Source: Chthoniobacteraceae bacterium (GTDB taxonomy: Bacteria; Verrucomicrobiota; Verrucomicrobiia; Chthoniobacterales; Chthoniobacteraceae). From it: a stretch of 63,323 nt of DNA. Positions 1-63,323 of this stretch are shown one piece after another (positions within the stretch are counted from its first letter, which is position 1; each line of letters starts with the position of its first letter). The notes below the pieces were generated by a model. The model searched no databases. It was not told the origin of the DNA and saw nothing but the letters and a program-made list of their open reading frames with translations. Both the position numbers and the translations under genes were made by a program. Location of the stretch: assembly GCA_947476045.1 (NCBI GenBank), contig CANJNZ010000019.1:1-63323 (forward strand). The letters run 5' to 3'.

Positions 1-117
1 ACTGCCCATGCGCAACCGAATCCTAGCCGCCCCCACAGTATCAGGGACCGCCCAAACCGTGCAAATGTAGTGCAGAAAAACCGAGCCCGCCGCCTCGGAA
101 CCCGCATGAATGCGAGA

Positions 118-498
118 TCAGCCTCCGCGAACTGCGGAACTTGGGTTAAACCGCGCCGCGCTGCCCGTGCCATCCGAGCTGCCCGAGTTTCCTGCGGAAC
201 CCGCGAGCGTGGTCACATCTCCGCCTGGCGTCACTTTGCGGATTGTGCAGCTATAGGTGTCTGCCGCATAAACGTTCCCGTCACTATCCACTGCTATGCC
301 AATGGGCGCGCCAAACTGCGCTGCGCTTCCAGTGCCATCCGCACTGCCGCTGACTGCGCTACCCGCCAAGCTGGTTACCACTCCAGCGGGCGTCACTTTG
401 CGTATCTTGTGGTTGGTAGTGTCCGCTACATAGATGTTCCCGCTGCTGTCCACCGCCAAGCCTTTCGGAAAGCTGAACTGCGCTGCGCTGAAACTTGA
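118..498 (-). pseudogene. Truncated NHL-repeat protein fragment
   Basis: Read leftwards, about 125 codons encode two NHL propeller repeats and the start of a third: 'GLAVDSSGNIYVADT' then 'HKIRKVTPAG', 'IGIAVDSDGNVYAADT' then 'TIRKVTPGG', and 'GTGSAARFNPSS'. NHL repeats form beta-propellers in secreted or surface proteins. The frame stops at 118-120 just where the third blade should continue, and upstream of about 498 the similarity ends abruptly at a block of dispersed repeats. No signal peptide, start codon or further blades remain, so I read this as a gene remnant, probably truncated by the repeat block. The first 117 bases hold nothing I recognise. Confidence 0.6.
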
Positions 499-510
499 CG
501 GACACAATCG

Positions 511-640
511 TCTCTTCGTCATCACTCCACATAAACACGCAGATTTCCACCCGTCGGGACGACACGGTTGCCAGCGCCCTCCGGCGCTGCCCTGCGGGCT
601 GCCTGCGGCAGGCGATATCGCTCCGCTCCATTCCCGCCTC
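511..640. repeat. REP-like dispersed repeat, copy A
   Basis: A block of about 55 bases (511-565, starting tctcttcgtcatcactcc) is followed by two palindromes. CAGCGCC (572-578) pairs with GGCGCTG (583-589), and GCCTGC (601-606) pairs with GCAGGC (608-613). The same arrangement recurs at 757-893. Two short GC-rich hairpins in a non-coding block resemble REP/BIME elements. The copies are close together in direct orientation. Confidence 0.7.
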
Positions 641-691
641 CCGACACTCGACACTCTCACGGGGCGCGCTCTGTTTGTTTGCAGGGGGGAA

Positions 692-728
692 GTGTCGAGT
701 GGCGAGAGGAGAGTGGCGTGTCTGCTCG
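692..728 (+). repeat. GAGTGGCG-type interspersed repeat, copy 1
   Basis: This short element reads gtgtcgagtggcgagagg and then gagtggcgtgtctgctcg. Close relatives lie at 5901-5962 and 49031-49070 in the same orientation, and at 805-830 and 6401-6432 reversed. All but one lie in spacers. I see no coding role. Confidence 0.65.
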
Positions 729-756
729 TGATTCGAGAAGCGAATGAGCAAGCCAT

Positions 757-893
757 GTCTCTTCGTCATCACTCCACATAAACACGCAGATTCCCACCCG
801 TCGGGACGACACGCCACTCGCCTCCCGACATTGCCAGCGCCCTCCGGCGCTGCCCTGCAGGCTGCCTGCGGCAGGCTTTCTCGCTCCGCTCGA
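757..893. repeat. REP-like dispersed repeat, copy B
   Basis: This is the second copy of the block at 511-640. The leading 55 bases are nearly identical, followed by CAGCGCC (835-841)/GGCGCTG (846-852) and GCCTGC (864-869)/GCAGGC (871-876). Between the block and the first palindrome it carries a reversed GAGTGGCG-type element (805-830) that copy A lacks, so the family appears modular. Bases 499-957 hold only these repeats; I see no gene there. Confidence 0.7.
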
Positions 894-957
894 ATCGCCA
901 CTTTGAAGGGCGCGTTCCGTTGTTTGTCAACGCGGCTCGTCTGCGACGCTCGCTGGT

Positions 958-3051
958 TCAGTTGAGCAGGAACAATTTTCCTTCGCCGGCTTCGAGGGTG
1001 ACTTCGAGGACTTTGCCGGGGGCGGGTGTGGCGGGGAGGAGTGCTCCGGTTTCCTGCGATACTTCGGCGGTGGTGGCGAATTTGCCGCCCAAGGTCAGCT
1101 TGGCGGTGATTTTTGCGCCGGTGTGGTTGTTGGCTGGCAGGATGTAAACTTTGCCCGCAGCGTCTTTGAAGCAGCCGAGCACGACATTGCCGCCTTCGAT
1201 TTTTGCGATCGGGGCTTCGGGCAGGAGCGGGACGGTGCCGACGGTGGGATTGGTGTGATAGACGCCGGTGGAGGTGAGTTTCACGAGCGTGGGGGCGAGC
1301 TTGGCGATGTGGCGGTTGATCGTCTGAACGTAGGTATATTTCCGGTCGCGCGTCATGTTCTTGGCCAGCAAGCCGGGTGAGTCGCCGGTGGCCATTCCGG
1401 GCACGTGGACGTAGGTGAAGTATTGAATGCCGCGCGAGCCGTAGGCCAGCGATGTCCACACCTGCCAGCGCAGATCGCCTTCGCTGCACTCGCGGTAGCC
1501 CATGTGCGCCAGCGAGACGATGATTTGGTTGAACGGTGTTTTGGCCTTCAGGCAGTTGCGGCGCACGGTCTCGAGGTTGTCGAAGTAATAGCGCGGTTCA
1601 TTGTCTTCATGCATCTGCCAGTAGGCGTCCCAACTGAACAGCGCGGGCTTGACCACTTTCAAATAATCCTTGGTGAGGCGGTCGTAGCCCGGGGGAGTAT
1701 TGGCGTAGTTGGGCAGCAGGTTGTAATACGGGACGTGCGTGGGGTCTTTCTTCAGCAGATACTGGGTGACGAAGCCGAGCCGGGGGTGTGCATCGGTGCC
1801 CATTTCATCTCCGAGGACGAATCCCATGAGAGCGGGGTGCTTGGAATACGCTGCGATCATCGCGTCGAGGTCCTTCTGAATCCCGGGAATGTCTGATTGC
1901 TGGAATTTCTCCCAATGGCCGTTGGTGACCACACGACCGTCATAGATGAAGGCTTTGATGCCAGCCTGCTGGCAGAGGTCGAGGAACTTCAAGTTGAACG
2001 CCTGTTGTGCAGCATCATGTGGCTCCCACAAGTTGGGTGACTGGGCGACGTTGAACCCGCACTCGGCGACTTCTTTCATGCGCTCGAGATTGGTCTGCTC
2101 CTTGGTTGGGCCGCACCAGTAGGAAATGATGAACGGTGCATCCAGCGGGGGAGGCGTGACGGGTGCCTCGACTTTCGGTGCCTTGACAATTTTTTCCTTC
2201 GCTCCCGGCACGCCGAACAATTCGAGCTGGCCGAGGTAAAAGCTGTTTTGAGTGCGGTAGATCCAGTTGACCGCGCTTGGATTGAAGCACGAGTAAATGG
2301 CGACGCGGAAGTGGGTGAATGCTTTTGCAGGGCGGGCGAAGTCCGCTTTCACGAGTTTCTTTCCGGCGAGTTTGGTTTCGAGTTTTTTGGCGTCGGCGGG
2401 AGTGACGGATTTGGCGAGGCTGGCTGAATCGAACGACGTGAAGAGGAATGTCTCGAAGCGTCCGCCTGCCTGGAATGCGGTGCCGCTGCGATCCTCGGCC
2501 TTGCAGTGGTAGATGTCCGTCCAGTCGTCTTCCTCGCCGGTGTTGGAGCCCTGGATGGCCCAATCCTTCGGATCGCGATCCGGCACATCGGGGCCACCGG
2601 TCGTGATGGTAAAATGAGTCAGCGTGAACGCGTCCTTCAACTCGATGGCGCAGTAATAAGGGTCCGCCTTCGAAGGGCCGCCGTAGCCGCTCTCGCGGAA
2701 AGCCACATACCACTTTGTCTTCTCGGGCTTGTTCATGAAAATGCCCGCAGCCGGCGAGCCCACCCAGCTTTGATACGCGTGACGCTGATGCGGCATCGAG
2801 TATGGCCCGCTGGAAGGCCAGTGAGTCATCTTCACCCACGTGGCGTTCTTCGGCTTCATCTCCTCCTCCGTTTTTCCTTCACCGGGATTCATCGCCAGCT
2901 CGACGGTGTCCGTCGGGTCCGACAAATCGCCGCCGATCAAACTGGCGTTGCCTTTTCCGAGGCTCTCGAATGCAGAGGCAGAGTGGGGGATGAGAAAAAT
3001 GCCGGTGAGGGCGGAGAGGAAGAGGGACTTCGTGGTGGTATTCATGCTCAT
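958..3051 (-). CDS. Secreted TIM-barrel hydrolase with N-terminal discoidin-like region
   Basis: The 697-residue protein has a signal peptide (cleavage after about 'HSASA', residue 27). An F5/8-type-C-like region follows, with sparse sugar-binding-style motifs such as 'TWVKMTHWPSSGPY' and 'TTGGPDVPDRDPKDWAIQGSN'. From about residue 305 a TIM-barrel-type module begins ('FIISYWCGPTKEQTNLERM'). 'GFVLGDEMG' near residue 410 supplies a plausible catalytic acid, as in clan GH-A enzymes such as GH42. The C-terminal 150 residues look like a beta-sandwich. It is probably a periplasmic or extracellular glycosidase; the exact family and substrate are not recognised. ATG 3051 is used because it opens the signal peptide (ATG 3045 is the alternative). 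No clear ribosome binding site is seen. Confidence 0.7.
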   Translation of the reverse strand: MSMNTTTKSLFLSALTGIFLIPHSASAFESLGKGNASLIGGDLSDPTDTVELAMNPGEGKTEEEMKPKNATWVKMTHWPSSGPYSMPHQRHAYQSWVGSPAAGIFMNKPEKTKWYVAFRESGYGGPSKADPYYCAIELKDAFTLTHFTITTGGPDVPDRDPKDWAIQGSNTGEEDDWTDIYHCKAEDRSGTAFQAGGRFETFLFTSFDSASLAKSVTPADAKKLETKLAGKKLVKADFARPAKAFTHFRVAIYSCFNPSAVNWIYRTQNSFYLGQLELFGVPGAKEKIVKAPKVEAPVTPPPLDAPFIISYWCGPTKEQTNLERMKEVAECGFNVAQSPNLWEPHDAAQQAFNLKFLDLCQQAGIKAFIYDGRVVTNGHWEKFQQSDIPGIQKDLDAMIAAYSKHPALMGFVLGDEMGTDAHPRLGFVTQYLLKKDPTHVPYYNLLPNYANTPPGYDRLTKDYLKVVKPALFSWDAYWQMHEDNEPRYYFDNLETVRRNCLKAKTPFNQIIVSLAHMGYRECSEGDLRWQVWTSLAYGSRGIQYFTYVHVPGMATGDSPGLLAKNMTRDRKYTYVQTINRHIAKLAPTLVKLTSTGVYHTNPTVGTVPLLPEAPIAKIEGGNVVLGCFKDAAGKVYILPANNHTGAKITAKLTLGGKFATTAEVSQETGALLPATPAPGKVLEVTLEAGEGKLFLLN

Positions 3052-3221
3052 GATGGTAGGTCGGTGTTTGATAATCCGGGCGGGCGTTTCTTAGAGGGTG
3101 TTTGAAGCAGGACGCGATGTTTTATCACATTCTGTGACGCGGAGCGGGTTTCATTGAGCCCATTATACAAACAGCACGATCATCAGTCCGGGGGCCAGAA
3201 TTGCGATACAGCGCTGAGTGA

Positions 3222-3968
3222 TTATGTAGAAATTTGCTCCGCCCCTCTATTGCGCCTCAGCATTTCGAGGATCACGAGCACGATGAGGATTCCGCCGAGC
3301 ACTGCGGATGAGCCCTTGGTGCCGAAGTCGAGGCCGCCGTTTTCCTTCGATTTGGTGAGAACGTCTCCGAGCGTTGCGCCGAAGGGGCGCGTGAGCACGA
3401 AGGCCAGCCAGAACAAGAACACCCGCGAGATGCGCGTGAAATACGCCGCAGCAGCGACGATGGCGATCAGGCTGCCGATGAGGACTGCGCCTCCGGCGAA
3501 GCCGAGTCCCGAGTCATCCGCGAGGAAATCCCCCAGCGCGGTGCCGAGTGTGTTGGAAAACAGGATCGCCACCCAATAAAGCGTCTCCAGTTTGCGCGAA
3601 TGAATTTTCTCCACCGAGAGCGACTGCCCCGTGGAGCGCCAGTAGGTAAATATCGCGAGCAGAATTCCGAGCAGGATGGCGCTGCCGGTCGCGTAGCCGA
3701 GCTTCAGTGTGCGGTCCATGTAGTCGGACAGCGTCGTGCCCGCCGTGCTCGTGGAAAGGATGACCGCCCAATACAGAAACGGGTGATATTTCTTCGAGGC
3801 CAGTTGCGCCACGACAGTGACCAAAAACACGCTGAGCAAAATCACCGTGCTCACCGCGTAGCCGACGTTCAAAGTCATGGAGACAAGATCGCCCGCCGTC
3901 TCCCCGAGCGTCGTCGCGCAGATTTTCATCACCCAAAAGGCGAATGTGATGTGCGGGAGTTTGTTCAT
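3222..3968 (-). CDS. DUF347-repeat integral membrane protein (COG4705 family)
   Basis: The 248-residue, almost entirely hydrophobic protein carries four copies of the DUF347 repeat: 'KICATTLGETAGDLVS', 'LSTSTAGTTLSDYMD', 'LFSNTLGTALGDFLAD' and 'VLTRPFGATLGDVLTK'. Each has a G-[EDT]-x-x-[GS]-D core at the start of a membrane segment. The family (uncharacterised membrane-anchored proteins, COG4705) has no established function that I can name. The start lies inside a 19-base direct repeat that recurs 482 bases upstream, so this promoter region may have been rearranged. Confidence 0.8.
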   Translation of the reverse strand: MNKLPHITFAFWVMKICATTLGETAGDLVSMTLNVGYAVSTVILLSVFLVTVVAQLASKKYHPFLYWAVILSTSTAGTTLSDYMDRTLKLGYATGSAILLGILLAIFTYWRSTGQSLSVEKIHSRKLETLYWVAILFSNTLGTALGDFLADDSGLGFAGGAVLIGSLIAIVAAAAYFTRISRVFLFWLAFVLTRPFGATLGDVLTKSKENGGLDFGTKGSSAVLGGILIVLVILEMLRRNRGAEQIST

Positions 3969-3973
3969 TGGTG
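3955..3973. repeat. 19-bp direct repeat, copy 1
   Basis: The sequence gggagtttgttcattggtg is identical to 4437-4455. This copy contains the start codon of the DUF347 gene on the minus strand. The two copies bracket the small membrane-protein gene 3997-4425. Confidence 0.8.
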
Positions 3974-3996
3974 GAATGTTCGGTGAGCTGTTTCGA

Positions 3997-4425
3997 CTAG
4001 GAGCGGAAAAAATACCAATCCATGAAGCTGGCAGGGTCTATGAAGACAAGAGCAAGGGCGGCGCACCAAGGAATTAGCAGGACGAAAAAACGACGTGAAG
4101 AAAGGACTCCAGGGGAAGTGAGTGCGTAGCCGCTTGATCCCACGATCCACGATACGAAGAAAAGCGGGAGAAGGAAGGCTCCGCTCGTGACGAGTAACTC
4201 GTGAAAATGAAAATGGAAAGAATGGCGGTCGAAAACGGCAGATGAATCTGGCCAAACTCCAGCACTCAATCTGACACGGACAATGAAACTATAGAAAGCG
4301 ATGAGCCAAAGCAGCGGCAACGCGCCACCGATATAAACGAACCATGTCGCGATGCGCCGAAATACACGAAGCCATCTGCCGGTATGACGCTCTGGGTTAG
4401 TGAGCATATCTGCGCTCACAAGCAT
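3997..4425 (-). CDS. Small hypothetical membrane protein
   Basis: The 142-residue protein has three likely membrane segments: around 'WFVYIGGALPLLWLIAFYSF', 'LLVTSGAFLLPLFFVSWIVG' and 'RFFVLLIPWCAALALVFI'. I recognise no family. A run of His/Phe ('HSFHFHFHELL') precedes the second segment. ATG 4425 is preferred over the GTG one codon earlier; ATG 4404 is also possible. The gene sits between two 19-base direct repeats and may have entered as a unit. Confidence 0.5.
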   Translation of the reverse strand: MLVSADMLTNPERHTGRWLRVFRRIATWFVYIGGALPLLWLIAFYSFIVRVRLSAGVWPDSSAVFDRHSFHFHFHELLVTSGAFLLPLFFVSWIVGSSGYALTSPGVLSSRRFFVLLIPWCAALALVFIDPASFMDWYFFRS

Positions 4426-4436
4426 CACTCACAAGT

Positions 4437-4455
4437 GGGAGTTTGTTCATTGGTG
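4437..4455. repeat. 19-bp direct repeat, copy 2
   Basis: This is identical to 3955-3973. Here it lies between the small membrane-protein gene and the end of the HtrA-like pseudoprotease. Read on the minus strand it still holds the 'ATG AAC AAA CTC CC' start of the DUF347 gene, as expected of a duplicated junction. Confidence 0.8.
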
Positions 4456-4461
4456 AAACGC

Positions 4462-5994
4462 CTACTCCAGCCGCTTGAGCGTCGGGATGCGGTATTGCAT
4501 TTGCACCATGCGCTCGATTTTTTCGGACTCGGCGGCGTCGAGGTAGATGGTGCCGGGATCGTCGTCGAATTCGATTTTGTGCAGGCCCTTCTCGGCTTTT
4601 TCGAGGGCCTTGGGCACGTCGTCGAGGCTTTGGAGTTCGACGCCGTTGATTTTGGTGACGCGGAGGCTGTTGAGGTCTTCGTAGCCGACGGTCGTGGGCG
4701 TGGGGAGGACGCGCGTGAGGAAGACGACTTTGCGCGGACTGTCGGGGTAGAGTTCGCTTTGGTAGCGGTCCTGGTAGATGGCGCGTTCGGGGGCGCGGCG
4801 CACCCATTCGGGGCCGAAACTTTTCAGAAATTCGCGGGAGAGTTCCTGGAGGATGAGTCCGCCGACGATGTAGAAGCGGGGGGCTTTGTCTATGATGTAA
4901 GGATCGCTGACGTAGGTGGCGGGGTCGCGGTGGGCGAGGGTGATTGTGAGGTCCGTTTTTTCCCCGGCACGCAAGACGTGGAAGGTGAGTTTGTCGCCGA
5001 CGAAATGACGGGCGTTGATCAGATGGCCGAGCGGGATTTTTCCATAAGCGGCGTCTTCGTAGTTGCCGTCTTGATCCACGGCTGCGTCGTCCACACCGAG
5101 GAGCACATCGCCTTTTTTCAAATCACCCTTCGCTGCGGGGCTGTCCTTGAGGACCTCGGTGATGTAGATGCCGCCCTTGGTGTCGGCGGGGATTTTTGCG
5201 AAGCGACGCAGCGCGGGGTCGCGCATGGGGCTGAATGCGTAGCCTGCACGCGGGAAGCCGTCGTATTTCGCATCGGCGGCGTCTTTCAGGAAATGATGGA
5301 TGATGGGCGCGGGGATGATGTTAGCGTTGTTGCTCTGCGCTTCGTAGCTCATGAGGATGCCGGCGAGCTTGCCGCCTTTCACGACGGGCATGGTGAAGCT
5401 GCTGTCGCGGTTCTGCATTTGCACGGTCATGCGGTAGATGAGAAATGCGCCGTCCACGGGGTAGGGGGCGACTTCGGCGGTGGTCATGGGGCCGTTGGTG
5501 ACGAGGAGGCGTCCGCTGTTTTCGAGCTGCCAGACGGAGAGCTGGTCGCCGGTGGTGGCTTCGGCAATTTCGATGGGCGCGATGTCTTTGAGGAAATCGG
5601 CATCGTCGGTTTTCAAAAGAGCGAGGTTTGCCTCGTAGTCCACGAACTCGACGCTGGCGGGGACTTTCCTGCCACCGGCAGTGGCTTCAAGTTCGAGGTA
5701 GGTGGAGTTGGCGACGAGTTCACCGGCGACGAGCACGCGATTGCCCTCGATGACTGCACCGATGGCGCGTCGTGTGACCGGCTGGCGCTTGCCCCACGGG
5801 CGGAGAAAATCCCAGCCCTGCGTGGTGACGTTCACACGCACGACGGGTGTGGGCTTTTCCTGAGCGAAGGCGCTGGTGGCGGCTGCGAGGAGCAGCAGCG
5901 CGAGTGTCGAGAGGCGGGTGGCAGGTGGCGAGTGTCGAGAGGCGAGTGGCGTGTCTGCCCGACGGGTGAGCGGTTGAGTGTTTGCGGTAATCAT
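4462..5994 (-). CDS. HtrA/DegP-like pseudoprotease (PDZ-containing, catalytic residues lost)
   Basis: The 510-residue exported protein matches the active HtrA-like protein at 6427-7875 along its length: trypsin-like barrel, 'FLKD' linker, a PDZ domain ('GGIYITEVLKDSPAAKGDLKKG'), and a second PDZ-like end. The catalytic signature is gone. The His segment reads 'VLVAGELVANS' instead of 'LMTNAHVVSNA', the Asp segment 'YEANLALLK' instead of 'HDCDLALLK', and the Ser loop 'NRDSSFTMP' instead of 'NPGNSGGP'. It is therefore likely a binding or regulatory partner rather than a protease. The signal peptide has an odd n-region (residues about 12-30) encoded by a dispersed repeat. ATG 5994 is the only start upstream of the hydrophobic core. 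Confidence 0.75.
   Translation of the reverse strand: MITANTQPLTRRADTPLASRHSPPATRLSTLALLLLAAATSAFAQEKPTPVVRVNVTTQGWDFLRPWGKRQPVTRRAIGAVIEGNRVLVAGELVANSTYLELEATAGGRKVPASVEFVDYEANLALLKTDDADFLKDIAPIEIAEATTGDQLSVWQLENSGRLLVTNGPMTTAEVAPYPVDGAFLIYRMTVQMQNRDSSFTMPVVKGGKLAGILMSYEAQSNNANIIPAPIIHHFLKDAADAKYDGFPRAGYAFSPMRDPALRRFAKIPADTKGGIYITEVLKDSPAAKGDLKKGDVLLGVDDAAVDQDGNYEDAAYGKIPLGHLINARHFVGDKLTFHVLRAGEKTDLTITLAHRDPATYVSDPYIIDKAPRFYIVGGLILQELSREFLKSFGPEWVRRAPERAIYQDRYQSELYPDSPRKVVFLTRVLPTPTTVGYEDLNSLRVTKINGVELQSLDDVPKALEKAEKGLHKIEFDDDPGTIYLDAAESEKIERMVQMQYRIPTLKRLE
5901..5962 (+). repeat. GAGTGGCG-type interspersed repeat inside a coding start
   Basis: Two tandem degenerate copies lie here. The second (5932-5962) reads gtgtcgagaggcgagtgg followed by cgtgtctgcccg and continues into cgacgggtg, matching 692-728 and the reverse of 795-830. 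It lies within the first 30 codons of the pseudoprotease gene and encodes the start of its signal peptide. Confidence 0.65.
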
Positions 5995-6009
5995 TGTTGG
6001 TGAAGAAAG

Positions 6010-6387
6010 TTACTTTTGAGTGCTGGAAAGTTTATGGCGGAGGCGGGGAATGGTGCGGGTGAGGATGCCGATGATTTCATCGCACAGCGATTGCGCGCGA
6101 GTGACGGCTTCCGGCGGAAGCCAGTGACGGAGCCGGTGATGCCGTCCCCGCACTTCGCGGCAGGATGCGCGGGCGATTGCGAGAAACTGGATCAACTCGC
6201 GGGTGCCTTCGCGACCAAAGCCTTCCTCGATATTGGCGCAGATGGAGTCCGCCGCAGCGATCTGCTGGCTGATGAGTTTCCAGCATTCCGGCAACTTTCG
6301 CAGCGGCATCATATCCTCCACCACCAAGTCGAACAATTCGTCCGCCTTTTGGTAAGCTCCAAACTTTTCCAGTTCTTGCTGACTCAT
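6010..6387 (-). CDS. Four-helix-bundle protein (S23/IVS-encoded protein family)
   Basis: The 125-residue all-helical protein matches the four-helix-bundle family first described from 23S rRNA intervening sequences. Features are an N-terminal 'YQKADELFDLVVEDMMPLRKLP', the central 'SICANIEEGFGREGTRELIQFLAIARASCREVR' and a closing amphipathic helix. The motif N-I-x-E-G-x-[GS]-R is diagnostic. Most chromosomal members stand alone and have no established function. It lies 39 bases after the active HtrA-like gene and 15 before the pseudoprotease gene, so all three may be co-transcribed. Confidence 0.85.
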   Translation of the reverse strand: MSQQELEKFGAYQKADELFDLVVEDMMPLRKLPECWKLISQQIAAADSICANIEEGFGREGTRELIQFLAIARASCREVRGRHHRLRHWLPPEAVTRAQSLCDEIIGILTRTIPRLRHKLSSTQK

Positions 6388-6400
6388 ATTTCAGTAGCAG

Positions 6401-6432
6401 GCACGACACTCGCCTCTCGCCACTCGTCACTT
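6401..6432 (-). repeat. GAGTGGCG-type interspersed repeat, reversed copy
   Basis: On the minus strand this reads gagtggcgagaggcgagtg and then tcgtgcc. It fills the spacer between the active HtrA-like gene and the four-helix-bundle gene and overlaps the last codons of the former. It is the same family as 692-728. Confidence 0.55.
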
Positions 6433-7875
6433 GCCCTCCCCGAGGAACTGCTCCTGCAGGACGTTGTAGCGTTTGCGGATGCGGTCGCGGGCGGCGCTTA
6501 CTTCGGCGCGATTGAGAACTAGCGGGCGGCCTAGTCCGTCGAATTCCACGAGCATTTCTTCCTTTTCCTCGTCGGCGAGAGCGGCGGCGAGTTCACGCAG
6601 GTTGCGGATTTTCTTGCCGTTCACTTTGTCCACGATGCCTTCGCGGAATTCATCGAGATAAGTATTCAGCGGATCGGGGAGCAACGCGGTGAGCACGATG
6701 ATTTCGTCGCGCTCTTTATACATCTCGTCCTGAATGAAGTGCGTGTAGATGTGCATCAGACGCATGGACGCGAACTGATAGGCCATCAGCAAATTTCTAT
6801 TGAGCGGCTGAAAGAGCAGCCCGGCGTGAACGATGTAGCGCGCGGGGTCGTAGCTGTTCGCCTGGTAGGTGAAAGGCCACGCCTCCGTGAAAGTCACCTC
6901 CGCTGTGGTCGGCTTGCCGTCGCGCAGCAACTCGAACTTCACAGTGTCGCCTTTGAACTTCCGCTCGGCGATCTCCGCCATCATCACGCGCTCGCCTTCG
7001 AGTTGCACCATGCCATCGCTCTCGATGTCCACGCCGTCAATTTTCAGCAGCACATCGCCGACGTTCAGTTTACCAAACGCCACACTTGCAGCCGGCACCG
7101 TCGTCACCACGACGCCGTGGTCATCATCCGGCAGGCCGAGCGCCTTGCGGTGCGTTGGGTTTTGCAGGGGGAAGGTCGTGATGCTCAAATCCATGTAGCG
7201 GTCGTAGTTCCCGTCCGACACGTCCTTGAGGAAATGCTTCACCACCGGAGTCGGGATCATGTAGCCGACGTTTTGAGCGTCCGCACCTGAGAGTCCCTGA
7301 AACGCGACGCCCACCACTTTACCTGCTTGCAGCACGGGGCCGCCGGAGTTGCCGGGATTGATCGCCGCATCAATCTGAATACACAAATGCGAATCCATCA
7401 CCGAATGCGCATACGGGCGGAAATCAATGCGCGACACGATCCCTTGCGTCACACTCATCCGCTCGCCGCCGATGGGGTAGCCATACACCGACACACTGCT
7501 CTCGATTTCCGGCACACCGCCGACATCCAGCACCTTCGTATCTTTCCAGAAATCTTTGTCCTCCACCTTGAGCAGCGCGAGGTCGCAGTCGTGCGCGATG
7601 AACTCCACCGTCGCCACATACTTCTTGGGATCGTTCTCTTTCTCCACCGTGAGCAGCTTCGCATTGCTGACGACGTGCGCGTTCGTCATCAGCCTGTCCT
7701 TGGCGACCACCCAGCCCGTCCCGCTCCCGCCGCCGATCTGCCCAGGCAGCCACGGCACCCGGTAATTAAACTCCTGCGCCGTGTTGTTGATTCGCGCGAG
7801 CGACTTGCGGATTTCGTTGGGCTGCGCCACCGCCACCGCAGTGAGCAAAGGAATAAGGAGCCAATGGAACTTCAT
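6427..7875 (-). CDS. HtrA/DegP-like serine protease with PDZ domain
   Basis: The 482-residue protein is exported: ATG 7875 opens 'MKFHWLLIPLLTAVAVAQ', a standard signal peptide, so it is preferred over in-frame upstream starts at 7914 and 7992. The trypsin-like domain has an intact triad: His in 'MTNAHVVS', Asp in 'HDCDLALLK', Ser in 'NPGNSGGP'. A PDZ domain follows ('GVVVTTVPAASVAFGKLNVGDVLLKIDG') and a second, divergent one closes the protein. Such proteins degrade or refold damaged periplasmic proteins. It is divergent from macA and is followed by the four-helix-bundle gene and its inactive paralogue. No Shine-Dalgarno sequence is visible. Confidence 0.85.
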   Translation of the reverse strand: MKFHWLLIPLLTAVAVAQPNEIRKSLARINNTAQEFNYRVPWLPGQIGGGSGTGWVVAKDRLMTNAHVVSNAKLLTVEKENDPKKYVATVEFIAHDCDLALLKVEDKDFWKDTKVLDVGGVPEIESSVSVYGYPIGGERMSVTQGIVSRIDFRPYAHSVMDSHLCIQIDAAINPGNSGGPVLQAGKVVGVAFQGLSGADAQNVGYMIPTPVVKHFLKDVSDGNYDRYMDLSITTFPLQNPTHRKALGLPDDDHGVVVTTVPAASVAFGKLNVGDVLLKIDGVDIESDGMVQLEGERVMMAEIAERKFKGDTVKFELLRDGKPTTAEVTFTEAWPFTYQANSYDPARYIVHAGLLFQPLNRNLLMAYQFASMRLMHIYTHFIQDEMYKERDEIIVLTALLPDPLNTYLDEFREGIVDKVNGKKIRNLRELAAALADEEKEEMLVEFDGLGRPLVLNRAEVSAARDRIRKRYNVLQEQFLGEGK

Positions 7876-8049
7876 GGAGCGCGGAAGATGCACAGCAAGG
7901 AATGGCTTGTCCATGAAAGGTGAGTGACTGGGGAAGAGCAAAGGTTGCCCGCGATGCGTTCCCTGCCTCTGGTTACTAAAGACTTTGCGCACCGTGCAGT
8001 GTCCTCGTATCGTAAAGATGAACTGTCGGCGTAGTGCTCTCGCTTTCTA

Positions 8050-9261
8050 ATGAAAAAATTTCTCCTGCTTGTGTTGCTGGCTGCCCTCGCGGGAGGCGCG
8101 TGGTATTTTTATAAAGGCGGGGAAGGGGAAGCGCCGCAGTATCAGACGGCGGCTATTGCGCGCGGCGATCTTACGCAGGTGGTGACGGCGACGGGGACTT
8201 TGAATCCGGTGCTGAACGTGCAAGTGGGCTGTCAAATCTCAGGGAACATACAGAAACTGCTGGTGGACTTTAACAGTGAAGTGAAAGCGGGGCAGATCGT
8301 GGCGCAACTCGACCCGGCAACTTACGAGGCTGCGGTGAGTCTGGCTGAGGGGGACCTCGCCAATGCGAAGGCGGGGCTCGCGCTTGCAGAGGTCAATGCG
8401 CGGCGGGATGCGGAGCTTTTTAAAAACAAGCTGACGCCACAAGCCGACCACGATGCGGTGCTGGCTGCGCTGGCACAGGCGGGGGCGCTGGTGAGGATGA
8501 AGGAGGCGTCGCTGAAGAAGGCGACGGTGGATTTGGCGCGCTGCACGATTGTTTCGCCGATTGATGGGATTGTGATTTCGCGCGATGTGGATGTGGGGCA
8601 GACGGTGGCAGCGACGATGAATGCGCTGGTGCTTTTCAAAATCGCAAACGACCTTCGCAAAATGCAGATAAATGCAGCAGTGGCAGAGGCGGACATCGGC
8701 AATCTGGAGGTCGGGCAGAATGTTGAATTCACAGTGGATGCCTTCCCGTTACGAACGTTTCACGGGCAGGTGGTGCAAGTGCGCAATGCTGCCACGACGG
8801 TGCAGAATGTGGTGACTTACGACACGGTGATTTCGGTCTCGAATGACGATATGAAATTGAAGCCCGGCATGACGGCGAACGTCTCCGCCATCATCGCACA
8901 GCGGCAGGGCGTGCTGAAAATCCCGAACGCCGCGCTGCGTTTTCGTCCGCCCGAGTCGGCGACGGTCCAGACGCCAGCGACTAGTGTCGAAGCGAGTGGT
9001 GGAGGCGCGCGTCCAGCTAGACAGGGCGGCGGAGGTCGTCCACATGAGAAGCGCCAGACGAGCAGGACTGTGCAGCTTTTTGTTGGCGGAAAACTTCAAC
9101 CTGCGCAGTTGAAGGTCGGTATCAGCGACGGCGTGAATACGGAGTTGCTCGAAGGCGCGAAGGAGGGCGACACGGTGGTGACGGGGTTGATTCAGAAAGC
9201 TTCGGCTCCACCTACGGCAGGAGCGAGCAGTCCACTTGGAGGCGGGCGTCGGCCATTCTAG
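8050..9261 (+). CDS. macA: MacA-like periplasmic adaptor of an ABC efflux pump
   Basis: This 403-residue membrane-fusion protein has an N-terminal anchor (residues 1-22). A split lipoyl domain ('VGCQISGNIQKLLVDFNSEVKAGQIVAQLD' and 'CTIVSPIDGIVISRDVDVGQTV') encloses an alpha-helical hairpin at about 95-160. Beta-barrel and membrane-proximal domains follow ('LKPGMTANVSAII'). A Gly/Arg-rich insert lies at about residues 310-335 and a similar Gly-rich tail closes the protein. It would link the MacB ATPase/permease to an outer-membrane channel, but no TolC gene is adjacent. It is 14 bases upstream of the ATPase gene and divergent from the HtrA-like gene. Confidence 0.88.
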   Translation: MKKFLLLVLLAALAGGAWYFYKGGEGEAPQYQTAAIARGDLTQVVTATGTLNPVLNVQVGCQISGNIQKLLVDFNSEVKAGQIVAQLDPATYEAAVSLAEGDLANAKAGLALAEVNARRDAELFKNKLTPQADHDAVLAALAQAGALVRMKEASLKKATVDLARCTIVSPIDGIVISRDVDVGQTVAATMNALVLFKIANDLRKMQINAAVAEADIGNLEVGQNVEFTVDAFPLRTFHGQVVQVRNAATTVQNVVTYDTVISVSNDDMKLKPGMTANVSAIIAQRQGVLKIPNAALRFRPPESATVQTPATSVEASGGGARPARQGGGGRPHEKRQTSRTVQLFVGGKLQPAQLKVGISDGVNTELLEGAKEGDTVVTGLIQKASAPPTAGASSPLGGGRRPF

Positions 9262-9275
9262 TCACACGAGGCCAA

Positions 9276-10034
9276 ATGAAGCCCGTCATTCAACTGGAGA
9301 ATCTGGAAAAGACTTACCAAAGCGGCGAGGTGGAGGTGCGCGCTGTGCGTGGCGTTTCCCTCACCGTGGAGGCAGGGGAATTTGTCGCGGTGATGGGTGC
9401 GAGCGGCTCGGGGAAATCCACGATGATGAACACCATCGGCTGTCTGGATCGCCCGACAGGTGGACGCTACCTTCTCGATGGCGTGGATGTTTCCGTGCTC
9501 GACCGCGACCGCCTCGCAGACATCCGCAACGAAAAGATCGGCTTCGTATTCCAGGGCTTCAATCTCCTCTCGCGCACCTCCGCTGTGGAGAATGTCGAGC
9601 TGCCGATGCTCTATTCGCGCAGTGGGAAAAGTCCCGCCGACATCCGTGCGAGGGCGCTTGCCGCATTGGCCACCGTGGGTCTCGCCGACCGCGCGGGCCA
9701 TTTTCCAAATCAACTTTCCGGCGGTCAGCAGCAGCGCGTGGCCATCGCGCGTGCGCTTTGCAACGACCCCGCGCTCATCCTTGCCGACGAGCCCACGGGC
9801 AATCTCGATACGCGCACCAGCGTCGAGATCATGGGTGTCTTTCAAAAGCTCAACGACAGCGGAATCACGATCATGATGGTCACGCACGAGCCGGACATCG
9901 CGGCTTTCACCAAGCGCAACATCGTGATGCGCGACGTAGTCATCGTCACTGACAAGCTGGTCGAGCACCGGCATTTCGCCGCCGCCGAATTGAACCAGCC
10001 CGGCGCACCGCAAAGCACCGTGACTGCGGCCTGA
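9276..10034 (+). CDS. macB: MacB-type ABC transporter ATPase
   Basis: The 252-residue ATPase has Walker A 'GASGSGKST' (about residue 41), Q-loop 'FVFQGFNLL', signature '[15 protein letters not shown]', Walker B '[13 protein letters not shown]' and H-loop 'MMVTHEP'. It belongs to the LolD/MacB/FtsE branch that powers mechanotransmission-type export. Here ATPase and permease are separate genes, unlike the fused E. coli MacB. The 20-residue C-terminal tail is extra. It is part of the macA-ATPase-permease operon, with gaps of 14 and 12 bases. Confidence 0.9.
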
Positions 10035-10046
10035 ACCATCCCGACC

Positions 10047-11264
10047 GTGAAACACACCGCCACCATTCGCATCGCTCTGCGCGCACTCCGCCGCAACAAA
10101 CTGCGCACCGCGCTCACGATGCTGGGAATCATCATCGGCGTTGGCGCGGTCGTGGCGATGGTCGGCATCGGCGCGGGCGCGAAAGCGCAAGTCGAAGCGC
10201 AGATCGCCACGCTCGGACAGAATGTGATCCTCGTCATGTCGGGCACCACCACCGCGAGCGGGATTCGCACGGGGTGGGGGAGCGCTGGCACTTTGAAAGT
10301 AGAGGACGCAGACGCCATCGCCCGCGAAATCTCCGGCGTCGCAGCAGTCAGCCCGGAGGTTCGCTCAGCCATGCAAGTGGCTGCCGGCAACCAGAACGCA
10401 ATGACGCAGATTCTCGGCGAGGGTGCCGACTATTTCACCATCCGGCAGTGGCCTTTCAAAAGTGGAGGTTCATTCACCGAGCAGGACGTGCGCGGTGCTA
10501 ACAAAGTCTGCGTGATCGGCCAGACGACTGCACGCACGCTCTTCGGCGATGCCGATCCCGTGGGCGAGATCATCCGCATCAAACAAGTGCCTTTCATCAT
10601 CACCGGCGTGTTGACGCCAAAGGGAATGTCCATGATGGGAAGCGACCAGGACGACGTCGTAATTCTCCCCTACACCAGCGCGATGAAGCGCGTCATGGGG
10701 CAGACGATGTTGCGCGGGATGAACATTCAGGCGGCGAGTGCCGACGTGCTGCTGCAAGTGCAGGATCAAATCACCACATTGCTCCGGCAAAGGCACCGCA
10801 TCCAGCCGGGCCGGGACGACGACTTCACCGTGCGCGGGCAGCAGGACATCGCCACAATGGCCACCGAGCAATCCAAGACCATGACCATCCTCCTCGCCGC
10901 CGTGGCAGGCGTATCCCTCGTCGTCGGCGGCATCGGCATTATGAACATCATGCTCGTGAGCGTCACCGAGCGCACCCGCGAAATCGGCATCCGCATGGCC
11001 GTCGGTGCGCACGGCAGCGACATCCTTCTTCAATTCCTCATCGAAAGCATCACCCTCAGCTCCCTCGGCGGGCTTATCGGCATCCTGCTCGGAATCCTCT
11101 CCTCCTACCTGCTCTCCACCATCGCCCACTGGCCGACGATGGTTTCCCCCGCATCCATCGTCGTGGCATTTCTCTTCAGCGCCGGCGTCGGCATCTTCTT
11201 CGGCTACTACCCCGCGCAAAAAGCCGCTGCTCTCGATCCGATAGATGCCCTTCGCTACGAGTGA
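10047..11264 (+). CDS. macB: MacB-type ABC transporter permease
   Basis: The 405-residue permease of the FtsX/MacB family has a first membrane helix after 'LRRNKLRTALTMLGIIIGVGAVVAM', a large periplasmic domain (about 45-270) and three closing helices. The third-helix motif 'VGGIGIMNIMLVSVTERTREIGIRMAVGA' is typical of MacB. It starts with GTG at 10047. Together with the two upstream genes it should form a tripartite pump for peptides, lipopeptides or antibiotics; the substrate cannot be told from sequence. It converges on the radical SAM gene with a 13-base gap. Confidence 0.9.
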   Translation: MKHTATIRIALRALRRNKLRTALTMLGIIIGVGAVVAMVGIGAGAKAQVEAQIATLGQNVILVMSGTTTASGIRTGWGSAGTLKVEDADAIAREISGVAAVSPEVRSAMQVAAGNQNAMTQILGEGADYFTIRQWPFKSGGSFTEQDVRGANKVCVIGQTTARTLFGDADPVGEIIRIKQVPFIITGVLTPKGMSMMGSDQDDVVILPYTSAMKRVMGQTMLRGMNIQAASADVLLQVQDQITTLLRQRHRIQPGRDDDFTVRGQQDIATMATEQSKTMTILLAAVAGVSLVVGGIGIMNIMLVSVTERTREIGIRMAVGAHGSDILLQFLIESITLSSLGGLIGILLGILSSYLLSTIAHWPTMVSPASIVVAFLFSAGVGIFFGYYPAQKAAALDPIDALRYE

Positions 11265-11277
11265 GCGGATGCTTTTT

Positions 11278-12225
11278 TCATCGAGCAACTTCTCCGGTGC
11301 AACTGCTGCCTGCTCCGGCGGTGCAGGCGAGGCAGTGGTTGCCGGTGAGAATTCCGCGGTTTTCCAAATACTCGGGTGTGACATCCCAAAGGTAGAGCGG
11401 CTTGCCGTTGCGAAGCTGCATATTGAGCATCTGGTTGAAGTCGCAGTCATAGACTTCGCCGCGCCAGCCGACGTTGATGGTGCTGCGGCACATGAGGCCG
11501 TCCACGGTCGTTGGATTAAATGAGTTGGCGAGGAGTTCGAGGTATTCGTCCCATTTTCCCTGCTCGCGGAGGTCGCCGGCAAAGCGGGCGATGGGCTGGT
11601 TGGTGATGGTGAAGAGGCGGGTGAAGACGATGCCGAATTCGCGGGAGAGGGCTTCTTTGTAGTCGGCCTCCAGTTCGGCCTGCGGGCCGGGGAGGTTTGC
11701 GCCGAGAGGATTATAAACTAGGGAAAGCGGAAGGCGGGTGCCGTAGCCGACGGCGTTGAGCTTGCGCAGGGCGCTGATGCTTTTTTCGAAGACACCTTCG
11801 CCGCGCTGGGCGTTGACGTTCTCGGCGGAGTAGCACGGGAGGGAGGCGACGACTTCGACTTGATGCGAGGCGAGGTATTCGGGGAGGTCGGCGTAGGGCT
11901 TGGTCTCGATGATGGTGAGGTTGTTCCGATCAATGACGTGCGAGCCGACGCTGCGGGAGGTTTCGACGAAATAGCGGAAGTGCTCGCTCAGCTCGGGTGC
12001 GCCGCCGGTGATGTCCACAATCTCCGGGCGGTGCTGCTCGATCCATGCACCGACTTTTTTAGCATCGGCCTCGGTGATCATTTCAGTGCGCCACGGCGCG
12101 GCGTCCACGTGGCAGTGGCGGCAGGTCTGGTTGCACTTGCGCCCGACGTTGATTTGCAAGGTGCGGAATTTTCCACGGCGTAGCGTGAGTCCGTGGTCGG
12201 CGAGTTGCTGTTCAAAGCGGTTCAT
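11278..12225 (-). CDS. arsS: ArsS-like radical SAM protein (Cys form)
   Basis: The protein (315 residues from ATG 12225; a GTG three codons earlier is possible) has the radical SAM cluster motif 'CNQTCRHCH' (about residues 33-41) and 'DITGGAPEL' for SAM binding. A Cys-rich C-terminal domain closes it ('DGLMCRSTINVGWRGEVYDCDFNQM' ... 'CLACTAGAGSSCTGEV'). This is the family named after ArsS, implicated in arsenosugar biosynthesis. Many members carry selenocysteine in the 'GAGSS-U' motif; here the residue is an ordinary Cys. No arsM-type methyltransferase is nearby, so the substrate is uncertain. Confidence 0.8.
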   Translation of the reverse strand: MNRFEQQLADHGLTLRRGKFRTLQINVGRKCNQTCRHCHVDAAPWRTEMITEADAKKVGAWIEQHRPEIVDITGGAPELSEHFRYFVETSRSVGSHVIDRNNLTIIETKPYADLPEYLASHQVEVVASLPCYSAENVNAQRGEGVFEKSISALRKLNAVGYGTRLPLSLVYNPLGANLPGPQAELEADYKEALSREFGIVFTRLFTITNQPIARFAGDLREQGKWDEYLELLANSFNPTTVDGLMCRSTINVGWRGEVYDCDFNQMLNMQLRNGKPLYLWDVTPEYLENRGILTGNHCLACTAGAGSSCTGEVAR

Positions 12226-12320
12226 GGCAAGCACGGGAGTAGTGGATGCGGGGATGCTTGGGAAGCGGGGATATTTGAACTCCGCTTGCCCTCGACGACC
12301 ATGTGCCTTACCAAGCGGGA

Positions 12321-13708
12321 ATGCGCACGGCTCTTACAATCCTACTCATCGGAAGTGCATTTGCGTTCGCCGCAGGCCCAGCTCGCCGCACTGCCAAGGT
12401 GAGTCGGCGAACCCCGAACGTCGCCAGCGCGCCAATTGTGAGCCAGACTCCGGTCGTGCCGGCGGGATCACGCTTTGTGATGTCGCATTTCAAGTCGAAC
12501 AATCATGGCGGTGACGAGCGGCTTTATATTTCCGTGTCGCCGGATGCTCTCAACTGGACGGCGCTCAACGGTGGCAATCCCGTATGGCAGCCGGTGGGCT
12601 GGGCGGGCTTTGAAAATGTCGTGCGCGACCCGGCGATTATCTTCAACTCCGGCTACTACTGGGTTGCCTACACTTCCGGCAACTACGGCAGGCACGCTTC
12701 GTTCGGGCTGGTGAAGTCCACGGATTTGCTGAACTGGACGCTCGTGGGTGAAATCGCGTGCGTTCTGCCGGGGCGACCGGGCAGCTTACTTGGAATCCGT
12801 GTTTCTTTCGCGATGGCGATGGATCGGTTCACATCCTCATCGCCATCAGCCCCGATGGCGCGCCGTCCATTTCCCCCATACCGAACTTGCGCGCACACGA
12901 GATACACCCGACGAGCGCCGACTGGACCCAATGGAGCACGCCCGTCCCGCTGGCATTGCCGAGCACGAACACCAACGAGTTTTTTGCATGGCGGGAGGGC
13001 ACGACCTACCACGGAATCTATGTGGATTTTCAGCAGAATGCGCGGTGGATTCATGTCACTTCGAACAACCTGATTACAGGATGGGGCGGTGCAACATCTC
13101 TCTACCACGATAGCTGGGAAGGCGGCCAAATGCTGAAGAAGCCCACAGGCGGCTACCGGCTGTTCATTGAGCCCGGCGACAACGACCGGTTTGTGGGCGG
13201 CGGTTATCGCTATGTGGAGGGAAGCAGCACATTCACCGGCTTCGACAACCGAATCCCGAGAAATGAGCAGGTGCTCATGCGCAATGGAAAGATGACTGCC
13301 ATCGAAGGTGTCGCCACATTTACCCAATGGCAGGCCGCAAAGCTCAATGCACTACCAGCAGCACAACAAAGCCCGCTTGCGGATCCCGACGGCGATGGGC
13401 TGACGAATCTCATGGAGTGCGCCCTTGATTTGAATCCGCTCGTTTCAGACTCCATCGCTGCGACTCCTGTTTTCCTCACACAATCCGCCGGTCAGGACTA
13501 CGCAACGCTCCGCTATCGCCGTCTTCGGCAACTCGCAGGCGTGAGCTATGTGGTTGAATGTTCGGGTGATTTAGTCACTTGGAACTCAGATCAGGAAATC
13601 TCGGCCACACTCATGACCGATGGCACTGAATTGGTGGAGGCGCGGGACACGGTGCCAGCGTTCAACGGCTCACGCTTTCTTCGTCTGCGTGTCATTCTCC
13701 AACCGTAG
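12321..13708 (+). pseudogene. Secreted GH43-like beta-propeller protein, split by a -1 frameshift
   Basis: Two overlapping frames together encode one protein of about 462 residues. The first (ATG 12321, signal peptide 'TALTILLIGSAFAFA') carries 'NVVRDPAIIFNSGYYWVAYTSG', typical of GH43/GH32-type five-bladed propellers. It runs to 'VGEIACVLPG' near 12770. The homologous continuation 'GATGQLTWNPCFFRDGDGSVHIL' lies in the next frame. One extra G in the run at 12770-12773 would join them exactly. The C-terminal part has 'DPDGDGLTNLMECALDLNP', a Ca-binding thrombospondin-3-like module common in this phylum, and a beta-sandwich end. It is either a real disruption or a homopolymer sequencing error. 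Confidence 0.75.
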
Positions 13709-13713
13709 AGCAA

Positions 13714-14718
13714 TCATGCCGCTGCTTTCAACTCGGCGAAAAAGAGGCGGCCTGAACTGGTTTGCAGCACGCTGCTGACGGTGACGGTGGTGACTTTGCC
13801 GAGGAGTGGGCGGGCGTGGTTGACGACGATCATGGTGCCGTCGCCGAGGTAGCCGACGGCTTGATGAGCATCGCGGCCTTCGCGGGTGAGGGAGAGTTCT
13901 ACATCGTCGCCGACGCTGAGCGCGGGGCGGAGGGCTTTGTTGAGTTCGTTGAGGTTGAGGGCGGTGATGCCTTGCAAGCGTGCGATGCTGCAAAGATTGC
14001 CGTCGTTGGAGAGGAGGCGGGCATTCAGGATTTTGGCGAGTTGGACGAGCTTGGTGTCCACAGCGCCAAATGTGTCCACGGTGCCTTCGTGGATGGTGAG
14101 GTTGAGGGCCGGGTTGCGTTGCATTTCCTGCAAGCGGGCAAGGGCGATGCGGCCTTTGTCGCGCTTGGCGGAGTCGCTGGAGTCGGCGAGGACTTGCAGT
14201 TCATCGAGCACGAAGCTGGGGACGACGAAGGAGCCGCGCAGGAAGCCGGTGGCGACGAGTTCGGGGAGACGCCCGTCGAGGATAATGTTGGAATCCACGA
14301 GGACAGGGACTTCGGGTTCGCGCTCGGCGCGAAAGCGGACGAAGGGGATGATGATTGCGAATTCGTCGCGGTTGCTGCGGACGGCGAGCATCATGCCGAG
14401 ATAGCTGAAGGTCGCGTGGACGCCGAGGCCGACGAGCCAGCGAACATTCGGGTCGTTTTGCTTTAACATCTCGGAACCGAGCAGGAGACGCGATGCGATG
14501 AACCCGAGCAGCAGACCAAAGGTGGCGCAGGAAAACATGCGCAGGGTGAAGCCCTTGAGGAGGCGATCAGCAAGAACCACCGAAAGACCGAAGACAACCC
14601 CTCCGCAGATGCCCAGCTTTGAGGCGTTCCAAAAGTAAAAGCCGATTTCATTGCCGAGAAACGCGCCGAAGATGACGAAGAGCGATCGGAGCAGATTGAT
14701 GGTTGGGCCGTTGTTCAT
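13714..14718 (-). CDS. Membrane-anchored PIN-TRAM domain protein (YacL-like)
   Basis: The 334-residue protein has about four N-terminal membrane helices, then a PIN nuclease-like domain: 'VLVDSNIILDGRLPEL', 'FVVPSFVLDELQVLADS', 'RGRIALARL'-like 'KGRIALARLQEM', 'VDTKLVQLAKILNARLLSNDGNL'. A C-terminal TRAM domain follows ('ALSVGDDVELSLTREGRDAHQAVGYLGDGTMIVV'). The acidic PIN residues appear intact. This is the layout of Bacillus YacL. ATG 14718 is chosen over the upstream TTG at 14739. It probably acts on RNA at the membrane; the actual target is unknown. It lies downstream of mlaEFD in the same orientation. Confidence 0.85.
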   Translation of the reverse strand: MNNGPTINLLRSLFVIFGAFLGNEIGFYFWNASKLGICGGVVFGLSVVLADRLLKGFTLRMFSCATFGLLLGFIASRLLLGSEMLKQNDPNVRWLVGLGVHATFSYLGMMLAVRSNRDEFAIIIPFVRFRAEREPEVPVLVDSNIILDGRLPELVATGFLRGSFVVPSFVLDELQVLADSSDSAKRDKGRIALARLQEMQRNPALNLTIHEGTVDTFGAVDTKLVQLAKILNARLLSNDGNLCSIARLQGITALNLNELNKALRPALSVGDDVELSLTREGRDAHQAVGYLGDGTMIVVNHARPLLGKVTTVTVSSVLQTSSGRLFFAELKAAA

Positions 14719-14781
14719 GAATTGGCTTCTAATGAGCAATGGTCAGGCCATTGCCGCAAGGGAGTTTCTACGCAGCCGCGC

Positions 14782-15702
14782 CTACTTCTCCTTGTTTTTA
14801 TACCAAAGGACGCCGTGCTCGCGGAGATTGCGGATGAGTGTTTTGAGATCCGCCGCCGTCTCCTGATCGGAAATGAGCATCCCCAATGTGCCCTTGCCGC
14901 TGCTGGCTTTGTTGATGAGGACTTTTGCGGAGTCGAAGGTCTTTGTCGCGGTGTCGGCTGTCTTGCGAATGTCGCCGATGGCACCTTTAATGTCCGCCGC
15001 AGCGTCGTCCACTTTGCCCATGGCTCCCTTGGCGGCATCCATCGCTTCCTTGAGTGTGCCGACTGCGTCCTTGGCCTTGGCGACGACGACGTCGAGTCCC
15101 TTGGAGGTTTCCTTCAAATTGACGGTGGTCTCGCGAAAATTGGTGATGCTCTCCTCGAGATTCTTGAGGTTTTTCGGCCCAAGTAGTTCTTCGCGCACGT
15201 CCTTGATGGGCTTCTCCAGTTCCTGCAGCCGCTTTTTCATCTCCTCGATCACGCCACCGCTTTCTGCCGTGAGTTCGGCGATACCCTTGAGGCGCGTGCC
15301 GACCACACTGTCGCCGTCCTGGAGCAGTGTGTTCATGTCCGGGTTTGGCGGCATCTCGATGGAGACGTAGGCGTCGCCCATCATGCCCGAGGAGCCGATG
15401 ATGAAGATGGCTCCCTTGGGGATTTTCACGCCCTCGCGGATGCGCAGCGGGACGGTGACGGCGTAGCGCCCCTCGACGAGCGCGGGTGCCAGTTCCGTAA
15501 AACCGATGCGTGCGCCGAACATCAACACATCGCCGCCCTTGAGCAGGCCGCTGGCGTTGGGGAATTCGGCATTGAGCGTGTAGAATTTTTCAAGCCCCTG
15601 GCCGAGCTTGCCAAATTTGACGGAGAGAAATGCGATGAGGCCGATGCCAATGAGGATGAAAAGCCCCACTTTCCATTCGGTGCCGCGATATTGTTCGTTC
15701 AT
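14782..15702 (-). CDS. mlaD: MlaD-like MCE-domain protein
   Basis: The 306-residue protein has one N-terminal membrane anchor ('VGLFILIGIGLIAFLSVKFG') and an MCE domain (about 35-120: 'ASGLLKGGDVLMFGARIGF' ... 'IPKGAIFIIGSSGMMGDAYVSIE'). A long helical region (about 160-290) with alanine-rich coiled-coil character follows. It is the substrate-binding ring of an outer-membrane lipid transporter. ATG 15702 is chosen because it sits 4 bases after the mlaF stop and opens the anchor; upstream codons are overlap with mlaF. Longer than E. coli MlaD (about 183) because of the coiled-coil tail. Confidence 0.85.
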   Translation of the reverse strand: MNEQYRGTEWKVGLFILIGIGLIAFLSVKFGKLGQGLEKFYTLNAEFPNASGLLKGGDVLMFGARIGFTELAPALVEGRYAVTVPLRIREGVKIPKGAIFIIGSSGMMGDAYVSIEMPPNPDMNTLLQDGDSVVGTRLKGIAELTAESGGVIEEMKKRLQELEKPIKDVREELLGPKNLKNLEESITNFRETTVNLKETSKGLDVVVAKAKDAVGTLKEAMDAAKGAMGKVDDAAADIKGAIGDIRKTADTATKTFDSAKVLINKASSGKGTLGMLISDQETAADLKTLIRNLREHGVLWYKNKEK

Positions 15703-15706
15703 GGTT

Positions 15707-16447
15707 TTAGGTGTCGGTGTCGCCGCTGCGGCCTTCGATGAAGTCCGTGATTTCCTTGTCCTTGCTCGCGCGCATTTCATCCGGGGTGCCGGAAAAATGG
15801 ACGCGCCCCTCGTGGATGAAGGCAATGTGGTCGGCGCAGTGAAAGGCGGTCTTCATGTCGTGGGTGACGACTATGGAAGTGACACCAAGCCTGCGCTGCA
15901 AGCGGCGAATCATGTGGTTGATGCTGTCGCTGGTGACGGGATCGAGCCCGGTGGTGGGCTCGTCGTAGAGGATGCAGCGCGGTTTGCCGATGATGGTGCG
16001 GGCAAGCCCCACGCGCTTCCTCATGCCGCCGCTGAGCGCGCTCGGAGCCTTTTTCTGCTCGCCGGGAAGATCCACCATTTCGAGCGCCTCGGCGATGCGC
16101 TCGTTGATGATTTTCATGTCGCGGATGCCCTGCTCCTGCAACGGGAAGGCGAGGTTTTCTTCGACGCTCATCGAGTCGAAGAGCGCGGCACTTTGAAAAA
16201 GCATTCCGATCTTGCGGCGGACATCGGTGAGCTTGCGCTCGGGCAGGCCGGTGATGGATTCGCCGTCCACGAGCACTTCGCCGGAGTCCGGTTTCAGGAG
16301 GCCGATGAGGTGCTTGAGAACCACGCTCTTGCCGCAGCCCGAGCGCCCGAGCACGACGAGCGTCTGGCCCTCCTGCACCGTGAGGCTGACGCCGCACAGG
16401 ACGGCCTTGCTGCCGAAGCTTTTGGTGAGGTCGCGTGTTTCGATCAT
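15707..16447 (-). CDS. mlaF: MlaF-like ABC transporter ATPase
   Basis: The 246-residue ATPase has Walker A 'GRSGCGKSV', signature 'LSGGMRKRVGLARTI', Walker B 'CILYDEPTTGLDP' and H-loop 'VVTHDM'. The 'SGGMRKRV' signature is characteristic of MCE-linked ATPases. The start overlaps the mlaE stop (TAATG), showing translational coupling. It energises lipid movement with MlaE and MlaD. The family usually also has periplasmic MlaC and cytoplasmic MlaB; neither is here. Confidence 0.92.
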   Translation of the reverse strand: MIETRDLTKSFGSKAVLCGVSLTVQEGQTLVVLGRSGCGKSVVLKHLIGLLKPDSGEVLVDGESITGLPERKLTDVRRKIGMLFQSAALFDSMSVEENLAFPLQEQGIRDMKIINERIAEALEMVDLPGEQKKAPSALSGGMRKRVGLARTIIGKPRCILYDEPTTGLDPVTSDSINHMIRRLQRRLGVTSIVVTHDMKTAFHCADHIAFIHEGRVHFSGTPDEMRASKDKEITDFIEGRSGDTDT

Positions 16448-17226
16448 TAGCCGGCGGGAAAAAAGATGTTCAGTGCGAAGGTGAGGATGAAATTCAAGCC
16501 GAGGATTCCCAGCGAAGCGATGACGACCGCCTCCGTGGGCGCGCGGCCAACTCCTGCGGCACCGTTCTCGGCCTTCAACCCCTGATGGCAGGCAACGATG
16601 ACGATGACAATTCCGAAAAAATAGCCTTTAATCAGCGACATGATCACATCGCGTCCGGTTGTCCAATTGATGAGATTTTTCAGATAACCGGCCTCGGGGA
16701 TTCCGAATACCGGGACTGCGACAAGATAGGACGCGAGGATGCCAAACGCGCAGCACTCCGCGACCAGTAGCGGCATGGAAATCATCATCGCCAGCACCCG
16801 GGGGGTGACGAGGTAGTCCACCGGATGCACGCCGAGTGAACGCAGCGCGTCCACCTGCTCGGTCACTTTCATCGTGCCAATCTCCGCAGCGATGGATGCG
16901 CCGACGCGTCCCGCGACCATGAGCCCGGAGAGCGCCGGCCCCAATTCGCGGAAAAGCGAGACGCTCACCACGCTGCCCACCGCCGAGTCCATGCCGAAGC
17001 GGTGGAATTGAAAAAATGTCTGCGCCGCAAATACAGCGCCCGTGAACGCGCCCGTCACGAGCACCACAAGCTGGGAACGCGCGCCCATTTCCACGACTTG
17101 CCGCATCGCCAGACGCCAGCGCACGGGCGCACCGAAGAGCGATCTCAGTGCCTCGACGACTAGCTGCGCGAGTTCGCCAAAATAATTGAGCAGCAAAAAA
17201 AGAGAGCGACCGATTTGGGTAAGCAT
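16447..17226 (-). CDS. mlaE: MlaE-like permease
   Basis: The 259-residue permease of the MlaE family has 'RQVVEMGARSQLVVLVTGAFTGAVFAAQ' at the N-terminus and the conserved 'ELGPALSGLMVAGRVGASIAAEIGTMKVTEQVDALRSLG' loop, followed by several membrane helices. First gene of the mlaEFD operon on the minus strand. The protein would form the inner-membrane core of an intermembrane phospholipid transporter. Confidence 0.92.
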   Translation of the reverse strand: MLTQIGRSLFLLLNYFGELAQLVVEALRSLFGAPVRWRLAMRQVVEMGARSQLVVLVTGAFTGAVFAAQTFFQFHRFGMDSAVGSVVSVSLFRELGPALSGLMVAGRVGASIAAEIGTMKVTEQVDALRSLGVHPVDYLVTPRVLAMMISMPLLVAECCAFGILASYLVAVPVFGIPEAGYLKNLINWTTGRDVIMSLIKGYFFGIVIVIVACHQGLKAENGAAGVGRAPTEAVVIASLGILGLNFILTFALNIFFPAG

Positions 17227-17266
17227 ATTTGCGTAGCGCGCCAGCCTTCACCTCGCAGTCGCCGCC

Positions 17267-17539
17267 TTATGCCGGCAGCGTGATGGGCTGGGTTTTTGAT
17301 TTCTTGGGATTTAACTCCTGCGGAATCGTGCCCACGATTTTCGCGGAAAGTCCGAGCTTGGTGAAAATGCTTTTCAACTCCGTAAGCGTGAACGTGGGCG
17401 AATCGAACTCCATGTAGACGATGTCGTGATTGCTATCCACTTTGTAGTGCAATCCGGGGATGGTTTCGAGTTCGTGATCCAGCTCCAGAATTTTCTCCAG
17501 ATTGCGGACACCTGCTGCATAGACCTCAAGTTCAATCAT
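17267..17539 (-). CDS. Small ferredoxin-fold-like hypothetical protein
   Basis: The 90-residue protein shows a beta-alpha-beta-beta-alpha-beta pattern: 'IELEVYAAGVRNLEKILEL', 'IPGLHYKVDSNHDIVYMEFD', 'TLTELKSIFTKLGLSAKIVG'. That suggests a heavy-metal-associated-like ferredoxin fold without the CxxC metal site. ATG 17539 is used because the upstream extension is basic and unstructured. It lies 40 bases upstream of mlaE in the same orientation and divergent from the pgsA-like gene. Function unknown. Confidence 0.65.
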   Translation of the reverse strand: MIELEVYAAGVRNLEKILELDHELETIPGLHYKVDSNHDIVYMEFDSPTFTLTELKSIFTKLGLSAKIVGTIPQELNPKKSKTQPITLPA

Positions 17540-17666
17540 GGTGTTGGGTGTGTTTTCGTGAACTCTAAGCAGCGGCCTATGCGCTGGCAAAATTAATTTA
17601 CACATCTCATGCAGACTGCGCGGCTTGCTTGTCGTCCTCGTAGCTGGCATTTTCCGCGCACACCGC

Positions 17667-18299
17667 GTGACGACTCCCAACAAAATCACCATCGCCCGCA
17701 TCTGCCTCATCCCGGTCTTCGTGATGATGGCTTTGTATTACGGGCGCAGCGTGGCGCACGGCGCACCCGATGAAACGATGCGCTGGACGGCGATTGTCGT
17801 TTTCCTGATCGCAGCGGCGAGCGATGGCGTGGATGGCTACATCGCACGACGATATAATCAAATGAGTAAGCTGGGCGTGATACTCGATCCCATCGCAGAC
17901 AAAGGTTTACTGCTCGCAGGCATCATCACGCTCAGCGTGAGCAACTGGCAGTATGAATTCCCCGTGTGGTTCCCGGTGTTGGTGATTGCGCGCGACACAG
18001 TAATCGTTATCGGGGCTGTGGTGTTCCGGGTGCTCAACGAGGAGTTCAAAATCAAGCCAAGCTGGATGGGCAAAACCGCGACCGTGGCGCAGATGGTGGC
18101 AATTGGTTTTGCGATGCTGCTTACCACGAACACATGGCATGCGCGCGTAGTCGGCGTGGAGGTTGCCTTCATCGATCTGCCGGTGGTAGTTGCGGGTTTT
18201 TTCACTCTGGTGAGCGGGCTCGGCTACGTGCGCAGCGGACTTGCGCAGATGCACGCGAAAGGTCACGGCGAACCACAAAGTCCCGACGGGTTTTTGTGA
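17667..18299 (+). CDS. pgsA: CDP-alcohol phosphatidyltransferase (PgsA-like)
   Basis: The 210-residue membrane enzyme carries the complete CDP-alcohol motif, D-G-x2-A-R-x8-G-x3-D-x3-D ('DGYIARR' ... 'LGVILDPIADKG'), with several hydrophobic helices. It probably makes phosphatidylglycerophosphate from CDP-diacylglycerol and glycerol 3-phosphate; a cardiolipin-type or other acceptor is not excluded. GTG 17667 ('VTTPNKITIARI') is the likely start, matching the usual PgsA N-terminus. The C-terminal tail is hydrophilic. Confidence 0.85.
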   Translation: MTTPNKITIARICLIPVFVMMALYYGRSVAHGAPDETMRWTAIVVFLIAAASDGVDGYIARRYNQMSKLGVILDPIADKGLLLAGIITLSVSNWQYEFPVWFPVLVIARDTVIVIGAVVFRVLNEEFKIKPSWMGKTATVAQMVAIGFAMLLTTNTWHARVVGVEVAFIDLPVVVAGFFTLVSGLGYVRSGLAQMHAKGHGEPQSPDGFL

Positions 18300-18344
18300 G
18301 TGGCAGCTTGTGAGGGCACGATGTGACTGTTAGTCATTCATTCC

Positions 18345-19526
18345 ATGTCACTGCGCATCGTCTTCATCGCTCTCATCATTGCTTTCACCACAAACACACA
18401 CGCCGCAGTGCGACTCGGCATTGACGTGCTGGAAGCGAGAGGGTTCGCGCCGCTGGCGGGAAAACGCGTGGGACTGGTGACGAATCAAACCGGTGTGAAC
18501 TCGGCGGGGACGAAGACGCGCGTGGTGCTGAAGAAAAACGTGAAGCTCGTGATGTTGTTTTCGCCGGAGCACGGCATAGATGGAACGGTGCTTGCAGGAA
18601 AATATGTGGCCACCCGGCGTGATTCGGTGACGGGCTTGGAAGTGTGCTCTTTATACGGCCCAACTCGGAAACCGACTGCTGAGATGCTCAAGGGCGTGGA
18701 CGTGCTGGTATATGACATGCAGGACATCGGCGTGCGCAGCTATACTTACATTTCTACGATGGCAAAATGCATGGAGGCGTGTGGCGAAAACGGCGTGGAG
18801 TTTGTTGTGCTGGATCGTCCGAACCCTCTCGGCGGCTTGCGCGTGGAGGGGCCGGGAATCGAGGAACGCTGGCGGAGTTTTGTCGGACAACTCCCCGTGC
18901 CGTATCTGCACGGGATGACAGCGGGCGAACTGGCAAAAATGGCGAACGCGAAAGGCTGGTGCGGCGCGCGCTGCAAGCTCACGGTGGTGCCGATGGAAGG
19001 ATGGTCGCGCGAACAAACATGGAGCGACACGGGGCTGCGCTGGGTGCAAACTTCGCCGAATATCCCGCGCGCGCAGTCGGTGGCGTATTACGCGGCGACT
19101 AGTATTTTCGGATCGCTGGAGGGCTCCGGGCTCGATGTGGGAATCGGCACCGGCGAGCCGTTCCAAATGGCAGGCATGTGCCGGTGTAATGGCGCAGACT
19201 TCACTGCACGGCTTCGTGATGCCGGCATCTCTGCATCGCCCTATGCGCGGGAGGAATTCGCAGGCGCGCGGCTCAATCTCGGCGCGAAGATCGATGTGAA
19301 TCTTACTGGGGTGAATGTGCATCTACTCGCCGCAGCGCAGCACGCACGGAGCGGGAGCATCTTCGCGCGCTACCATGATTCGGATGACATATTTTGGAAA
19401 ATCTACGGGAGCACGAGCATCCGCACTGCCATCGAGAAAAATGTAAATCCGAGCGCAATCATCGCGAGCTGGAAATCCGGTGTGGAAAAGTTCCGCGCAG
19501 CACGTGCCGGTTATTTGTTGTATTGA
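18345..19526 (+). CDS. DUF1343 / NamZ-type exo-N-acetylmuramidase
   Basis: The 393-residue protein has a signal peptide (residues 1-20) and the DUF1343 signatures 'GKRVGLVTNQTGV', 'LFSPEHGIDG', 'DMQDIGVRSYTYIST', 'VLDRPNPLGG' and 'QTSPNIPRAQSVAYYAAT'. Members such as Bacillus NamZ remove terminal N-acetylmuramic acid from peptidoglycan fragments (GH171). It is exported and could serve muropeptide recycling or scavenging. It stands 45 bases after the pgsA-like gene, and a small membrane-protein gene follows after 31 bases. Confidence 0.88.
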   Translation: MSLRIVFIALIIAFTTNTHAAVRLGIDVLEARGFAPLAGKRVGLVTNQTGVNSAGTKTRVVLKKNVKLVMLFSPEHGIDGTVLAGKYVATRRDSVTGLEVCSLYGPTRKPTAEMLKGVDVLVYDMQDIGVRSYTYISTMAKCMEACGENGVEFVVLDRPNPLGGLRVEGPGIEERWRSFVGQLPVPYLHGMTAGELAKMANAKGWCGARCKLTVVPMEGWSREQTWSDTGLRWVQTSPNIPRAQSVAYYAATSIFGSLEGSGLDVGIGTGEPFQMAGMCRCNGADFTARLRDAGISASPYAREEFAGARLNLGAKIDVNLTGVNVHLLAAAQHARSGSIFARYHDSDDIFWKIYGSTSIRTAIEKNVNPSAIIASWKSGVEKFRAARAGYLLY

Positions 19527-19557
19527 AACCCGACGCATCACTGCCGAATCTCCGCCC

Positions 19558-19875
19558 GTGTTTCGCCTCATCCTGCTCCTGACAAAAGGAATCATCCGCG
19601 ACCCTCATGCACGGAGGAAGCTGATGTTTTGGGTGATGATGGCCGCGATGCTGATGCTCTTTTGCGGTTCGGCATTCATCAGCGACCGATGGGGCCGCGA
19701 ACACCCGTGGCTCTTTCTGATTTATTGGTTCGTGTGCGCCTGGCTCACGCTCGCCGGGATGCTGCTCGCGTTGCTAGATCTGCTCATCATCCGCGCAACA
19801 CACCGCATCGCACGGCGGAAAATCGAACAGGAAATCTTGAAGAAGGGAGCCGGCGATGATTCGCACAAAGGCTGA
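19558..19875 (+). CDS. Small two-helix membrane protein
   Basis: The 105-residue protein has two membrane helices ('FWVMMAAMLMLFCGSAFI' and 'LFLIYWFVCAWLTLAGMLLALLDLLII') and a basic C-terminal helix ('RIARRKIEQEILKKG'). No family recognised. The start is uncertain: GTG 19558 is chosen, ATG 19624 is possible. Its end overlaps the dGTPase start by 20 bases, so the two are likely co-translated. Confidence 0.55.
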   Translation: MFRLILLLTKGIIRDPHARRKLMFWVMMAAMLMLFCGSAFISDRWGREHPWLFLIYWFVCAWLTLAGMLLALLDLLIIRATHRIARRKIEQEILKKGAGDDSHKG

Positions 19876-20992
19876 ACTCGAAGCGCAGGAGCGCACGACT
19901 CTCGCGCCGTGGGCACAAAAAAGTGGCGACTCCGCAGGACGCTCGCACCCGGAGCCTTCGCACCCGAACCGCACGGAATACCAACGTGACCGCGCGAGGA
20001 TCATTCACAGTCGCGCATTTCGTCGCTTGGAATACAAGACACAGGTTTTCCTCAACGGCACCGGCGATCATCTACGCACACGACTCACGCACACCTTTGA
20101 GGTCGCCAACATCACGCGCACCATCGCCCGCTCGCTCGCGTTGAATGAAGACCTCGCCGAGACCATCGCGCTCGCACACGACCTCGGTCATCCGCCCTTT
20201 GGACACACCGGGGAGGAAACGCTCGATGCGCTCATGCGCGCGCATGGCGGATTTGATCACAACGCGCAGAGCTTGCGCATCGTGGACGTGGTGGAGACGC
20301 GCTACCCGAAATTCCCCGGCCTCAATCTCAGTCACGAAGTGCGCGAAGGCCTGCAAAAGCACGCAAAGTTTTACCAAGGCACGAAAGGCGCAGCGCATCC
20401 GCAGCCTTCGATCGAGGCACAAATTGCGAATCTTGCCGACGAGATCACCTACTACAGCCATGACCTAGACGATGGCCTAGATTTCGAACTGCTGGAACCA
20501 ATGCAACTCGCGGAACTCGTCGTGTGGAAGGAGAGCGAGGCCGACGTGCGCCGCGATTTTCCACGGCTGAAAGGACGCGAGTTCCGAGCGTATGTGATCC
20601 GCTGCATCATTGATCGTCAGGTCGCGGATGTGGTGCAGACGAGCGCCGCGCTGATCGAAAAATCCGGCGTCCAAAGCGCCGACGATGTGCGCCGCTACCC
20701 GCGCCCGCTTATCGCCTACAGCAAGCCGCTCTTGAAGGCGAACCAGCAACTCCGCCGTTTCCTCTACGCGAATCTCTACTATCACCCGCGCGTCGCCGGA
20801 GCGAACACCCGCGCGTGCGAACGACTAGGCGATGTTTTCAAGGCGTATTTGAAAAAGCCGTCGCTGCTCGGTGGCGCGACCTCGCGCCGCATCAAGGCAG
20901 ACGGTTTGCATCGCACTGTGTGCGATTACATTTCAGGCATGACCGACCGCTACCTGCTCGATGAGCACGAGCGACTGTTTCCCTCCGTTTAG
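19856..20992 (+). CDS. dgt: Deoxyguanosinetriphosphate triphosphohydrolase-like protein
   Basis: The 378-residue HD-domain hydrolase of the dGTPase family has 'DRARIIHSRAFRRLEYKTQVF', metal ligands in 'RLTHTFEVANI', 'AHDLGHPPFGHTGE' and 'YYSHDLDDGLDFE', and a C-terminal helical domain. It converts dNTPs to nucleosides plus triphosphate and helps control dNTP pools; some relatives restrict phage. The length matches the shorter 'type 2' proteins. The stop codon overlaps, tail to tail, the stop of the acetate permease gene. Confidence 0.9.
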   Translation: MIRTKAELEAQERTTLAPWAQKSGDSAGRSHPEPSHPNRTEYQRDRARIIHSRAFRRLEYKTQVFLNGTGDHLRTRLTHTFEVANITRTIARSLALNEDLAETIALAHDLGHPPFGHTGEETLDALMRAHGGFDHNAQSLRIVDVVETRYPKFPGLNLSHEVREGLQKHAKFYQGTKGAAHPQPSIEAQIANLADEITYYSHDLDDGLDFELLEPMQLAELVVWKESEADVRRDFPRLKGREFRAYVIRCIIDRQVADVVQTSAALIEKSGVQSADDVRRYPRPLIAYSKPLLKANQQLRRFLYANLYYHPRVAGANTRACERLGDVFKAYLKKPSLLGGATSRRIKADGLHRTVCDYISGMTDRYLLDEHERLFPSV

Positions 20993-22641
20993 TGCGAGGT
21001 GGCCTTCTCCGCGCCGAGGCCGGTTTGCGAACGGACGCTGAGTTCGGCGAACTTTGCTTCCGCCTCCATATCGCGGGCGCTGAAAAGCGTCCCAAGCCAA
21101 GCGGCCAGAAAACCAAGCGGGATGCTCACAATACCGGGATTTTTCAGAGGAAACAAAGGGGCGCCCTGAATCATTGCCGCTGGATCAGTGCCCATCACGC
21201 TCGGACTGACGAGAATTAATGCGATGGAACTGCCGAGGCCGACGGCGAGGCCGGTGACTGCGCCAGTGGTGTTGAAGCGCTTCCAGAATACGGAGAAGAC
21301 GATGACTGGTAAATTCGCTGAAGCTGCCACGGCAAATGCGAGACCGACGAGGAATGCGACGTTTAGTGAACGCAGCTTGATTGCCAGGAAGATGGACACT
21401 GCGCCAACGACGAACGCCGTAATACGCGCAACGCGCACTTCCTGGCCGGGGCGATGTTCTTTTCCGTGGTGGATGACGTTGGTGTAAAAGTCATGCGCGA
21501 ACGATGTGCTGGCGCTCATCGTAAGTCCGGCGACGACGGCGAGGATCGTAGCAAAGGCGACTGCGCTGATGAATGCGAAGAACCATTCTCCGCCGAGTGT
21601 CTTCGCAAGAATTGGCGCAACCATATTGCCGTCCGGCCTGCCCGCTGCGTCGAGAGGAAGTGCGCTGAGCTTTAGGATCGTTGCCGCACCAAAGCCGAAG
21701 AACGTCGTGAGGATGTAAAAGACGCCGATGATCGCGGTTGCCCACACGACGGAGACGCGCGCCGTCTTTGCATCCGGCACGGTGTAAAAGCGGACGAGGA
21801 TATGCGGCAGGCCTGCAGTGCCGAGCACGAGGCCGAGCGCTAGGGAAAGGAAGTCCACAGCGCCCCACGGATTCTTTTCCGTAGCGCCGTAGGCGAGGCC
21901 GGGATCGAGGAGATTCACCGGAGGTTTACTGCCGCCGTAGGTGGCGGTGGAGACGCTGTCGAAGAACTGCCCGAGGCTGTATCCATGCTGACCGAGCACC
22001 ATCCAACTGAGCGCAAACGCGCCGCACATCAATAGGATCGCTTTGATGATCTGCACCCACGTTGTCGCGAGCATCCCGCCAAAGACGACATAGACGAGCA
22101 TCAGAACTCCCACGCCGATCACTGCGGGCACGAATTCCACGCCGATGAGCACTTTAATAATCCCACCCGCGCCGACCATCTGTGCGATCATGTAGAAAGT
22201 GGAAACTGTGAGCGTGGAAAGCGAGGCCATCGCGCGGACGGGCCGCGGTTTCAGCCTATACGCGAGCAAGTCCGCCATCGTGTATTTGCCCGCATTGCGC
22301 AGAGGCTCGGCGACGATGAGTAGCACGGTGAGATAGGCGACGAGGAAACCTACCGAATACATAAAGCCGTCGTAGCCCTTGAGACAGATGATGCCGCTAA
22401 TGCCGAGAAAGCTCGCGGCGCTCATGTAGTCGCCAGCGACAGCTAGGCCGTTTTGCCAGCCCTTGATGCTGCGACCTGCGGCGAAATATGCAGCGCTTCC
22501 CGTGGCTTTACGCGCACTGAAATATGTGATGACAAGCGTGACGCCGACGAACGCGAGGAACATCTTGAGCGCCGGGGTAAATTGAAAACCTGTGGCGGCG
22601 GGCGCAGTCGCGGCTGCGGCTTGTGCGAGAAAAGAGAACAT
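20989..22641 (-). CDS. actP: ActP-like sodium:solute symporter (acetate permease)
   Basis: The 550-residue SSS-family transporter has about 13 membrane helices. Motifs are 'YFAAGRSIKGWQNGLAVAGDYMSAASFLG', 'LPHILVRFYTV' and the Na-site region 'AVAFATILAVVAGLTMSASTSFAHDFY'. These are typical of acetate/glycolate permease ActP. It starts 3 bases after the DUF485 gene, the usual yjcH-actP pairing. It likely imports acetate or other short monocarboxylates. It ends in a 4-base convergent overlap with dgt. Confidence 0.9.
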   Translation of the reverse strand: MFSFLAQAAAATAPAATGFQFTPALKMFLAFVGVTLVITYFSARKATGSAAYFAAGRSIKGWQNGLAVAGDYMSAASFLGISGIICLKGYDGFMYSVGFLVAYLTVLLIVAEPLRNAGKYTMADLLAYRLKPRPVRAMASLSTLTVSTFYMIAQMVGAGGIIKVLIGVEFVPAVIGVGVLMLVYVVFGGMLATTWVQIIKAILLMCGAFALSWMVLGQHGYSLGQFFDSVSTATYGGSKPPVNLLDPGLAYGATEKNPWGAVDFLSLALGLVLGTAGLPHILVRFYTVPDAKTARVSVVWATAIIGVFYILTTFFGFGAATILKLSALPLDAAGRPDGNMVAPILAKTLGGEWFFAFISAVAFATILAVVAGLTMSASTSFAHDFYTNVIHHGKEHRPGQEVRVARITAFVVGAVSIFLAIKLRSLNVAFLVGLAFAVAASANLPVIVFSVFWKRFNTTGAVTGLAVGLGSSIALILVSPSVMGTDPAAMIQGAPLFPLKNPGIVSIPLGFLAAWLGTLFSARDMEAEAKFAELSVRSQTGLGAEKATSH

Positions 22642-22644
22642 TTT

Positions 22645-22947
22645 TTAGTGGCCGAGTTTTGCGAGTAGAGCGGCGTTCATTATATCCCAGCGCCGCGCGG
22701 CGCGGACGTAGAGCCAGCAGACCACCCACGTCATAATGAACTGCGAGAGCGCGAAGAGATAGGCCCAGTTCACCTTGCCGATGACGGGTGTTTTCATCAG
22801 CGCAGGCCAGAAACCGATGAGCACCGGCAGCGCCATATAGTAGAGGAGAAAAAACACCGTTGCAGGGATGATGAAGCGGCGCTTTGCACGCTGGAGTGCG
22901 TGAAAATCCGGATCGTTTGCAATGCGGTTCCAATCGGGTTGGTTCAT
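22645..22947 (-). CDS. yjcH: DUF485 membrane protein (YjcH-like)
   Basis: The 100-residue protein has a cytosolic N-terminus ('DPDFHALQRAKRRFIIPATVFFLLYYMALPVLIGF') and two membrane helices, the DUF485 pattern. Members are coded just upstream of ActP-type permeases and probably assist them. The C-terminal 'YVRAARRWDIMNAALLAKLG' matches the family. First gene of the two-gene permease operon. Confidence 0.9.
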   Translation of the reverse strand: MNQPDWNRIANDPDFHALQRAKRRFIIPATVFFLLYYMALPVLIGFWPALMKTPVIGKVNWAYLFALSQFIMTWVVCWLYVRAARRWDIMNAALLAKLGH

Positions 22948-23139
22948 GGGGCGCGGACGCTAGGATGCGACGCTGCGATGGGCAATGATGAATGTGTGAC
23001 GCAGTCCTCGCCGCTCTGTTTAGGAAATTAACACAGCGGAAACTGGACTCACGCAGTGCAGATGGGCACAGTGCGTGCATTCATGCTGGCAACGCTCCAT
23101 CACTCAACCAGAGCGCGCCCGCAAAATACGAAGACACCC

Positions 23140-24180
23140 ATGTTCATCGCACGCATCATCCCCTGGCTTTTCATCGCTACCACGGCACTGGCGCAGCTTC
23201 CTCCTTCCGCGCTCATAGTATCGAGGGACAGGCAGCTTCCTTCACTGGTGCCGTCGCGCACGCACGTTCCGCAAGCGCCGGATGTCCAGCCTGCGCCACC
23301 CCTCACCACGCCCGCTGAGGAAAAGCCGATGCCGTCTTCTCCAAAGCCCGAGCCCGCTCCACGTGTTACGAAGCCCGCGCCGGAACCCGCTCCCGAGCCC
23401 GAGCCGATGGATGAACCGGAGCCCACACAGCCGAGCGATGCAAATGCCAACAAACTCAGCGCAGATGAAAAAGAACAGGGCTGGCGTCTTCTTTTCGATG
23501 GTAAAAATCTCACCGGCCTCAAAGGAGTGCGAAGCGCTTCGCCTCTATCGGCCGGATGGAAAGTCATAGGCGATGAACTCAAGCTGCCAAAAAGTATCAT
23601 GCAAATGGACAAGGTCACCGGCGGTGATCTCATCACCACCGAGTCTTATTTGGATTTTGAATTCCGCTTTCAATGGAAGCTCTCCACTTCCTCCAACAGC
23701 GGGGTGCGCTACCTCGTCACGAGTTCCTTTGGCCAGTCACCTTCCGGCCTCGAATATCAAATCATCGATGACGTCCACAACACCATCGGCCTCAAAGGTG
23801 GACGTCTTCGCCGCAGCGGTGCGCTTGATAACGTTCTTCCCGTCGGAGCGAATGCACACCTCAACAGTGCCGACCCACTGAATAAGCAAGCCACGCCATG
23901 GAATGAAGGCCGCATCCTAGTCCAGGGCAACCACGTCGAACATTGGATGAATGGCCTTAAAGTCCTCGAATTCGAACTCGGTCCGCAACTTCGCGCTGCA
24001 GCGACAAAGAGCGGAGCCCGCGTTGGCCCCGGCTTCGGCGTCAAGGCGCGCACGCAAATCGTCCTCCTCGACGAAGGAACCTCCGTCAGTTTCCGTAATC
24101 TTAAAATCCGCCCAATCACCGTGCAGCCAGTTGCACCAATCGAGCCGGAAAATCCCACCCCAACTCCTCCCACTCAGTAA
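23140..24180 (+). CDS. Secreted DUF1080 (3-keto-disaccharide hydrolase family) protein
   Basis: The 346-residue protein has a signal peptide ('MFIARIIPWLFIATTALAQ'; ATG 23140 chosen for this), then a Pro/Glu-rich linker of about 90 residues ('EPAPEPEPMDEPEPTQ'). The DUF1080 jelly-roll follows: 'GWRLLFDGKNLTGLKG', 'DFEFRFQWKLSTSSNSGVRYLV', 'GLEYQIIDDVHN', 'VEHWMNGLKVLEFELG', 'VSFRNLKIRPI'. Members hydrolyse 3-keto-glycosides or bind sugars. The linker suggests attachment to or reach from the cell surface. It runs towards the PQQ gene; the 118-base AT-rich gap between them has no convincing terminator. Confidence 0.85.
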   Translation: MFIARIIPWLFIATTALAQLPPSALIVSRDRQLPSLVPSRTHVPQAPDVQPAPPLTTPAEEKPMPSSPKPEPAPRVTKPAPEPAPEPEPMDEPEPTQPSDANANKLSADEKEQGWRLLFDGKNLTGLKGVRSASPLSAGWKVIGDELKLPKSIMQMDKVTGGDLITTESYLDFEFRFQWKLSTSSNSGVRYLVTSSFGQSPSGLEYQIIDDVHNTIGLKGGRLRRSGALDNVLPVGANAHLNSADPLNKQATPWNEGRILVQGNHVEHWMNGLKVLEFELGPQLRAAATKSGARVGPGFGVKARTQIVLLDEGTSVSFRNLKIRPITVQPVAPIEPENPTPTPPTQ

Positions 24181-24298
24181 AACGGCTTATCCGTATAAAT
24201 TTATTTATAGCTCTCAGCGCAAGCTTGATATGCTGTATGCATGAAGAAAATATTTTAACTTCAAGCGCCTCATAGGATTTACCCCTTCTGCTCCGTCA

Positions 24299-25534
24299 CT
24301 ACTTTCCGATTGAGATGAGCTGGGAATAGGTGCGGACGTAGAGGTGGCCGCCGCTGACGGCGGGGGTGGCGAAGCTGTTGCGCTCGCCGAGGGGGTAGCG
24401 CTGGATGAGGCGGAATTTCTCGTCGGCGGCGATGACGACGAGTTCGCCGGCGCGGGTGATGTTGTAGAGGCGTCCGCCTTTTCCGCCGATGCAAATGGGG
24501 GAGGCGTAGTAGGGGCCTTCGACGCGCTCGCTCCAAAGTTGTTCGTTAGTCGCGGCGCGGAGGCAGGTGACGAAGCCGTTTTCCTTCCACAAAAAAAGCA
24601 GGTCGCCGACGACGATGGGCGTGGGCACGTAGCCGCCGGTGCGGATGACTTCGTAGGCTTTCTCGGGTTTCGCGCCGGGCTTTACGACTTCGACGAGGCT
24701 GTTGGCTGAGCCTTCGCCGCACTGGCCGACGATGAGGCCGCCGTCGGTGATGATGGGGGATGCGACGCAGCGCAGGGTGAAAAGATCGGGGAGTTCCCAC
24801 GCGCGTTTGCCGGTCTTGGCGTCGAGGGCGACGAGGCCGTTGGCGAAGGTGGTGGCGATGATTTGCGGACCGTCTTTTGCGGAAAGGATGCACGGGGTGG
24901 CGATGGTGTGCTTGCCGCTTTTCATGTCTGCCTTCCAGCGCGTCGCGCCGCTCTTTGCATCAAACGCCTGCACGAATGAGCCGGGGCCGTCTTGATCGCT
25001 GGCGAGCACGACTGCGTCATCGAGCACGAAGGGCGAAGTGCCGGAGCCGTGCTGCGATTGAAAGGGGCCGAGTTCGCGCTGCCAGATTTCTTTTCCATCG
25101 GCCTGTGCCATCGCGACGAGGATGCTTTTTTCCGGCCCTGCGGCCCAAAAATAAACGCGCTCGGCATCCACGGCGCAGGACGGAGAGGCGAAGCTGTTGT
25201 CGGAATGTTTGCGATACGCGCCGGTGGAAAATTCGCGCTGCCACAAAATCTTGCCGTCCTTTGCGCCGATGCAGACGACGATGCGGCGGGCGTCGGCATC
25301 CGTGGCTGCGCTGGGAGTGCTAGTGAGGAAAACTCTGTCGCCCCAAATCACGGGCGAGGAATGTCCGGTGCCGGGAAGAGCCGAGCGCCAGAGGATGTTT
25401 TTGTCGGTGATTTGCTCCGGGAGATCGGCCTTGCCAGCGCCGGAGCCGTTGGGCCCGCGAAAGCGCGTCCACTCCTGCGCGCCGGCGCTCAATGTGAAAA
25501 CGAGAAGGGAGAGAGCAGCGAAGGAGAAACGCAT
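24299..25534 (-). CDS. Secreted PQQ-like beta-propeller protein
   Basis: The 411-residue protein has a signal peptide ('MRFSFAALSLLVFTLSAGA') and then 'EWTRFRGPNGSG', the usual opening of exported PQQ-type propellers in this phylum. Repeated blades follow: 'RIVVCIGAKDGKILWQREF', 'ILVAMAQADGKEIWQREL', 'FVQAFDAKSGATRWKADM', 'LVALDAKTGKRAWELPD' and 'FVTCLRAATNEQLWSERV'. No PQQ ligands are certain, so it is more likely a BamB-like scaffold or sugar-binding protein than a dehydrogenase. Divergent from the phosphodiesterase gene across a 93-base promoter region. Confidence 0.85.
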   Translation of the reverse strand: MRFSFAALSLLVFTLSAGAQEWTRFRGPNGSGAGKADLPEQITDKNILWRSALPGTGHSSPVIWGDRVFLTSTPSAATDADARRIVVCIGAKDGKILWQREFSTGAYRKHSDNSFASPSCAVDAERVYFWAAGPEKSILVAMAQADGKEIWQRELGPFQSQHGSGTSPFVLDDAVVLASDQDGPGSFVQAFDAKSGATRWKADMKSGKHTIATPCILSAKDGPQIIATTFANGLVALDAKTGKRAWELPDLFTLRCVASPIITDGGLIVGQCGEGSANSLVEVVKPGAKPEKAYEVIRTGGYVPTPIVVGDLLFLWKENGFVTCLRAATNEQLWSERVEGPYYASPICIGGKGGRLYNITRAGELVVIAADEKFRLIQRYPLGERNSFATPAVSGGHLYVRTYSQLISIGK

Positions 25535-25627
25535 AAGGCGACCACTCAGCCGCAAGTCTGCGGTGCGGAAAAGGAGAAACTCATTTCGAGATCGCACCAG
25601 CGGGCGGGGATGATCCAATGTGCAACC

Positions 25628-26617
25628 ATGCTCCGCGTTTCCTTCCTCGCCTTTGTCGTTTTTGCCGCCACCAGCTTTGCGCACGGGCCGGGGAAGGAGA
25701 ATGATTTCGCCGGGAGGCGTGTGCTGCTCATCGGCATTGATGGCTGTCGCCCGGATGCGCTTCGCAAAATGGTGGAGAGCGGTCGCGCTCCAAACATCGC
25801 CGCTCTTATTTCCACCGGCACTGTCGCGTTGAACGCCTACACGGGCGGCGAGCCAATTTCCGCCACCCCGCAGGAAACTAGCAGCGGCCCCGGCTGGACG
25901 ACGATTCTCACGGGCGTGTGGCGCGACAAACATGGCGTGACGGATAATCGTTTCCGCCTGCACCGCATCGCTGAGCACCCGCACGTCTTTCGCAGAATCA
26001 AAGACGCGTTTCCGAGCGCATGGGTAGCTTCGTTTTGCGACTGGCCGGAGATTCACGGATACATCGTGGGCGCATCGGAAAAACCGGGTGTGGGCTTTCT
26101 CGACTATCACCATACCCTCGTGCCCGACCCCGCGCGCAAAGGCACCGACTACGCGGAGAACGATGCGAAGCTGACGGAGATCGCTGCGGAAAAAATCCGC
26201 ACTGAAAATCCCGATGCGATCTTCATGTATTTCGGCAACGTGGATGAGACCGGTCACGGCGTGGCTCACAAGGAGGGTCGCTTTTCCCCAACGAATGAGC
26301 CGTATCTCGCATCCATCGCCGAGGTGGATCAACACGTGGGTAAATTGCTCGCAGCCATTCGCGCGCGTCCACGATTTGCGGAGGAGAACTGGCTGATTCT
26401 CGGGGTGACGGATCACGGCGGCGTGGACAAAGGGCATGGCAAGCAGAGCGCGGAGGAGAGAACGATCTGGATGTTTGCCAATGGAGGTCTGGCTCTTCGC
26501 GGAAAAGTCGTGGAGGCCGCGATCCCGCAGACTGCCATCGCGCCGACGATCTTCCGCCATCTCGGTATGCCGCCGCAGGCAGAGTGGGGGATGCCTTTCG
26601 CCGTGCAGGAGAAATAG
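25628..26617 (+). CDS. Secreted type I phosphodiesterase / nucleotide pyrophosphatase-like protein
   Basis: The 329-residue alkaline-phosphatase-superfamily enzyme has a signal peptide ('MLRVSFLAFVVFAATSFA', ATG 25628). Metal and nucleophile sites are 'LLIGIDGCRPDAL', 'SSGPGWTTILTGVW' (Thr nucleophile), 'GNVDETGHG', and 'TDHGGVDKGHG'. Such enzymes cleave phosphodiester or pyrophosphate bonds in nucleotides, sugar nucleotides or phospholipid head groups in the periplasm. The substrate is not defined here. Confidence 0.88.
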   Translation: MLRVSFLAFVVFAATSFAHGPGKENDFAGRRVLLIGIDGCRPDALRKMVESGRAPNIAALISTGTVALNAYTGGEPISATPQETSSGPGWTTILTGVWRDKHGVTDNRFRLHRIAEHPHVFRRIKDAFPSAWVASFCDWPEIHGYIVGASEKPGVGFLDYHHTLVPDPARKGTDYAENDAKLTEIAAEKIRTENPDAIFMYFGNVDETGHGVAHKEGRFSPTNEPYLASIAEVDQHVGKLLAAIRARPRFAEENWLILGVTDHGGVDKGHGKQSAEERTIWMFANGGLALRGKVVEAAIPQTAIAPTIFRHLGMPPQAEWGMPFAVQEK

Positions 26618-26683
26618 CGTGCGGATCTACGGCCTGCGGAAATGTGTCTTTGTAGTTAGCGCCCGTAATTTAGATTGAGCAAA

Positions 26684-27145
26684 ATGCGGGACGGTGTTGT
26701 CTTCCTGACCGTGCCACGCCACACGCCCATCATCAGGCTGCTTGCCGCGTTAGTTTTTCTCGCAATGGGGGCGGCGCAGCTTTTTGGGATGCACCGCGGC
26801 TACCTTTGTGAGTGCGATGGTGAAACGAGGATGGTGAACACGCCTTATTGCATCACGCCGCATGAGGATGACGTCCGCGACGAAGGTCGGGCTTCGGAGA
26901 CGGAACAAGAGCATCACGGTGACGAAGAACGGAAGAGCCACGATGCGGTGCGTGATGTTTTGCAAAGCAGCCCGGCGCCCGTGGTCGCGGTTTCGGTGCC
27001 GCCTCCCGTGATGCTTTTCACCCTCCCTGATTTTTTATTTTTACCAACTCCAGTCGTGCTCTCCGCGACGCAGTATCACGCCGACGTGAGCTGTGCTCCG
27101 CCGCCGGGCGTTGTGTTGGAGCGGACAGTCGTCCTTTTGATTTGA
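26684..27145 (+). CDS. Small exported Cys/His-bearing protein heading the metal-efflux operon
   Basis: The 153-residue protein (ATG 26684; a TTG three codons earlier is possible) has an N-terminal hydrophobic segment ('IIRLLAALVFLAMGAAQLFG'), then a short 'YLCECDGE' and 'YCITPHEDD' Cys/His region. An acidic/His stretch ('EQEHHGDEERKSHDA') and a hydrophobic middle follow. I do not recognise the family. Lying directly upstream of the CBA efflux genes, and given its potential metal ligands, it may be a periplasmic metal-binding accessory protein (inference). Confidence 0.55.
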   Translation: MRDGVVFLTVPRHTPIIRLLAALVFLAMGAAQLFGMHRGYLCECDGETRMVNTPYCITPHEDDVRDEGRASETEQEHHGDEERKSHDAVRDVLQSSPAPVVAVSVPPPVMLFTLPDFLFLPTPVVLSATQYHADVSCAPPPGVVLERTVVLLI

Positions 27146-27152
27146 ATCACCA

Positions 27153-27172
27153 GCAGCCGTCGTCGCGGCTGC
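27153..27172 (+). terminator. GC hairpin in the spacer before the efflux genes
   Basis: GCAGCCG (27153-27159) pairs perfectly with CGGCTGC (27166-27172) around a 6-base loop, followed by a weak T-run (ccgtccttttg). It could be a terminator or attenuator between the small Cys/His gene and the channel gene. The T-run is short, so full termination is doubtful. Confidence 0.35.
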
Positions 27173-27251
27173 ATCCGTCCTTTTGCGTTCATGCGCGCTC
27201 TTTGGCGCATCTGTGTGTCTCAAACTTTCATCCACTCCAAACAATCAAACC

Positions 27252-28502
27252 ATGATTCTAAAAACCATTTTCATCACCAGCATCGCCCTCGCAAGCGCCA
27301 CTCGCGCGGAGGAGCTTTCTCTCACCGTGGAGGGCGCGGCCAGTTACGCGGTGAGCCACAACCCCGCGCTCTCGGCAGCACGCCTGCGCATCGAGGAGGC
27401 GCGCGGTCGTCTCGATGCTGCGGGGCTGCGCTCCAATCCCGAGGTGGAGTTTGAATTTCGCCAGAATCCCCGTGCGCCGGAGCGGAGTTTCGCCTTGGCG
27501 TGGATGCAGAAATTTCCCGTCACGGCGCGGCTGCATTTTGAAAAAGCCATCTCGCGCGCGGAACTCGCCGCCGCCGAGTCCGAGGTGCGCGACACCGGGC
27601 GCAAACTCGCGGGCGAGGTGCGCGTTGCTGCGATTTCGCTGCTGGCACTTTCAAAGGAACGCGAGCTGCGCAAACTGCAAATCGCCAATAGCGAGGAGCT
27701 GGTGAAGCTGGCGTCGGGGCGCGTGAAATCAGGCGAGGCTTCCGCAGTGGATGCAGCGCTGGTGGAACTCGAATCCAAGCAACTCGGCACGCAGCTATTT
27801 CAACTCGATGCAAAAAGGGCAGCGCTGCTCGGCGAACTCCGTCCGCTGCTCGGCGTGGGTGCGGGTGCGGAGTTGGAAATCAGCGGCACGCTCGACAAGC
27901 CGGAGGATTTGCCAGCGAAAGGAACGAGTCCCGGCGCACGTGGCGATTATCTCGCAGCGCAGGCCACAGCGGAGGCTGCCAAGCAAAGCGTTGACCTCGC
28001 AAAAGCAAACAAGTGGGCGGACTTTAGCGCGGGATTCAGCGCCGAACACTCGCGCACCGAGGATATGCCGGATGGTTTGAAGAACGACATGATGCTCGGG
28101 TTGAAATTTAGCCTGCCACTTCCAATCTGGAACAACAACGATGGTCGCGTTCGTGAGGCCGCCGCCACTGCGGCACGCACGGAAAAGGAGGTTCACGCGC
28201 TGGCCATGCAGATTTCCTCCGAGGCCGCCGCCGCACGCGCCGAGATGGCCGCACTTTCCCGCGTCGTTGCGGATATTGACGAAAAACTCATCCCGCTCGC
28301 CAAGCAGATCGAGGAACAACTTCGCGCTGGCTACGCATCAGGCCAGACACCGCTTGCGGAAGTCATCCGCGCGCGCGGTAAGCGTTTTGAATTCGAGGCC
28401 CAGCGCCTCGATGCACTGCGCGACTACCATCTCGCTCGCGCGAAATACCAAACAGCCATCGGCGACTCGACGGCGGCAAAGAAAACCAAATCACGAAAAT
28501 GA
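27252..28502 (+). CDS. TolC-family outer-membrane channel of a heavy-metal RND pump
   Basis: The 416-residue protein has a signal peptide ('MILKTIFITSIALASATRA'; ATG 27252). The two long helical repeats of outer-membrane efflux proteins follow ('YAVSHNPALSAARLRIEEARGRLDAAGLRSNPEVEFEF', 'GRVKSGEASAVDAALVELESKQLG', 'KNDMMLGLKFSLPLPIWNNNDGRVREA', 'QLRAGYASGQTPLAEVIRARGKRFEFEAQ'). This is the C component (CusC/CzcC type). Its stop overlaps the start of the adaptor gene (ATGA). The leader is A/C-rich with no Shine-Dalgarno sequence. Confidence 0.88.
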   Translation: MILKTIFITSIALASATRAEELSLTVEGAASYAVSHNPALSAARLRIEEARGRLDAAGLRSNPEVEFEFRQNPRAPERSFALAWMQKFPVTARLHFEKAISRAELAAAESEVRDTGRKLAGEVRVAAISLLALSKERELRKLQIANSEELVKLASGRVKSGEASAVDAALVELESKQLGTQLFQLDAKRAALLGELRPLLGVGAGAELEISGTLDKPEDLPAKGTSPGARGDYLAAQATAEAAKQSVDLAKANKWADFSAGFSAEHSRTEDMPDGLKNDMMLGLKFSLPLPIWNNNDGRVREAAATAARTEKEVHALAMQISSEAAAARAEMAALSRVVADIDEKLIPLAKQIEEQLRAGYASGQTPLAEVIRARGKRFEFEAQRLDALRDYHLARAKYQTAIGDSTAAKKTKSRK

Positions 28503-29635
28503 AAACGCGCCTACGACTCGCACTCCTCGCATTCCTTTTTTCAGTCGCACCGTTGCGCGCCGCGATCCCACCGGAGGAGGCCGCGAATACGATCATCCTG
28601 AACGATGTTGGTGTAAAAAATCTCCGCATCGAAACCGTCGAAGCCGAAGAGGCTGACTTCGAGGAAACGGTTTTTGCCTTGGGTCGTATCAACGTCGCAC
28701 CGGGCAAGCGCTCCATCGTCAGCAGCCGCGTTCCCGGACGTGTCGTGAGCATCGAAGCACACATTGATACGCGCATCCGAATGGCATCCGAGGCACTCAC
28801 CGTCGAGGCGCGCCAGCTCGGCGATCCACCACCGCGCATCCGACTGCCCGCGCTTATCAGTGGAATTGTCAGCGCCGTGAACGTCGTCGAAGGGCAACCG
28901 GTGGAGCCTTCGCAATCGCTCGTGGAAATCGTGGATCTCTCCACCGTTCACGCAACAGCCTCGGTGCCGGAGCATCTCGTGTCGAAGCTGACAGCCGGAA
29001 TGAAAGCGCGCATCCACGTTCTCGCGCTGCCGGGAAAGGAATTTACCGCCGAACTAGCGCACATCGGTGCAGCAGTGGACGGAAAGAACGGAACCATCGA
29101 AGCAGCGTTCCATATTCCCAACGAAGAATACGAACTGCGTCCCGGAATGCGGGCCGAGTTTTCAATCATCACGAGCAAACGCGAAGGAGTGATGAGCATA
29201 CCGCGCGAAGCATTGCAGGGGGATACGCAGAATCGCTGCGTGTATCGCAAGCACTACGACACTTCATTAAAAAACACGTTCGTCCGCGTGCCGGTGGTTG
29301 TCGGTGCGATGAATGATCGCTTTGCAGAAATCACAAGTGGCCTCGTAGCTGGCGACGAAATCGTAACGACAGGCGCCTACTCGCTCGGCTTCGCAGGGAA
29401 GGGGAGTGTGAGCTTGAAGGAAGCCCTCGATGCCGCGCACGGCCACGAACACAACGAAGATGGTAGTGAAATGACTCCCGCGCAAAAAGCCGCACGCGAC
29501 GCAGCGAAAAGCGGAGAGAAGGGTGACGGCAGCAAGTTTTCGACGCTCACCATTTTCTCCCTCGCCTCGAATGGCCTGCTGCTTGTTCTTCTCGTCGTGG
29601 CAATGCTGCGGAAACCGAAGGCGGAGACAATCTGA
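28499..29635 (+). CDS. CusB/CzcB-like periplasmic adaptor, hairpin-less, with C-terminal membrane helix
   Basis: The 378-residue membrane-fusion protein has a signal peptide (residues 1-22) and lipoyl halves at 'VSSRVPGRVVSIEAHIDTRI' and 'LPALISGIVSAVNVVEGQPVEP'. Only about 25 residues separate them, so the long helical hairpin of typical adaptors is missing. Beta-barrel and membrane-proximal domains follow ('IPNEEYELRPGMRAEFSII', 'GLVAGDEIVTTGAYSL'). A His/Glu segment ('AHGHEHNEDGSE', about residue 320) and a C-terminal membrane helix ('FSTLTIFSLASNGLLLVLLVVAML') are unusual. It lies 3 bases before the RND pump gene. Confidence 0.85.
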   Translation: MKTRLRLALLAFLFSVAPLRAAIPPEEAANTIILNDVGVKNLRIETVEAEEADFEETVFALGRINVAPGKRSIVSSRVPGRVVSIEAHIDTRIRMASEALTVEARQLGDPPPRIRLPALISGIVSAVNVVEGQPVEPSQSLVEIVDLSTVHATASVPEHLVSKLTAGMKARIHVLALPGKEFTAELAHIGAAVDGKNGTIEAAFHIPNEEYELRPGMRAEFSIITSKREGVMSIPREALQGDTQNRCVYRKHYDTSLKNTFVRVPVVVGAMNDRFAEITSGLVAGDEIVTTGAYSLGFAGKGSVSLKEALDAAHGHEHNEDGSEMTPAQKAARDAAKSGEKGDGSKFSTLTIFSLASNGLLLVLLVVAMLRKPKAETI

Positions 29636-29638
29636 GTC

Positions 29639-32600
29639 ATGCTGAATAAACTCATCCGTCTTGCCCTCAATAATCGCGCGGTCGTCATCACGCTGGCGCT
29701 GCTTGTCATCGTCATGGGTGTGAAGACGACGCGGGAATTGCCGGTCGAAGTGCTGCCGGACCTTACGAAACCAACGGTCATCGTTCTCACCGAATCACCG
29801 GGCCTCGCGCCGGAGGAGGTGGAAACCAACGTCACGCAGCCTATCGAGCGTGCTCTGCTCGGCGTGGCGGGACTCACGCGACTGCGCTCCAATTCTGACG
29901 TATCGCTCTCGCTTGTGTATGCGGAGTTTGCGTGGGGCACGGACATCTACAAAGCGCGGCAATTCGTGCAGGAACGACTCGCTGGCGTGCGGGGAACTTT
30001 ACCGCAAGGCGTCGAACCATTCCTCACTCCTGCTGCCTCATTGATGGGGGAAATCATGCTCATTGGCGTGAGCAGCCGCGATGGGAAAATGCTGCCGCGC
30101 GACGTGAGAACGCTGGCCGACTGGAGCATCCGGCCTCGCATGCAAAGCATCCCCGGCATCGCAGAGGTGCTGAACATGGGAGGCGGCATCAAGCAGGTGC
30201 AAGTGCTTCCAGAGCCAAATCGCATGGCTGCGCACGAAGTCACACTTCAAGAACTCGAAACGGCAGTCCGGGAGGCCGCAGGGAACTCAACAGGTGGATT
30301 CATCAATAGCAGCACGACGGAAATCATGGTGCGTAATCTCAGTATGACTGTCCGGCTCGAAGACATCGCGCAGACTGTGGTGAAACGTATCGGTGATAGG
30401 AGCGTGATTCTTGCCGATGTGGCGAAGGTCGAGTGGGGGGTGGAACCGATGCGTGGCGATGGCAGTGTGAATGGCAAGCGGGGCGTAGTGATGAGCATCA
30501 CAAAAGCGCCGGGCTTCGACACGCTCTCGCTCACTGCAAAAATCGAAGACGCACTCGTGGAACTGCAAAAGACGCTGCCCGCAGGAGTCGAGGCTATCGT
30601 GCTTTTCCGACAGGGCGACTTTATCGAACACGCCGTCGGCAACTTGAAAGAAGCAATCCGCGACGGTGCGATCATGGTGACCATCGTCATCTTCCTTTTT
30701 CTGCTCAATTTCCGCACGACGTTCATCACGCTCATGGCGATGCCGCTGTCGTTTGCCATCACGATGCTCGTATTCAAATGGTTCGATATTTCCGTGAACT
30801 CAATGACGCTCGGTGGCCTCGCCGTGGCAATCGGCATGGTTGTGGATGACGCCATAGTGGATGTGGAAAACGTCTTTCGCCGTTTGCGCGAAAATGCCGC
30901 GCTCCTAAAACCGCACTCGCGTTTCGATGTCATCGCAAAAGCGTCCGGCGAAGTGCGAAACTCCATCCTCTACGCCACGGTGCTGATTATTTTCGTCTTT
31001 CTGCCGTTGCTGGGTCTGACCGGTGTGGAAGGCCGACTCTTTTCTCCCATCGCCATTGCCACCATTGTTTCGATGATCGCGTCGTTCGTCGTTTCACTAA
31101 CGGTCATACCGGTGCTTTGCACGTTTCTGCTGCGCCCGAAGGAGGGTGCCACGCACCAAGATGGCATCATTACGCGAGGCATGAAATGGTTGCTCGAAAA
31201 CATACTGCTGCGCTTCGGGCTTTCGCAACCGTTCCTACTGCTCGGCATCGTGGGCATGATGGTTGTCGGCGCGTTTCTATTGTATCCGCAAATGGGCAAA
31301 GACTTCCTGCCATCATTCCGCGAAGAGACGGCGCTCATTTCCACGACTTCCGCTCCGGGCACTTCGTTGGAGGAGATGAATAATATTTCTGACGTCATCG
31401 AGCAACAGATCCTCAGCATCCCCGAAGTGAAGAAAGTCGGGCGTCGTCTCGGTCGGGCGGAGCGGGGTGACCATGTCGTGCCAGTGAGCACGGCGGAGTT
31501 CGACGTGGATTTCCGCGATGAAAAGAACACTCGCACCCGCGCCGAAATCCTCGCCGACGTGCGCAAGAAAGTGCAGAGCGTCCCCGGCACATTCAGCGTG
31601 GTGATGGGGCCGCTCGCCGACCGCATTGGCCACATGCTCAGCGGAGTGAGCGCGCCTGTGGCCATCAAGGTTTTCGGCCCTGACCTGGATAAGTTGCGGC
31701 AGCTCGGCATCGAGATTCAAAGTGTGGCGAAGACGATTTCTGGCTTCGAGGACTGCAAGCTCGATCAACAGTCCGTAATCCCACAGCTACGCATTGAGGC
31801 GAATCGCGAGCGTTGCGCAGCCTACGGAATCACACCCGGCAAGCTGAACGCCACGCTCTCCACTTTGATCGGTGGCGAAAACGTCGCCGCGCTCCGCGAT
31901 GGTCAGCGCGAAGTGGATCTTGTCGTTCGTCTGCCGCTGGAGTGGCGGGAGACGCCTGACAAACTCGCTGAGTTGCCGATAGAAGTCTCCGATGGTGCAG
32001 GTGGTATCCAGCGCATCCCGCTCCGCCTCATCGCCGATGTGCGCGAAGCGAAGGGCCCCAACGTCATTTTCCGCGAAAATGCTCAGCGCAGATTCGCGCT
32101 CGCCATTAAACCGACAGTGCGCGACGTGAGCACGCTCGTTGCTGATTTACAAAAGCGCGTTGCCGAAAAAGTGAAGATACCCGAGGGCTACTTCGTGAGT
32201 TATGAAGGTGAATTCCTCGCGCAGCGCCAAGCCTCGCAGCGTATCGCCATTCTGAGCGCAGTCGTTTTCTTCATCATCGCATTCCTGCTCTACGGTTACT
32301 TCCGCACGCCGTTCTTCGCGTTTCAGGTTCTTTTCGACATCCCTCTAGCGCTCGTTGGCGGGCTGATCTTCACGTATTTCAAGCTGAACAACATTTCCAT
32401 CGCCACGCTTGTCGGCTTCATCGCCGTCGCTGGCGTCGCTGCGCGAAACAGCATCATGCTTCTTTCTCACTACCTGCATCTCATGCAGCACGAGGGTGAA
32501 AATTTCACCAAGGCAATGGTCATCCGCGGCACGAAGGAACGGCTCGTCCCCGTGCTCATGACCGCGCTCGCAGCGGGCATCGGCCTCATCCCGCTCGTCC

Positions 32601-32773
32601 TCGCCGCCGATCAACCGGGCAAGGAAATCCTGCATCCCGTCGCCGTCGTCATCGTCGGCGGCCTCATCACCAGCACGCTGCTCGGCCTCGGTGTCACGCC
32701 CACGGTTTTCTACACCTTCGGCAGAAAGGCCGCGCAACGCGCCATCGAAAACGAAGCCCCCGCCTCGCACTGA
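29639..32773 (+). CDS. Heavy-metal efflux RND pump (CusA/CzcA family)
   Basis: The 1044-residue RND transporter has a first helix at residues 12-30, two large periplasmic loops and twelve helices. The TM4 proton-relay motif is 'AIGMVVDDAIVDVENVFRRL' (about residue 400). Porter regions 'LPVEVLPDLTKPTVIVLTESPGLAPEEVE' and the conserved 'GVAARNSIMLLSHYLHLMQ' near the C-terminus match the HME-RND group. It should drive export of a divalent or monovalent metal; the ion is not deducible without modelling the periplasmic methionines or acidic sites. Central gene of the CBA operon 27252-32773. Confidence 0.92.
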   Translation: MLNKLIRLALNNRAVVITLALLVIVMGVKTTRELPVEVLPDLTKPTVIVLTESPGLAPEEVETNVTQPIERALLGVAGLTRLRSNSDVSLSLVYAEFAWGTDIYKARQFVQERLAGVRGTLPQGVEPFLTPAASLMGEIMLIGVSSRDGKMLPRDVRTLADWSIRPRMQSIPGIAEVLNMGGGIKQVQVLPEPNRMAAHEVTLQELETAVREAAGNSTGGFINSSTTEIMVRNLSMTVRLEDIAQTVVKRIGDRSVILADVAKVEWGVEPMRGDGSVNGKRGVVMSITKAPGFDTLSLTAKIEDALVELQKTLPAGVEAIVLFRQGDFIEHAVGNLKEAIRDGAIMVTIVIFLFLLNFRTTFITLMAMPLSFAITMLVFKWFDISVNSMTLGGLAVAIGMVVDDAIVDVENVFRRLRENAALLKPHSRFDVIAKASGEVRNSILYATVLIIFVFLPLLGLTGVEGRLFSPIAIATIVSMIASFVVSLTVIPVLCTFLLRPKEGATHQDGIITRGMKWLLENILLRFGLSQPFLLLGIVGMMVVGAFLLYPQMGKDFLPSFREETALISTTSAPGTSLEEMNNISDVIEQQILSIPEVKKVGRRLGRAERGDHVVPVSTAEFDVDFRDEKNTRTRAEILADVRKKVQSVPGTFSVVMGPLADRIGHMLSGVSAPVAIKVFGPDLDKLRQLGIEIQSVAKTISGFEDCKLDQQSVIPQLRIEANRERCAAYGITPGKLNATLSTLIGGENVAALRDGQREVDLVVRLPLEWRETPDKLAELPIEVSDGAGGIQRIPLRLIADVREAKGPNVIFRENAQRRFALAIKPTVRDVSTLVADLQKRVAEKVKIPEGYFVSYEGEFLAQRQASQRIAILSAVVFFIIAFLLYGYFRTPFFAFQVLFDIPLALVGGLIFTYFKLNNISIATLVGFIAVAGVAARNSIMLLSHYLHLMQHEGENFTKAMVIRGTKERLVPVLMTALAAGIGLIPLVLAADQPGKEILHPVAVVIVGGLITSTLLGLGVTPTVFYTFGRKAAQRAIENEAPASH

Positions 32774-32784
32774 AACTTTCCCCG

Positions 32785-32810
32785 GAACGACAAACACAAA
32801 CACACACCAC
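32785..32810 (+). promoter_or_regulatory. A/C-rich leader without Shine-Dalgarno sequence
   Basis: The 26 bases before ATG 32811 are almost only A and C (for example acaaacacaaacacacacc). There is no G-rich ribosome-binding site. Similar leaders precede ATG 27252 and the SPFH gene start at 47617, which suggests Shine-Dalgarno-independent initiation. Confidence 0.4.
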
Positions 32811-33257
32811 ATGAAAAAACACATCCTCGCGCTGCTCAGCAGCGTCGCAATCACCGTCAGCGCACTCGCTCACGGCGGCGTCGAACTCGGACCCAACGGC
32901 GGGCGCATCCTCGAGTTCTCTAAAAACGAAACCATGCATGGCGAAGTCACCGTTAAGGACGGCAAGTTCGTCATCGCACTGCTCGACAAAGATATGAAGC
33001 CCGTCGCGCTCGCAGACCAGACGCTCACTGCTAGCGGTGGCCCCAGTGGAAAAGCCGAAAAGCTGAGTGTCGAAAAAGCCGACGGCAAATTTGTAGTTCC
33101 TGTCGTTAAGGCGGGGGAATGGCTCATCGTGCAGTTCAAGGCTGACGCAGCAGCCAAGGCCATCACAGCACGACTGCAATATGACACTGCCGAGTGTGAG
33201 AAATGCAAAGCGCCCGAGTGGATTTGCAAATGCACGCAGGCAAAAGAAAAGAAGTAG
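32811..33257 (+). CDS. Small exported protein with Cys-rich C-terminus
   Basis: The 148-residue protein has a signal peptide ('MKKHILALLSSVAITVSALA') and then 'HGGVELGPNGGRILEFSKNETMHGEV', a beta-rich body, and a Cys cluster at the end ('CEKCKAPEWICKC'). Those four Cys plus the N-terminal His of the mature protein could bind metal. It lies 37 bases after the RND pump gene and probably belongs to its operon as a periplasmic chaperone or sensor (inference). I do not recognise a named family. Confidence 0.65.
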   Translation: MKKHILALLSSVAITVSALAHGGVELGPNGGRILEFSKNETMHGEVTVKDGKFVIALLDKDMKPVALADQTLTASGGPSGKAEKLSVEKADGKFVVPVVKAGEWLIVQFKADAAAKAITARLQYDTAECEKCKAPEWICKCTQAKEKK

Positions 33258-33339
33258 CGCGATGTGACGGCGCACTCCGTGATTTTGAAAGTTGCGGAGT
33301 GCGCTTCACGGGAACACCGAGATTTCTTGGCGATACGAG

Positions 33340-36021
33340 ATGTCCATGCTCAGTTTCGTGGCAATGCTACGAAACATCTTATCCGCCGCGCTGATCGCGC
33401 TTCCTTTCACATCCATCGCCGAGGACAAACCGGAGGAGTTTCGCTTTCAGGTTGAGAAACTACTTGGCGGGATGGCGCAGCCGATGGCTGTGCGGATCGC
33501 GCCGGATGGAAGGATATTTTTCAACGAATACCGGGGCGCGCTGAAGATTTATCACCCGGATACCAAGCAGGTCGCGGAGGCCGGGAAATTGACGGTGTGG
33601 GCGGACCAGGAGAATGGATTCCTCGGTTTCACACTCGACCCGAAGTTTGCGGAGAACGGATGGATCTACTGCCTCTACTCGCCGCCGGGATTCAACGGGC
33701 AGTATCTGTCGCGCTTTACCATGCGCGGCGACACGCTGGACATGGCGAGCGAGAAGATGCTTTTGAAATACGAGGAGCAGCGAAAGCAGTGCTGTCACCA
33801 CGGCGGCTCCGTGCAGTTCGCACCGGACGGATGTTTACTTTGGAGCGCGGGGGACAACACGCATCCCCACGCGGACTCGAACGGATACGCGCCGCTGGAT
33901 GAACGGCCCGGCAGGGAGCCGTGGGATTCGCAGAAGTCGGCATCGAACACCAACAGCCTCGTGGGCAAGGTGTGCAGAATCCGTCCGCTTGCCGACGGGA
34001 CGTATGAAATCCCCGAGGAAAATCTTTTTCCAAAAGGAATGGAGAAGACGCGACCGGAGATTTTCGCGATGGGATGCAGGAATCCATGGCGCATGAATGT
34101 GGATGCGAAGACGGGCTATGTGTATTGGGGTGAGGTGGGCCCGGATGCAAATGGCGATGGCCCGCGCGGGCCGCGAGGATACGATGAGATCAATCAGGCG
34201 AAGAAGGCGGGAAATTTCGGGTGGCCGTATTTCATCGGGGATAATTTCGCCTACACGGAATACGATTACACCACGAGGAAGCTCGGCAAGCCGTTCGATC
34301 CGCAGCATCCAGTGAACAACAGCGTGAACAACACGGGCCTTCGCGATCTCCCGACCGCAGTCCCGGCATTCATCTACTGGCCCTATCACACTCCGAATAA
34401 ATGGAAGGAGCTTGGCGAGGGCGGGCGCACGGCCTGCGCGGGACCGGTTTATTACAGCGCTGCGGATGTGGAGAAGACGAACGGCTTTCCGCAGCATTTT
34501 TCGCGGTGCCTTTTGTTTTGGGATTGGGAGCGTCCGATGATGAAATGGGCACGCCTCGATGCAGACTCGAATCTCGTGGGCTTGGAGCCTTTCACCAATG
34601 CAATCGTTTTGGCAAACAAGCGCGACCAGATTGAAAAAGTGAAACCGCAGGTGGCTGCAGGAGCAACGCTGGTGAAGCGTCCGGTGGACGCGGTGTTTGG
34701 CAAGGACGGGAGTCTCTTCTTGTTGGATTATGGCGAGACGTGGGGAGCCAATGCGGACTCCCAGCTTTTGAAAATCACCTACGTGCGGGGAAATCTCCCG
34801 CCTGTCGCGCGTCTTGCAGCGACGGATGTGAAGCTGGATGACGCGTCCTTGAGCGGGACTTTTTCCGCCGAGGCATCGAGTGACCGCGACGGAGATGCGC
34901 TGTCTTTCCAATGGACTTTGAAACCCGGCGACAAGCCGCTGGGCAACACTCCGAAGGTCAACGTGAAGATTCAGGAACGCGGGAATTTCATCGTGGAAGT
35001 TCGCGTGACGGACGCACACGGAGCGAGTGCGACGGCCAGCACCCGATACATCGTGGGCAATGCCGAGCCGAAGGTGAAATTTGTTCAGCCGCTGGACGGT
35101 GATTTTTTCACACCGGGACAGCCGGTGAAATATCGCGTTTCCGTGAGCGACAGCGAGGATGGCGAGTCTTCGGCGAAGCCTGCGGAGTTTGGTACGCGCA
35201 CGTTGGTGAGCGGGGCATTTCTGCGCACCGATGGAAAAGAGGAGGCGCTCGATCCCGGAATGACGCGGATGAAGCAGAGCGATTGCTTCAATTGCCACGC
35301 AGCCGAGCAGACAGTCGTGGGGCCTTCGCTCGTGGACATCGCCGCGAAGTATCGCGGGCAGCCGGGAGCAATGGATTTGCTGACGAAGAAAATACGTGAA
35401 GGCGGCAACGGAGTGTGGGGGCAGATTCCCATGCTGCCGCACCCGCAGCACACGGAGGACGAAGTGGCAATCATGCTCCGTTGGTTGTTGAGTCTCGAAA
35501 AAGGGAAGGGCGGACCGGTGCTGCTACGCGGCATCGAAGGGGAAGTCGTCGCGCCGAAGAGCGATAAGCCGGGACGCTATGTGCTGGAGGCAACTTACAC
35601 CGACCTCGGCCACGCACCCGCTGGCGAATTGAGCGGAAAGACCACCGTTGCACTCCAACCGCGCCGCATTGAAGCGGAGAGCGGCGTGCTTGCAGGGCCA
35701 AAGGTGAGAGGCGCAGCGGTAACGGACATTGATCACGGACACACGATCCAATTCGGCCCGTTCAGCCTCGCCGATAGCACGAGCGTGACATGCTCCGTCA
35801 CAAGCGGCGAGCCGGGAGGAAAAATCGAACTCCACGCAGACAAGCCCGACGGCGAATTGCTCGCGACTTTGGATGTCGCTCCGTCGGGCGGTAGGGGAAA
35901 TTGGAAGGAGATGACCGCGCCACTCAAAGCCCCTGCTGCGAGAGGCGTGGTGTTCGCCGTCTTTGTGAATCCCGAAAAGAAGGGGCTAATGAATTTGGAC
36001 TGGATTCAGTTCAACCCGTAG
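33340..36021 (+). CDS. Sorbosone/glucose dehydrogenase-like propeller fused to PKD-like and cytochrome c domains
   Basis: The exported protein of about 893 residues has an N-terminal signal ('NILSAALIALPFTSIA'). It contains a six-bladed glucose/sorbosone dehydrogenase-like propeller (about 30-475: 'MAVRIAPDGRIFFNEY', 'QCCHHGGSVQFAPDG', 'IFAMGCRNPWRM', 'VDAVFGKDGSLFLLDYGETW') and a PKD-like domain (about 490-570). A class-I cytochrome c with 'CFNCH' at about residue 649 comes next, followed by a carbohydrate-binding-like C-terminal domain. The order suggests sugar or alcohol oxidation with built-in electron transfer. Start choice among ATG 33340, 33346 and 33364 is uncertain. It converges on 36025 with a 3-base gap. 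Confidence 0.85.
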   Translation: MSMLSFVAMLRNILSAALIALPFTSIAEDKPEEFRFQVEKLLGGMAQPMAVRIAPDGRIFFNEYRGALKIYHPDTKQVAEAGKLTVWADQENGFLGFTLDPKFAENGWIYCLYSPPGFNGQYLSRFTMRGDTLDMASEKMLLKYEEQRKQCCHHGGSVQFAPDGCLLWSAGDNTHPHADSNGYAPLDERPGREPWDSQKSASNTNSLVGKVCRIRPLADGTYEIPEENLFPKGMEKTRPEIFAMGCRNPWRMNVDAKTGYVYWGEVGPDANGDGPRGPRGYDEINQAKKAGNFGWPYFIGDNFAYTEYDYTTRKLGKPFDPQHPVNNSVNNTGLRDLPTAVPAFIYWPYHTPNKWKELGEGGRTACAGPVYYSAADVEKTNGFPQHFSRCLLFWDWERPMMKWARLDADSNLVGLEPFTNAIVLANKRDQIEKVKPQVAAGATLVKRPVDAVFGKDGSLFLLDYGETWGANADSQLLKITYVRGNLPPVARLAATDVKLDDASLSGTFSAEASSDRDGDALSFQWTLKPGDKPLGNTPKVNVKIQERGNFIVEVRVTDAHGASATASTRYIVGNAEPKVKFVQPLDGDFFTPGQPVKYRVSVSDSEDGESSAKPAEFGTRTLVSGAFLRTDGKEEALDPGMTRMKQSDCFNCHAAEQTVVGPSLVDIAAKYRGQPGAMDLLTKKIREGGNGVWGQIPMLPHPQHTEDEVAIMLRWLLSLEKGKGGPVLLRGIEGEVVAPKSDKPGRYVLEATYTDLGHAPAGELSGKTTVALQPRRIEAESGVLAGPKVRGAAVTDIDHGHTIQFGPFSLADSTSVTCSVTSGEPGGKIELHADKPDGELLATLDVAPSGGRGNWKEMTAPLKAPAARGVVFAVFVNPEKKGLMNLDWIQFNP

Positions 36022-36024
36022 CCG

Positions 36025-36819
36025 CTACTTCGCCTTCGGCTTCGGCTCATTCTTCTCCACGACCTTTGGCGCCGGCGCAGGTTTTGGTTTTGGCTTGGAG
36101 CCTTTGCCGATGATTCGGAAGAATATGAAGAGCACGAAAACTGCGCCGCTCGCGAATAGGGCGATGCGTTTGTAGTCGGGTTCATCGGTTTCTTCTGCAG
36201 GACTTGGACTATCGGTTGTTGTCGCAGGTTTCGGAGGCTCTGGCTTTTTGTCGGAAGGCTTGTCTTTTTTTGCCGGAGCCGCGACCGGGGCGGGCTTGGC
36301 TGCGGCTACCTGTATTTGCGGGAGGAGGCGGAAACTCGCAGCGGCTTGTTGCAATTCTGCATCCTGAGTTGGTTCTTTTCCGCCGCCTGCAAGTAGTGAG
36401 ACCGCATAGATGCGACCGTTGGCCGAGGTAAAGCGCAGGATGCCCTTTGCATTCAATCCTCCGCTCGTCGAGGTGACTGGATATTGCAACCAGCTCGTCG
36501 CGCCGATTTGCACAGTGGACCGACCGAAGAATTGGTAGGTGAGTCCGCGCATCAATTGCTCGATGGCCTTCACTGTGGCGTCATCACTTAAGTTTAGACT
36601 CGGCGGATTGTTCAGCACATTTACGCCGAATACCACCTGACGAACTGTGTTTTGCATCGCTATGAGCACTGTGGTTCCCGGCACCTCCGCCACTCGAATC
36701 GGAACCCACCCGGGGCCATCGGGGAGATTGGCAGCGCAGGCATACACATCGTCGCGCCACTCCACGGCACGAAGCGACAAGACGAGGGAAAACAGAAAAA
36801 AGGCGATGGCTTTACGCAT
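36025..36819 (-). CDS. Exported single-span protein, tandem paralogue 1
   Basis: The 264-residue protein has a signal peptide ('MRKAIAFFLFSLVLSLRA') and a conserved domain beginning 'VEWRDDVYACAANLPDGPGWVPIR', running to 'AAASFRLLP'. A Pro/Lys/Ala linker (about 165-205), one membrane helix ('IALFASGAVFVLFIFFRII') and a charged 'PKPKPKPAPAP' tail complete it. It shares its layout and opening motif with the neighbour 36875-37525, so the pair arose by duplication. Function unknown; likely a membrane-anchored periplasmic sensor or binding protein. Confidence 0.65.
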   Translation of the reverse strand: MRKAIAFFLFSLVLSLRAVEWRDDVYACAANLPDGPGWVPIRVAEVPGTTVLIAMQNTVRQVVFGVNVLNNPPSLNLSDDATVKAIEQLMRGLTYQFFGRSTVQIGATSWLQYPVTSTSGGLNAKGILRFTSANGRIYAVSLLAGGGKEPTQDAELQQAAASFRLLPQIQVAAAKPAPVAAPAKKDKPSDKKPEPPKPATTTDSPSPAEETDEPDYKRIALFASGAVFVLFIFFRIIGKGSKPKPKPAPAPKVVEKNEPKPKAK

Positions 36820-36874
36820 AGATGGAGCGAATCAGAACAACGCTGCGAGGGACAAGCACCAACACGAACACAGA

Positions 36875-37525
36875 TCAATACTGCCGCCGCGTGCGATAAT
36901 ACATTCCGAAGAATGCCGTCATGAGCACAAACATCAAGACAGCGCAGGTGCTATATCCGATACGATAGAAACGCATGAACGGCGATGGCGTGCTGGCTAC
37001 GGCATTTTCCTCACCATCCAGAAAGCGAAAGGTCTTCATCACTCGCATGAATCGCTCATCCTCCAGGCGGCTTTCATCACCGCGTCCGTAGGTGCTCACG
37101 AGGAAAGCAGTTTTGTCTTTAATCGTCGCGCGAGTCACCGAAACGAGCTCGCCGGTGGCATCCTTCAGCCTTCGTCCGACAATTTGTATGTAGGCAAGTC
37201 CGTTCCATTCGAGGGGTGTTTTTTTGACCACCTCGAAACCTTGCGCTGCAATTGACTCAGTAAAGCGGGCGATGCTCGCTGAACTGCCAACGTTATTGGT
37301 GGGAAAATCAGGAATCACAACCAAGGTCACAGCCTGCCTGTTATCCATGTTCGATGCGCTGAAAATCATTTCGCCGGAAGGAAGTCGAACGGCGTTGCCT
37401 TTTTGCCATGGCTCGCTGTCTGGCAGGGTAATGGCGCAACGCTGTGCATCAGAACGCCATTCCTCCGCGCGTGCACTGGCGAGAAAGAGTAGCGGCAGAA
37501 TGAGTATGGAGAGACGCTTCATCAT
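36875..37525 (-). CDS. Exported single-span protein, tandem paralogue 2
   Basis: The 216-residue protein has a signal peptide ('MMKRLSILILPLLFLASARA') and 'EEWRSDAQRCAITLPDSEPWQKG', matching the opening of paralogue 1. The body ends with 'FMRVMKTFRFLDGE', and one membrane helix ('IGYSTCAVLMFVLMTAFFGMYY') follows. No Pro-rich linker. It lies 55 bases upstream of paralogue 1 in the same direction. The family is unrecognised. Confidence 0.65.
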   Translation of the reverse strand: MMKRLSILILPLLFLASARAEEWRSDAQRCAITLPDSEPWQKGNAVRLPSGEMIFSASNMDNRQAVTLVVIPDFPTNNVGSSASIARFTESIAAQGFEVVKKTPLEWNGLAYIQIVGRRLKDATGELVSVTRATIKDKTAFLVSTYGRGDESRLEDERFMRVMKTFRFLDGEENAVASTPSPFMRFYRIGYSTCAVLMFVLMTAFFGMYYRTRRQY

Positions 37526-37626
37526 CAGTGATTAAATCAAAGCCGTGTTCACTTGGCGAGCGCGTCGTTGTTTTCATTCAACAAAAACTCGCTTGCACTG
37601 CTGCGTTTACGCCACGTTGCCAGCGC

Positions 37627-38664
37627 ATGCGAATCGCATACGATTCATTTTTAAAAAATGCCGCTCAACTTGCGGTTGCGCTCATTGTCCTCACTGGCTG
37701 CACGATTCGCTCCACGCATGTTTCGCCGTCCGTGGAAAAGCGCCTCAAAGCCCGCAGTGTCTCGGCGGAAAAAATCGGCCTACACATTCTGGATGCATCA
37801 GGTCGCTACAATATGGAGGTTTTTAGCGGCGACTTCGCACCCCATCCAGTCGAAATAACGATGTTGAAAAGCTATGGCGGGCTTCCAGCTTTGAGCATCC
37901 GTCTGAATCAAGGCTCTTCATTTCGAATGATCGCCGATACGGGAGCCCAACTCTGCGTGGTGGAACCCAGACGCGCACTAGACGCAAAGGCGCTAGTCTA
38001 TGCTTCTGAAGAAATCCCAATTCGCGTGACCGGTATCGGCGGCGAGGAGAAAGCGTGGCTCGCTCGCTTTGAACACGCGCACATCGGGCCACTTAAGCTC
38101 AGCGGGCTCGTTGCTGTTCTTCGCAGGGAAAAGACGGAGTTGCAATGGGCGGGTCTGCCCATGGGGGAATACGAAGTGAATTTGATCGGCAGTCCGGTCA
38201 TCGGGGGCTTCCGCTATGTCACTTTCGATTATGCAGGCGCCCGCTTTGTCTTTTCTCCGGCAACCTCCTACGTGCCAGGAAGGGGCGCGCAGCGAATACC
38301 ACTCACGGTGCGCGACAATTTATTCTACGTTCCGCTTCGTATCGGAACTCATACCATCCCGGCGTTGGTGGATACCGGCGCAAAAGATCAAATTTTCCTG
38401 AACGAGAAACTTCTGCGGTCATGGGGTCTCGAAGCCACCGCCAAAAACGGGACGACCTATCGGGCCGTGGGGCTCGGCGGCATCAATCAAGGACGCACAT
38501 TCAAAGTCCCGCTCGTATTTATCGGCGACACACCGGTGCGCGATGTGTCTGTGGATACCAGTTCCGGTGCATGGCAGGCGCGCATTGGCACCGATTTACT
38601 GAAAAATTGGCGCGTCACTTTCGACTTTGAACACCGCGCGCTGTGGCTCGAAGGAAAGAGATAA
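37627..38664 (+). CDS. Double retropepsin-like aspartic protease lipoprotein
   Basis: The protein (about 345 residues from ATG 37627) starts with a lipoprotein signal ('LAVALIVLTGC'). It carries two retropepsin-like domains in one chain: 'SSFRMIADTGAQLCVVE' near residue 100 and 'HTIPALVDTGAKDQIFLNE' near residue 250, each with its DTG site and a downstream hydrophobic-Gly element ('NLIGSPVIGGF', 'RIGTDLLKNW'). Single retropepsin domains normally dimerise; here both halves are covalently joined, as in pepsin. It is probably anchored in the periplasm. The GTG at 37528 gives a longer but implausible N-terminus. Divergent from 36875-37525. Confidence 0.75.
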   Translation: MRIAYDSFLKNAAQLAVALIVLTGCTIRSTHVSPSVEKRLKARSVSAEKIGLHILDASGRYNMEVFSGDFAPHPVEITMLKSYGGLPALSIRLNQGSSFRMIADTGAQLCVVEPRRALDAKALVYASEEIPIRVTGIGGEEKAWLARFEHAHIGPLKLSGLVAVLRREKTELQWAGLPMGEYEVNLIGSPVIGGFRYVTFDYAGARFVFSPATSYVPGRGAQRIPLTVRDNLFYVPLRIGTHTIPALVDTGAKDQIFLNEKLLRSWGLEATAKNGTTYRAVGLGGINQGRTFKVPLVFIGDTPVRDVSVDTSSGAWQARIGTDLLKNWRVTFDFEHRALWLEGKR

Positions 38665-38760
38665 CGATCCAAGCTATTTAATAGAGCGCGGGAAGAGGGA
38701 GGCGGAGCGATTCATGAAACTATCGCTGGACGAAATAACGGAACCTCGGAAGGTCAGATC

Positions 38761-38841
38761 GGAGCGGGTGCCCTGTCCCCAAAGTGCTAAAAAGAGCCGA
38801 TTGGCTCCCCCCTGAAGCACTTCTTACAAGGCCCCCGCTCC
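38761..38841. ncRNA. Long interrupted hairpin in a non-coding stretch
   Basis: Three nested stems are visible. GGAGCGGGtGCC (38761-38772) pairs with GGCCCCCGCTCC (38830-38841), 11 of 12 positions. AAGTGCT (38782-38788) pairs with AGCACTT (38816-38822). GAGCC (38794-38798) pairs with GGCTC (38803-38807). No gene is seen in 38665-39051. It could be a structured RNA, a large terminator after the aspartic protease gene, or a mobile-element relic. The right half of the stretch (38940-39050) is AT-rich and may hold the pilD promoter. Confidence 0.45.
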
Positions 38842-39051
38842 CTTCGTAGCGCCCTGCCTTGCGACATCGCACTACTGCATCTGATGCTTGCCGGTCATGG
38901 TACCCACCACGGTCCGGGGTATCAAAATCTTGCGGTGAACGAACGTAGAATGTGAAGTTTCACTAAAATAAGCACGAATATTTTTTTGAAATTGAGATAA
39001 ACATATAACTCATTTCTTAAAAATCCGAGCCTCAGAGGCGTTGACGTTGGC

Positions 39052-40221
39052 GTGGTCGCAGCTTTTGCTCGCGCTGTGTTTTCTCAGCCCATTTATCACA
39101 CCGTCTTCGCGCTATTTACTTTCGTTTTAGGCACAGCTGTCGGCTCTTTCCTGAATGTCTGCATCTATCGGATGCCGCTCGGCCTTTCAGTGAATGAACC
39201 GAAGCGATCGTTCTGCCCGAACTGTAAATATCAAATTCCGTGGTGGTCGAATCTCCCGATCATCACGTGGATCGCGCAACGTGGAAAGTGCGCCAACTGC
39301 GGCGGCGGCATCGCATTTCGTTACGTGCTGGTGGAGTTGCTCACCGGACTGCTCTTTCTCGGCGTGTGGTGGCGGGTTGCCTATGTGGGGGAATTTCCGG
39401 GAATGTGGGCGAATTTCTTCCCCCTCGTAGTATTCGTATCGCTGCTCATCGTGGCGACGTTCATTGATTTCGAGCACTTGATAATCCCCGATGAGATCAC
39501 ATGGGGCGGAGCTGCTGCGGGTATCGTATTCAGCCTGGGCATCCCCATGCTGCATGGAGAAAAATGGGGCGACCTCACTTCACACCTGATGGGCGGAGCA
39601 TGGGCATTGATAGGCGCCGCACTGGGCTTTGCCTTGCTCTGGCTGGTATCGGTTCTTGGTAAAATGGCGTTTGGAAAAAAGACGCTGGAGTTTACGAAGC
39701 CCGAGCCGTTCACATGGATGCTCGAAGGCGATCGCGCAAAGCTGGTGGCGGGGTCTCAGGCGCATTGGTGGGACGAACTGTTTGGCAACGAGAAGGATTT
39801 TCTTGTGATGAGTTGTGGAAGCTTCGAGTTTGAAGGCACCACCCTCCATGAAACAGAAGTGCGATTTCAATACGAGCACCTGCATCTGGACGGGAAGGAG
39901 CACGACTTGAACAATGTAAAATCGTTCAGCGGCACCGTGCGGAAGATTTCCTTCAAACGCGATGCGATGGGCTTTGGAGATGTGAAGTTCATCGCTTGCA
40001 TCGGCGCCTTCCTCGGATGGAAGGCCGTGCTTTTCACTGTCATGTCCGCTTCGATGTTTGGCGCTGTAATTGGGGGGCTGCCTCTGCTCATTGGCAAGCG
40101 CGAGTGGTCCGCAAAAATTCCCTTCGGACCCTACCTTTCACTCGGCGCGTTGCTATGGCTCTTCCGCGGGCCGGAACTCGTTGAGTGGTATATGAATTTT
40201 ACCGCACCAATACCGCTGTAA
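39052..40221 (+). CDS. pilD: Prepilin peptidase (PilD-like) with large insertion
   Basis: The 389-residue membrane protease/methylase has the N-terminal 'GTAVGSFLNVCIYRMP', the zinc motif C-x2-C-x21-C-x2-C ('CPNCK' ... 'CANCG') and the two catalytic aspartates in 'ATFIDFEHLIIPDEIT' and 'MGFGDVKFIA'. Between the two catalytic segments, after a membrane helix, about 100 extra hydrophilic residues (from 39660 to 39965) are inserted. It cleaves and N-methylates type IV pilin-like leader peptides. It starts with GTG. No pilin genes are in the window. Confidence 0.9.
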   Translation: MVAAFARAVFSQPIYHTVFALFTFVLGTAVGSFLNVCIYRMPLGLSVNEPKRSFCPNCKYQIPWWSNLPIITWIAQRGKCANCGGGIAFRYVLVELLTGLLFLGVWWRVAYVGEFPGMWANFFPLVVFVSLLIVATFIDFEHLIIPDEITWGGAAAGIVFSLGIPMLHGEKWGDLTSHLMGGAWALIGAALGFALLWLVSVLGKMAFGKKTLEFTKPEPFTWMLEGDRAKLVAGSQAHWWDELFGNEKDFLVMSCGSFEFEGTTLHETEVRFQYEHLHLDGKEHDLNNVKSFSGTVRKISFKRDAMGFGDVKFIACIGAFLGWKAVLFTVMSASMFGAVIGGLPLLIGKREWSAKIPFGPYLSLGALLWLFRGPELVEWYMNFTAPIPL

Positions 40222-40320
40222 TGGTATCGAGAAGCGAGCAAGCTTCTAACACTGAGGTCGCTGATATCAAAGCGCACGAATAGCTGATGGCAAACCAGGG
40301 TGGCTTTGACGCGTCGCGCC

Positions 40321-41439
40321 TTACTGTCGAATTCGCTCTTTGACCGCAGGTCCTATGAATTCCAAAAGACGCCCGGCGATCAGTCTGTGTCCGGAGGCAT
40401 TCGGGTGAATACGTTCTCCGAAAAGCTCTATATTTGTCGGCCAAGATTGCTCGGTGAGTTCCATGATTTCTAGCGCCGGAATCTTTTGTGCAGACGCCGC
40501 AGATCGCAGTTGGTTTCGATACTGAGTCATGCGTTCACCCTCGGCGGGATTGCCGATGTTGTTTTGCTCCTCGGGATAATCGCCGGATGTATTTGGATCG
40601 CGATAGACGGGGAGGATGATTCCAAACCACGCTCCATGCTCGCGGCAGAGTGCAGACATTCCCGCGAAATGTGCCGCGTATTCCTCCGCAGAGCTGCGCG
40701 GCTCGGACTTGAGAATAGGCGGGGTTGTCTTTGCCTTCGCTGACTGTGCGATTTGAAGGAGCAGTTGACTGCGGCTCATCAAAGAGCGGATGCGAACCTG
40801 CGAGGCAGTCCCTGGCATGGTGTCGCGATCAGGCGCCCCGGCTGCGCGCACATCGTTCCAGCCGAAGCACGCTGTGACGATGTCGGGGCGCAATTCGGCT
40901 ATGTCGCGGCGGAGCCACGCAAGCCCTTGCCCGCTCGTATAGCCGGGGCAGGCGAGGGGAATTACTTCGATCTCGTGGCCGGGAAATTTTTCGCGAAGCA
41001 TTTCTTCGAGTAATTGCGGATACGCCTTTTCCTCCGCATCAAATTCCTCCGGCTTCTCCTTTTCCATCGCGGCGGGCACACGGTAGCCAAACGTCACTGA
41101 ATCGCCGAGTGTGATGATGTGCAGGCCACGCTTTGTTGCTGGCTCGCCTTTCATGCGAATATGAATGCTGTTCGTGCTCACCGACGTGTAGTCCCACCAC
41201 ACGTTGCGAAGATTCGGGCGAAGCCGCCACGTGAGGAGCGGATCAAATTCAAACAGCCCGCTCGTCTTTTCACCCTGCGTATCCATACGAAGTTGCGGAG
41301 AACTGACGAAAACCGAGAGCGGTTCGACATGCCGCCCGAAGATGCGTGTGCTGATTTCCGCAATCGCGATCAAGAGCGCCGGAATTACCAGCGTGATGCA
41401 GAAAAGTGTGAGTATTGCGCGCAGCCGGGATTTGGGCAT
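40321..41439 (-). CDS. Membrane-anchored SGNH/GDSL hydrolase
   Basis: The 372-residue protein has an N-terminal membrane helix (about 8-30) and SGNH blocks: 'IITLGDSVTFGY' (nucleophile Ser), 'ACPGYTSGQGL' (Gly), 'CFGWNDVRAAG' (Asn) and 'GERIHPNASGH' (His). The residue usually Asp in the DxxH block is Glu here, or the triad has only two members. Probably a periplasmic esterase or acetyl-hydrolase acting on a glycan or lipid. It starts 3 bases after the receiver-protein gene, so they are co-transcribed. Confidence 0.8.
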   Translation of the reverse strand: MPKSRLRAILTLFCITLVIPALLIAIAEISTRIFGRHVEPLSVFVSSPQLRMDTQGEKTSGLFEFDPLLTWRLRPNLRNVWWDYTSVSTNSIHIRMKGEPATKRGLHIITLGDSVTFGYRVPAAMEKEKPEEFDAEEKAYPQLLEEMLREKFPGHEIEVIPLACPGYTSGQGLAWLRRDIAELRPDIVTACFGWNDVRAAGAPDRDTMPGTASQVRIRSLMSRSQLLLQIAQSAKAKTTPPILKSEPRSSAEEYAAHFAGMSALCREHGAWFGIILPVYRDPNTSGDYPEEQNNIGNPAEGERMTQYRNQLRSAASAQKIPALEIMELTEQSWPTNIELFGERIHPNASGHRLIAGRLLEFIGPAVKERIRQ

Positions 41440-41442
41440 CGC

Positions 41443-42600
41443 CTACGAAGCGGAACCCGGCAGGCTGAGCACACCGGCATTCCAGAAATCGATAATATCG
41501 AGCGACTGGAAACGGAATACGATGAGCAGGGCATCGCCAAGCGGGATGCCGATATTTTGCGAGATCGCCTGCAGTGTGTCGGTGCCATTGATCGCCGTGG
41601 CGAATCGTGCCTCCACGTCATTCAACCTAAGGCGCTGGATGAGGTCGTAACCACGGCGTGTGTATGCGGGCGAGCCGTTGGGATCAGGTCGCTGGGAAGG
41701 TGCGAGTTGTTCGAAGCGCACATGGCGAAGCGCACCTAGAATCCAGTTGTCTGCGTCTTCGTTCGCTGGAGGGAAGTTGGCAGCGAAATCCGGGAAGCGC
41801 TCGGTTTCTTCAAACTCAAACGTCAGGCGTCCGGCTGTGAAAAGCTGACTGAACAGCCGCTGTCCATGCTCGCGTGTGATTTGCACCACATCATCGTGCG
41901 GCAGTCCGTTTCGCACACTGAGAAAAAGAAAAATAGGACAGCCGGTGTGCTGCTGATTGGCCTGGGCTTCGAGGATCAGACCGAGGCTTGTCGCCGAGAG
42001 AATCACAGGGGATCCCGTGCAATAGAGTTGGAAATTTCGCGTGGTTGCGAAGAGGAACCGTCCGCCATTCATCCACAATTCAACAGTATGCCGCCCGAGC
42101 GGAAAACGCAGCACGCCGGTGAGCCGGTCGCCCTGTGCCATTTGCATTGCCTGACGCACCGAGATGAAACCGGTGTGTCCGCTGAAAACGATGCCGCCGC
42201 GCGACTGGAGCATGCGCCGCGCGCCCGGCCGGCTCCTGAGCAGTTCGCCAAGTGCATTCAGCAATGCTTCGCCGGAGACCGGTTTCGTAAGCACGCGGGA
42301 CAGATTTTGAAATTGGCCGTTGTAGTTCCCGACGCTTCCCGGCTCGGAAAACAAGACCACTGGCGTCTGCGCAAAGAGAGGATCTGCGCCTAGTCTTGCG
42401 AGCACGGTTGCGCCGTCCATGTCTGGAAGAATGTCGTTTAAAACGATGATGTCCGGGGCGGCGACATTCAGCCTATCGAAGGCATCGGCACCACGGGCGG
42501 AACTGAGCACATCGCAGCCGGGGAAGTGCTGCGCCAGCACGTTTTCAGTGAGTTGCGCGGCGGCGGGCGAGTCGTCTATGACGAGAATTTTCTGAGCCAT
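41443..42600 (-). CDS. Degenerate receiver protein with PATAN-like (DUF4388) region
   Basis: The 385-residue protein has an N-terminal receiver domain (residues 4-120) with the acidic pair 'VIDDSP' (9-10) and Lys in 'RVLTKPVS'. The residue four before the conserved Pro, where the phospho-acceptor Asp sits, is Asn55 ('IIVLNDILPDMDG'); Asp56 is one later. The rest resembles a DUF4388/PATAN module ('GDRLTGVLRFPLGRHTVELWMNGGRFLFATT') and a C-terminal helical region. Such proteins regulate motility or pili in gliding bacteria. No kinase is adjacent. It sits 74 bases after trpD. Confidence 0.75.
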   Translation of the reverse strand: MAQKILVIDDSPAAAQLTENVLAQHFPGCDVLSSARGADAFDRLNVAAPDIIVLNDILPDMDGATVLARLGADPLFAQTPVVLFSEPGSVGNYNGQFQNLSRVLTKPVSGEALLNALGELLRSRPGARRMLQSRGGIVFSGHTGFISVRQAMQMAQGDRLTGVLRFPLGRHTVELWMNGGRFLFATTRNFQLYCTGSPVILSATSLGLILEAQANQQHTGCPIFLFLSVRNGLPHDDVVQITREHGQRLFSQLFTAGRLTFEFEETERFPDFAANFPPANEDADNWILGALRHVRFEQLAPSQRPDPNGSPAYTRRGYDLIQRLRLNDVEARFATAINGTDTLQAISQNIGIPLGDALLIVFRFQSLDIIDFWNAGVLSLPGSAS

Positions 42601-42674
42601 GGAATAATTCAGTGAAGGGTGGCGGCGGAATTAGCGAAGTCAATTCCCGAGGCGCTCCTCAGCAAAGAATGCCA

Positions 42675-43697
42675 CTAACGGAGCATCCGCAACGCGTTGA
42701 GCTTGGCAAGCGCACCACCACTTTCGATGGCGTTTCGCGCCCTGGAAATGCCCGCCGTCATGTCGTCAGCGATGCCGCAGACGACGAGCGCGGCGGCTGT
42801 GTTCAATAGCACCATGTCCCGCTTTACCCCGCGTTCGCTGCCATCGAGGATGCCCATGAGAATCTTCGCATTTTCCACACGATCTCCGCCGCGCAGTTCT
42901 GCGGGGGCACAGCGGCTGAGGCCCAGTTCCTCGGGCGAGATGGTGAAATTGGACACGCCCCCAGCCTCGACAGCATGGACTTGCGTGGAGCCGGTGAGCG
43001 TTAATTCATCGGTGCCATCTCCATGAACGGCCCATGCGCGCTTACGACCGAGAGTGCGGAGAGCCTCGGCGTATTTGGGCAGCAGTTCGGCGTCGAAGAT
43101 GCCTGTGAGTTGAAAGTCCGGCTGTGCAGGATTCAGCAGCGGGCCAAGCATATTGAAAATGGTGGATAGCCCTTGCGCTGCAAGCACCTTGCGGACTGGC
43201 GCAATGACTTTGAGCAAAGGATGGAAGGCAGGCGCGAAGATGAATGCGACACCGTGTTGTTCCAACGATGCGCGCAATTCACCGGGTGTGACTTCGATTT
43301 TCACTCCCAGTTCCTCTAGCACATCGGCGGCACCGGTCTTGGAAGTCACTGAGCGATTGCCATGCTTCATCACACAGGCTCCTGCGGCTGACGCGACAAA
43401 CATGACTGCGGTTGAGACATTGAAGTATCCCAGTTTGTCGCCCCCGGTGCCGCAGACATCGAGGGTCGGGCCGGGGAGTCTGGCCCGATCCAATTCCGGG
43501 TGCACCGCACGGGTGAGCAGGGATTTTGCAAAGCTGGTGATCTCGATGGCTGTCTCGCCCTTGCTTCGCATCGCCTTGAGAAAAGACATTTTCTCGCCAT
43601 CGGAAACCTCATCCGAGAGGAGCAAGGTCACTGACTGTTCGCACTGCGCCGGGCTGAAATTGATGCCGTTTTCAAGAAGGTCGATGAACGTTTGCAT
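42675..43697 (-). CDS. trpD: Anthranilate phosphoribosyltransferase
   Basis: The 340-residue enzyme of tryptophan biosynthesis transfers phosphoribosyl from PRPP to anthranilate. Motifs are 'DVCGTGGDKLGYFNVST' (PRPP loop), 'KHGNRSVTSKTGAADVLEELG', 'FAPAFHPLLKVIAPVRK' and 'FNMLGPLLNP'; all are intact. No other trp gene is in the window. It lies 8 bases after the zinc-ribbon membrane-protein gene, so it is probably read from the SPFH operon. Confidence 0.95.
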   Translation of the reverse strand: MQTFIDLLENGINFSPAQCEQSVTLLLSDEVSDGEKMSFLKAMRSKGETAIEITSFAKSLLTRAVHPELDRARLPGPTLDVCGTGGDKLGYFNVSTAVMFVASAAGACVMKHGNRSVTSKTGAADVLEELGVKIEVTPGELRASLEQHGVAFIFAPAFHPLLKVIAPVRKVLAAQGLSTIFNMLGPLLNPAQPDFQLTGIFDAELLPKYAEALRTLGRKRAWAVHGDGTDELTLTGSTQVHAVEAGGVSNFTISPEELGLSRCAPAELRGGDRVENAKILMGILDGSERGVKRDMVLLNTAAALVVCGIADDMTAGISRARNAIESGGALAKLNALRMLR

Positions 43698-43705
43698 GGC
43701 GCTGG

Positions 43706-44875
43706 TTAGTGGGTGAAATTTAAATCAAGAATTCGCGAAGGTGTCTGGTCGGGTTGTGTGTCGGGCTTGCTGCGCAGGCTGCCTGCCAGCAAAAGCAGGG
43801 TCGCCACCACGCTCAGGATCGCAAGCACAAGCAGCACGATTTTGATCCAGCTCTTCGGGTAGCGTCCAGCGATGGCGCCGGTGTAGCCGTTCACGACGAC
43901 CTGATAGCTCTGCGAGCCGTAGGTGTATGCGAGCAGCCAGACCGGCACGAGCACGTGCTTGAATGTCTGCTGCGAAAAATCCGCATTCACTTCCAGATCA
44001 CGATGCGTGTCGCCGGGCACTTGCTGCGAGCAGAGCTGCTGCGTTTTGGTCTCCATCGTTTGGCGCGCGTGCTGCGCGGCGGCGATGAGGTCGATCTGAT
44101 ATTGCTCCACGGTCCAGCCGCTCAAAAATCCGGGGTCATAGGGCTTGAGGTCGGTCGTGGTGGGGAAGGGCTCGATTTTATTTAGCAGTTCAATCTCAAC
44201 ACCGCGCGTGGCGGGGACGTGTTCATCATCAAAAAAATGATCGAGATGGCCGCTCGATGGATACCATCGAATTTTTCTTTCACTACGAGTCTGCCGGTTG
44301 CCGTTGGAGTCAATGTAGGATTCATCCTCGTAGTAGTAATCGCCCGACATCGCGCTCCAGTCTGCGCTGACCTGCGAATCAAACGTCCAATACGGAATGT
44401 AGATGCCATGCACTGTGTCGGTGAGTGCGCGGGTGCCGAGTTTGTTTGGCGCAAACCACCGCGCTCCATACCACGCCCGGATGGCCTCGCGCACGTCTGT
44501 CTCTGCAAGCTTGAATTCCAGCAGCGACTCGGGGCGGATAGGGCGCATTTGCTCTTCGACGGGGATGATCGCGGCGGAGCCGCAAAAGTCGCATCGCTGG
44601 GCTGCGCGCGTCGGCTCGAAAACCGTGATCGCCTGGCAGCTCTGGCACTTCACGCTCGCGCGCGTCGTGTCCCAACCACGCTGGTCATCGCCGATGGCCC
44701 CCAGCGCCGCCACGAGGTCATGCTCGATTCCCGTAGTCGGCGAATCCGGTGGCTGCATCGGCGCGATGGTTCCGCAATAGCCGCAGACGAGGGATTGCTT
44801 CGCCGGGTCCCAAGTCGCCTCCGCACCGCAGCTCGGGCAGTTGAATTTCTGTTGGGCGAAAACTTCGTCGCTCAT
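43706..44875 (-). CDS. Double zinc-ribbon membrane protein (YdjG-like)
   Basis: The 389-residue protein has two zinc ribbons: Cys13/16/31/34 ('CPSCG' ... 'CGYCG') and Cys77/80/95/98 ('CQSCQ' ... 'CDFCG'). A central domain follows ('GIYIPYWTFDSQVSADWSAMSGDYYYEDESY' ... 'VPVWLLAYTYGSQSYQVVVNGYTGAIAGRYPKSW') and one C-terminal membrane helix (about 343-365). This layout resembles Bacillus YdjG and other zinc-ribbon proteins linked to SPFH/PspA membrane-stress modules. The stop of the DNA methyltransferase gene lies 3 bases upstream. It probably faces the cytoplasm and bridges the membrane to partner proteins (inference). Confidence 0.75.
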   Translation of the reverse strand: MSDEVFAQQKFNCPSCGAEATWDPAKQSLVCGYCGTIAPMQPPDSPTTGIEHDLVAALGAIGDDQRGWDTTRASVKCQSCQAITVFEPTRAAQRCDFCGSAAIIPVEEQMRPIRPESLLEFKLAETDVREAIRAWYGARWFAPNKLGTRALTDTVHGIYIPYWTFDSQVSADWSAMSGDYYYEDESYIDSNGNRQTRSERKIRWYPSSGHLDHFFDDEHVPATRGVEIELLNKIEPFPTTTDLKPYDPGFLSGWTVEQYQIDLIAAAQHARQTMETKTQQLCSQQVPGDTHRDLEVNADFSQQTFKHVLVPVWLLAYTYGSQSYQVVVNGYTGAIAGRYPKSWIKIVLLVLAILSVVATLLLLAGSLRSKPDTQPDQTPSRILDLNFTH

Positions 44876-44878
44876 GCG

Positions 44879-45742
44879 CTACAGCAGTTTTCGTTTGTCG
44901 TTCAGCGCGTCAATCACGCGATAGCCTGCCGTGGCGAGATGGCGTGCATCGAGTTCGAGTCCCACGCAGCGCCGGCCCGTGGTGGCGCAGGCGGCGGCGG
45001 TGGTGCCGCTGCCGAGGAAAGGATCGAGCACCAGCGCGCCCTCATTTGTGCTCGCGAGGATACAGCGTTCCACCAGCGAGAGCGGCTTTTGCGTCGGGTG
45101 CCTGCCATGTCGTTTCTCGCTTTTCGTAGGAGCTTTCATTTTCCAGACGCTCTTCATTTGCTTCCCGGCATTCTGCTCGCGCATGGATGCGTAGTTAAAT
45201 GTGTGCCTGCTCTTCGCATCGCGCGCCGCCCAAAGCACCGTCTCGGTCGAGTGCGTGAAAAAGCGGCACGACAGATTCGGCGGCGGATTCGGTTTCTCCC
45301 ACGTAATGTTGTTCAGCAGTTTGAAGCCGAGTTGCTGCATCGCATGGCCCACGCTGAAAATCACGTGCTGCGTGCCCGTCACCCAAATCGTCCCGTTCGG
45401 ACGCAGCACGCGCTGGCAGCGGCGCAGCCACTCGATGTTGAATTCGTGATTCGCATCGGCGCCCCGCGATTTGTCCCACTCACCTTTGTCCACCTTCGCG
45501 CGCTTTCCATTTTTGCACGTCGTGCCGCCATTGCTCAGGAAATACGGAGGGTCGGCGAATACCGCGTCGAACACTCCGCCGGGATACTGTTCCGCGATGG
45601 CATCGAGAAATGCGAGGCAGTCTGCTTCGTAGAGATAGATGCCCGTCGCGTCATCGCGAAAGAATGGCGGGGGATTGCCGGGTGCAAATGCAATCTCAGT
45701 GAGCGGAGCGGCTTTACGGCGTGGTTTCTTAGCTTTTGCCAT
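44879..45742 (-). CDS. Solitary DNA adenine N6-methyltransferase (beta class)
   Basis: The 287-residue methyltransferase has motif IV 'FADPPY' (DPPY, 64-67) near the N-terminus, a target-recognition region, and motif I 'DPFLGSGTTAAA' near the C-terminus: the beta order of type II m6A enzymes. 'HPTQKP' precedes motif I as usual. The N-terminus is Lys/Arg-rich ('MAKAKKPRRKAA'). No restriction endonuclease or specificity gene is adjacent. It is embedded 6 bases after a secreted-protein gene and 3 bases before the zinc-ribbon gene, so it is expressed with them. Confidence 0.85.
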   Translation of the reverse strand: MAKAKKPRRKAAPLTEIAFAPGNPPPFFRDDATGIYLYEADCLAFLDAIAEQYPGGVFDAVFADPPYFLSNGGTTCKNGKRAKVDKGEWDKSRGADANHEFNIEWLRRCQRVLRPNGTIWVTGTQHVIFSVGHAMQQLGFKLLNNITWEKPNPPPNLSCRFFTHSTETVLWAARDAKSRHTFNYASMREQNAGKQMKSVWKMKAPTKSEKRHGRHPTQKPLSLVERCILASTNEGALVLDPFLGSGTTAAACATTGRRCVGLELDARHLATAGYRVIDALNDKRKLL

Positions 45743-45748
45743 ACAAAA

Positions 45749-46555
45749 TTACGGCAGCGGCACAGCGGTGAGATTCAGTGGAATCTTCACGAGGGATTTT
45801 TCAGTTAGCAGGTAAATCTTCGCCACGGCATCGGCGGGAGGCTTTTCGCGGAAAGAGATCGTGTAGCTCTTGTTGCCAGCGCCGCCGGATGACATGCGCC
45901 CGCCGGTTTCCAGCACCTTTCCGTCGGCGGAGCAAAACTCCACCGCTGCGACCACGCCTTTTGGGTCGTTCAGTTTATAGCCGAGTTCGTCGTCGTCCAC
46001 TCCGCCGCCGCCGCCAAATCCGAAGATGCCGCCGCTTTTCGCTGCTCCACTTGTGGCTTTGGTGAGTAGTGTGATTTCAGCGCCGAGCGCTTTGAGAACG
46101 GGTGATTCGAGTGGCTTGCCGCCGTCTTTCGCTGGCGAAGCGGTAATGACACTTTTCGGATCGTTCTTCGGCACGAGCAACTCCACGATACCCGTGATGC
46201 TCTTCACGGTCTTCGCAGCGCGCATCGGGTTGTCGAGTTCCAGCTTCAGCTCGAAAGCATCCGCGTCCTTCTTTTCAAAACCGCCAAATGGTTTCCGCAG
46301 CGGCTCGAAGTCCTCGGCGAACGGGCGACCTTCCTTTTTCAGCAAAGCCTTTCCTGTGTCGTCCGTCGCGGCGTCCACTTTCACGCGCATCCCCTTCGCA
46401 TCAGCGAGTTCAGAGCCGCTGAGGGAGAGCGCGATTTCGAGACCGGCGAAAAATTTGCCGTTTGTGCGTTTGTCGCTGACTTCCCCGACGTTCACTTTCA
46501 CCTCCGCGTGGAGGAGTGATGCACTGGCGAGAAGAATGGTGAGTGTGCGTTTCAT
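45749..46555 (-). CDS. Secreted hypothetical protein in the SPFH operon
   Basis: The 268-residue protein has a signal peptide ('MKRTLTILLASASLLHA') and a beta-rich body with two similar halves: 'AGLEIALSLSGSELADAKGMRVKVDAATDDTGKALL' and a later region around 'VAAVEFCSADGKVLETGGRMSSGGAGNKSYTISF'. A glycine run ('GGIFGFGGGGGVDDDELG') joins them. No known family. It lies 6 bases after the SPFH gene and 6 before the methyltransferase gene. It is the only exported member of the unit. Confidence 0.65.
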   Translation of the reverse strand: MKRTLTILLASASLLHAEVKVNVGEVSDKRTNGKFFAGLEIALSLSGSELADAKGMRVKVDAATDDTGKALLKKEGRPFAEDFEPLRKPFGGFEKKDADAFELKLELDNPMRAAKTVKSITGIVELLVPKNDPKSVITASPAKDGGKPLESPVLKALGAEITLLTKATSGAAKSGGIFGFGGGGGVDDDELGYKLNDPKGVVAAVEFCSADGKVLETGGRMSSGGAGNKSYTISFREKPPADAVAKIYLLTEKSLVKIPLNLTAVPLP

Positions 46556-46561
46556 GGCGTG

Positions 46562-47617
46562 CTATTTCAAATAGGCTGCGAGCGCGTCGGCGGTGATGCG
46601 CCATTGCGTGCCGATCTTTTTGCCTTTGAGGTCGCCGGCTTCGAGCGTGGCGAGCACGTCGGCTTCGCTGACACCGAGTTGCTGGGCGACTTGTGCGGGC
46701 GTGAGCAAGGCGGGAGTTGCTGCGGCTTGCACGGGCGCGCCGCCTGCGGGTTGCGTGGTCTGGCCGGTGAGCATTCCCTGATTGATCATCTGGTTCGCCA
46801 TGCCGAAGCCCATCGCGATTTCCGCCGCTGCGCCGCCGGGGCCGCCGCCGCCATGTTCGAGGCCCTGCGCCATCTGGAACTTCACGTAGTCGTTCAAATT
46901 TCCGACCGCTGCCATGCTGCTGCGCTTGTCAATCGCCGCCTCGACTTCCGGCGGCACGCTCACGTTTTCGAGGATGAATGTCGCGAACTCGATTCCGTAT
47001 TTCGGCACGGTTGCCGCGTTGAGCAGCGGGAGAATGGCCGCACCCACTTCGCTGTAGCGCGATGCGAGATCGAGCACGGGGATGTTCGCTTTCGCGATGG
47101 CCTCGCTGAAAAGGCTCACGATACGCGAGCGCATCGTGTCCTGAAATTCATCGAGCCGGAAATTCTGATCGCTGCCCGCCACTTCTTTGAGGAAAACCTT
47201 TGAGTCCACGATGCGAAAATCGAACGTGCCGAATGCGCGCGCACGCACGATTCCGAAGTCCTTGTCGCGCATCATCACCGGGTTGCTCGTTCCCCATTTG
47301 ATGCCGGTGAAAAGGCGCGTGTTGAGATAGTAAACGTCGGCTTTGAACGGCGAGTTGAAGCCGTATTTCCAGCCCTGAAGCCGCGAGAGGACGGGGATGT
47401 TGTCCGTCGTCAGCGAGTGTTTGCCGGGGTTGAACGTGTCGCCGAACTGTCCGACGTAAATAAACTGCACCTGCTGCGACTCGCGCACGATGAGCTGCGC
47501 GCCGTTTTTGATTTCCTTGTCATCGTCCGGCCAGCGGAACGACAGCGTGTCGCGTGAATCGTCCGTCCATTCGATGATTTCGATGAACTGTCCCTTGATG
47601 AAATCCATGAGGCCCAT
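46562..47617 (-). CDS. SPFH-domain protein with C-terminal excisionase-type helix-turn-helix
   Basis: The 351-residue protein opens with the YdjI/virion-core-like SPFH fold ('MGLMDFIKGQFIEIIEWTDDSRDTLSFRWP', 'GAQLIVRESQQVQFIYVGQFGDTFNPGKHSL', 'VMMRDKDFGIVRARAFGTFDFRI'). A helical stretch follows (about 170-245), then a Gly-rich linker (about 258-268) and a C-terminal helix-turn-helix of the excisionase type ('LTPAQVAQQLGVSEADVLATLEAGDLKGKKIGTQWRITADALAAYL', about 305-350). In most relatives the C-terminus is a zinc ribbon. It is the first gene of the operon, with an A/C-rich leader upstream. Role: membrane-associated scaffold, possibly DNA-contacting (inference). Confidence 0.8.
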   Translation of the reverse strand: MGLMDFIKGQFIEIIEWTDDSRDTLSFRWPDDDKEIKNGAQLIVRESQQVQFIYVGQFGDTFNPGKHSLTTDNIPVLSRLQGWKYGFNSPFKADVYYLNTRLFTGIKWGTSNPVMMRDKDFGIVRARAFGTFDFRIVDSKVFLKEVAGSDQNFRLDEFQDTMRSRIVSLFSEAIAKANIPVLDLASRYSEVGAAILPLLNAATVPKYGIEFATFILENVSVPPEVEAAIDKRSSMAAVGNLNDYVKFQMAQGLEHGGGGPGGAAAEIAMGFGMANQMINQGMLTGQTTQPAGGAPVQAAATPALLTPAQVAQQLGVSEADVLATLEAGDLKGKKIGTQWRITADALAAYLK

Positions 47618-47704
47618 AGTTGTGTTCTTTCGTGTGTGTTGTTGTTGTGAGTGAGAGCGCGCAGGCTAGCGAGCAGCGCGCGGCGGGAAAGCGAATTTCA
47701 GCGG

Positions 47705-48973
47705 CTACTCGAAGCGGATGCTCGCGCTGCGACCATGGGCATCCAGCCCCTCGATGCGGCTGAACTGCTCGATGGTCGCCACGCTTTTGCGCAGCGAGCG
47801 CGCGTCGAGTCGGACGATGCTCGTGCGGCGCTGAAACATATCCGCCATGAGGCCGGGGAACGATTTCCCCGCGCCGCCCGTCGGCAGCGTGTGGCTGGGG
47901 CCTGCGAGAAAATCCCCCGCAGCGACCGGCGACCATCCGCCGAGGAAAATCGCGCCGCTCGTGTGGATGCGCTTTGCCAGCGCGTCCTCATTTTTCGCCA
48001 CGATGGAAATGTGCTCGGGCGCGAAGTCATTCGCGATGGCCACGCCGTCGGTGAGCGACTTCACGAGCACGAGCGCGGCGTTTTGGTCGAGCACCTCGGT
48101 GAGGTATTCGCGGCGCGAAAGTTTCGCAGCCTGCGCGCGCACTTCGCTCTCCACGGCGGCGAGGAGTTTTGTGCTGTCCGTCACGAAAAGGATGCTGCTG
48201 CCGTGGCCGTGCTCGGCTTGCGCGAGGAGATCGGCGGCGACCCACGCGGCGTTGGCGCTCGCATCGGCGAGCACGAGGATTTCCGAAGGGCCGGGCAGCA
48301 AATCAATCGCGCACTGGCCGAACACCTGCCGCTTCGCCTCGACGACCCACGGGCTGCCGGGGCCGAAAATCTTTTGCACGGGGCGGATCGTCTTTGTGCC
48401 GTAGGCGAGCGCCGCGATGGCCTGCGCGCCGCCCACGCGATAAATCTCCGTCGCCCCCGCGTGCCGCAGCGCGTGGAGAAGCGCGGGGTTCACCGCGCCG
48501 GTTTTGTCGCACGGCGTCACGGCCACGATCTCCGGGCAACCGGCGGCGGCGGCGAGCGTCACCGTCATCACCGCAGTCGAGACGAGCGGCGCGGTGCCGC
48601 CGGGCACATACACGCCGACGCGTTGAAAAGGATCGAAGCGCTCGCCGACGAGCGCGCCCTGCGCGTTGCGGGTGCTCCACGTTTTGCGCAGGCTCTTTTT
48701 GGCAAAGGCAAAAACGTTCTTGTGCGCGGTGGCGATGGCGCGGCGCGTGGCGGCGTCCACTTTCGCGGGCCCGGTCACGCGGAGTTGCGCCTGGCGCAGC
48801 GTGGCACTTCCAAATTTCGCCGCGTAGCTCAGCAACGCCGCGTCGCCGTGCTCGCGGATGCCGGCGATGATCGCGGCGACGGTATTGCGCACCTGCTCAT
48901 CCGGCTCCGCGCTGCGCTGAAGTGCGGCGACGGCCTTGGAAAACCCGGGTTTGTTGTAACGAAGAATCTTCAT
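47705..48973 (-). CDS. hisD: Histidinol dehydrogenase
   Basis: The 422-residue enzyme catalyses the last two oxidations of histidine biosynthesis. Landmarks are 'VGVYVPGGTAPLVSTAVMTVTLA', 'GGAQAIAALAYGT', 'VFGQCAIDLLPGPSEILVLAD', 'LLAQAEHGHGSS' (zinc site), 'FAPEHISI' and 'FLAGPSHTLPTGG'. It matches the family over its full length and no other his gene is nearby. It lies upstream of the SPFH operon by 87 bases. Confidence 0.95.
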   Translation of the reverse strand: MKILRYNKPGFSKAVAALQRSAEPDEQVRNTVAAIIAGIREHGDAALLSYAAKFGSATLRQAQLRVTGPAKVDAATRRAIATAHKNVFAFAKKSLRKTWSTRNAQGALVGERFDPFQRVGVYVPGGTAPLVSTAVMTVTLAAAAGCPEIVAVTPCDKTGAVNPALLHALRHAGATEIYRVGGAQAIAALAYGTKTIRPVQKIFGPGSPWVVEAKRQVFGQCAIDLLPGPSEILVLADASANAAWVAADLLAQAEHGHGSSILFVTDSTKLLAAVESEVRAQAAKLSRREYLTEVLDQNAALVLVKSLTDGVAIANDFAPEHISIVAKNEDALAKRIHTSGAIFLGGWSPVAAGDFLAGPSHTLPTGGAGKSFPGLMADMFQRRTSIVRLDARSLRKSVATIEQFSRIEGLDAHGRSASIRFE

Positions 48974-49030
48974 GCGGACGCAGCTCTATAGATTCCCAAC
49001 CGCGCGATGGGAAGGATGGAGCGCGTAGTA

Positions 49031-49070
49031 AGTGGCGAGTGGCGGGAGGCGGGTGACGTGTCGGCTCGTG
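49031..49070 (+). repeat. GAGTGGCG-type interspersed repeat in a spacer
   Basis: The sequence agtggcgagtggcgggagg and then gggtgacgtgtcggctcgtg closely follows 692-728 (gagtggcgtgtctgctcgtg ending). It lies between hisD (start 48973) and the leucine-rich-repeat gene (end 49097). Same orientation as copy 1. Confidence 0.6.
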
Positions 49071-49096
49071 GGGAGAATGCTGGTGTGCTTGGTGAC

Positions 49097-50605
49097 TTAT
49101 CGAGGAGGGTTCTTGGTGCCGTCGGGAAAGGTGATGTCGGTGTTCGGCAGGGCGGCGCGCAGTTCGCGCAGCGCGGCGGCGGGGATTATGGTCCAGCCGA
49201 GGAGGGTGAGCGATTGCAAGCTGGTGAGGCCCTTGAGGCCGTCCACGTTTTGCAGCGCGGTGCAGTTGTTGAGGACGAGCGATTGCAGGGCGGTGAGGCC
49301 CTTCAGGCCGTCCACGTTTTGGAGCGCGGGGCAGCCGAAGAGGAGGAGCGTTTGCAGGCCGGTGAGGCCCTTGAGTGCGTCCACGTTTTCGTCCTGACAT
49401 CCGTAAACATACAAATCCGTCGGGCGGAGCTGGTGAAGCATTTCGCGGTAGCGGCCAAGGTCGGGGACTTCTTTCATCCAAAGCACGCGCTTGTGCTCGC
49501 CCCATGTCTTCTTTTTGAGCGCATTGTGCCAGTCTTGCCGAATGAGGCTGATGGCGTCATCGCACGTCCACCCGAACCGCGCCTCCTTCGCTTGGCGGAC
49601 GGCGTTGTTGTAGGCGTTGAGCTTCCACACCTGCCAGCCGATGCCGCCGAGGAAGACGACGATGAGCACGCACCAAATCTTCTTCCCAAAGCTGCTCTCG
49701 CTTTTCGTGGTGTGCCCGTCTTTCACGCGGGCCTTTTGCTCCGGGATGCGGAGTTTGGCAAGGCGGGGATGGGCAGGGGCGGTGGATCGTGGCGACAGCC
49801 TTTGGACTGCGGCGGCGGGGGTGTTGGCAACGGCCCCCATCGCAGCCGGGGCGACGTCTTTCTCTGTCCGGGTGGCGTCCTTCTCTGTTGGAGAGCCTGT
49901 TTCCTCTGTTGGTAGGTCGTCATTCCGCCGTCCAATGACTTCATTCCGTCGTCCAGTGACTTCATTCCGTCGTCCAGTGACTTCATTCCGCCGTTCAATG
50001 ACTTCATTCCGTCGTCCAGTGACTTCATTCCGCCGTTCAATGACTTCATTCCGCCGTCCAATGACTTCATTCCGCCGTCCAATGACTTCATTCCGTCGTC
50101 CAATGACTTCATTCCGCCGTCCAATGACTTCATTCCGTCGTCCAATGACTTCATTCCATCGTCCGGTAACGTTACTCCGCCGTCCGGTAACGCTACTCCG
50201 CCGTCTGGGATGCATACCATTTCCCAGAGTAACGATACCGAGAGGCGCGGTATGCCTACCATTGACGCCGGTAGTCATACCGCCGCGTCCGGGATTTATC
50301 CCAAGGGATACAGGGGTCGTCCCGCGACTCCCGGGATAAATCCCATTGCTCGAAATGACGATACCACGGCTTCCGGGATGAATCCCATGGGTCGCGGTGG
50401 CAATACCATGAACGTCGGTATGGATACCGCGCGTTCCGGGATGAATCCCACGAGGCGGAATCACGATACCGCGCCGTCCGGTATGGCTACCATGGCGCGG
50501 AATAACCATCCCATGCCTCGCAATGACGATACCATGTGCGCCGGTATGGATACCATTGTCTGCGGGGGAAGCGCCATTTCTCTCAGAGAAGCTCCTCTGT
50601 AGCAC
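49097..50605 (-). CDS. Leucine-rich-repeat membrane protein behind a heptapeptide-repeat region
   Basis: The C-terminal half is clearly coding. A membrane helix ('IWCVLIVVFLGGIGWQVW') is followed by a cytosolic or periplasmic linker and three leucine-rich repeats of about 23 residues ('VDGLKGLTALQSLVLNNCTALQN'). The upstream 230 residues come from a 21-bp repeat array and read as heptapeptides ('GRRNEVI', 'GIHPGSR'). Whether the true start lies before the array (GTG 50605) or inside it (several in-frame ATG) is unclear; an ATG-led frame at about 50575 reads out of phase and stops at 50461. The LRR part probably mediates protein binding. Confidence 0.55.
   Translation of the reverse strand: MLQRSFSERNGASPADNGIHTGAHGIVIARHGMVIPRHGSHTGRRGIVIPPRGIHPGTRGIHTDVHGIATATHGIHPGSRGIVISSNGIYPGSRGTTPVSLGINPGRGGMTTGVNGRHTAPLGIVTLGNGMHPRRRSSVTGRRSNVTGRWNEVIGRRNEVIGRRNEVIGRRNEVIGRRNEVIGRRNEVIERRNEVTGRRNEVIERRNEVTGRRNEVTGRRNEVIGRRNDDLPTEETGSPTEKDATRTEKDVAPAAMGAVANTPAAAVQRLSPRSTAPAHPRLAKLRIPEQKARVKDGHTTKSESSFGKKIWCVLIVVFLGGIGWQVWKLNAYNNAVRQAKEARFGWTCDDAISLIRQDWHNALKKKTWGEHKRVLWMKEVPDLGRYREMLHQLRPTDLYVYGCQDENVDALKGLTGLQTLLLFGCPALQNVDGLKGLTALQSLVLNNCTALQNVDGLKGLTSLQSLTLLGWTIIPAAALRELRAALPNTDITFPDGTKNPPR
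49921..50571. repeat. 31-unit array of 21-bp repeats with embedded palindromes
   Basis: Units keep an exact 21-base period from 49921 to 50571. The first 12 (49921-50172) are nearly identical: each starts cattccgc or cattccgt and ends caatgactt or cagtgactt. The other 19 are diverged but in register. At many diverged unit junctions a short palindrome appears: GGGAT with ATCCC, or GGTAT with ATACC (for example gggatgaatccc and ggtatggatacc). Within the conserved part, four of the six reading frames are open. Confidence 0.85.
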
Positions 50606-50626
50606 GATGGAGCGGGCGGCGGCGCT

Positions 50627-51787
50627 TTACCGGGGTGGGCGGGTTTGGAGGATGATGTCGTAGGTGGGGCGGGTGGTGCCGTCTTGGAAGGTGACGCCGT
50701 TGGGGGAAAAGGGGATGCCGGTTTCGTGCTGCTGGCTGCGGGTGCTGAGGGCGGTGATGCCGTGGGAGGTGACGGGGCGGACTTCGCCGGGATCGGAGAT
50801 GCCGTTGGCGTTGGCGTCGCGCCAGAGGGCGAGGCCGTCGAGTTCGTGGCCGGTGAGGGTGCCGTCGCGGTTGTCGTCGAGGAGGGAGAGGGCTTGGTAG
50901 CCGTCGGGGCAGAAGAGGAGGAAGGTGCGGTTGCCAAACATCTGGATGGCGGAGGTGATTTTGCCGGTGTGCTGCGGGTCGAAGACGAGCCATGCGGCGT
51001 CGGGGGTGATCCACTGCCATTCGAGCTGGCGCCCGGTGCCGTCGAGGTCGAAGCGGACGCGGGCGTCGCGGTTGATGAGCGGGGCGAGGGCGGTGTGTTC
51101 GGCGAGGGGGATGATGATGGGGGAGATGGCGTGAGGGAGGCGCTGGAGTTTCTCTTTTCTTTCCCTGAGCACTGCGATTTCGGCGGCATCTTTCGTGGGG
51201 TCGAGGAGAGGGATGAGATAGCCTGCGGTCTCGACATAGAGGAAATCTCCGAGCCCCCCGCTCTGGCTTTTGCCCTCTATTTTCCACGCGGCTGCGGCGA
51301 CTTCACGATAGAGAGCGATGGCGGTAGCCTTTTCCCTAAACTGCTCCTGACACCATGCGAGGCCGAGTTTGATGGTGTTGTCGTCGGGCTTGATGGCGAG
51401 GGCCTTCTTGTAGGTCTCAATGGCGGTAGCGAGGTGCGCTTTGGCTGTCTCCACCCGCTTTTCGTTCGCCGCTTTGGCGATCTTAGCGTAAGGCACATAA
51501 GGAATCTCGTGCCCGAACCAAAGCTCCTCCTCGGGACCATTTTTGCCACTTACGTTCCACGTTTTCACCAAACCAAATTCCCCGATATTGCCCGCGTAGG
51601 CCATGGCGTGGGTGCGTGCGAGCTGGTGGAGGGCTTCACTATTTGCGGGTTCCGCTTTCACGCGCTCGGCGATGTTGGTGATGAGGCGTTTGAGCGGGAT
51701 GTCTTTGATCTCCGGCTCGATATACAAGCCATGCGCCGGAATGCAGGCGGAGATGGCGATGAGGAGGATGGCGAGTGTTTTGTTCAT
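50627..51787 (-). CDS. Secreted TPR protein with EF-hand-like calcium motifs
   Basis: The 386-residue protein has a signal peptide ('MNKTLAILLIAISACIPAHG'). A tetratricopeptide-type helical region comes next (about 35-210; 'AKAHLATAIETYKKALAIKPDDNTIKLGLAWCQ'), and then a region with Ca-binding loops: 'FDLDGTGRQLEW', 'DDNRDGTLTGHELDGL' and 'DANANGISDPGEVR'. The loops resemble dockerin/EF-hand metal sites. It lies 24 bases after the DUF2278-like gene and 21 before the array/LRR gene. Function unknown. Confidence 0.7.
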   Translation of the reverse strand: MNKTLAILLIAISACIPAHGLYIEPEIKDIPLKRLITNIAERVKAEPANSEALHQLARTHAMAYAGNIGEFGLVKTWNVSGKNGPEEELWFGHEIPYVPYAKIAKAANEKRVETAKAHLATAIETYKKALAIKPDDNTIKLGLAWCQEQFREKATAIALYREVAAAAWKIEGKSQSGGLGDFLYVETAGYLIPLLDPTKDAAEIAVLRERKEKLQRLPHAISPIIIPLAEHTALAPLINRDARVRFDLDGTGRQLEWQWITPDAAWLVFDPQHTGKITSAIQMFGNRTFLLFCPDGYQALSLLDDNRDGTLTGHELDGLALWRDANANGISDPGEVRPVTSHGITALSTRSQQHETGIPFSPNGVTFQDGTTRPTYDIILQTRPPR

Positions 51788-51811
51788 GGGATGGATTTTT
51801 GCGGGATGGAA

Positions 51812-52405
51812 CTACTGGCCGCAGTATTTGAAAAGGAACATCTCGGCGTCGCCGCCGGGGAGGTAGAAGCGGATGGCTCCGTCGTGGCCGATGATGTCGG
51901 TTTTCACGGCGCAGCTTGCGCGGCGGCTGTGGATTTGGTGAAGGCCGAGGTGGCCCTGCCGGTAGAGTTCGCCCCAGGCTTCGATGCGGAGGGCGGCGTG
52001 GCCCTTTTCGATGAGGAGTTGGGCGAGGGTGGCGTGCTCGTAGTGTTCGTAGGTGAGGGGGAATTGGGCTTCGATGATGGCGTAGTCGAGGCCGGTGTGT
52101 TCTTCGATGAGCGGCTCGGGTTTTTCCGCGTAGCGGGTGCGGAGGATGGCGACGCGGATGCGGGCGTCGAACCCTGCGAGGAGGTTGAAACGGGAGAGGG
52201 TGTTGACGGAGATGAGGATGGGGCCGCACGGGGGAATCTGCACGGTGAACCAGACGTGGTCCACGCGCTCGGGGTCGTCGGCGACTTCGAGCCGGGTGTG
52301 GTAGGGGATGCCGATGACGCGGGCGTAATGCGGCGCGCGGGCATCGAAGACGCGACACTGCCACTCGTCGCGCGGGGTGCGCTTTGGAGAGTGGCGGTGT
52401 GGCAT
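51812..52405 (-). CDS. DUF2278 (YukJ)-like hypothetical protein
   Basis: The 197-residue cytosolic protein shows motifs reminiscent of DUF2278: a 'RVFDARAPHYARVIGI' opening, 'RVDHVWFTVQIPP', 'ISVNTLSRFNLLAGFDARIRVAIL', and the 'LGLHQIHSRRA' then 'DGAIRFYLPGGDAEMFLFKYCGQ' ending. The match rests on my memory of the family pattern and is tentative. No catalytic site is evident. It starts 9 bases after the end of the deoxyhypusine-synthase-like gene. Confidence 0.55.
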   Translation of the reverse strand: MPHRHSPKRTPRDEWQCRVFDARAPHYARVIGIPYHTRLEVADDPERVDHVWFTVQIPPCGPILISVNTLSRFNLLAGFDARIRVAILRTRYAEKPEPLIEEHTGLDYAIIEAQFPLTYEHYEHATLAQLLIEKGHAALRIEAWGELYRQGHLGLHQIHSRRASCAVKTDIIGHDGAIRFYLPGGDAEMFLFKYCGQ

Positions 52406-52414
52406 GGGCGTGGG

Positions 52415-53602
52415 CTAGTCGCGCTTGGTGCCGGTGACGCTGCGTCCGCTGCGGCCCTTCACGGCTTTCTTCGGTTTCTTCTTTTTGTCGAGGTCGGTGC
52501 GGTGTTCGATCTTCGCGACGCGGCCGTGTTTGAAATACATCTCGCGCACTTTCGCGAGCATCGCGTCGCGGCGGTCGTAGAGGCGCTTGAGCTTGCGCGG
52601 CTTCACCTTCGTGAGCGCGTAGGCGGTGATGATGGGGAGGGTGATGGTCGAGTCCGCGTAGCACACCACGCAGTCGGGGAGATTGTCGGGGTCAATCTTG
52701 CCCCAACTCACCGCTTCGGCGGGCGTCGCTCCGCTGAGGCCGCCGGTGTCGGGGCGCGCGTCGGTGCATTGCAGGAAGTAATCGTGCCCGCGCTCTTCGA
52801 TGCCCATGACTTCCTGAATCTGCGGCTCGGTCTGCAGCATGAAATTTTTCGGCGACCCGCCGCCGAGGATGAAGACGCTGCTCATTTCGCCGGAGGACTT
52901 CGCGGCATAGACGATGGCGGCGGTCTGGTTCACGTCGCGGTTCACGTCCATGAGCAGCTTCGAGTCGCGCAGCGCCATCGCGGCGACATTCATGCCGATG
53001 CTGCTGTCACCGGGCGACGAGGTGAAAATCGGCACGCCGTAGTGATACGCCGCCGCGAGCACGCTCGTTTCTTTGATGCCTAGTTTTTTCTCCCGCGCTG
53101 CGACGTATTTTCCGAGCAGGTAGTGAAATTCATCCGTCGCCATCGTGCGCTGGAACTCGGGCCCTTGGATCACTTCGCGCACAAACGCGTCAGTATCCAG
53201 CAGCACGTCGTAGTCGAACAGAACATCGTAAATGCGGATGATGCCTTCCTTGCGCAGTGTGACGTCATCGAGGAACGGCGAGCCCGCATACAGTTCCATG
53301 CCCAGACCGTAGTGCAGATCATGGTAGAGGTTCGCGCCCGTCGAGATGATCCAGTCCACGAAGCCCGCCTTCATCAGCGGAATGATCGCCGCTTTGCCCA
53401 GACCCGCCGGCGTGAGCGCGCCCGTGAGCGACATGCCCACGGTGCCGTTGCCCGCGACCATTTTCTGCGTGAAAAGCCGGCACGCCTCGGCGAGACGCCC
53501 ACCGTTGTAGGCCTTGAAGGAATTGTCCACGAGGTCGGTGACCTTCCAACCTTTGCCAATGGACGATGGGAGCAGACGCGGAAATTTTTTATTCAGTGAC
53601 AT
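52415..53602 (-). CDS. Deoxyhypusine-synthase-family protein
   Basis: The 395-residue NAD-dependent enzyme has '[46 protein letters not shown]' for NAD/spermidine binding, '[12 protein letters not shown]', and '[13 protein letters not shown]', whose Lys aligns with the catalytic Lys329 of human deoxyhypusine synthase. Bacteria lack eIF5A, and bacterial members act in polyamine metabolism such as homospermidine synthesis. ATG 53602 ('[14 protein letters not shown]') is chosen because the upstream extension lacks family features. The C-terminus is basic ('[17 protein letters not shown]'). First gene of the minus-strand unit to 49097. Confidence 0.88.
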
Positions 53603-53695
53603 GCCTCGGGATGTAGAAGCGCGGAGCAAAAGAGGGAAGTGAAAACGAAAGACGGATGCGTGCTGATTATGGCGGAGAAACAATGACTTTGCCTG

Positions 53696-53723
53696 TTGCG
53701 AGTGTGGCACGCTTCGCTATGTA
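53696..53723 (+). promoter_or_regulatory. Possible sigma-70-type promoter of the giant gene
   Basis: TTGCGA (53696-53701) and TATGTA (53718-53723) are 16 bases apart, 47 bases before ATG 53771. Both hexamers are only partial consensus matches, so this is a weak call. Confidence 0.25.
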
Positions 53724-53770
53724 GAGAGATATAGAGTTACTCATTATTTCAGCGCCTCCTTATCTTTCCA

Positions 53771-56700
53771 ATGAAACCAATTTTTCTCCGGCGTCACGCA
53801 CGTGCCATTCGTATTTGTGCGGTTCCGTTTGCAGCTTTGTTTGCGGTGGGCGCATCGGCGGCGAACATTTCGTGGACGGGTGCGACGGATGCGGTGTGGA
53901 GCACGGGCGGAAATTGGGTAGGCGGAGTTGCGCCTGCACCGGCTGACACGGCGGTGTTTGATGCGGGTTCGCTGGCAAATTTGACGACATCGTTAGGGAC
54001 GAACTTTTCTGTGCTCGGTTTGAAAGTGACGTCACCAGCGGGAGCGGTGACGATTGCGGGCGGAAATACGCTGACGCTTGCGGGCGGTGGTATTGATATG
54101 AGTGCGGCGTCGCAGGATTTGACGGTGAGTGCGCTGGTGGCGCTGGCGGCGAATCAATCTTGGGATGTGGCTGCCGGACGGACGTTGACGGCGAGTGGCG
54201 CAGTCAGCGGCGCGGTTAATCTGACGAAAATCGGCGCCGGTAAGCTGGTGCTGTCGGGCACGAATACTTTCACGGGAGGAGTGATTGTATCGGCGGGCAC
54301 GTTGCGGGCGCAGGGGAATGCGAATGCGCTGGGAACGGGCGTGGCGACTTTGAGTATATCCGGCGGACGGCTGGAACTGGCGAATGACAACGCGCTTGGT
54401 TTTAACCGCAATACGACAATTTCCGGGAATGCGACGATTGTTTCGGATCGCGTCAATGCAGGGGCGGGCGTGACGCATACGTTGGGGACGTTATCTATCG
54501 GTGGAAATACGTTGAGCACTGCGATGGGTGCGAATGTGAACAGCGGGACGGCGGGCGTGACGTTCGGCGCGACGTCGCTGACGGGCGCGGCGGTTTTCAA
54601 TGTTGGCTTCGGGACGCAACTGACGCTGGGGGCGGTTGCGGACAATGGTAATACGGCGACGCTACGCGGTGGGGGAAATTTCACACAATCAGGAGCATGG
54701 GGGAATGGGGCGGGCGGGTTGACTTTGGAAACCGACTACACGGGTGTTGCGACGCTAAATCAGGCGAATACTTTCACTGGCACGGTCACGGTTAAAAACG
54801 GCGTTCTGGTGGCGAATACGAACGCGGGTGCACTGGGCCTTGGTCTGCTGGATTTGCGTGGGGGCGTTCTGGATTTCAACAATGCGTCCGATTTGGCATT
54901 TAACATAGCCACGATTCTGAACGGAAACGGTCTAATCGTTTCGGAGAAGAACGCCGCGGGCGCGGGCGGGAGCTACACACTCGGCGCGCTGAATGTGAAC
55001 GGCGCATACACGCTCACGATTCGTGCAGGCAATGTGAACAGCGGCACGGCGGGGCTCGTTTTCGGTGCGACGACGTTCAACGGCGATGCGACCGTTGACA
55101 CATGGAACCCCACGATCATCAACAGCAGTAACGCCGGTCCCGGCAGTGTGCAGGTGACTTTCGGCCCGGTGACGGGAAACGGATTTTCGCTGACGAAAGT
55201 CGGCTCGGGCACGCTGCTGAGCACACAGTCGAGCGGCACACCGTTTGGAAATGGCAACGTCGTCCTTCACGGCGGCAGACTTTCCATCGCGCCATCGAGT
55301 GCGGGTGCCAATGCGGTGAACGGCGTCAACGCGGCGGCGGGCAGCACTTTCACCTACCGTGCGGGCACGTTGCAGTTGACCAGCAACGGCACCAGCCTCG
55401 CCTATACCATCGGCAATGCAGGCGCGGCGCCCGATAGCGTGCTAGCGCGCGTGGCGAGCACGAGGGGGACATTGAGCATCGGCGTCACTTCGCTTGCGAA
55501 TCTGCAAACGAGCGAGCAATTCATCGTGAACGGGCAGACCACGGCATCGAATAAAAACGGCGCTGCGAATGGCGCAGGGATCTATGATGCATCGGTCGTG
55601 GCGCAGGACGGCACGGGCGGAAGTTTCGTCGTTGCGGACACAGCGGCAAATGGAGGTTTCAAGCAGGCAGTCTACACGACTGCAGTTGCGGCCAGCGCGA
55701 TCCCGGCGAACACGATTTCCGATGTCACCAGTTCGATTGCGATCAATGACACCAGCAATCCCTACGCGCTGCGCGTGGGCGCATTCACGCTCACCAACAG
55801 CGGCACGACGACGGTGAACGGAGGCGCGGCCAGCTCGACGAACAGCGGCCTCGGCGGTGTCATACTTAATCCGACGGCGACGGTTTCTTCGATCACCGGT
55901 GGCACGCTGGCTTTTGGCTCATCCGAGGGTGTCGTGTATGTCGGTTCCGGCGCGAGCAACGGCTCGATTGCAAGCATCATCACCGGCACTGGTGGGCTCA
56001 CGAAATTCGGTCCCGGCACACTGACGCTGACTAGTGCGAACAACAGCTACAGCGGCGGCACCACGATCAACGGCGGCACGCTTTGGATTACCAATGAGGC
56101 TCAGTTGGGCACGGCCGCCAGCATCAACATCAATGGCGGTGGCACGCTGCTTTTGGGAGACGCTGCCAACAATCCTTCGCTGGCCGCTGCACGAAACATC
56201 GTGCTTGGCCCTGGAATTCAGAACATCGTGAAATGGACCCGCAGATCGGCAACCATCAACGGCGTCATCAGTGGCAGCGGCGGATTGAATTTTGGAGATA
56301 ATACCGCGTGGGGCGGTGATGGCGGCGGCGGCGGGCGGTTCACCTTGAATGCCGCGAATACCTACACAGGAGACACAATCCTAACCTATGCCGGGATCAA
56401 AGATCCCGGGATTGTTGTGGGTAACACGCTCGCACTTCAGTTCACCACGGTGGATTACAATACCACCGACATTCCGAACGGTATCAACGCCGGAAGCATG
56501 ATCATATGGGGTGTCGCCAACCCCATTGTCGGCGGTTTCAAAGGCAATCGTGACTGGAATATGTCCTACCAGAGCAATCCCGCGACGATGAACATCGGGA
56601 ACAACAATCAGGACACGATTTACAGCGGTGTTCTGAGTTCAACGAACACTTCCACCAAGCTGGTCAAAATTGGAACCGGAACGCTGACTCTTAAAGGGGC

Positions 56701-59700
56701 CAATACCTACGCGGGAGGAACGGAAATCCAAAACGGCACGCTCGTGCTCTCCGGGGCAAACACTGGTGCAGGGAATACTTTGATTTCCGGCGGCACTCTG
56801 CGTCTGGCAAACAACCTCGCCCTGCAAAACAGCGCGTATGACACCGCCAGCACCGGCACTCTTTCCTTCGCCACGGGCATTGATACGCCGACGTTCGGCG
56901 GATTGATCGGCAGTGGAAATCTGACGCTGCCAGCGAATGTCACGGGGCTGACTCTCAATCCGCCGGCACTCAAAACGTATTCCGGCCTGTTGAACGGCGC
57001 GACGCCAAGCATGACCGTCACAAAAATTGGCGCTAACGTCCAAGTCTTCACCGGGGCGAATACCTATATCGGCAGCACCATACTCACCGGCGCGGGTGCC
57101 ATGCAGATTGGCGTTGATCCCGTGGGAACCGTCGGCTCCATCACGAGCAGCGCCCTCGGCGTGGGCACGCTCATCTTTAACGGCGGAACACTGGCCTCGA
57201 ATAGCACCACGGCCCGCACGATTTTGAACCCCGTCGCATTCACCGGCAACGCCACGCTCGGCGATGTCACGAACACCGGCAAACTGACATTCAGCGCCAA
57301 CGTGGATTTAGGAGGCGCGGTTCGCACCATCACCGTCAACAGCACCGCGCAGTTTGATGGAAATTTCGGCGGCAACGGCGGCGGAATCACGAAGGCGGGC
57401 ACTGGCCTTTTGATTTTGAACGGCGCTGCAAACAGCAACAGCGGAGCCACGACCATCAGCACTGGCGCAATCCAATTTACCGGCGCGGGCTCCATCTCAG
57501 GCACCGGGAGAAATGTCACTGTTACGTCGCCCGGCGCGGTGGTCTTCGGACCATCGTTCGACACCCATGCCGGGGCCGACATTGCGGCGGCGCTCTTGAA
57601 CCGCATCGTCGCAACTTCCACGGGCGCGATTGCAGCGGACAACTATGCCGGCACGAATTTCAACTTCAACAGCGCAGGACTTACCGCCGCTTCGCTCGGT
57701 GCTGTCGGCAACGTGACCTACACCGGCACGCTCACTCCAAACGGCACGGCCTATCGTATCGGCGGCGGCGGCGGCACGATTACGATGGCGAACACGAACA
57801 CGATCACCGGCGTTGGAAATACGCTGACTGTGAATGGTAGCGCCATCCTCGGAGCGGCGAATGATTTCAACGGCACAACAACGATCAACAGTGGTGCAGC
57901 GCTCACGCTCGGCACAGGCATCACCGGCCAGAACGGTTCCATCGGCAGTGCGAGTGTCGTGGATAATGGAACGCTCGTCTTCAACAACGCCGACACTCAA
58001 ATCTTCGGCGCGGTGATCAGCGGCACCGGCGGCCTGACAAAAAATGGCGTGGGCAATTTGATCCTCAATGCGCTGGAGACCTACGCAGGCACGACTACCC
58101 TCAATGCGGGCACACTTACGCTGAATGGCGGCAATAACACACTGGCGGCGAACAAAGCCATGGTCGTGAATGGCGGAACACTCGACCTCGGCTCCAACAG
58201 TCAATACGTCAGCGCGCTGAGCGGAACGGGCGGAGTGATTACCGGGAATGGCGGAACTCTCACCTCAAATACAACGTCTGCCAGCACCTACGCTGGTTCG
58301 CTCCAAGGCTCTCTTAATTTCGCCAGAGTTGGCGCAAACACCAACATTCTGACACTGACAGGTGACAGCACCACCACGGGAGCTTTCTCCGTGATTGGCG
58401 GCGATCAGCCGCAATCGCAGGGGCCGGTTTTCGGCGGTGTGACGCTCAAGGACGGCGGACGCCTCTCTGGCATCACTGCGCTGAAGATCAGCAACGGGAG
58501 TCTCTTCATTGATAACTCGGGAACAGCAAACGACAATACGCGCATCAACGATTCGGCTACAGTCACACTGGATGGTGGTAGGATCATTTATACCGGACGA
58601 GCTTCCACCGCTTCGACCGAAGCCTTCGGAGCGATCACGGCTAGCACCGGAATGAGCAGCATTTCGGCAACGTCGGGAGGTTCAGGCAGCGCGCAATTAA
58701 CACTGGCGAGTCTGACCCGAAACTCAGGCGCAATGCTCAGACTGGAAGGCACGAGCCTTGGACAGTCTGGAAACAGCAGCCGCATCATCGTTACAGGCGG
58801 GCTCAGCGGGAATCTTGCTCTCATCAACGGTGTCGTCCCGGGCGTTTTCGTCGGGTCGGGCGGCGGGCCTGTGGATTTGGCAGGCTACAATGCGAATGGC
58901 TTTGGTGCAATTGGCACGGCTGGCTTCCCCGCCTACGTAGCACTCGCTGGTGCTGGTCCGACTTCCAATGTTTCCGGCGGCGGCACTGTCACAGCCGGCG
59001 GTCAGACCATCAATGGCATGACCAACGGAAGCATTGCCTTCGTAAACAATGATGATCTGCTGACGCTGACGAGCGGGATGATTGTCCGGGGCTCGGAGGC
59101 TTCTAGCATCGGCACCACCGCCATTCGCGGACGAATGACCTCGGGCACAAGCGAGTTGTTCATCGTGAAAACCAACGAAGGCAGCGGCGGTGGTCAGGCC
59201 GCCAACCTCAATTGCGTCTTCACTGATAACGGTGCGACACTCGTCAAACTCATCCTGAACAATTTCAACCGGACAAATTTGCTGAATCAGACTTTCAATT
59301 TCACCTCCAACAACACGCACACCGGTGGCACCGTCGTATCCGGTGGAAATGAATTGTTTCTTCAGGCATCCACAGCCGGCTGGACGACGATCCCTGCTGC
59401 GAATGATCCGACTCAGGGTCTGATTATCAACAACAGCACCGTCACGATGCAAACCAACGCGCAGCAGATCGCCGCAACGAACGTTGTGACTCTGAACGGG
59501 AGTTCAAAGCTGAATTTGTTTGGTGCAAACACACTCGCCAGCCTTGTTTTCAACAGCAACGGCGGAATCAATGCAGGCGGTTCGGTTCCTACGGTCACAG
59601 GCGGCACAACATTGACTATTGTCGGAGCAATAACTTCGAATCCAACAGAACCCACAGTTACGCCAACGATCAGCGTTCCGACTCTTGACCTAAACGCACA

Positions 59701-62700
59701 GGTCGCGGCGAGCATCAGCGTGAGCGCTTTGCCACAAGGCAATGTCATCAACAGCAACGGGACGCTGACGGCGTTGAATGGGTTATTGATCAGCTCCGTC
59801 GTCCAGAACGGTGGGATCACAAAGTCCGGCACTGGTGTTTTGAACCTCACAGGTGCGAACACATTCACCGGGGATCTAGTGATTGAAAACGGCGTGGTGA
59901 ACATTTCCACCTTCAACGAAAAAACCGCGGCAGGGCCGTTGGGACAGAGTGTGAATACAATCCGCCTCGGAAAGAGCGGCGGGCAGACCGGGATGATCGA
60001 ATACACGGGCACCAGCGTGACGAGCACGAGGCCTTTTACGATGGCGACGGGCGGGACGGGCGGGTTTCAGGTGGATGTGGGGACGCCGACGACGACGCTG
60101 ACGCTACAGGGTTTGATTGATGGCGGCGGTGGTCTGGTGAAAGCTGGGCTTGGCACGCTGAAACTCAACGGAGCTGTGTCGAATACCTACGGCGGACTGA
60201 CCACGGTGTCTGCGGGTGAATTGAACTTAAGCAGGACGGCGGCGGCCAACCTCATCCCGGGCGACATTCTCGTGGCGAGCGGGGCGACGCTCAGCGAGTC
60301 CAGTAACCCCAACCAGATTGCGGACACCTCGGCGCTCACGCTCGCTGGCAGCTATCTTCTCAACAGCCAGAACGAGACAATCGGCTCGCTGACGATCAAT
60401 GGCGGGAGCGTGACGACGGGCAGCGGTGTTTTGACGCTGGGCAATGCGGGGAACCAACTCACCATGACCGGCGGCACCTTTCTGCTGGGAACTGCGGGCA
60501 CTGCCGGAAAGCTCAATCTCAACGGGAATGTGGTCGTCAACAGTTCCTCGACCATCGCTGCCATCAACACGCAGAGCAGCACGCCCAGCACGGTGGATTT
60601 GAACGGCGGAATCCGGACATTTGACGTAGCCGCGGGCACCGGTGCGGCGGCTGGATCAGAAATGACGATCGCTGCACCGCTCACAAGCCCAAGCCCCGTG
60701 GGCGGCGGCATCATCAAGGCAGGCTCAGGAGCTTTGCTGCTTTCCGGAGCGGGCACCTACAGCGGGCCGACGACTGTGAATGCAGGCACGCTCGCCTATG
60801 GTGCGAACGATGTGATTGGCGCTGGCACCGTGACCGTCAATGGAGCCACTGCCATTCTCGCGCTGGGAACGAACCACAACGACAGCGTTGGAACGGTGAC
60901 GCTCGATGGCGGTGGCAGCATCACCGGCAGCGGCACTTCCACGCTCACAAGCACCGGCAGTTTTGAAATGAAGAGCGGCTCGGTCAGCGCGGCACTCTCG
61001 GGCGGCGGCATCCCGCTCAACAAAACCACGAGCAGCACCGTCACGCTCACCGGCGCGAATACCTACAGCGGAGCGACCAATGTCAATGCAGGCACGCTCG
61101 CGTTGATGGGCAGTGGTTCGTTGGGAAACACGGCCATCACCGTCGCTGGCGGCGCTACTTTTGCAGTGAAGCCGGGCAGCACCATCTCCGCCGGCACCAC
61201 GGGTGCGGGCACGGCCGGCGCGTCGCTCACGCTCAATGCGGGCAGCGCGTTCACGATGGCGGACAACGGCATCGGGACATTCAATCTTCAGCAGAACGAT
61301 TCCTTCGCATCAGCCGGCCTGGTAGCCAGCGTCGCCAGCGGAACCGCACCGACGCTCACTTTTGATCTCGGCAACGGCACGATTGATTTGCTCAACGTGA
61401 CGAAAGCCGCGAACACCAGCCTCGCCGTGAAGGGGCAGGTCAATTTCACGACGTTGACCGGACTCAGCAGTCTTACACTCGGCAGCTATCCTTTTATCAA
61501 TGCACTAGGCGGCGGTCTCGGGGCATCAGCATTCACGCTCAGCAACCCGCTCATCGTGGTTGGCTCCAGCGCCTATAGTTTGTCGCTCGCCGACTCGTCG
61601 CCCACGCAGGAAGTTCTGACCATCACTGCCTATTCCGGGGGCGCTGCGATTCAAAAATTTGACCGCACAGCGCCTGCGAGCCTAATCAACGTGCGACCCG
61701 GTGCGACGCTGAGTATGTCCGGCACCCTGGCGAACATTGGCAACGGTAATCTCAACGTCAGCCTCGCCAGCACAGGTGCGCTGAGCGTGACGGGCTTGAA
61801 TTCGGACATCAATCCAGTGACGGGCACGCCCGCCAATATCACTGGCACAATCAACGCCGGTTCGACCGCCGGCTCCCTCGGCTGGCAGGTCACCAATACC
61901 GACAATGGCGCAGCCAACCCGACAGCAAGCATTAGCGGAACCGTCAACGTCTATGACATAGCTAACGCAACATACACCGGCGGCACGTTGGTGCTTGGTA
62001 ACGTTCACAAGTTGGCGACCAGCAGTCAGGCGGTGGCCTTCGGAAACCGGGCTGTGACCGATTCGAACTATCAGGATTTACTGAACGTCTCGGCGACGAC
62101 GAACAATGCAAAAGTAACGGCAACCGGCTTCACCGGCCTGGCCGCAAGCACCGGCGGCAGCACCACGGGCAATCTCACATTTTCCGCCAACACGAGCGCA
62201 GTTGGCAGTCTCGCTAGCACGGTGACGCTGGCTTTGACGAGCAACGCCAACGGACTTGCCGGGCTGAGCAACGGAACGGCGAACGTGGTCGCATCACCAT
62301 CGCCGATCACGATCACCGGACAAGTCTATTCGGGCTTGATGGTTTGGAACGGCGCGTCCGGCGGAAACTGGAACACCGACGCAAACTGGAACGACTCGCA
62401 GGATGCCATTATCCATGCGGCACCGGGACTGGACGCTGCGTTCACCAACGTGGACACCGCAACCTTCGGCAACACCGCAGGTAATGTGAGTATCAACATG
62501 GGCGGCGCGGCACCAAGCCTCAACGCGATCACTTTCAACAGCACCGGCAGCTACACGATCACCGGTGCGAGCGCGATCACGATGGCGGGCACGACGCCGA
62601 CTATCACGGTCACTGGCACACACACCATCAGCGCGCCAGTCACCTTGGCTAGCAGTCTAGGAATCACGACGGGCACAGCGGGCGACACACTGACCATCGG

Positions 62701-63323
62701 CGGCATCATCTCCGGCACAGGCTTCGGCCTGACAAAATCCGGGGCAGGGGCACTCGTGCTCAGCGGTGCAAACACCTACAGCGGAGCCACGACGCTGAAC
62801 GCGGGCACTTTGAGCCTGGGCAGCAGCACGGCACTTGGAAGCGGCACGCTCGTCATCACCGGCGGCACGCTCGACAGCGCGACGGCCAATTTGATCAACA
62901 CGGCAAACAACGCTCAGAACTGGAATGGCAACTTCGCCTTCGCCGGAACCAACAGTCTGAACCTCGGCAGCGGCATAGTGACGATGAACGCCACGCGCAC
63001 TGTAACAGTGAGCGACAAGACGCTGACCATAGGCGGCATCATCTCCGGCAACGGCCTCGGCCTGACGAAATCCGGCGCAGGCAAACTTGTGCTCGGCGGA
63101 ACGAACACCTTCACTGGTGCGACGACGCTGAGCGCGGGCACACTGAGCGTTGGAGCGGACGGCAATCTCGGAAGCGCCAACGCACTCGTCTTCAACGGCG
63201 GCACCTTGCAAGTCACTGGCACGGCATTGACCTCGTATGCGGCGGGAGTCATTGGCAGCCATGCGGTCACGTTGACGCCGAATGCGACCGTCGGCTTCGA
63301 CATCGCGAATGTGGGGAACACAT
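53771..63323 (+). CDS. Giant autotransporter-associated beta-strand repeat (PATR) protein, 3' end missing
   Basis: One frame stays in phase from ATG 53771 to the window end (at least 3,184 codons). I checked the phase at seven well-spaced repeat motifs. It begins with a signal peptide ('RICAVPFAALFAVGASAA') and a start module 'NISWTGATDAVWSTGGNWVGG'. It then carries about sixteen PATR repeats of the form 'LTKIGAGKLVLSGTNTFTGG...AGTL' near 54217, 54720, 55190, 56000, 56330, 56660, 57015, 57390, 57820, 58030, 59815, 60130, 60705, 61015, 62730 and 63060. A second start-like module ('VWNGASGGNWNTDANWND') lies at 62339. Such proteins form long beta-helices at or beyond the outer membrane. The C-terminal anchor is outside the window. 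Confidence 0.9.
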   Translation, partial: MKPIFLRRHARAIRICAVPFAALFAVGASAANISWTGATDAVWSTGGNWVGGVAPAPADTAVFDAGSLANLTTSLGTNFSVLGLKVTSPAGAVTIAGGNTLTLAGGGIDMSAASQDLTVSALVALAANQSWDVAAGRTLTASGAVSGAVNLTKIGAGKLVLSGTNTFTGGVIVSAGTLRAQGNANALGTGVATLSISGGRLELANDNALGFNRNTTISGNATIVSDRVNAGAGVTHTLGTLSIGGNTLSTAMGANVNSGTAGVTFGATSLTGAAVFNVGFGTQLTLGAVADNGNTATLRGGGNFTQSGAWGNGAGGLTLETDYTGVATLNQANTFTGTVTVKNGVLVANTNAGALGLGLLDLRGGVLDFNNASDLAFNIATILNGNGLIVSEKNAAGAGGSYTLGALNVNGAYTLTIRAGNVNSGTAGLVFGATTFNGDATVDTWNPTIINSSNAGPGSVQVTFGPVTGNGFSLTKVGSGTLLSTQSSGTPFGNGNVVLHGGRLSIAPSSAGANAVNGVNAAAGSTFTYRAGTLQLTSNGTSLAYTIGNAGAAPDSVLARVASTRGTLSIGVTSLANLQTSEQFIVNGQTTASNKNGAANGAGIYDASVVAQDGTGGSFVVADTAANGGFKQAVYTTAVAASAIPANTISDVTSSIAINDTSNPYALRVGAFTLTNSGTTTVNGGAASSTNSGLGGVILNPTATVSSITGGTLAFGSSEGVVYVGSGASNGSIASIITGTGGLTKFGPGTLTLTSANNSYSGGTTINGGTLWITNEAQLGTAASININGGGTLLLGDAANNPSLAAARNIVLGPGIQNIVKWTRRSATINGVISGSGGLNFGDNTAWGGDGGGGGRFTLNAANTYTGDTILTYAGIKDPGIVVGNTLALQFTTVDYNTTDIPNGINAGSMIIWGVANPIVGGFKGNRDWNMSYQSNPATMNIGNNNQDTIYSGVLSSTNTSTKLVKIGTGTLTLKGANTYAGGTEIQNGTLVLSGANTGAGNTLISGGTLRLANNLALQNSAYDTASTGTLSFATGIDTPTFGGLIGSGNLTLPANVTGLTLNPPALKTYSGLLNGATPSMTVTKIGANVQVFTGANTYIGSTILTGAGAMQIGVDPVGTVGSITSSALGVGTLIFNGGTLASNSTTARTILNPVAFTGNATLGDVTNTGKLTFSANVDLGGAVRTITVNSTAQFDGNFGGNGGGITKAGTGLLILNGAANSNSGATTISTGAIQFTGAGSISGTGRNVTVTSPGAVVFGPSFDTHAGADIAAALLNRIVATSTGAIAADNYAGTNFNFNSAGLTAASLGAVGNVTYTGTLTPNGTAYRIGGGGGTITMANTNTITGVGNTLTVNGSAILGAANDFNGTTTINSGAALTLGTGITGQNGSIGSASVVDNGTLVFNNADTQIFGAVISGTGGLTKNGVGNLILNALETYAGTTTLNAGTLTLNGGNNTLAANKAMVVNGGTLDLGSNSQYVSALSGTGGVITGNGGTLTSNTTSASTYAGSLQGSLNFARVGANTNILTLTGDSTTTGAFSVIGGDQPQSQGPVFGGVTLKDGGRLSGITALKISNGSLFIDNSGTANDNTRINDSATVTLDGGRIIYTGRASTASTEAFGAITASTGMSSISATSGGSGSAQLTLASLTRNSGAMLRLEGTSLGQSGNSSRIIVTGGLSGNLALINGVVPGVFVGSGGGPVDLAGYNANGFGAIGTAGFPAYVALAGAGPTSNVSGGGTVTAGGQTINGMTNGSIAFVNNDDLLTLTSGMIVRGSEASSIGTTAIRGRMTSGTSELFIVKTNEGSGGGQAANLNCVFTDNGATLVKLILNNFNRTNLLNQTFNFTSNNTHTGGTVVSGGNELFLQASTAGWTTIPAANDPTQGLIINNSTVTMQTNAQQIAATNVVTLNGSSKLNLFGANTLASLVFNSNGGINAGGSVPTVTGGTTLTIVGAITSNPTEPTVTPTISVPTLDLNAQVAASISVSALPQGNVINSNGTLTALNGLLISSVVQNGGITKSGTGVLNLTGANTFTGDLVIENGVVNISTFNEKTAAGPLGQSVNTIRLGKSGGQTGMIEYTGTSVTSTRPFTMATGGTGGFQVDVGTPTTTLTLQGLIDGGGGLVKAGLGTLKLNGAVSNTYGGLTTVSAGELNLSRTAAANLIPGDILVASGATLSESSNPNQIADTSALTLAGSYLLNSQNETIGSLTINGGSVTTGSGVLTLGNAGNQLTMTGGTFLLGTAGTAGKLNLNGNVVVNSSSTIAAINTQSSTPSTVDLNGGIRTFDVAAGTGAAAGSEMTIAAPLTSPSPVGGGIIKAGSGALLLSGAGTYSGPTTVNAGTLAYGANDVIGAGTVTVNGATAILALGTNHNDSVGTVTLDGGGSITGSGTSTLTSTGSFEMKSGSVSAALSGGGIPLNKTTSSTVTLTGANTYSGATNVNAGTLALMGSGSLGNTAITVAGGATFAVKPGSTISAGTTGAGTAGASLTLNAGSAFTMADNGIGTFNLQQNDSFASAGLVASVASGTAPTLTFDLGNGTIDLLNVTKAANTSLAVKGQVNFTTLTGLSSLTLGSYPFINALGGGLGASAFTLSNPLIVVGSSAYSLSLADSSPTQEVLTITAYSGGAAIQKFDRTAPASLINVRPGATLSMSGTLANIGNGNLNVSLASTGALSVTGLNSDINPVTGTPANITGTINAGSTAGSLGWQVTNTDNGAANPTASISGTVNVYDIANATYTGGTLVLGNVHKLATSSQAVAFGNRAVTDSNYQDLLNVSATTNNAKVTATGFTGLAASTGGSTTGNLTFSANTSAVGSLASTVTLALTSNANGLAGLSNGTANVVASPSPITITGQVYSGLMVWNGASGGNWNTDANWNDSQDAIIHAAPGLDAAFTNVDTATFGNTAGNVSINMGGAAPSLNAITFNSTGSYTITGASAITMAGTTPTITVTGTHTISAPVTLASSLGITTGTAGDTLTIGGIISGTGFGLTKSGAGALVLSGANTYSGATTLNAGTLSLGSSTALGSGTLVITGGTLDSATANLINTANNAQNWNGNFAFAGTNSLNLGSGIVTMNATRTVTVSDKTLTIGGIISGNGLGLTKSGAGKLVLGGTNTFTGATTLSAGTLSVGADGNLGSANALVFNGGTLQVTGTALTSYAAGVIGSHAVTLTPNATVGFDIANVGNT

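Follow-up and report, generated by a model that had tools for sequence, protein, structure and literature searches.

A two-gene SPFH and zinc-ribbon core with probable lineage-specific passengers in a Chthoniobacteraceae bacterium

The gene run and its neighbours

The window, by which we mean the whole analysed stretch of 63,323 nucleotides, carries on its minus strand a tight run of genes headed by an SPFH gene. A check of the open reading frames confirmed what the first-pass annotation had described, namely four genes in one orientation. All four are present at the coordinates given below, and from the SPFH gene through the signal-peptide gene and the methyltransferase gene to the gene of the double zinc-ribbon protein (ZnR) the successive gaps measure 6, 6 and 3 bp. 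The features of the locus are as follows.

47618..47704, minus strand: gap of 87 bp between hisD and the SPFH gene; identical in the sister genome G060
46562..47617, minus strand: SPFH (Band_7_1) protein with a C-terminal HTH_17-type domain, 351 aa; PF13421 1.2e-81, PF12728 2.1e-8; core gene of the putative scaffold
46565..46711, minus strand: HTH_17-type C-terminal domain of the SPFH protein; net charge 0, acidic recognition-helix region; probable adaptor
45749..46555, minus strand: signal-peptide protein, 268 aa, beta-rich; no Pfam or NCBIfam match; lineage-specific passenger
44879..45742, minus strand: beta-class adenine DNA methyltransferase of DpnA/M2 type, 287 aa; PF01555 2e-55; nuclease-less passenger, most likely restriction-derived
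43706..44875, minus strand: ZnR, double zinc-ribbon protein, YdjG-like, 389 aa; beta-rich central domain, one predicted C-terminal transmembrane (TM) helix; putative core membrane partner
42675..43697, minus strand: trpD, anthranilate phosphoribosyltransferase; TIGR01245 2.7e-103

The trpD gene starts 8 bp past the ZnR gene in the same orientation, which extends the tight run to five genes. It is also found downstream of ZnR in several relatives, and in L087 there are 4-bp overlaps among the methyltransferase gene, the ZnR gene and trpD. At the other end, hisD lies 87 bp upstream of the SPFH gene, and this is the sole gap from hisD to trpD with room for a promoter. Our promoter and terminator scan revealed no consensus signal above chance (0 promoters against 1.3 expected, 9 terminators against 9.4 expected) and nothing promoter-like in the 87-bp gap. 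We infer that the run is co-transcribed; trpD is probably carried on the same transcript, outside the module itself.

The SPFH and zinc-ribbon pair

The distribution of the genes was followed in an order-level set of 147 genomes, in which the window's genome is G000. The SPFH-HTH protein was found in 20 genomes of this set and ZnR likewise in 20, with both present in 19 (Fisher 1e-21, phylogeny not controlled), which bears out the grouping of the SPFH gene with the zinc-ribbon gene that had been made from the window alone. The two single-gene cases, G039 and G066, carry one gene each on fragments cut near that gene, and the missing partner may have been overlooked owing to the fragment ends. 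Two further genomes, G014 and G053, encode a different SPFH protein, whose 35-37% identity is confined to the SPFH part; neither was included in the SPFH count.

In genome contigs the SPFH protein has 491 relatives. We examined 80 SPFH loci from public genomes, 77 of them readable downstream; in 49 of these ZnR is among the next three genes after SPFH, in 38 the very next, and many loci of the Prosthecobacter type have SPFH without an adjacent ZnR. Records bearing the pair are labelled Verrucomicrobiota, Acidobacteria and Betaproteobacteria, names to be read with the knowledge that many of the SPFH records are MAGs and some are plainly mislabelled. All four plasmid matches to ZnR that were opened, from Comamonas, Paracoccus, Vibrio and Enterococcus, lie directly after an SPFH gene. 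The Enterococcus ZnR is 22% identical, yet it too stands directly behind the SPFH gene, and a TPM-domain gene comes next.

Alignment of ZnR revealed four CxxC motifs whose cysteines, eight in all, are invariant and make up two ribbons, and in the profile search its similarity to zinc-ribbon families stayed below the cut-off. In the structural model (pLDDT 81) two small regions correspond to the zinc ribbons, the middle is rich in beta structure, and the last helix spans residues 343-368; by its hydrophobic sequence this helix is predicted to be of the membrane-span type, and it is the one such helix. Fold searches with the central domain returned nothing convincing (Foldseek best E 0.009, VIA-align best Z 3.6).

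PspA of B. subtilis is recruited by YdjI, whose own membrane localisation requires YdjG/YdjH (PMC8581546). YdjG carries a pair of zinc ribbons at its N-terminus, a domain without assignment and a TM segment (PMC11237479). The first-pass annotation was right to see a likeness to this PspA/YdjGHI module, as the window and pspA-ydjGHI have in common adjacent-type genes for a Band_7 protein (YdjI, SPFH) and a double-zinc-ribbon TM protein (YdjG); the likeness is one of remote similarity (22% identity in Enterococcus), with the B. subtilis sequences outside the direct comparison. The Enterococcus relative, with its order SPFH-ZnR-TPM, has the composition of ydjI-ydjG-ydjH. The window differs from the B. 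subtilis operon in that two genes separate SPFH from ZnR, the SPFH C-terminus is HTH_17 and not a zinc ribbon, the run is without a TPM gene (YdjH is a TPM protein), and the genome is without a PspA match. A closer counterpart is the pair on the Comamonas plasmid NZ_CP083452, which has the same domain architecture and gene order and a ZnR 56% identical to ours, and which RefSeq names 'SPFH and helix-turn-helix domain-containing protein' and TFIIB-type zinc-ribbon protein. Unlike in the window, nothing lies between these two genes.

PspA had been reported as missing from the neighbourhood, and our search with PF04012 agreed for the genome as a whole: neither the window's genome nor five genus mates gave a match, with controls matching in 9 of 14. 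Across the order PF04012 matched in 20 of 147 genomes and was not associated with SPFH, PspA being present in 4 of the 20 SPFH genomes (Fisher p 0.48). One neighbour of 225-230 aa in Acidobacteria (c7) was considered as a link to PspA and rejected, being a zinc-ribbon protein instead. Since there is no PspA match and the likeness to YdjI/YdjG holds, the pair resembles YdjI/YdjG without PspA, and a PspA-free variant of the known scaffold module is supported.

As for the excisionase-type HTH at the SPFH C-terminus, the profile assignment stood (PF12728 34.8 bits, cut-off 27; TIGR01764 'excise' 32.3 bits, cut-off 28.8) and the DNA-binding role suggested with it found no support, the basic character being missing. 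The mean net charge of the domain is -0.5 in 18 SPFH proteins versus +5.1 in 17 other HTH_17 domains from five genomes of the genus, a sequence proxy in which some of the 17 reference segments are partial and some are mutual orthologues. By this proxy, the basic DNA-contact surface expected of HTH_17 DNA binders is absent. At the position where basic or neutral residues stand in other HTH_17 domains, the SPFH HTH has an acidic stretch, SEADVLATLEAGDL. Elsewhere the same C-terminal slot is filled by GYF_2, in Paracoccus and Vibrio, or by a double zinc ribbon (DZR), in Enterococcus; GYF domains are peptide binders. Because the charge is near zero and the slot is swapped for GYF_2 or DZR in other lineages, the 'excisionase' HTH is probably a protein-docking adaptor and not a DNA reader, although a neutral HTH could bind DNA all the same as an oligomer. 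No paper on SPFH-HTH proteins was found in our search of the literature.

The signal-peptide protein, which had been counted as a member of the system, is present in only 2 of 147 genomes, the window's and G083 (49-55% identity depending on method). In G083 its gene lies between SPFH and ZnR, and the methyltransferase is absent. Profile searches gave no Pfam or NCBIfam family match, and the model, made from a two-sequence alignment, has a pLDDT of 60. The best fold match of this model, to WxLIP with a Z of 7.2 (107 residues, 4.2 A), was discarded because beta-sandwiches reach such values by chance.

METHYLTRANSFERASE

The methyltransferase was found in 7 of the 147 genomes of the order. It matches N6_N4_Mtase (2e-55), and its DPPY motif lies upstream of the SAM-binding motif, which places it in the beta class. 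Linkage to the pair was seen in three of these, G000, G060 and G120, and additionally in L087, which makes four genomes of one lineage. In G005, G146 and G003 the gene is on contigs other than that of the pair, adjoining in G005 and G146 an ORF that reads by eye as hisS, and G044 carries it without SPFH. Six of the seven methyltransferase genomes thus also encode SPFH, five of them belonging to one genus. Among the 77 readable SPFH loci, a methyltransferase occurs three genes or fewer downstream in only four, one of which (L155) is a distant gene of 27% identity outside the gap, leaving three, or four counting the window. The enzyme had been proposed as a member of the system; its linkage to the pair is confined to these few loci and a single lineage.

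Within that lineage the linked methyltransferases are still in the gap at 64-74% identity to those of L087 and G120. The dN/dS between the window and G060 is 0.075, which indicates purifying selection. In the tree, the linked enzymes of all four genomes group together in a single clade (95/84), within which the nuclease-bearing G120 branches off as sister of the remaining three; the SPFH and ZnR trees likewise split carriers from non-carriers within the genus. Retention in the gap through divergence, together with purifying selection, makes a useful link possible, at least a regulatory one.

The methyltransferase groups in the tree with beta-class N6-adenine enzymes linked to restriction-modification (R-M). 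Its relatives in the PDB are CcrM, the best sequence match at 182 bits, and a DpnA-annotated enzyme. Like CcrM (GANTC) it is solitary, but the last ~100 residues of the CcrM model, at the C-terminus, have no counterpart in it; at 227 bits against an equivalog cut-off of 830, and covering model positions 8-249 of 350, membership in the CcrM family was rejected. DpnA methylates GATC, single-stranded DNA included, and DpnI and DpnII act at GATC (PMC3573125). The M2 enzyme of Lactococcus plasmid pSRQ700, where the order is Dam-M2-REase, is 51% identical over 88% to that of the window. Homologues elsewhere adjoin DpnII (L166, L170, L171, L175), DpnI-family proteins (L165, L167, L077) or MutH (L169), some with a Dam-like D12 methylase as well; in L176 the neighbour is a PD-(D/E)XK protein with weak similarity to PDDEXK_11, and L178-L180 look alike. 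By eye, a gonococcal homologue also has DpnI-like and PD-(D/E)XK neighbours. With the DpnA/M2 enzymes of DpnII-type systems the window enzyme thus shares the beta class and homologues beside DpnII, DpnI and MutH/Sau3AI-type nucleases, but it stands without a Dam-like methylase or nuclease at its side.

The remark that no restriction enzyme is nearby holds for the window, where no nuclease adjoins the methyltransferase. It fails in the relative G120, which at exactly that spot has a gene for a 132-aa PD-(D/E)XK nuclease (PF20472 PDDEXK_11, 7.2e-18), 3 bp after the methyltransferase and followed by ZnR. A search of G000 found no match to PDDEXK_11 or DpnII nucleases; the DpnI search is left out of account, as no control matched in it. 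In view of the nuclease partners of the homologues, the identity with M2 and the G120 nuclease, we read the methyltransferase as most likely a restriction-derived, now nuclease-less, DpnA-like enzyme. One insertion of methyltransferase and nuclease, followed by loss of the nuclease, fits these data, and so does a later gain of the nuclease in G120.

Since GATC is where the characterised MutH and Sau3AI enzymes act, as do DpnI and DpnII, this is the likeliest target of the methyltransferase, and the enzyme is probably GATC-specific as judged from the nuclease partners only. DpnI cleaves methylated GATC, so that the DpnI-family partners, if this target holds, cannot work quite like DpnI. GATC avoidance, considered as a trace that the target might leave, stood at 0.65 in G000 and 0.71 in G060 and at 0.52-0.57 in G005 and G146, but at 0.89 in the nuclease-bearing G120 and 0.82 in G083, which is without the gene.

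Proposed mechanism and rival readings

The phyletic patterns of the individual genes rule out a conserved four-gene system; the locus is a two-gene core of SPFH and ZnR with lineage-specific passengers between. We think it likely that it combines a two-gene scaffold module and its HTH adaptor with a solitary, restriction-derived methylase as passenger, PspA being unneeded. By analogy with B. subtilis YdjI/YdjG, the soluble SPFH protein would oligomerise at the inner membrane face, where the single-span ZnR protein may hold it, and the scaffold would organise membrane proteins or fluidity. Its HTH_17-like domain would serve as a protein-docking adaptor, and the scaffold would work without PspA. 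The DpnA-like m6A enzyme, of R-M origin, probably entered the gap between SPFH and ZnR once in the lineage, and the nuclease gene is absent in three of the four methyltransferase carriers. Now presumably solitary and probably GATC-specific, the methylase would share a transcript with the scaffold and not its function.

The idea that the SPFH/ZnR pair, through its zinc ribbons and HTH, regulates transcription while tethered to the membrane, the methyltransferase being a bystander, appears unlikely. The charge of the HTH is about zero, its slot is filled by GYF_2 or DZR elsewhere, and zinc ribbons are just as common in protein contacts as in nucleic-acid binding. It draws, even so, on the frequent nucleic-acid binding of the HTH_17 and TF_Zn_Ribbon families, and DNA binding has been suggested for YdjG (PMC9239133). 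We regard as improbable a defence operon, in which the scaffold would be the membrane component of an R-M or methylation-based anti-phage unit. The methyltransferase and PD-(D/E)XK nuclease between SPFH and ZnR in G120 speak for it, but most genomes have the pair without any such gene, and no PDDEXK_11- or DpnII-type nuclease was found in the window's genome. A weak PADLOC match of the HTH to mad1 (21 bits) spans the shared HTH type only; with generic methyltransferase models as its sole company, no known defence system was recognised.

A membrane-coupled epigenetic switch, in which SPFH and ZnR sense stress, the HTH positions or regulates the methyltransferase and adenine methylation follows the envelope state, we hold to be very improbable. 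Tight gene spacing, with translational coupling likely, the linkage retained in four genomes of one lineage and purifying selection on the methyltransferase favour such a switch; yet nearly all lineages are without a methyltransferase beside the pair, in G005 and G146 the gene and the pair are on different contigs, the enzyme is most likely of restriction origin and the HTH is not basic. Equally improbable is the broader version, a PspA-independent scaffold widespread in Verrucomicrobiota and Acidobacteria, with the HTH as docking adaptor, of which one lineage recruited the restriction-derived methyltransferase and so brought adenine methylation under membrane-stress control. A link from the state of the membrane to the marking of DNA or to defence, as put forward in the first-pass annotation, is therefore not supported: outside one lineage the methyltransferase is not conserved beside the pair, its homologues are R-M parts and the HTH is non-basic.

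In summary, a plausible 'membrane-to-DNA-mark' system has been removed as unsupported, and two testable points have been gained, a widely conserved SPFH/ZnR pair without PspA and an interchangeable C-terminal slot in SPFH. The interchange of HTH_17, GYF_2 and zinc ribbon in this slot suggests an HTH fold that serves protein docking. The locus also offers a case of restriction-modification genes settling in a housekeeping operon and persisting in it in the form of a nuclease-less methylase.

Divergence and gene order around trpD

We compared positions 41443-48973 of the window with the corresponding locus of the sister genome G060 (L024), and found that synonymous divergence (dS) climbed steadily along the locus, from 0.05 for hisD through 0.19 for the SPFH gene, 0.37 for the methyltransferase gene and 0.64 for the zinc-ribbon gene to 1.24 for trpD. 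This gradient from hisD to trpD suggests that the locus has undergone recombination between the two species.

The zinc-ribbon gene is followed by trpD, adjoining or close, in the window (42675-44875) and at L087, L030, L037, L041, L080 and L101; at L080 this neighbourhood was kept although the SPFH gene lies on a separate contig. The order of the two genes is conserved across several relatives. At L021 and L022, trpD is preceded by an SPFH gene of a different family.

Genes beside the zinc-ribbon gene in other genomes

At five loci with Betaproteobacteria-type labels (L095, L100, L144, L148, L149), a secreted protein of about 140 amino acids is encoded between the SPFH and zinc-ribbon genes. 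It is a DUF4019 protein in L144, with which the other four cluster, and L148 and L149 each carry two zinc-ribbon-like genes in tandem. In the relative G120, a PD-(D/E)XK nuclease gene (L028:8078-8476) is flanked by the methyltransferase and zinc-ribbon genes. No homologue of this nuclease turned up when the order's remaining 146 genomes were searched.

Other features of the window and genome

Two further features were recorded in the window:

49920-50205, tandem repeat with a 21-bp unit, about 12.7 copies, 90% match (49920-50185)
53771-63322, + strand, very large surface-type protein (>3,000 aa) with ten PF12951 autotransporter passenger repeats

The repeat lies inside a long ORF that precedes a leucine-rich-repeat protein, and the surface-type gene extends past the window end. 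A second Band_7_1 SPFH gene of the genome, at G000:C78 (L023, L189), shares 30-32% identity with the first.

Scarcity of GTAC

GTAC is almost missing from the genome: five contigs totalling 143 kb contain 2 sites, where 207 would be expected. The window holds only two, at 35192 and 38900. None was observed in G060 (108 expected), and observed/expected ratios were 0.28-0.45 in the remaining genus members. GTAC was also at zero in L114, L141 and L161, all of which lack the methyltransferase at the SPFH-zinc-ribbon locus. One guess is that a resident GTAC-specific restriction system may have caused the scarcity of this word.

Follow-up and report, generated by a model that had tools for sequence, protein, structure and literature searches.

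The 31-unit tandem array upstream of the LRR membrane protein gene is, with high confidence, a non-coding member of a dispersed intergenic element. In this element a leader is joined to a hypervariable run of 21-bp units, and some copies also carry a trailer. The array lies in a window of 63,323 bp, the whole stretch of DNA that was analysed, from a freshwater Chthoniobacteraceae bacterium. The data suggest that the cell preserves the geometry of the array DNA, and not its sequence. We read the array as a REP/BIME-like series of palindromic units held in helical register by a constraint at the DNA level, a reading to which we give an even chance.

The 21-bp array and its dyads

The array occupies positions 49907-50557 of the minus strand and comprises 31 units of 21 bp (651 bp), with zero gaps when laid out in 21-bp rows. 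The earlier note used a different phase (49921-50571), which covers essentially one and the same stretch. Tandem Repeats Finder reports positions 49920-50185 with period 21, 12.7 copies, 0% indels and score 406, and its weaker rows reach 50541. A register scan of the 31 units found no shifted unit. Thus the strict period claimed in the earlier note holds, despite the divergence of 19 units. Codon-shuffled sequence of the same genome yielded zero arrays of any period.

On the minus strand, the 19 diverged units (about 50159-50557), with GGTATCCATACC-, GGGATTCATCCC-like cores, are proximal to the leader and are followed by 12 near-identical units (49907-50158, CGGAATGAAGTCATTGGACGG). The leader CTACAGAGGAGCTTCTCTGAGAGAAATGGCGCTTCCCCCGCAGAC occupies positions 50558-50602 of the same strand, and its first part is common to other arrays in this genome and in the sister species. 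The distal end (49847-49906, minus strand) is trailer-like, of the CCAACAGAG(A/G)AA type, with 10 mismatches in 36 positions here against 1-7 in the best other copies.

The stop codon of a TPR/EF-hand-like gene (50627-51787, minus strand) is situated about 25 bp before the leader. Downstream, as the earlier note had it, is the LRR membrane protein gene (49097-49726, minus strand), whose match to Pfam LRR_4 is sub-threshold and whose coding part contains 69-bp tandem repeats (49139-49444), which correspond at the DNA level to the leucine-rich repeats. The hisD gene (47705-48973, minus strand) was the anchor for finding the equivalent locus in relatives. Elsewhere in the window, a very large ORF for an autotransporter-type repeat protein (53771-63322, plus strand, at least 3184 amino acids) runs past the window end.

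The diverged units (50159-50557) contain one 12-bp dyad per 21 bp, GGTA-N4-TACC, GGGA-N4-TCCC and variants, with 4-bp arms and a variable 4-bp centre. Complementarity in these units is 0.74, 0.89, 0.79 and 0.58 at distances 3-6 from the centre and 0.21 at distance 7, a level reached by none of 200 column permutations. A significant dyad (matched by no more than 9 of 200 column permutations) is present in 12 of the 20 array segments tested; in these, positions at distances 3-6 are highly complementary and those at 1-2 less so, and complementarity breaks down at 7. The other eight segments have no significant dyad, and neither do several 21-bp arrays in other species; congeners show a similar mix of dyad and non-dyad arrays. 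The period is therefore more general than the dyad, which is not universal.

The arms vary by array: GGTA/TACC, GGGA/TCCC, AATR/YATT, GTTG/CAAC, ATGGAC/GTCCAT. Within some arrays the two arms covary, with z of 2.1 in the diverged window units, 3.0 in C44, 3.0 in C85 of the sister genome, 3.8 in C3, 4.8 in C55 and 7.0 in the window array as a whole, and these counts overstate the number of independent events, since the units are mutually related.

Related loci in this genome and in relatives

The genome contains about 20 array loci with a period of 21 or 42 bp, a count based on array and ORF searches of the genome, sampled in stretches, and on autocorrelation over the fetched stretches; an unbiased 400-kb sample contained one array (C12). 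The units are unrelated between most loci, and several arrays have a stop in every unit. Nearly all arrays are intergenic and occur between tandem, divergent and convergent genes, with no consistent neighbour gene at the array loci. The sister species has more such loci.

The leader consensus CTACAGAGRRGCTTCTCTG(A/G)AGGAAAAG precedes several arrays in both species, with 5 copies here and 7 in the sister. Among 10 genomes of the genus, exact or near matches occur only in these two, and the leader is absent from the other eight. A hairpin CCCAGC..GCTGGGCTATTTTCA precedes several leader copies; it was observed in the leader regions L014, L220 and L226, and at some loci as inverted pairs. Its similarity to Rfam Acido-Lenti-1 is weak (23-32 bits, cut-off 37), and nothing in Rfam scored above threshold. 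Some other arrays carry a trailer, CCAACAGAGAAGAACGCCCC.., at their far end. Separately, a dispersed inverted repeat AGGCTTTGGACTGCGGCGGCTCGACGCCGC occurs upstream of LRR genes (L043, about 430-600; L023, 5575-5750; L222, 12290-12457). In L043 it sits in extra sequence between the array and the LRR gene, and the frame stays open through it.

The sister (G001, CAIYUV010000085) is an uncultured Spartobacteria MAG whose HisD is 99% identical. At the window locus it has the leader and about 12-14 units, against 31 here; the 19 diverged units are missing. A second LRR gene is preceded by an array in the sister (C177) and by none in our genome (C17), with flanks 90-93% identical. Genome G006 (HisD 98%) has an LRR gene beside hisD and no array. 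At two further sites (C12/C145 and C44/C258) an array lies between equivalent flanks in both species, and its ends and register are kept while unit sequences and unit numbers differ. Thus array length changes by whole units, and the sequence of the units turns over from one locus to another and, at a given site, from one species to the other. The flanks of arrays C19 and C48 appear re-assorted in the sister (L221, L225 and L043 versus the window and L009), which suggests recombination at the arrays, as far as contig ends can indicate. One contig of the sister (L233, 1-185) ends in a pure 7-bp tandem repeat ACCAGTC.

The array with the GGTA-type dyad was found in two of 40 genomes of the family, this species and its sister only. 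Other 21-bp arrays are present in the congeners G004 and G002 and in G014, a family member from one further genus; samples of G018, G013, G020, G017 and G015 contained none. An order-level sample (G025) contained one 21-bp array, possibly coding. In viral contigs the GGTA-dyad pattern gave 44 single hits among 2.9 million contigs, probably by chance.

Among 319 units in 20 arrays, one shift of register was called, weak and ambiguous, in a short diverged array. In G004 an array with AAGAC-N4-GTCTT dyads (L191, 10340-10780) shifts register by 1 bp after a single diverged unit. Parsimony gives 508 substitutions in eight arrays, and aligned non-coding DNA of the two sister species has 13 gap openings per 112 mismatches; at this ratio about 59 indels would be expected in the eight arrays. 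The figure is approximate, as the ratio comes from 1387 aligned columns and the arrays were picked by period, which favours those that keep register. Of the options raised in the earlier note, the one at the DNA level is supported, since the register has no clear shift and the arms change between arrays while the dyad geometry stays.

Coding potential and alternative explanations

The conserved units are open in four of six frames and the diverged units in one frame on each strand, as the earlier note described; a single frame, on the minus strand, is open through all 31 units. Permuting letters within columns left both frames open in 33% of trials (65% for the minus frame, 57% for the mirrored plus frame), so that openness on both strands is what column composition predicts. 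When only the spacers are shuffled, both frames are open in 6%. Openness on both strands may be a by-product of the dyad and of a length divisible by three.

To score the array in the LRR frame, we trained a codon model on 400 kb of this genome. The diverged and conserved parts score -0.10 and -0.25 bits per codon, both below background, whereas the TM-LRR part, hisD and the TPR gene score +0.48, +0.39 and +0.53. The TM-LRR part has about ten paralogs in the genome, and in most of them an in-frame stop precedes this part by anything from a few codons to some tens; in one diverged paralog a stop is immediately followed by ATG where the window has GTG (49726). On the evidence of these starts, the LRR coding sequence most likely begins with this GTG (VKDGHTT..., with the TM segment from 49678), about 180 bp downstream of the array end. 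Given the upstream stops and the conserved start in paralogs, the protein has about 209 residues and the 502-aa ORF is its mechanical extension.

One could still read the array as coding, in frame, for an N-terminal domain of the LRR protein that is built of heptapeptides such as GIHPGSR and RRNEVIG. A single open frame spans the leader, array, linker and LRR part, and the sister species keeps the equivalent frame open as well. Diversity is slightly higher at third codon positions, and synonymous single differences number 19 versus 13 expected; these small excesses are the remaining, weak evidence for coding. However, the codon scores are negative, paralogs begin at the conserved GTG/ATG after upstream stops, the openness is no more than expected, and other arrays are out of frame or stop-rich. 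In the orthologous arrays C12/C145 no frame is open in both members, and the second LRR gene, preceded by an array in the sister, lacks one here, the kind of absence that the earlier note had named as speaking against its proposal. Neither a coding signal nor frame conservation in homologs, as in a coding heptapeptide repeat domain, was thus found. Coding on either strand was rejected on the codon scores, the permutations and the C12/C145 frames, and selection on length modulo 21 in a reading frame is not supported; the N-terminal domain is very improbable. A match of Pfam PF21300 (antifreeze beta-roll) over the array frame was taken as a low-complexity repeat match, the frame being without coding signal.

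Slightly less improbable, but still very unlikely, is a role as RNA, in which the transcribed array would form small hairpins in a row. The leader hairpin, a folding z of -4.4 and the sub-threshold Acido-Lenti-1 resemblance of the hairpin upstream of other leader copies would agree with it. But folding is as good on one strand as on the other (z -4.4 and -4.9), mismatches compatible with G-U pairing are not in excess on either strand (GT-type 40 vs AC-type 57), and many young units are perfect palindromes that have no hairpin loop. The RNA array was dropped on the folding and mismatch counts. Since both strands fold equally and wobble-type mismatches favour neither, the constraint appears to act on DNA, not RNA. 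The serious rival, possible although we favour it less, is neutral amplification: palindromic units with a leader would spread as selfish tandem repeats by slippage, template switching or a REP-type transposase, 21 bp being merely the copying unit, without function. It is supported by orthologous sites at which the sister species differ in the number and sequence of their units, by the presence or absence of an array at an orthologous gene and by the variety of intergenic contexts, and also by the leader, shaped as a short palindrome ending in GTAG like described REP families (PMC3733652). Against it, the indels expected in the diverged units are essentially missing, and one period is common to unrelated unit sequences in several species. 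Moreover, neither of the two Y1_Tnp transposase genes of the genome is flanked by the leader, an array, the GGGCTATT hairpin or a GTAG hairpin, and a link between arrays and these transposases was discarded. If the arrays are neutral, they show a short palindromic unit amplifying without loss of period, which bears on the origin of REP/BIME arrays.

If the register is instead held by a DNA-level constraint, the period of 21 bp, two turns of B-DNA, would keep each dyad on one face of the helix. A putative symmetric (dimeric) DNA-binding or nucleoid protein would then bind the array cooperatively; alternatively, the array may act as a phased bend or a cruciform-prone stretch. With 21 bp equal to two turns, the best fit would be a symmetric protein bound in phase or a phased structural feature, and we propose the phased-binding mechanism tentatively, as a fair candidate short of an even chance. 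New units could arise through slippage or unequal recombination, as is the case for clustered REP/BIME repeats. Because the arms differ between arrays, a single sequence-specific protein would not explain them. More speculatively, and rather doubtfully, the arrays may form a class of elements in which geometry is conserved over sequence: dyads exactly two turns apart at about 20 places in the chromosome, their arms and loci replaced rapidly between species, read by a putative symmetric DNA-binding or nucleoid protein. If the register is selected, the many independent arrays with common spacing and differing sequence would offer a natural experiment on helical phasing within a bacterial chromosome; they would also caution against annotating long ORFs on both strands over such arrays as proteins.

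Comparison with known systems

Literature searches turned up no publication about 21-bp arrays between genes of Verrucomicrobia. Plasmid iterons and the ParR/parC repeats, the latter of about 20 bp, recur at about two helical turns, a spacing that lets a dimeric protein bind one face. The arrays resemble them in repeating at about two turns, as an analogy of working only; unlike them, the arrays occupy about 20 chromosomal loci, have differing unit sequences, and have no partner gene identified.

The nearest described systems are clustered REPs and BIMEs, including short-stem GTAG families such as Thauera GTAG-1 (PMC3733652, PMC2817692). REP families tagged GTAG occur in Verrucomicrobia (Opitutus terrae), some with 5-bp stems, and GTAG-REP clusters, although possibly extragenic, can be read into predicted ORF N-termini (PMC3733652). 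As in REP/BIME, the palindromic units are intergenic, arranged in arrays, lineage-specific, dispersed and variable in number. On its opposite strand the leader is a short palindrome followed by the end CTCTGTAG. However, the array units follow one another head-to-tail every 21 bp exactly, contain 12-bp dyads and differ in sequence between arrays. GTAG and CTAC occur two and three times in the array with leader (682 bp), with no regular GTAG in the units. Instead of many copies of one sequence family there are 5 + 7 copies of the leader and units that differ by locus. Since the units lack the GTAG tag and no cognate RAYT was found adjoining the arrays, we do not file the array as a REP family; the leader alone resembles one.

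With intergenic minisatellites (VNTRs) the arrays share non-coding tandem units whose number changes by whole units between relatives, and in this sense the locus is an intergenic VNTR. Unlike minisatellites, the arrays keep one period across unrelated sequences and species, share a leader and trailer, and hold strongly diverged units in register.
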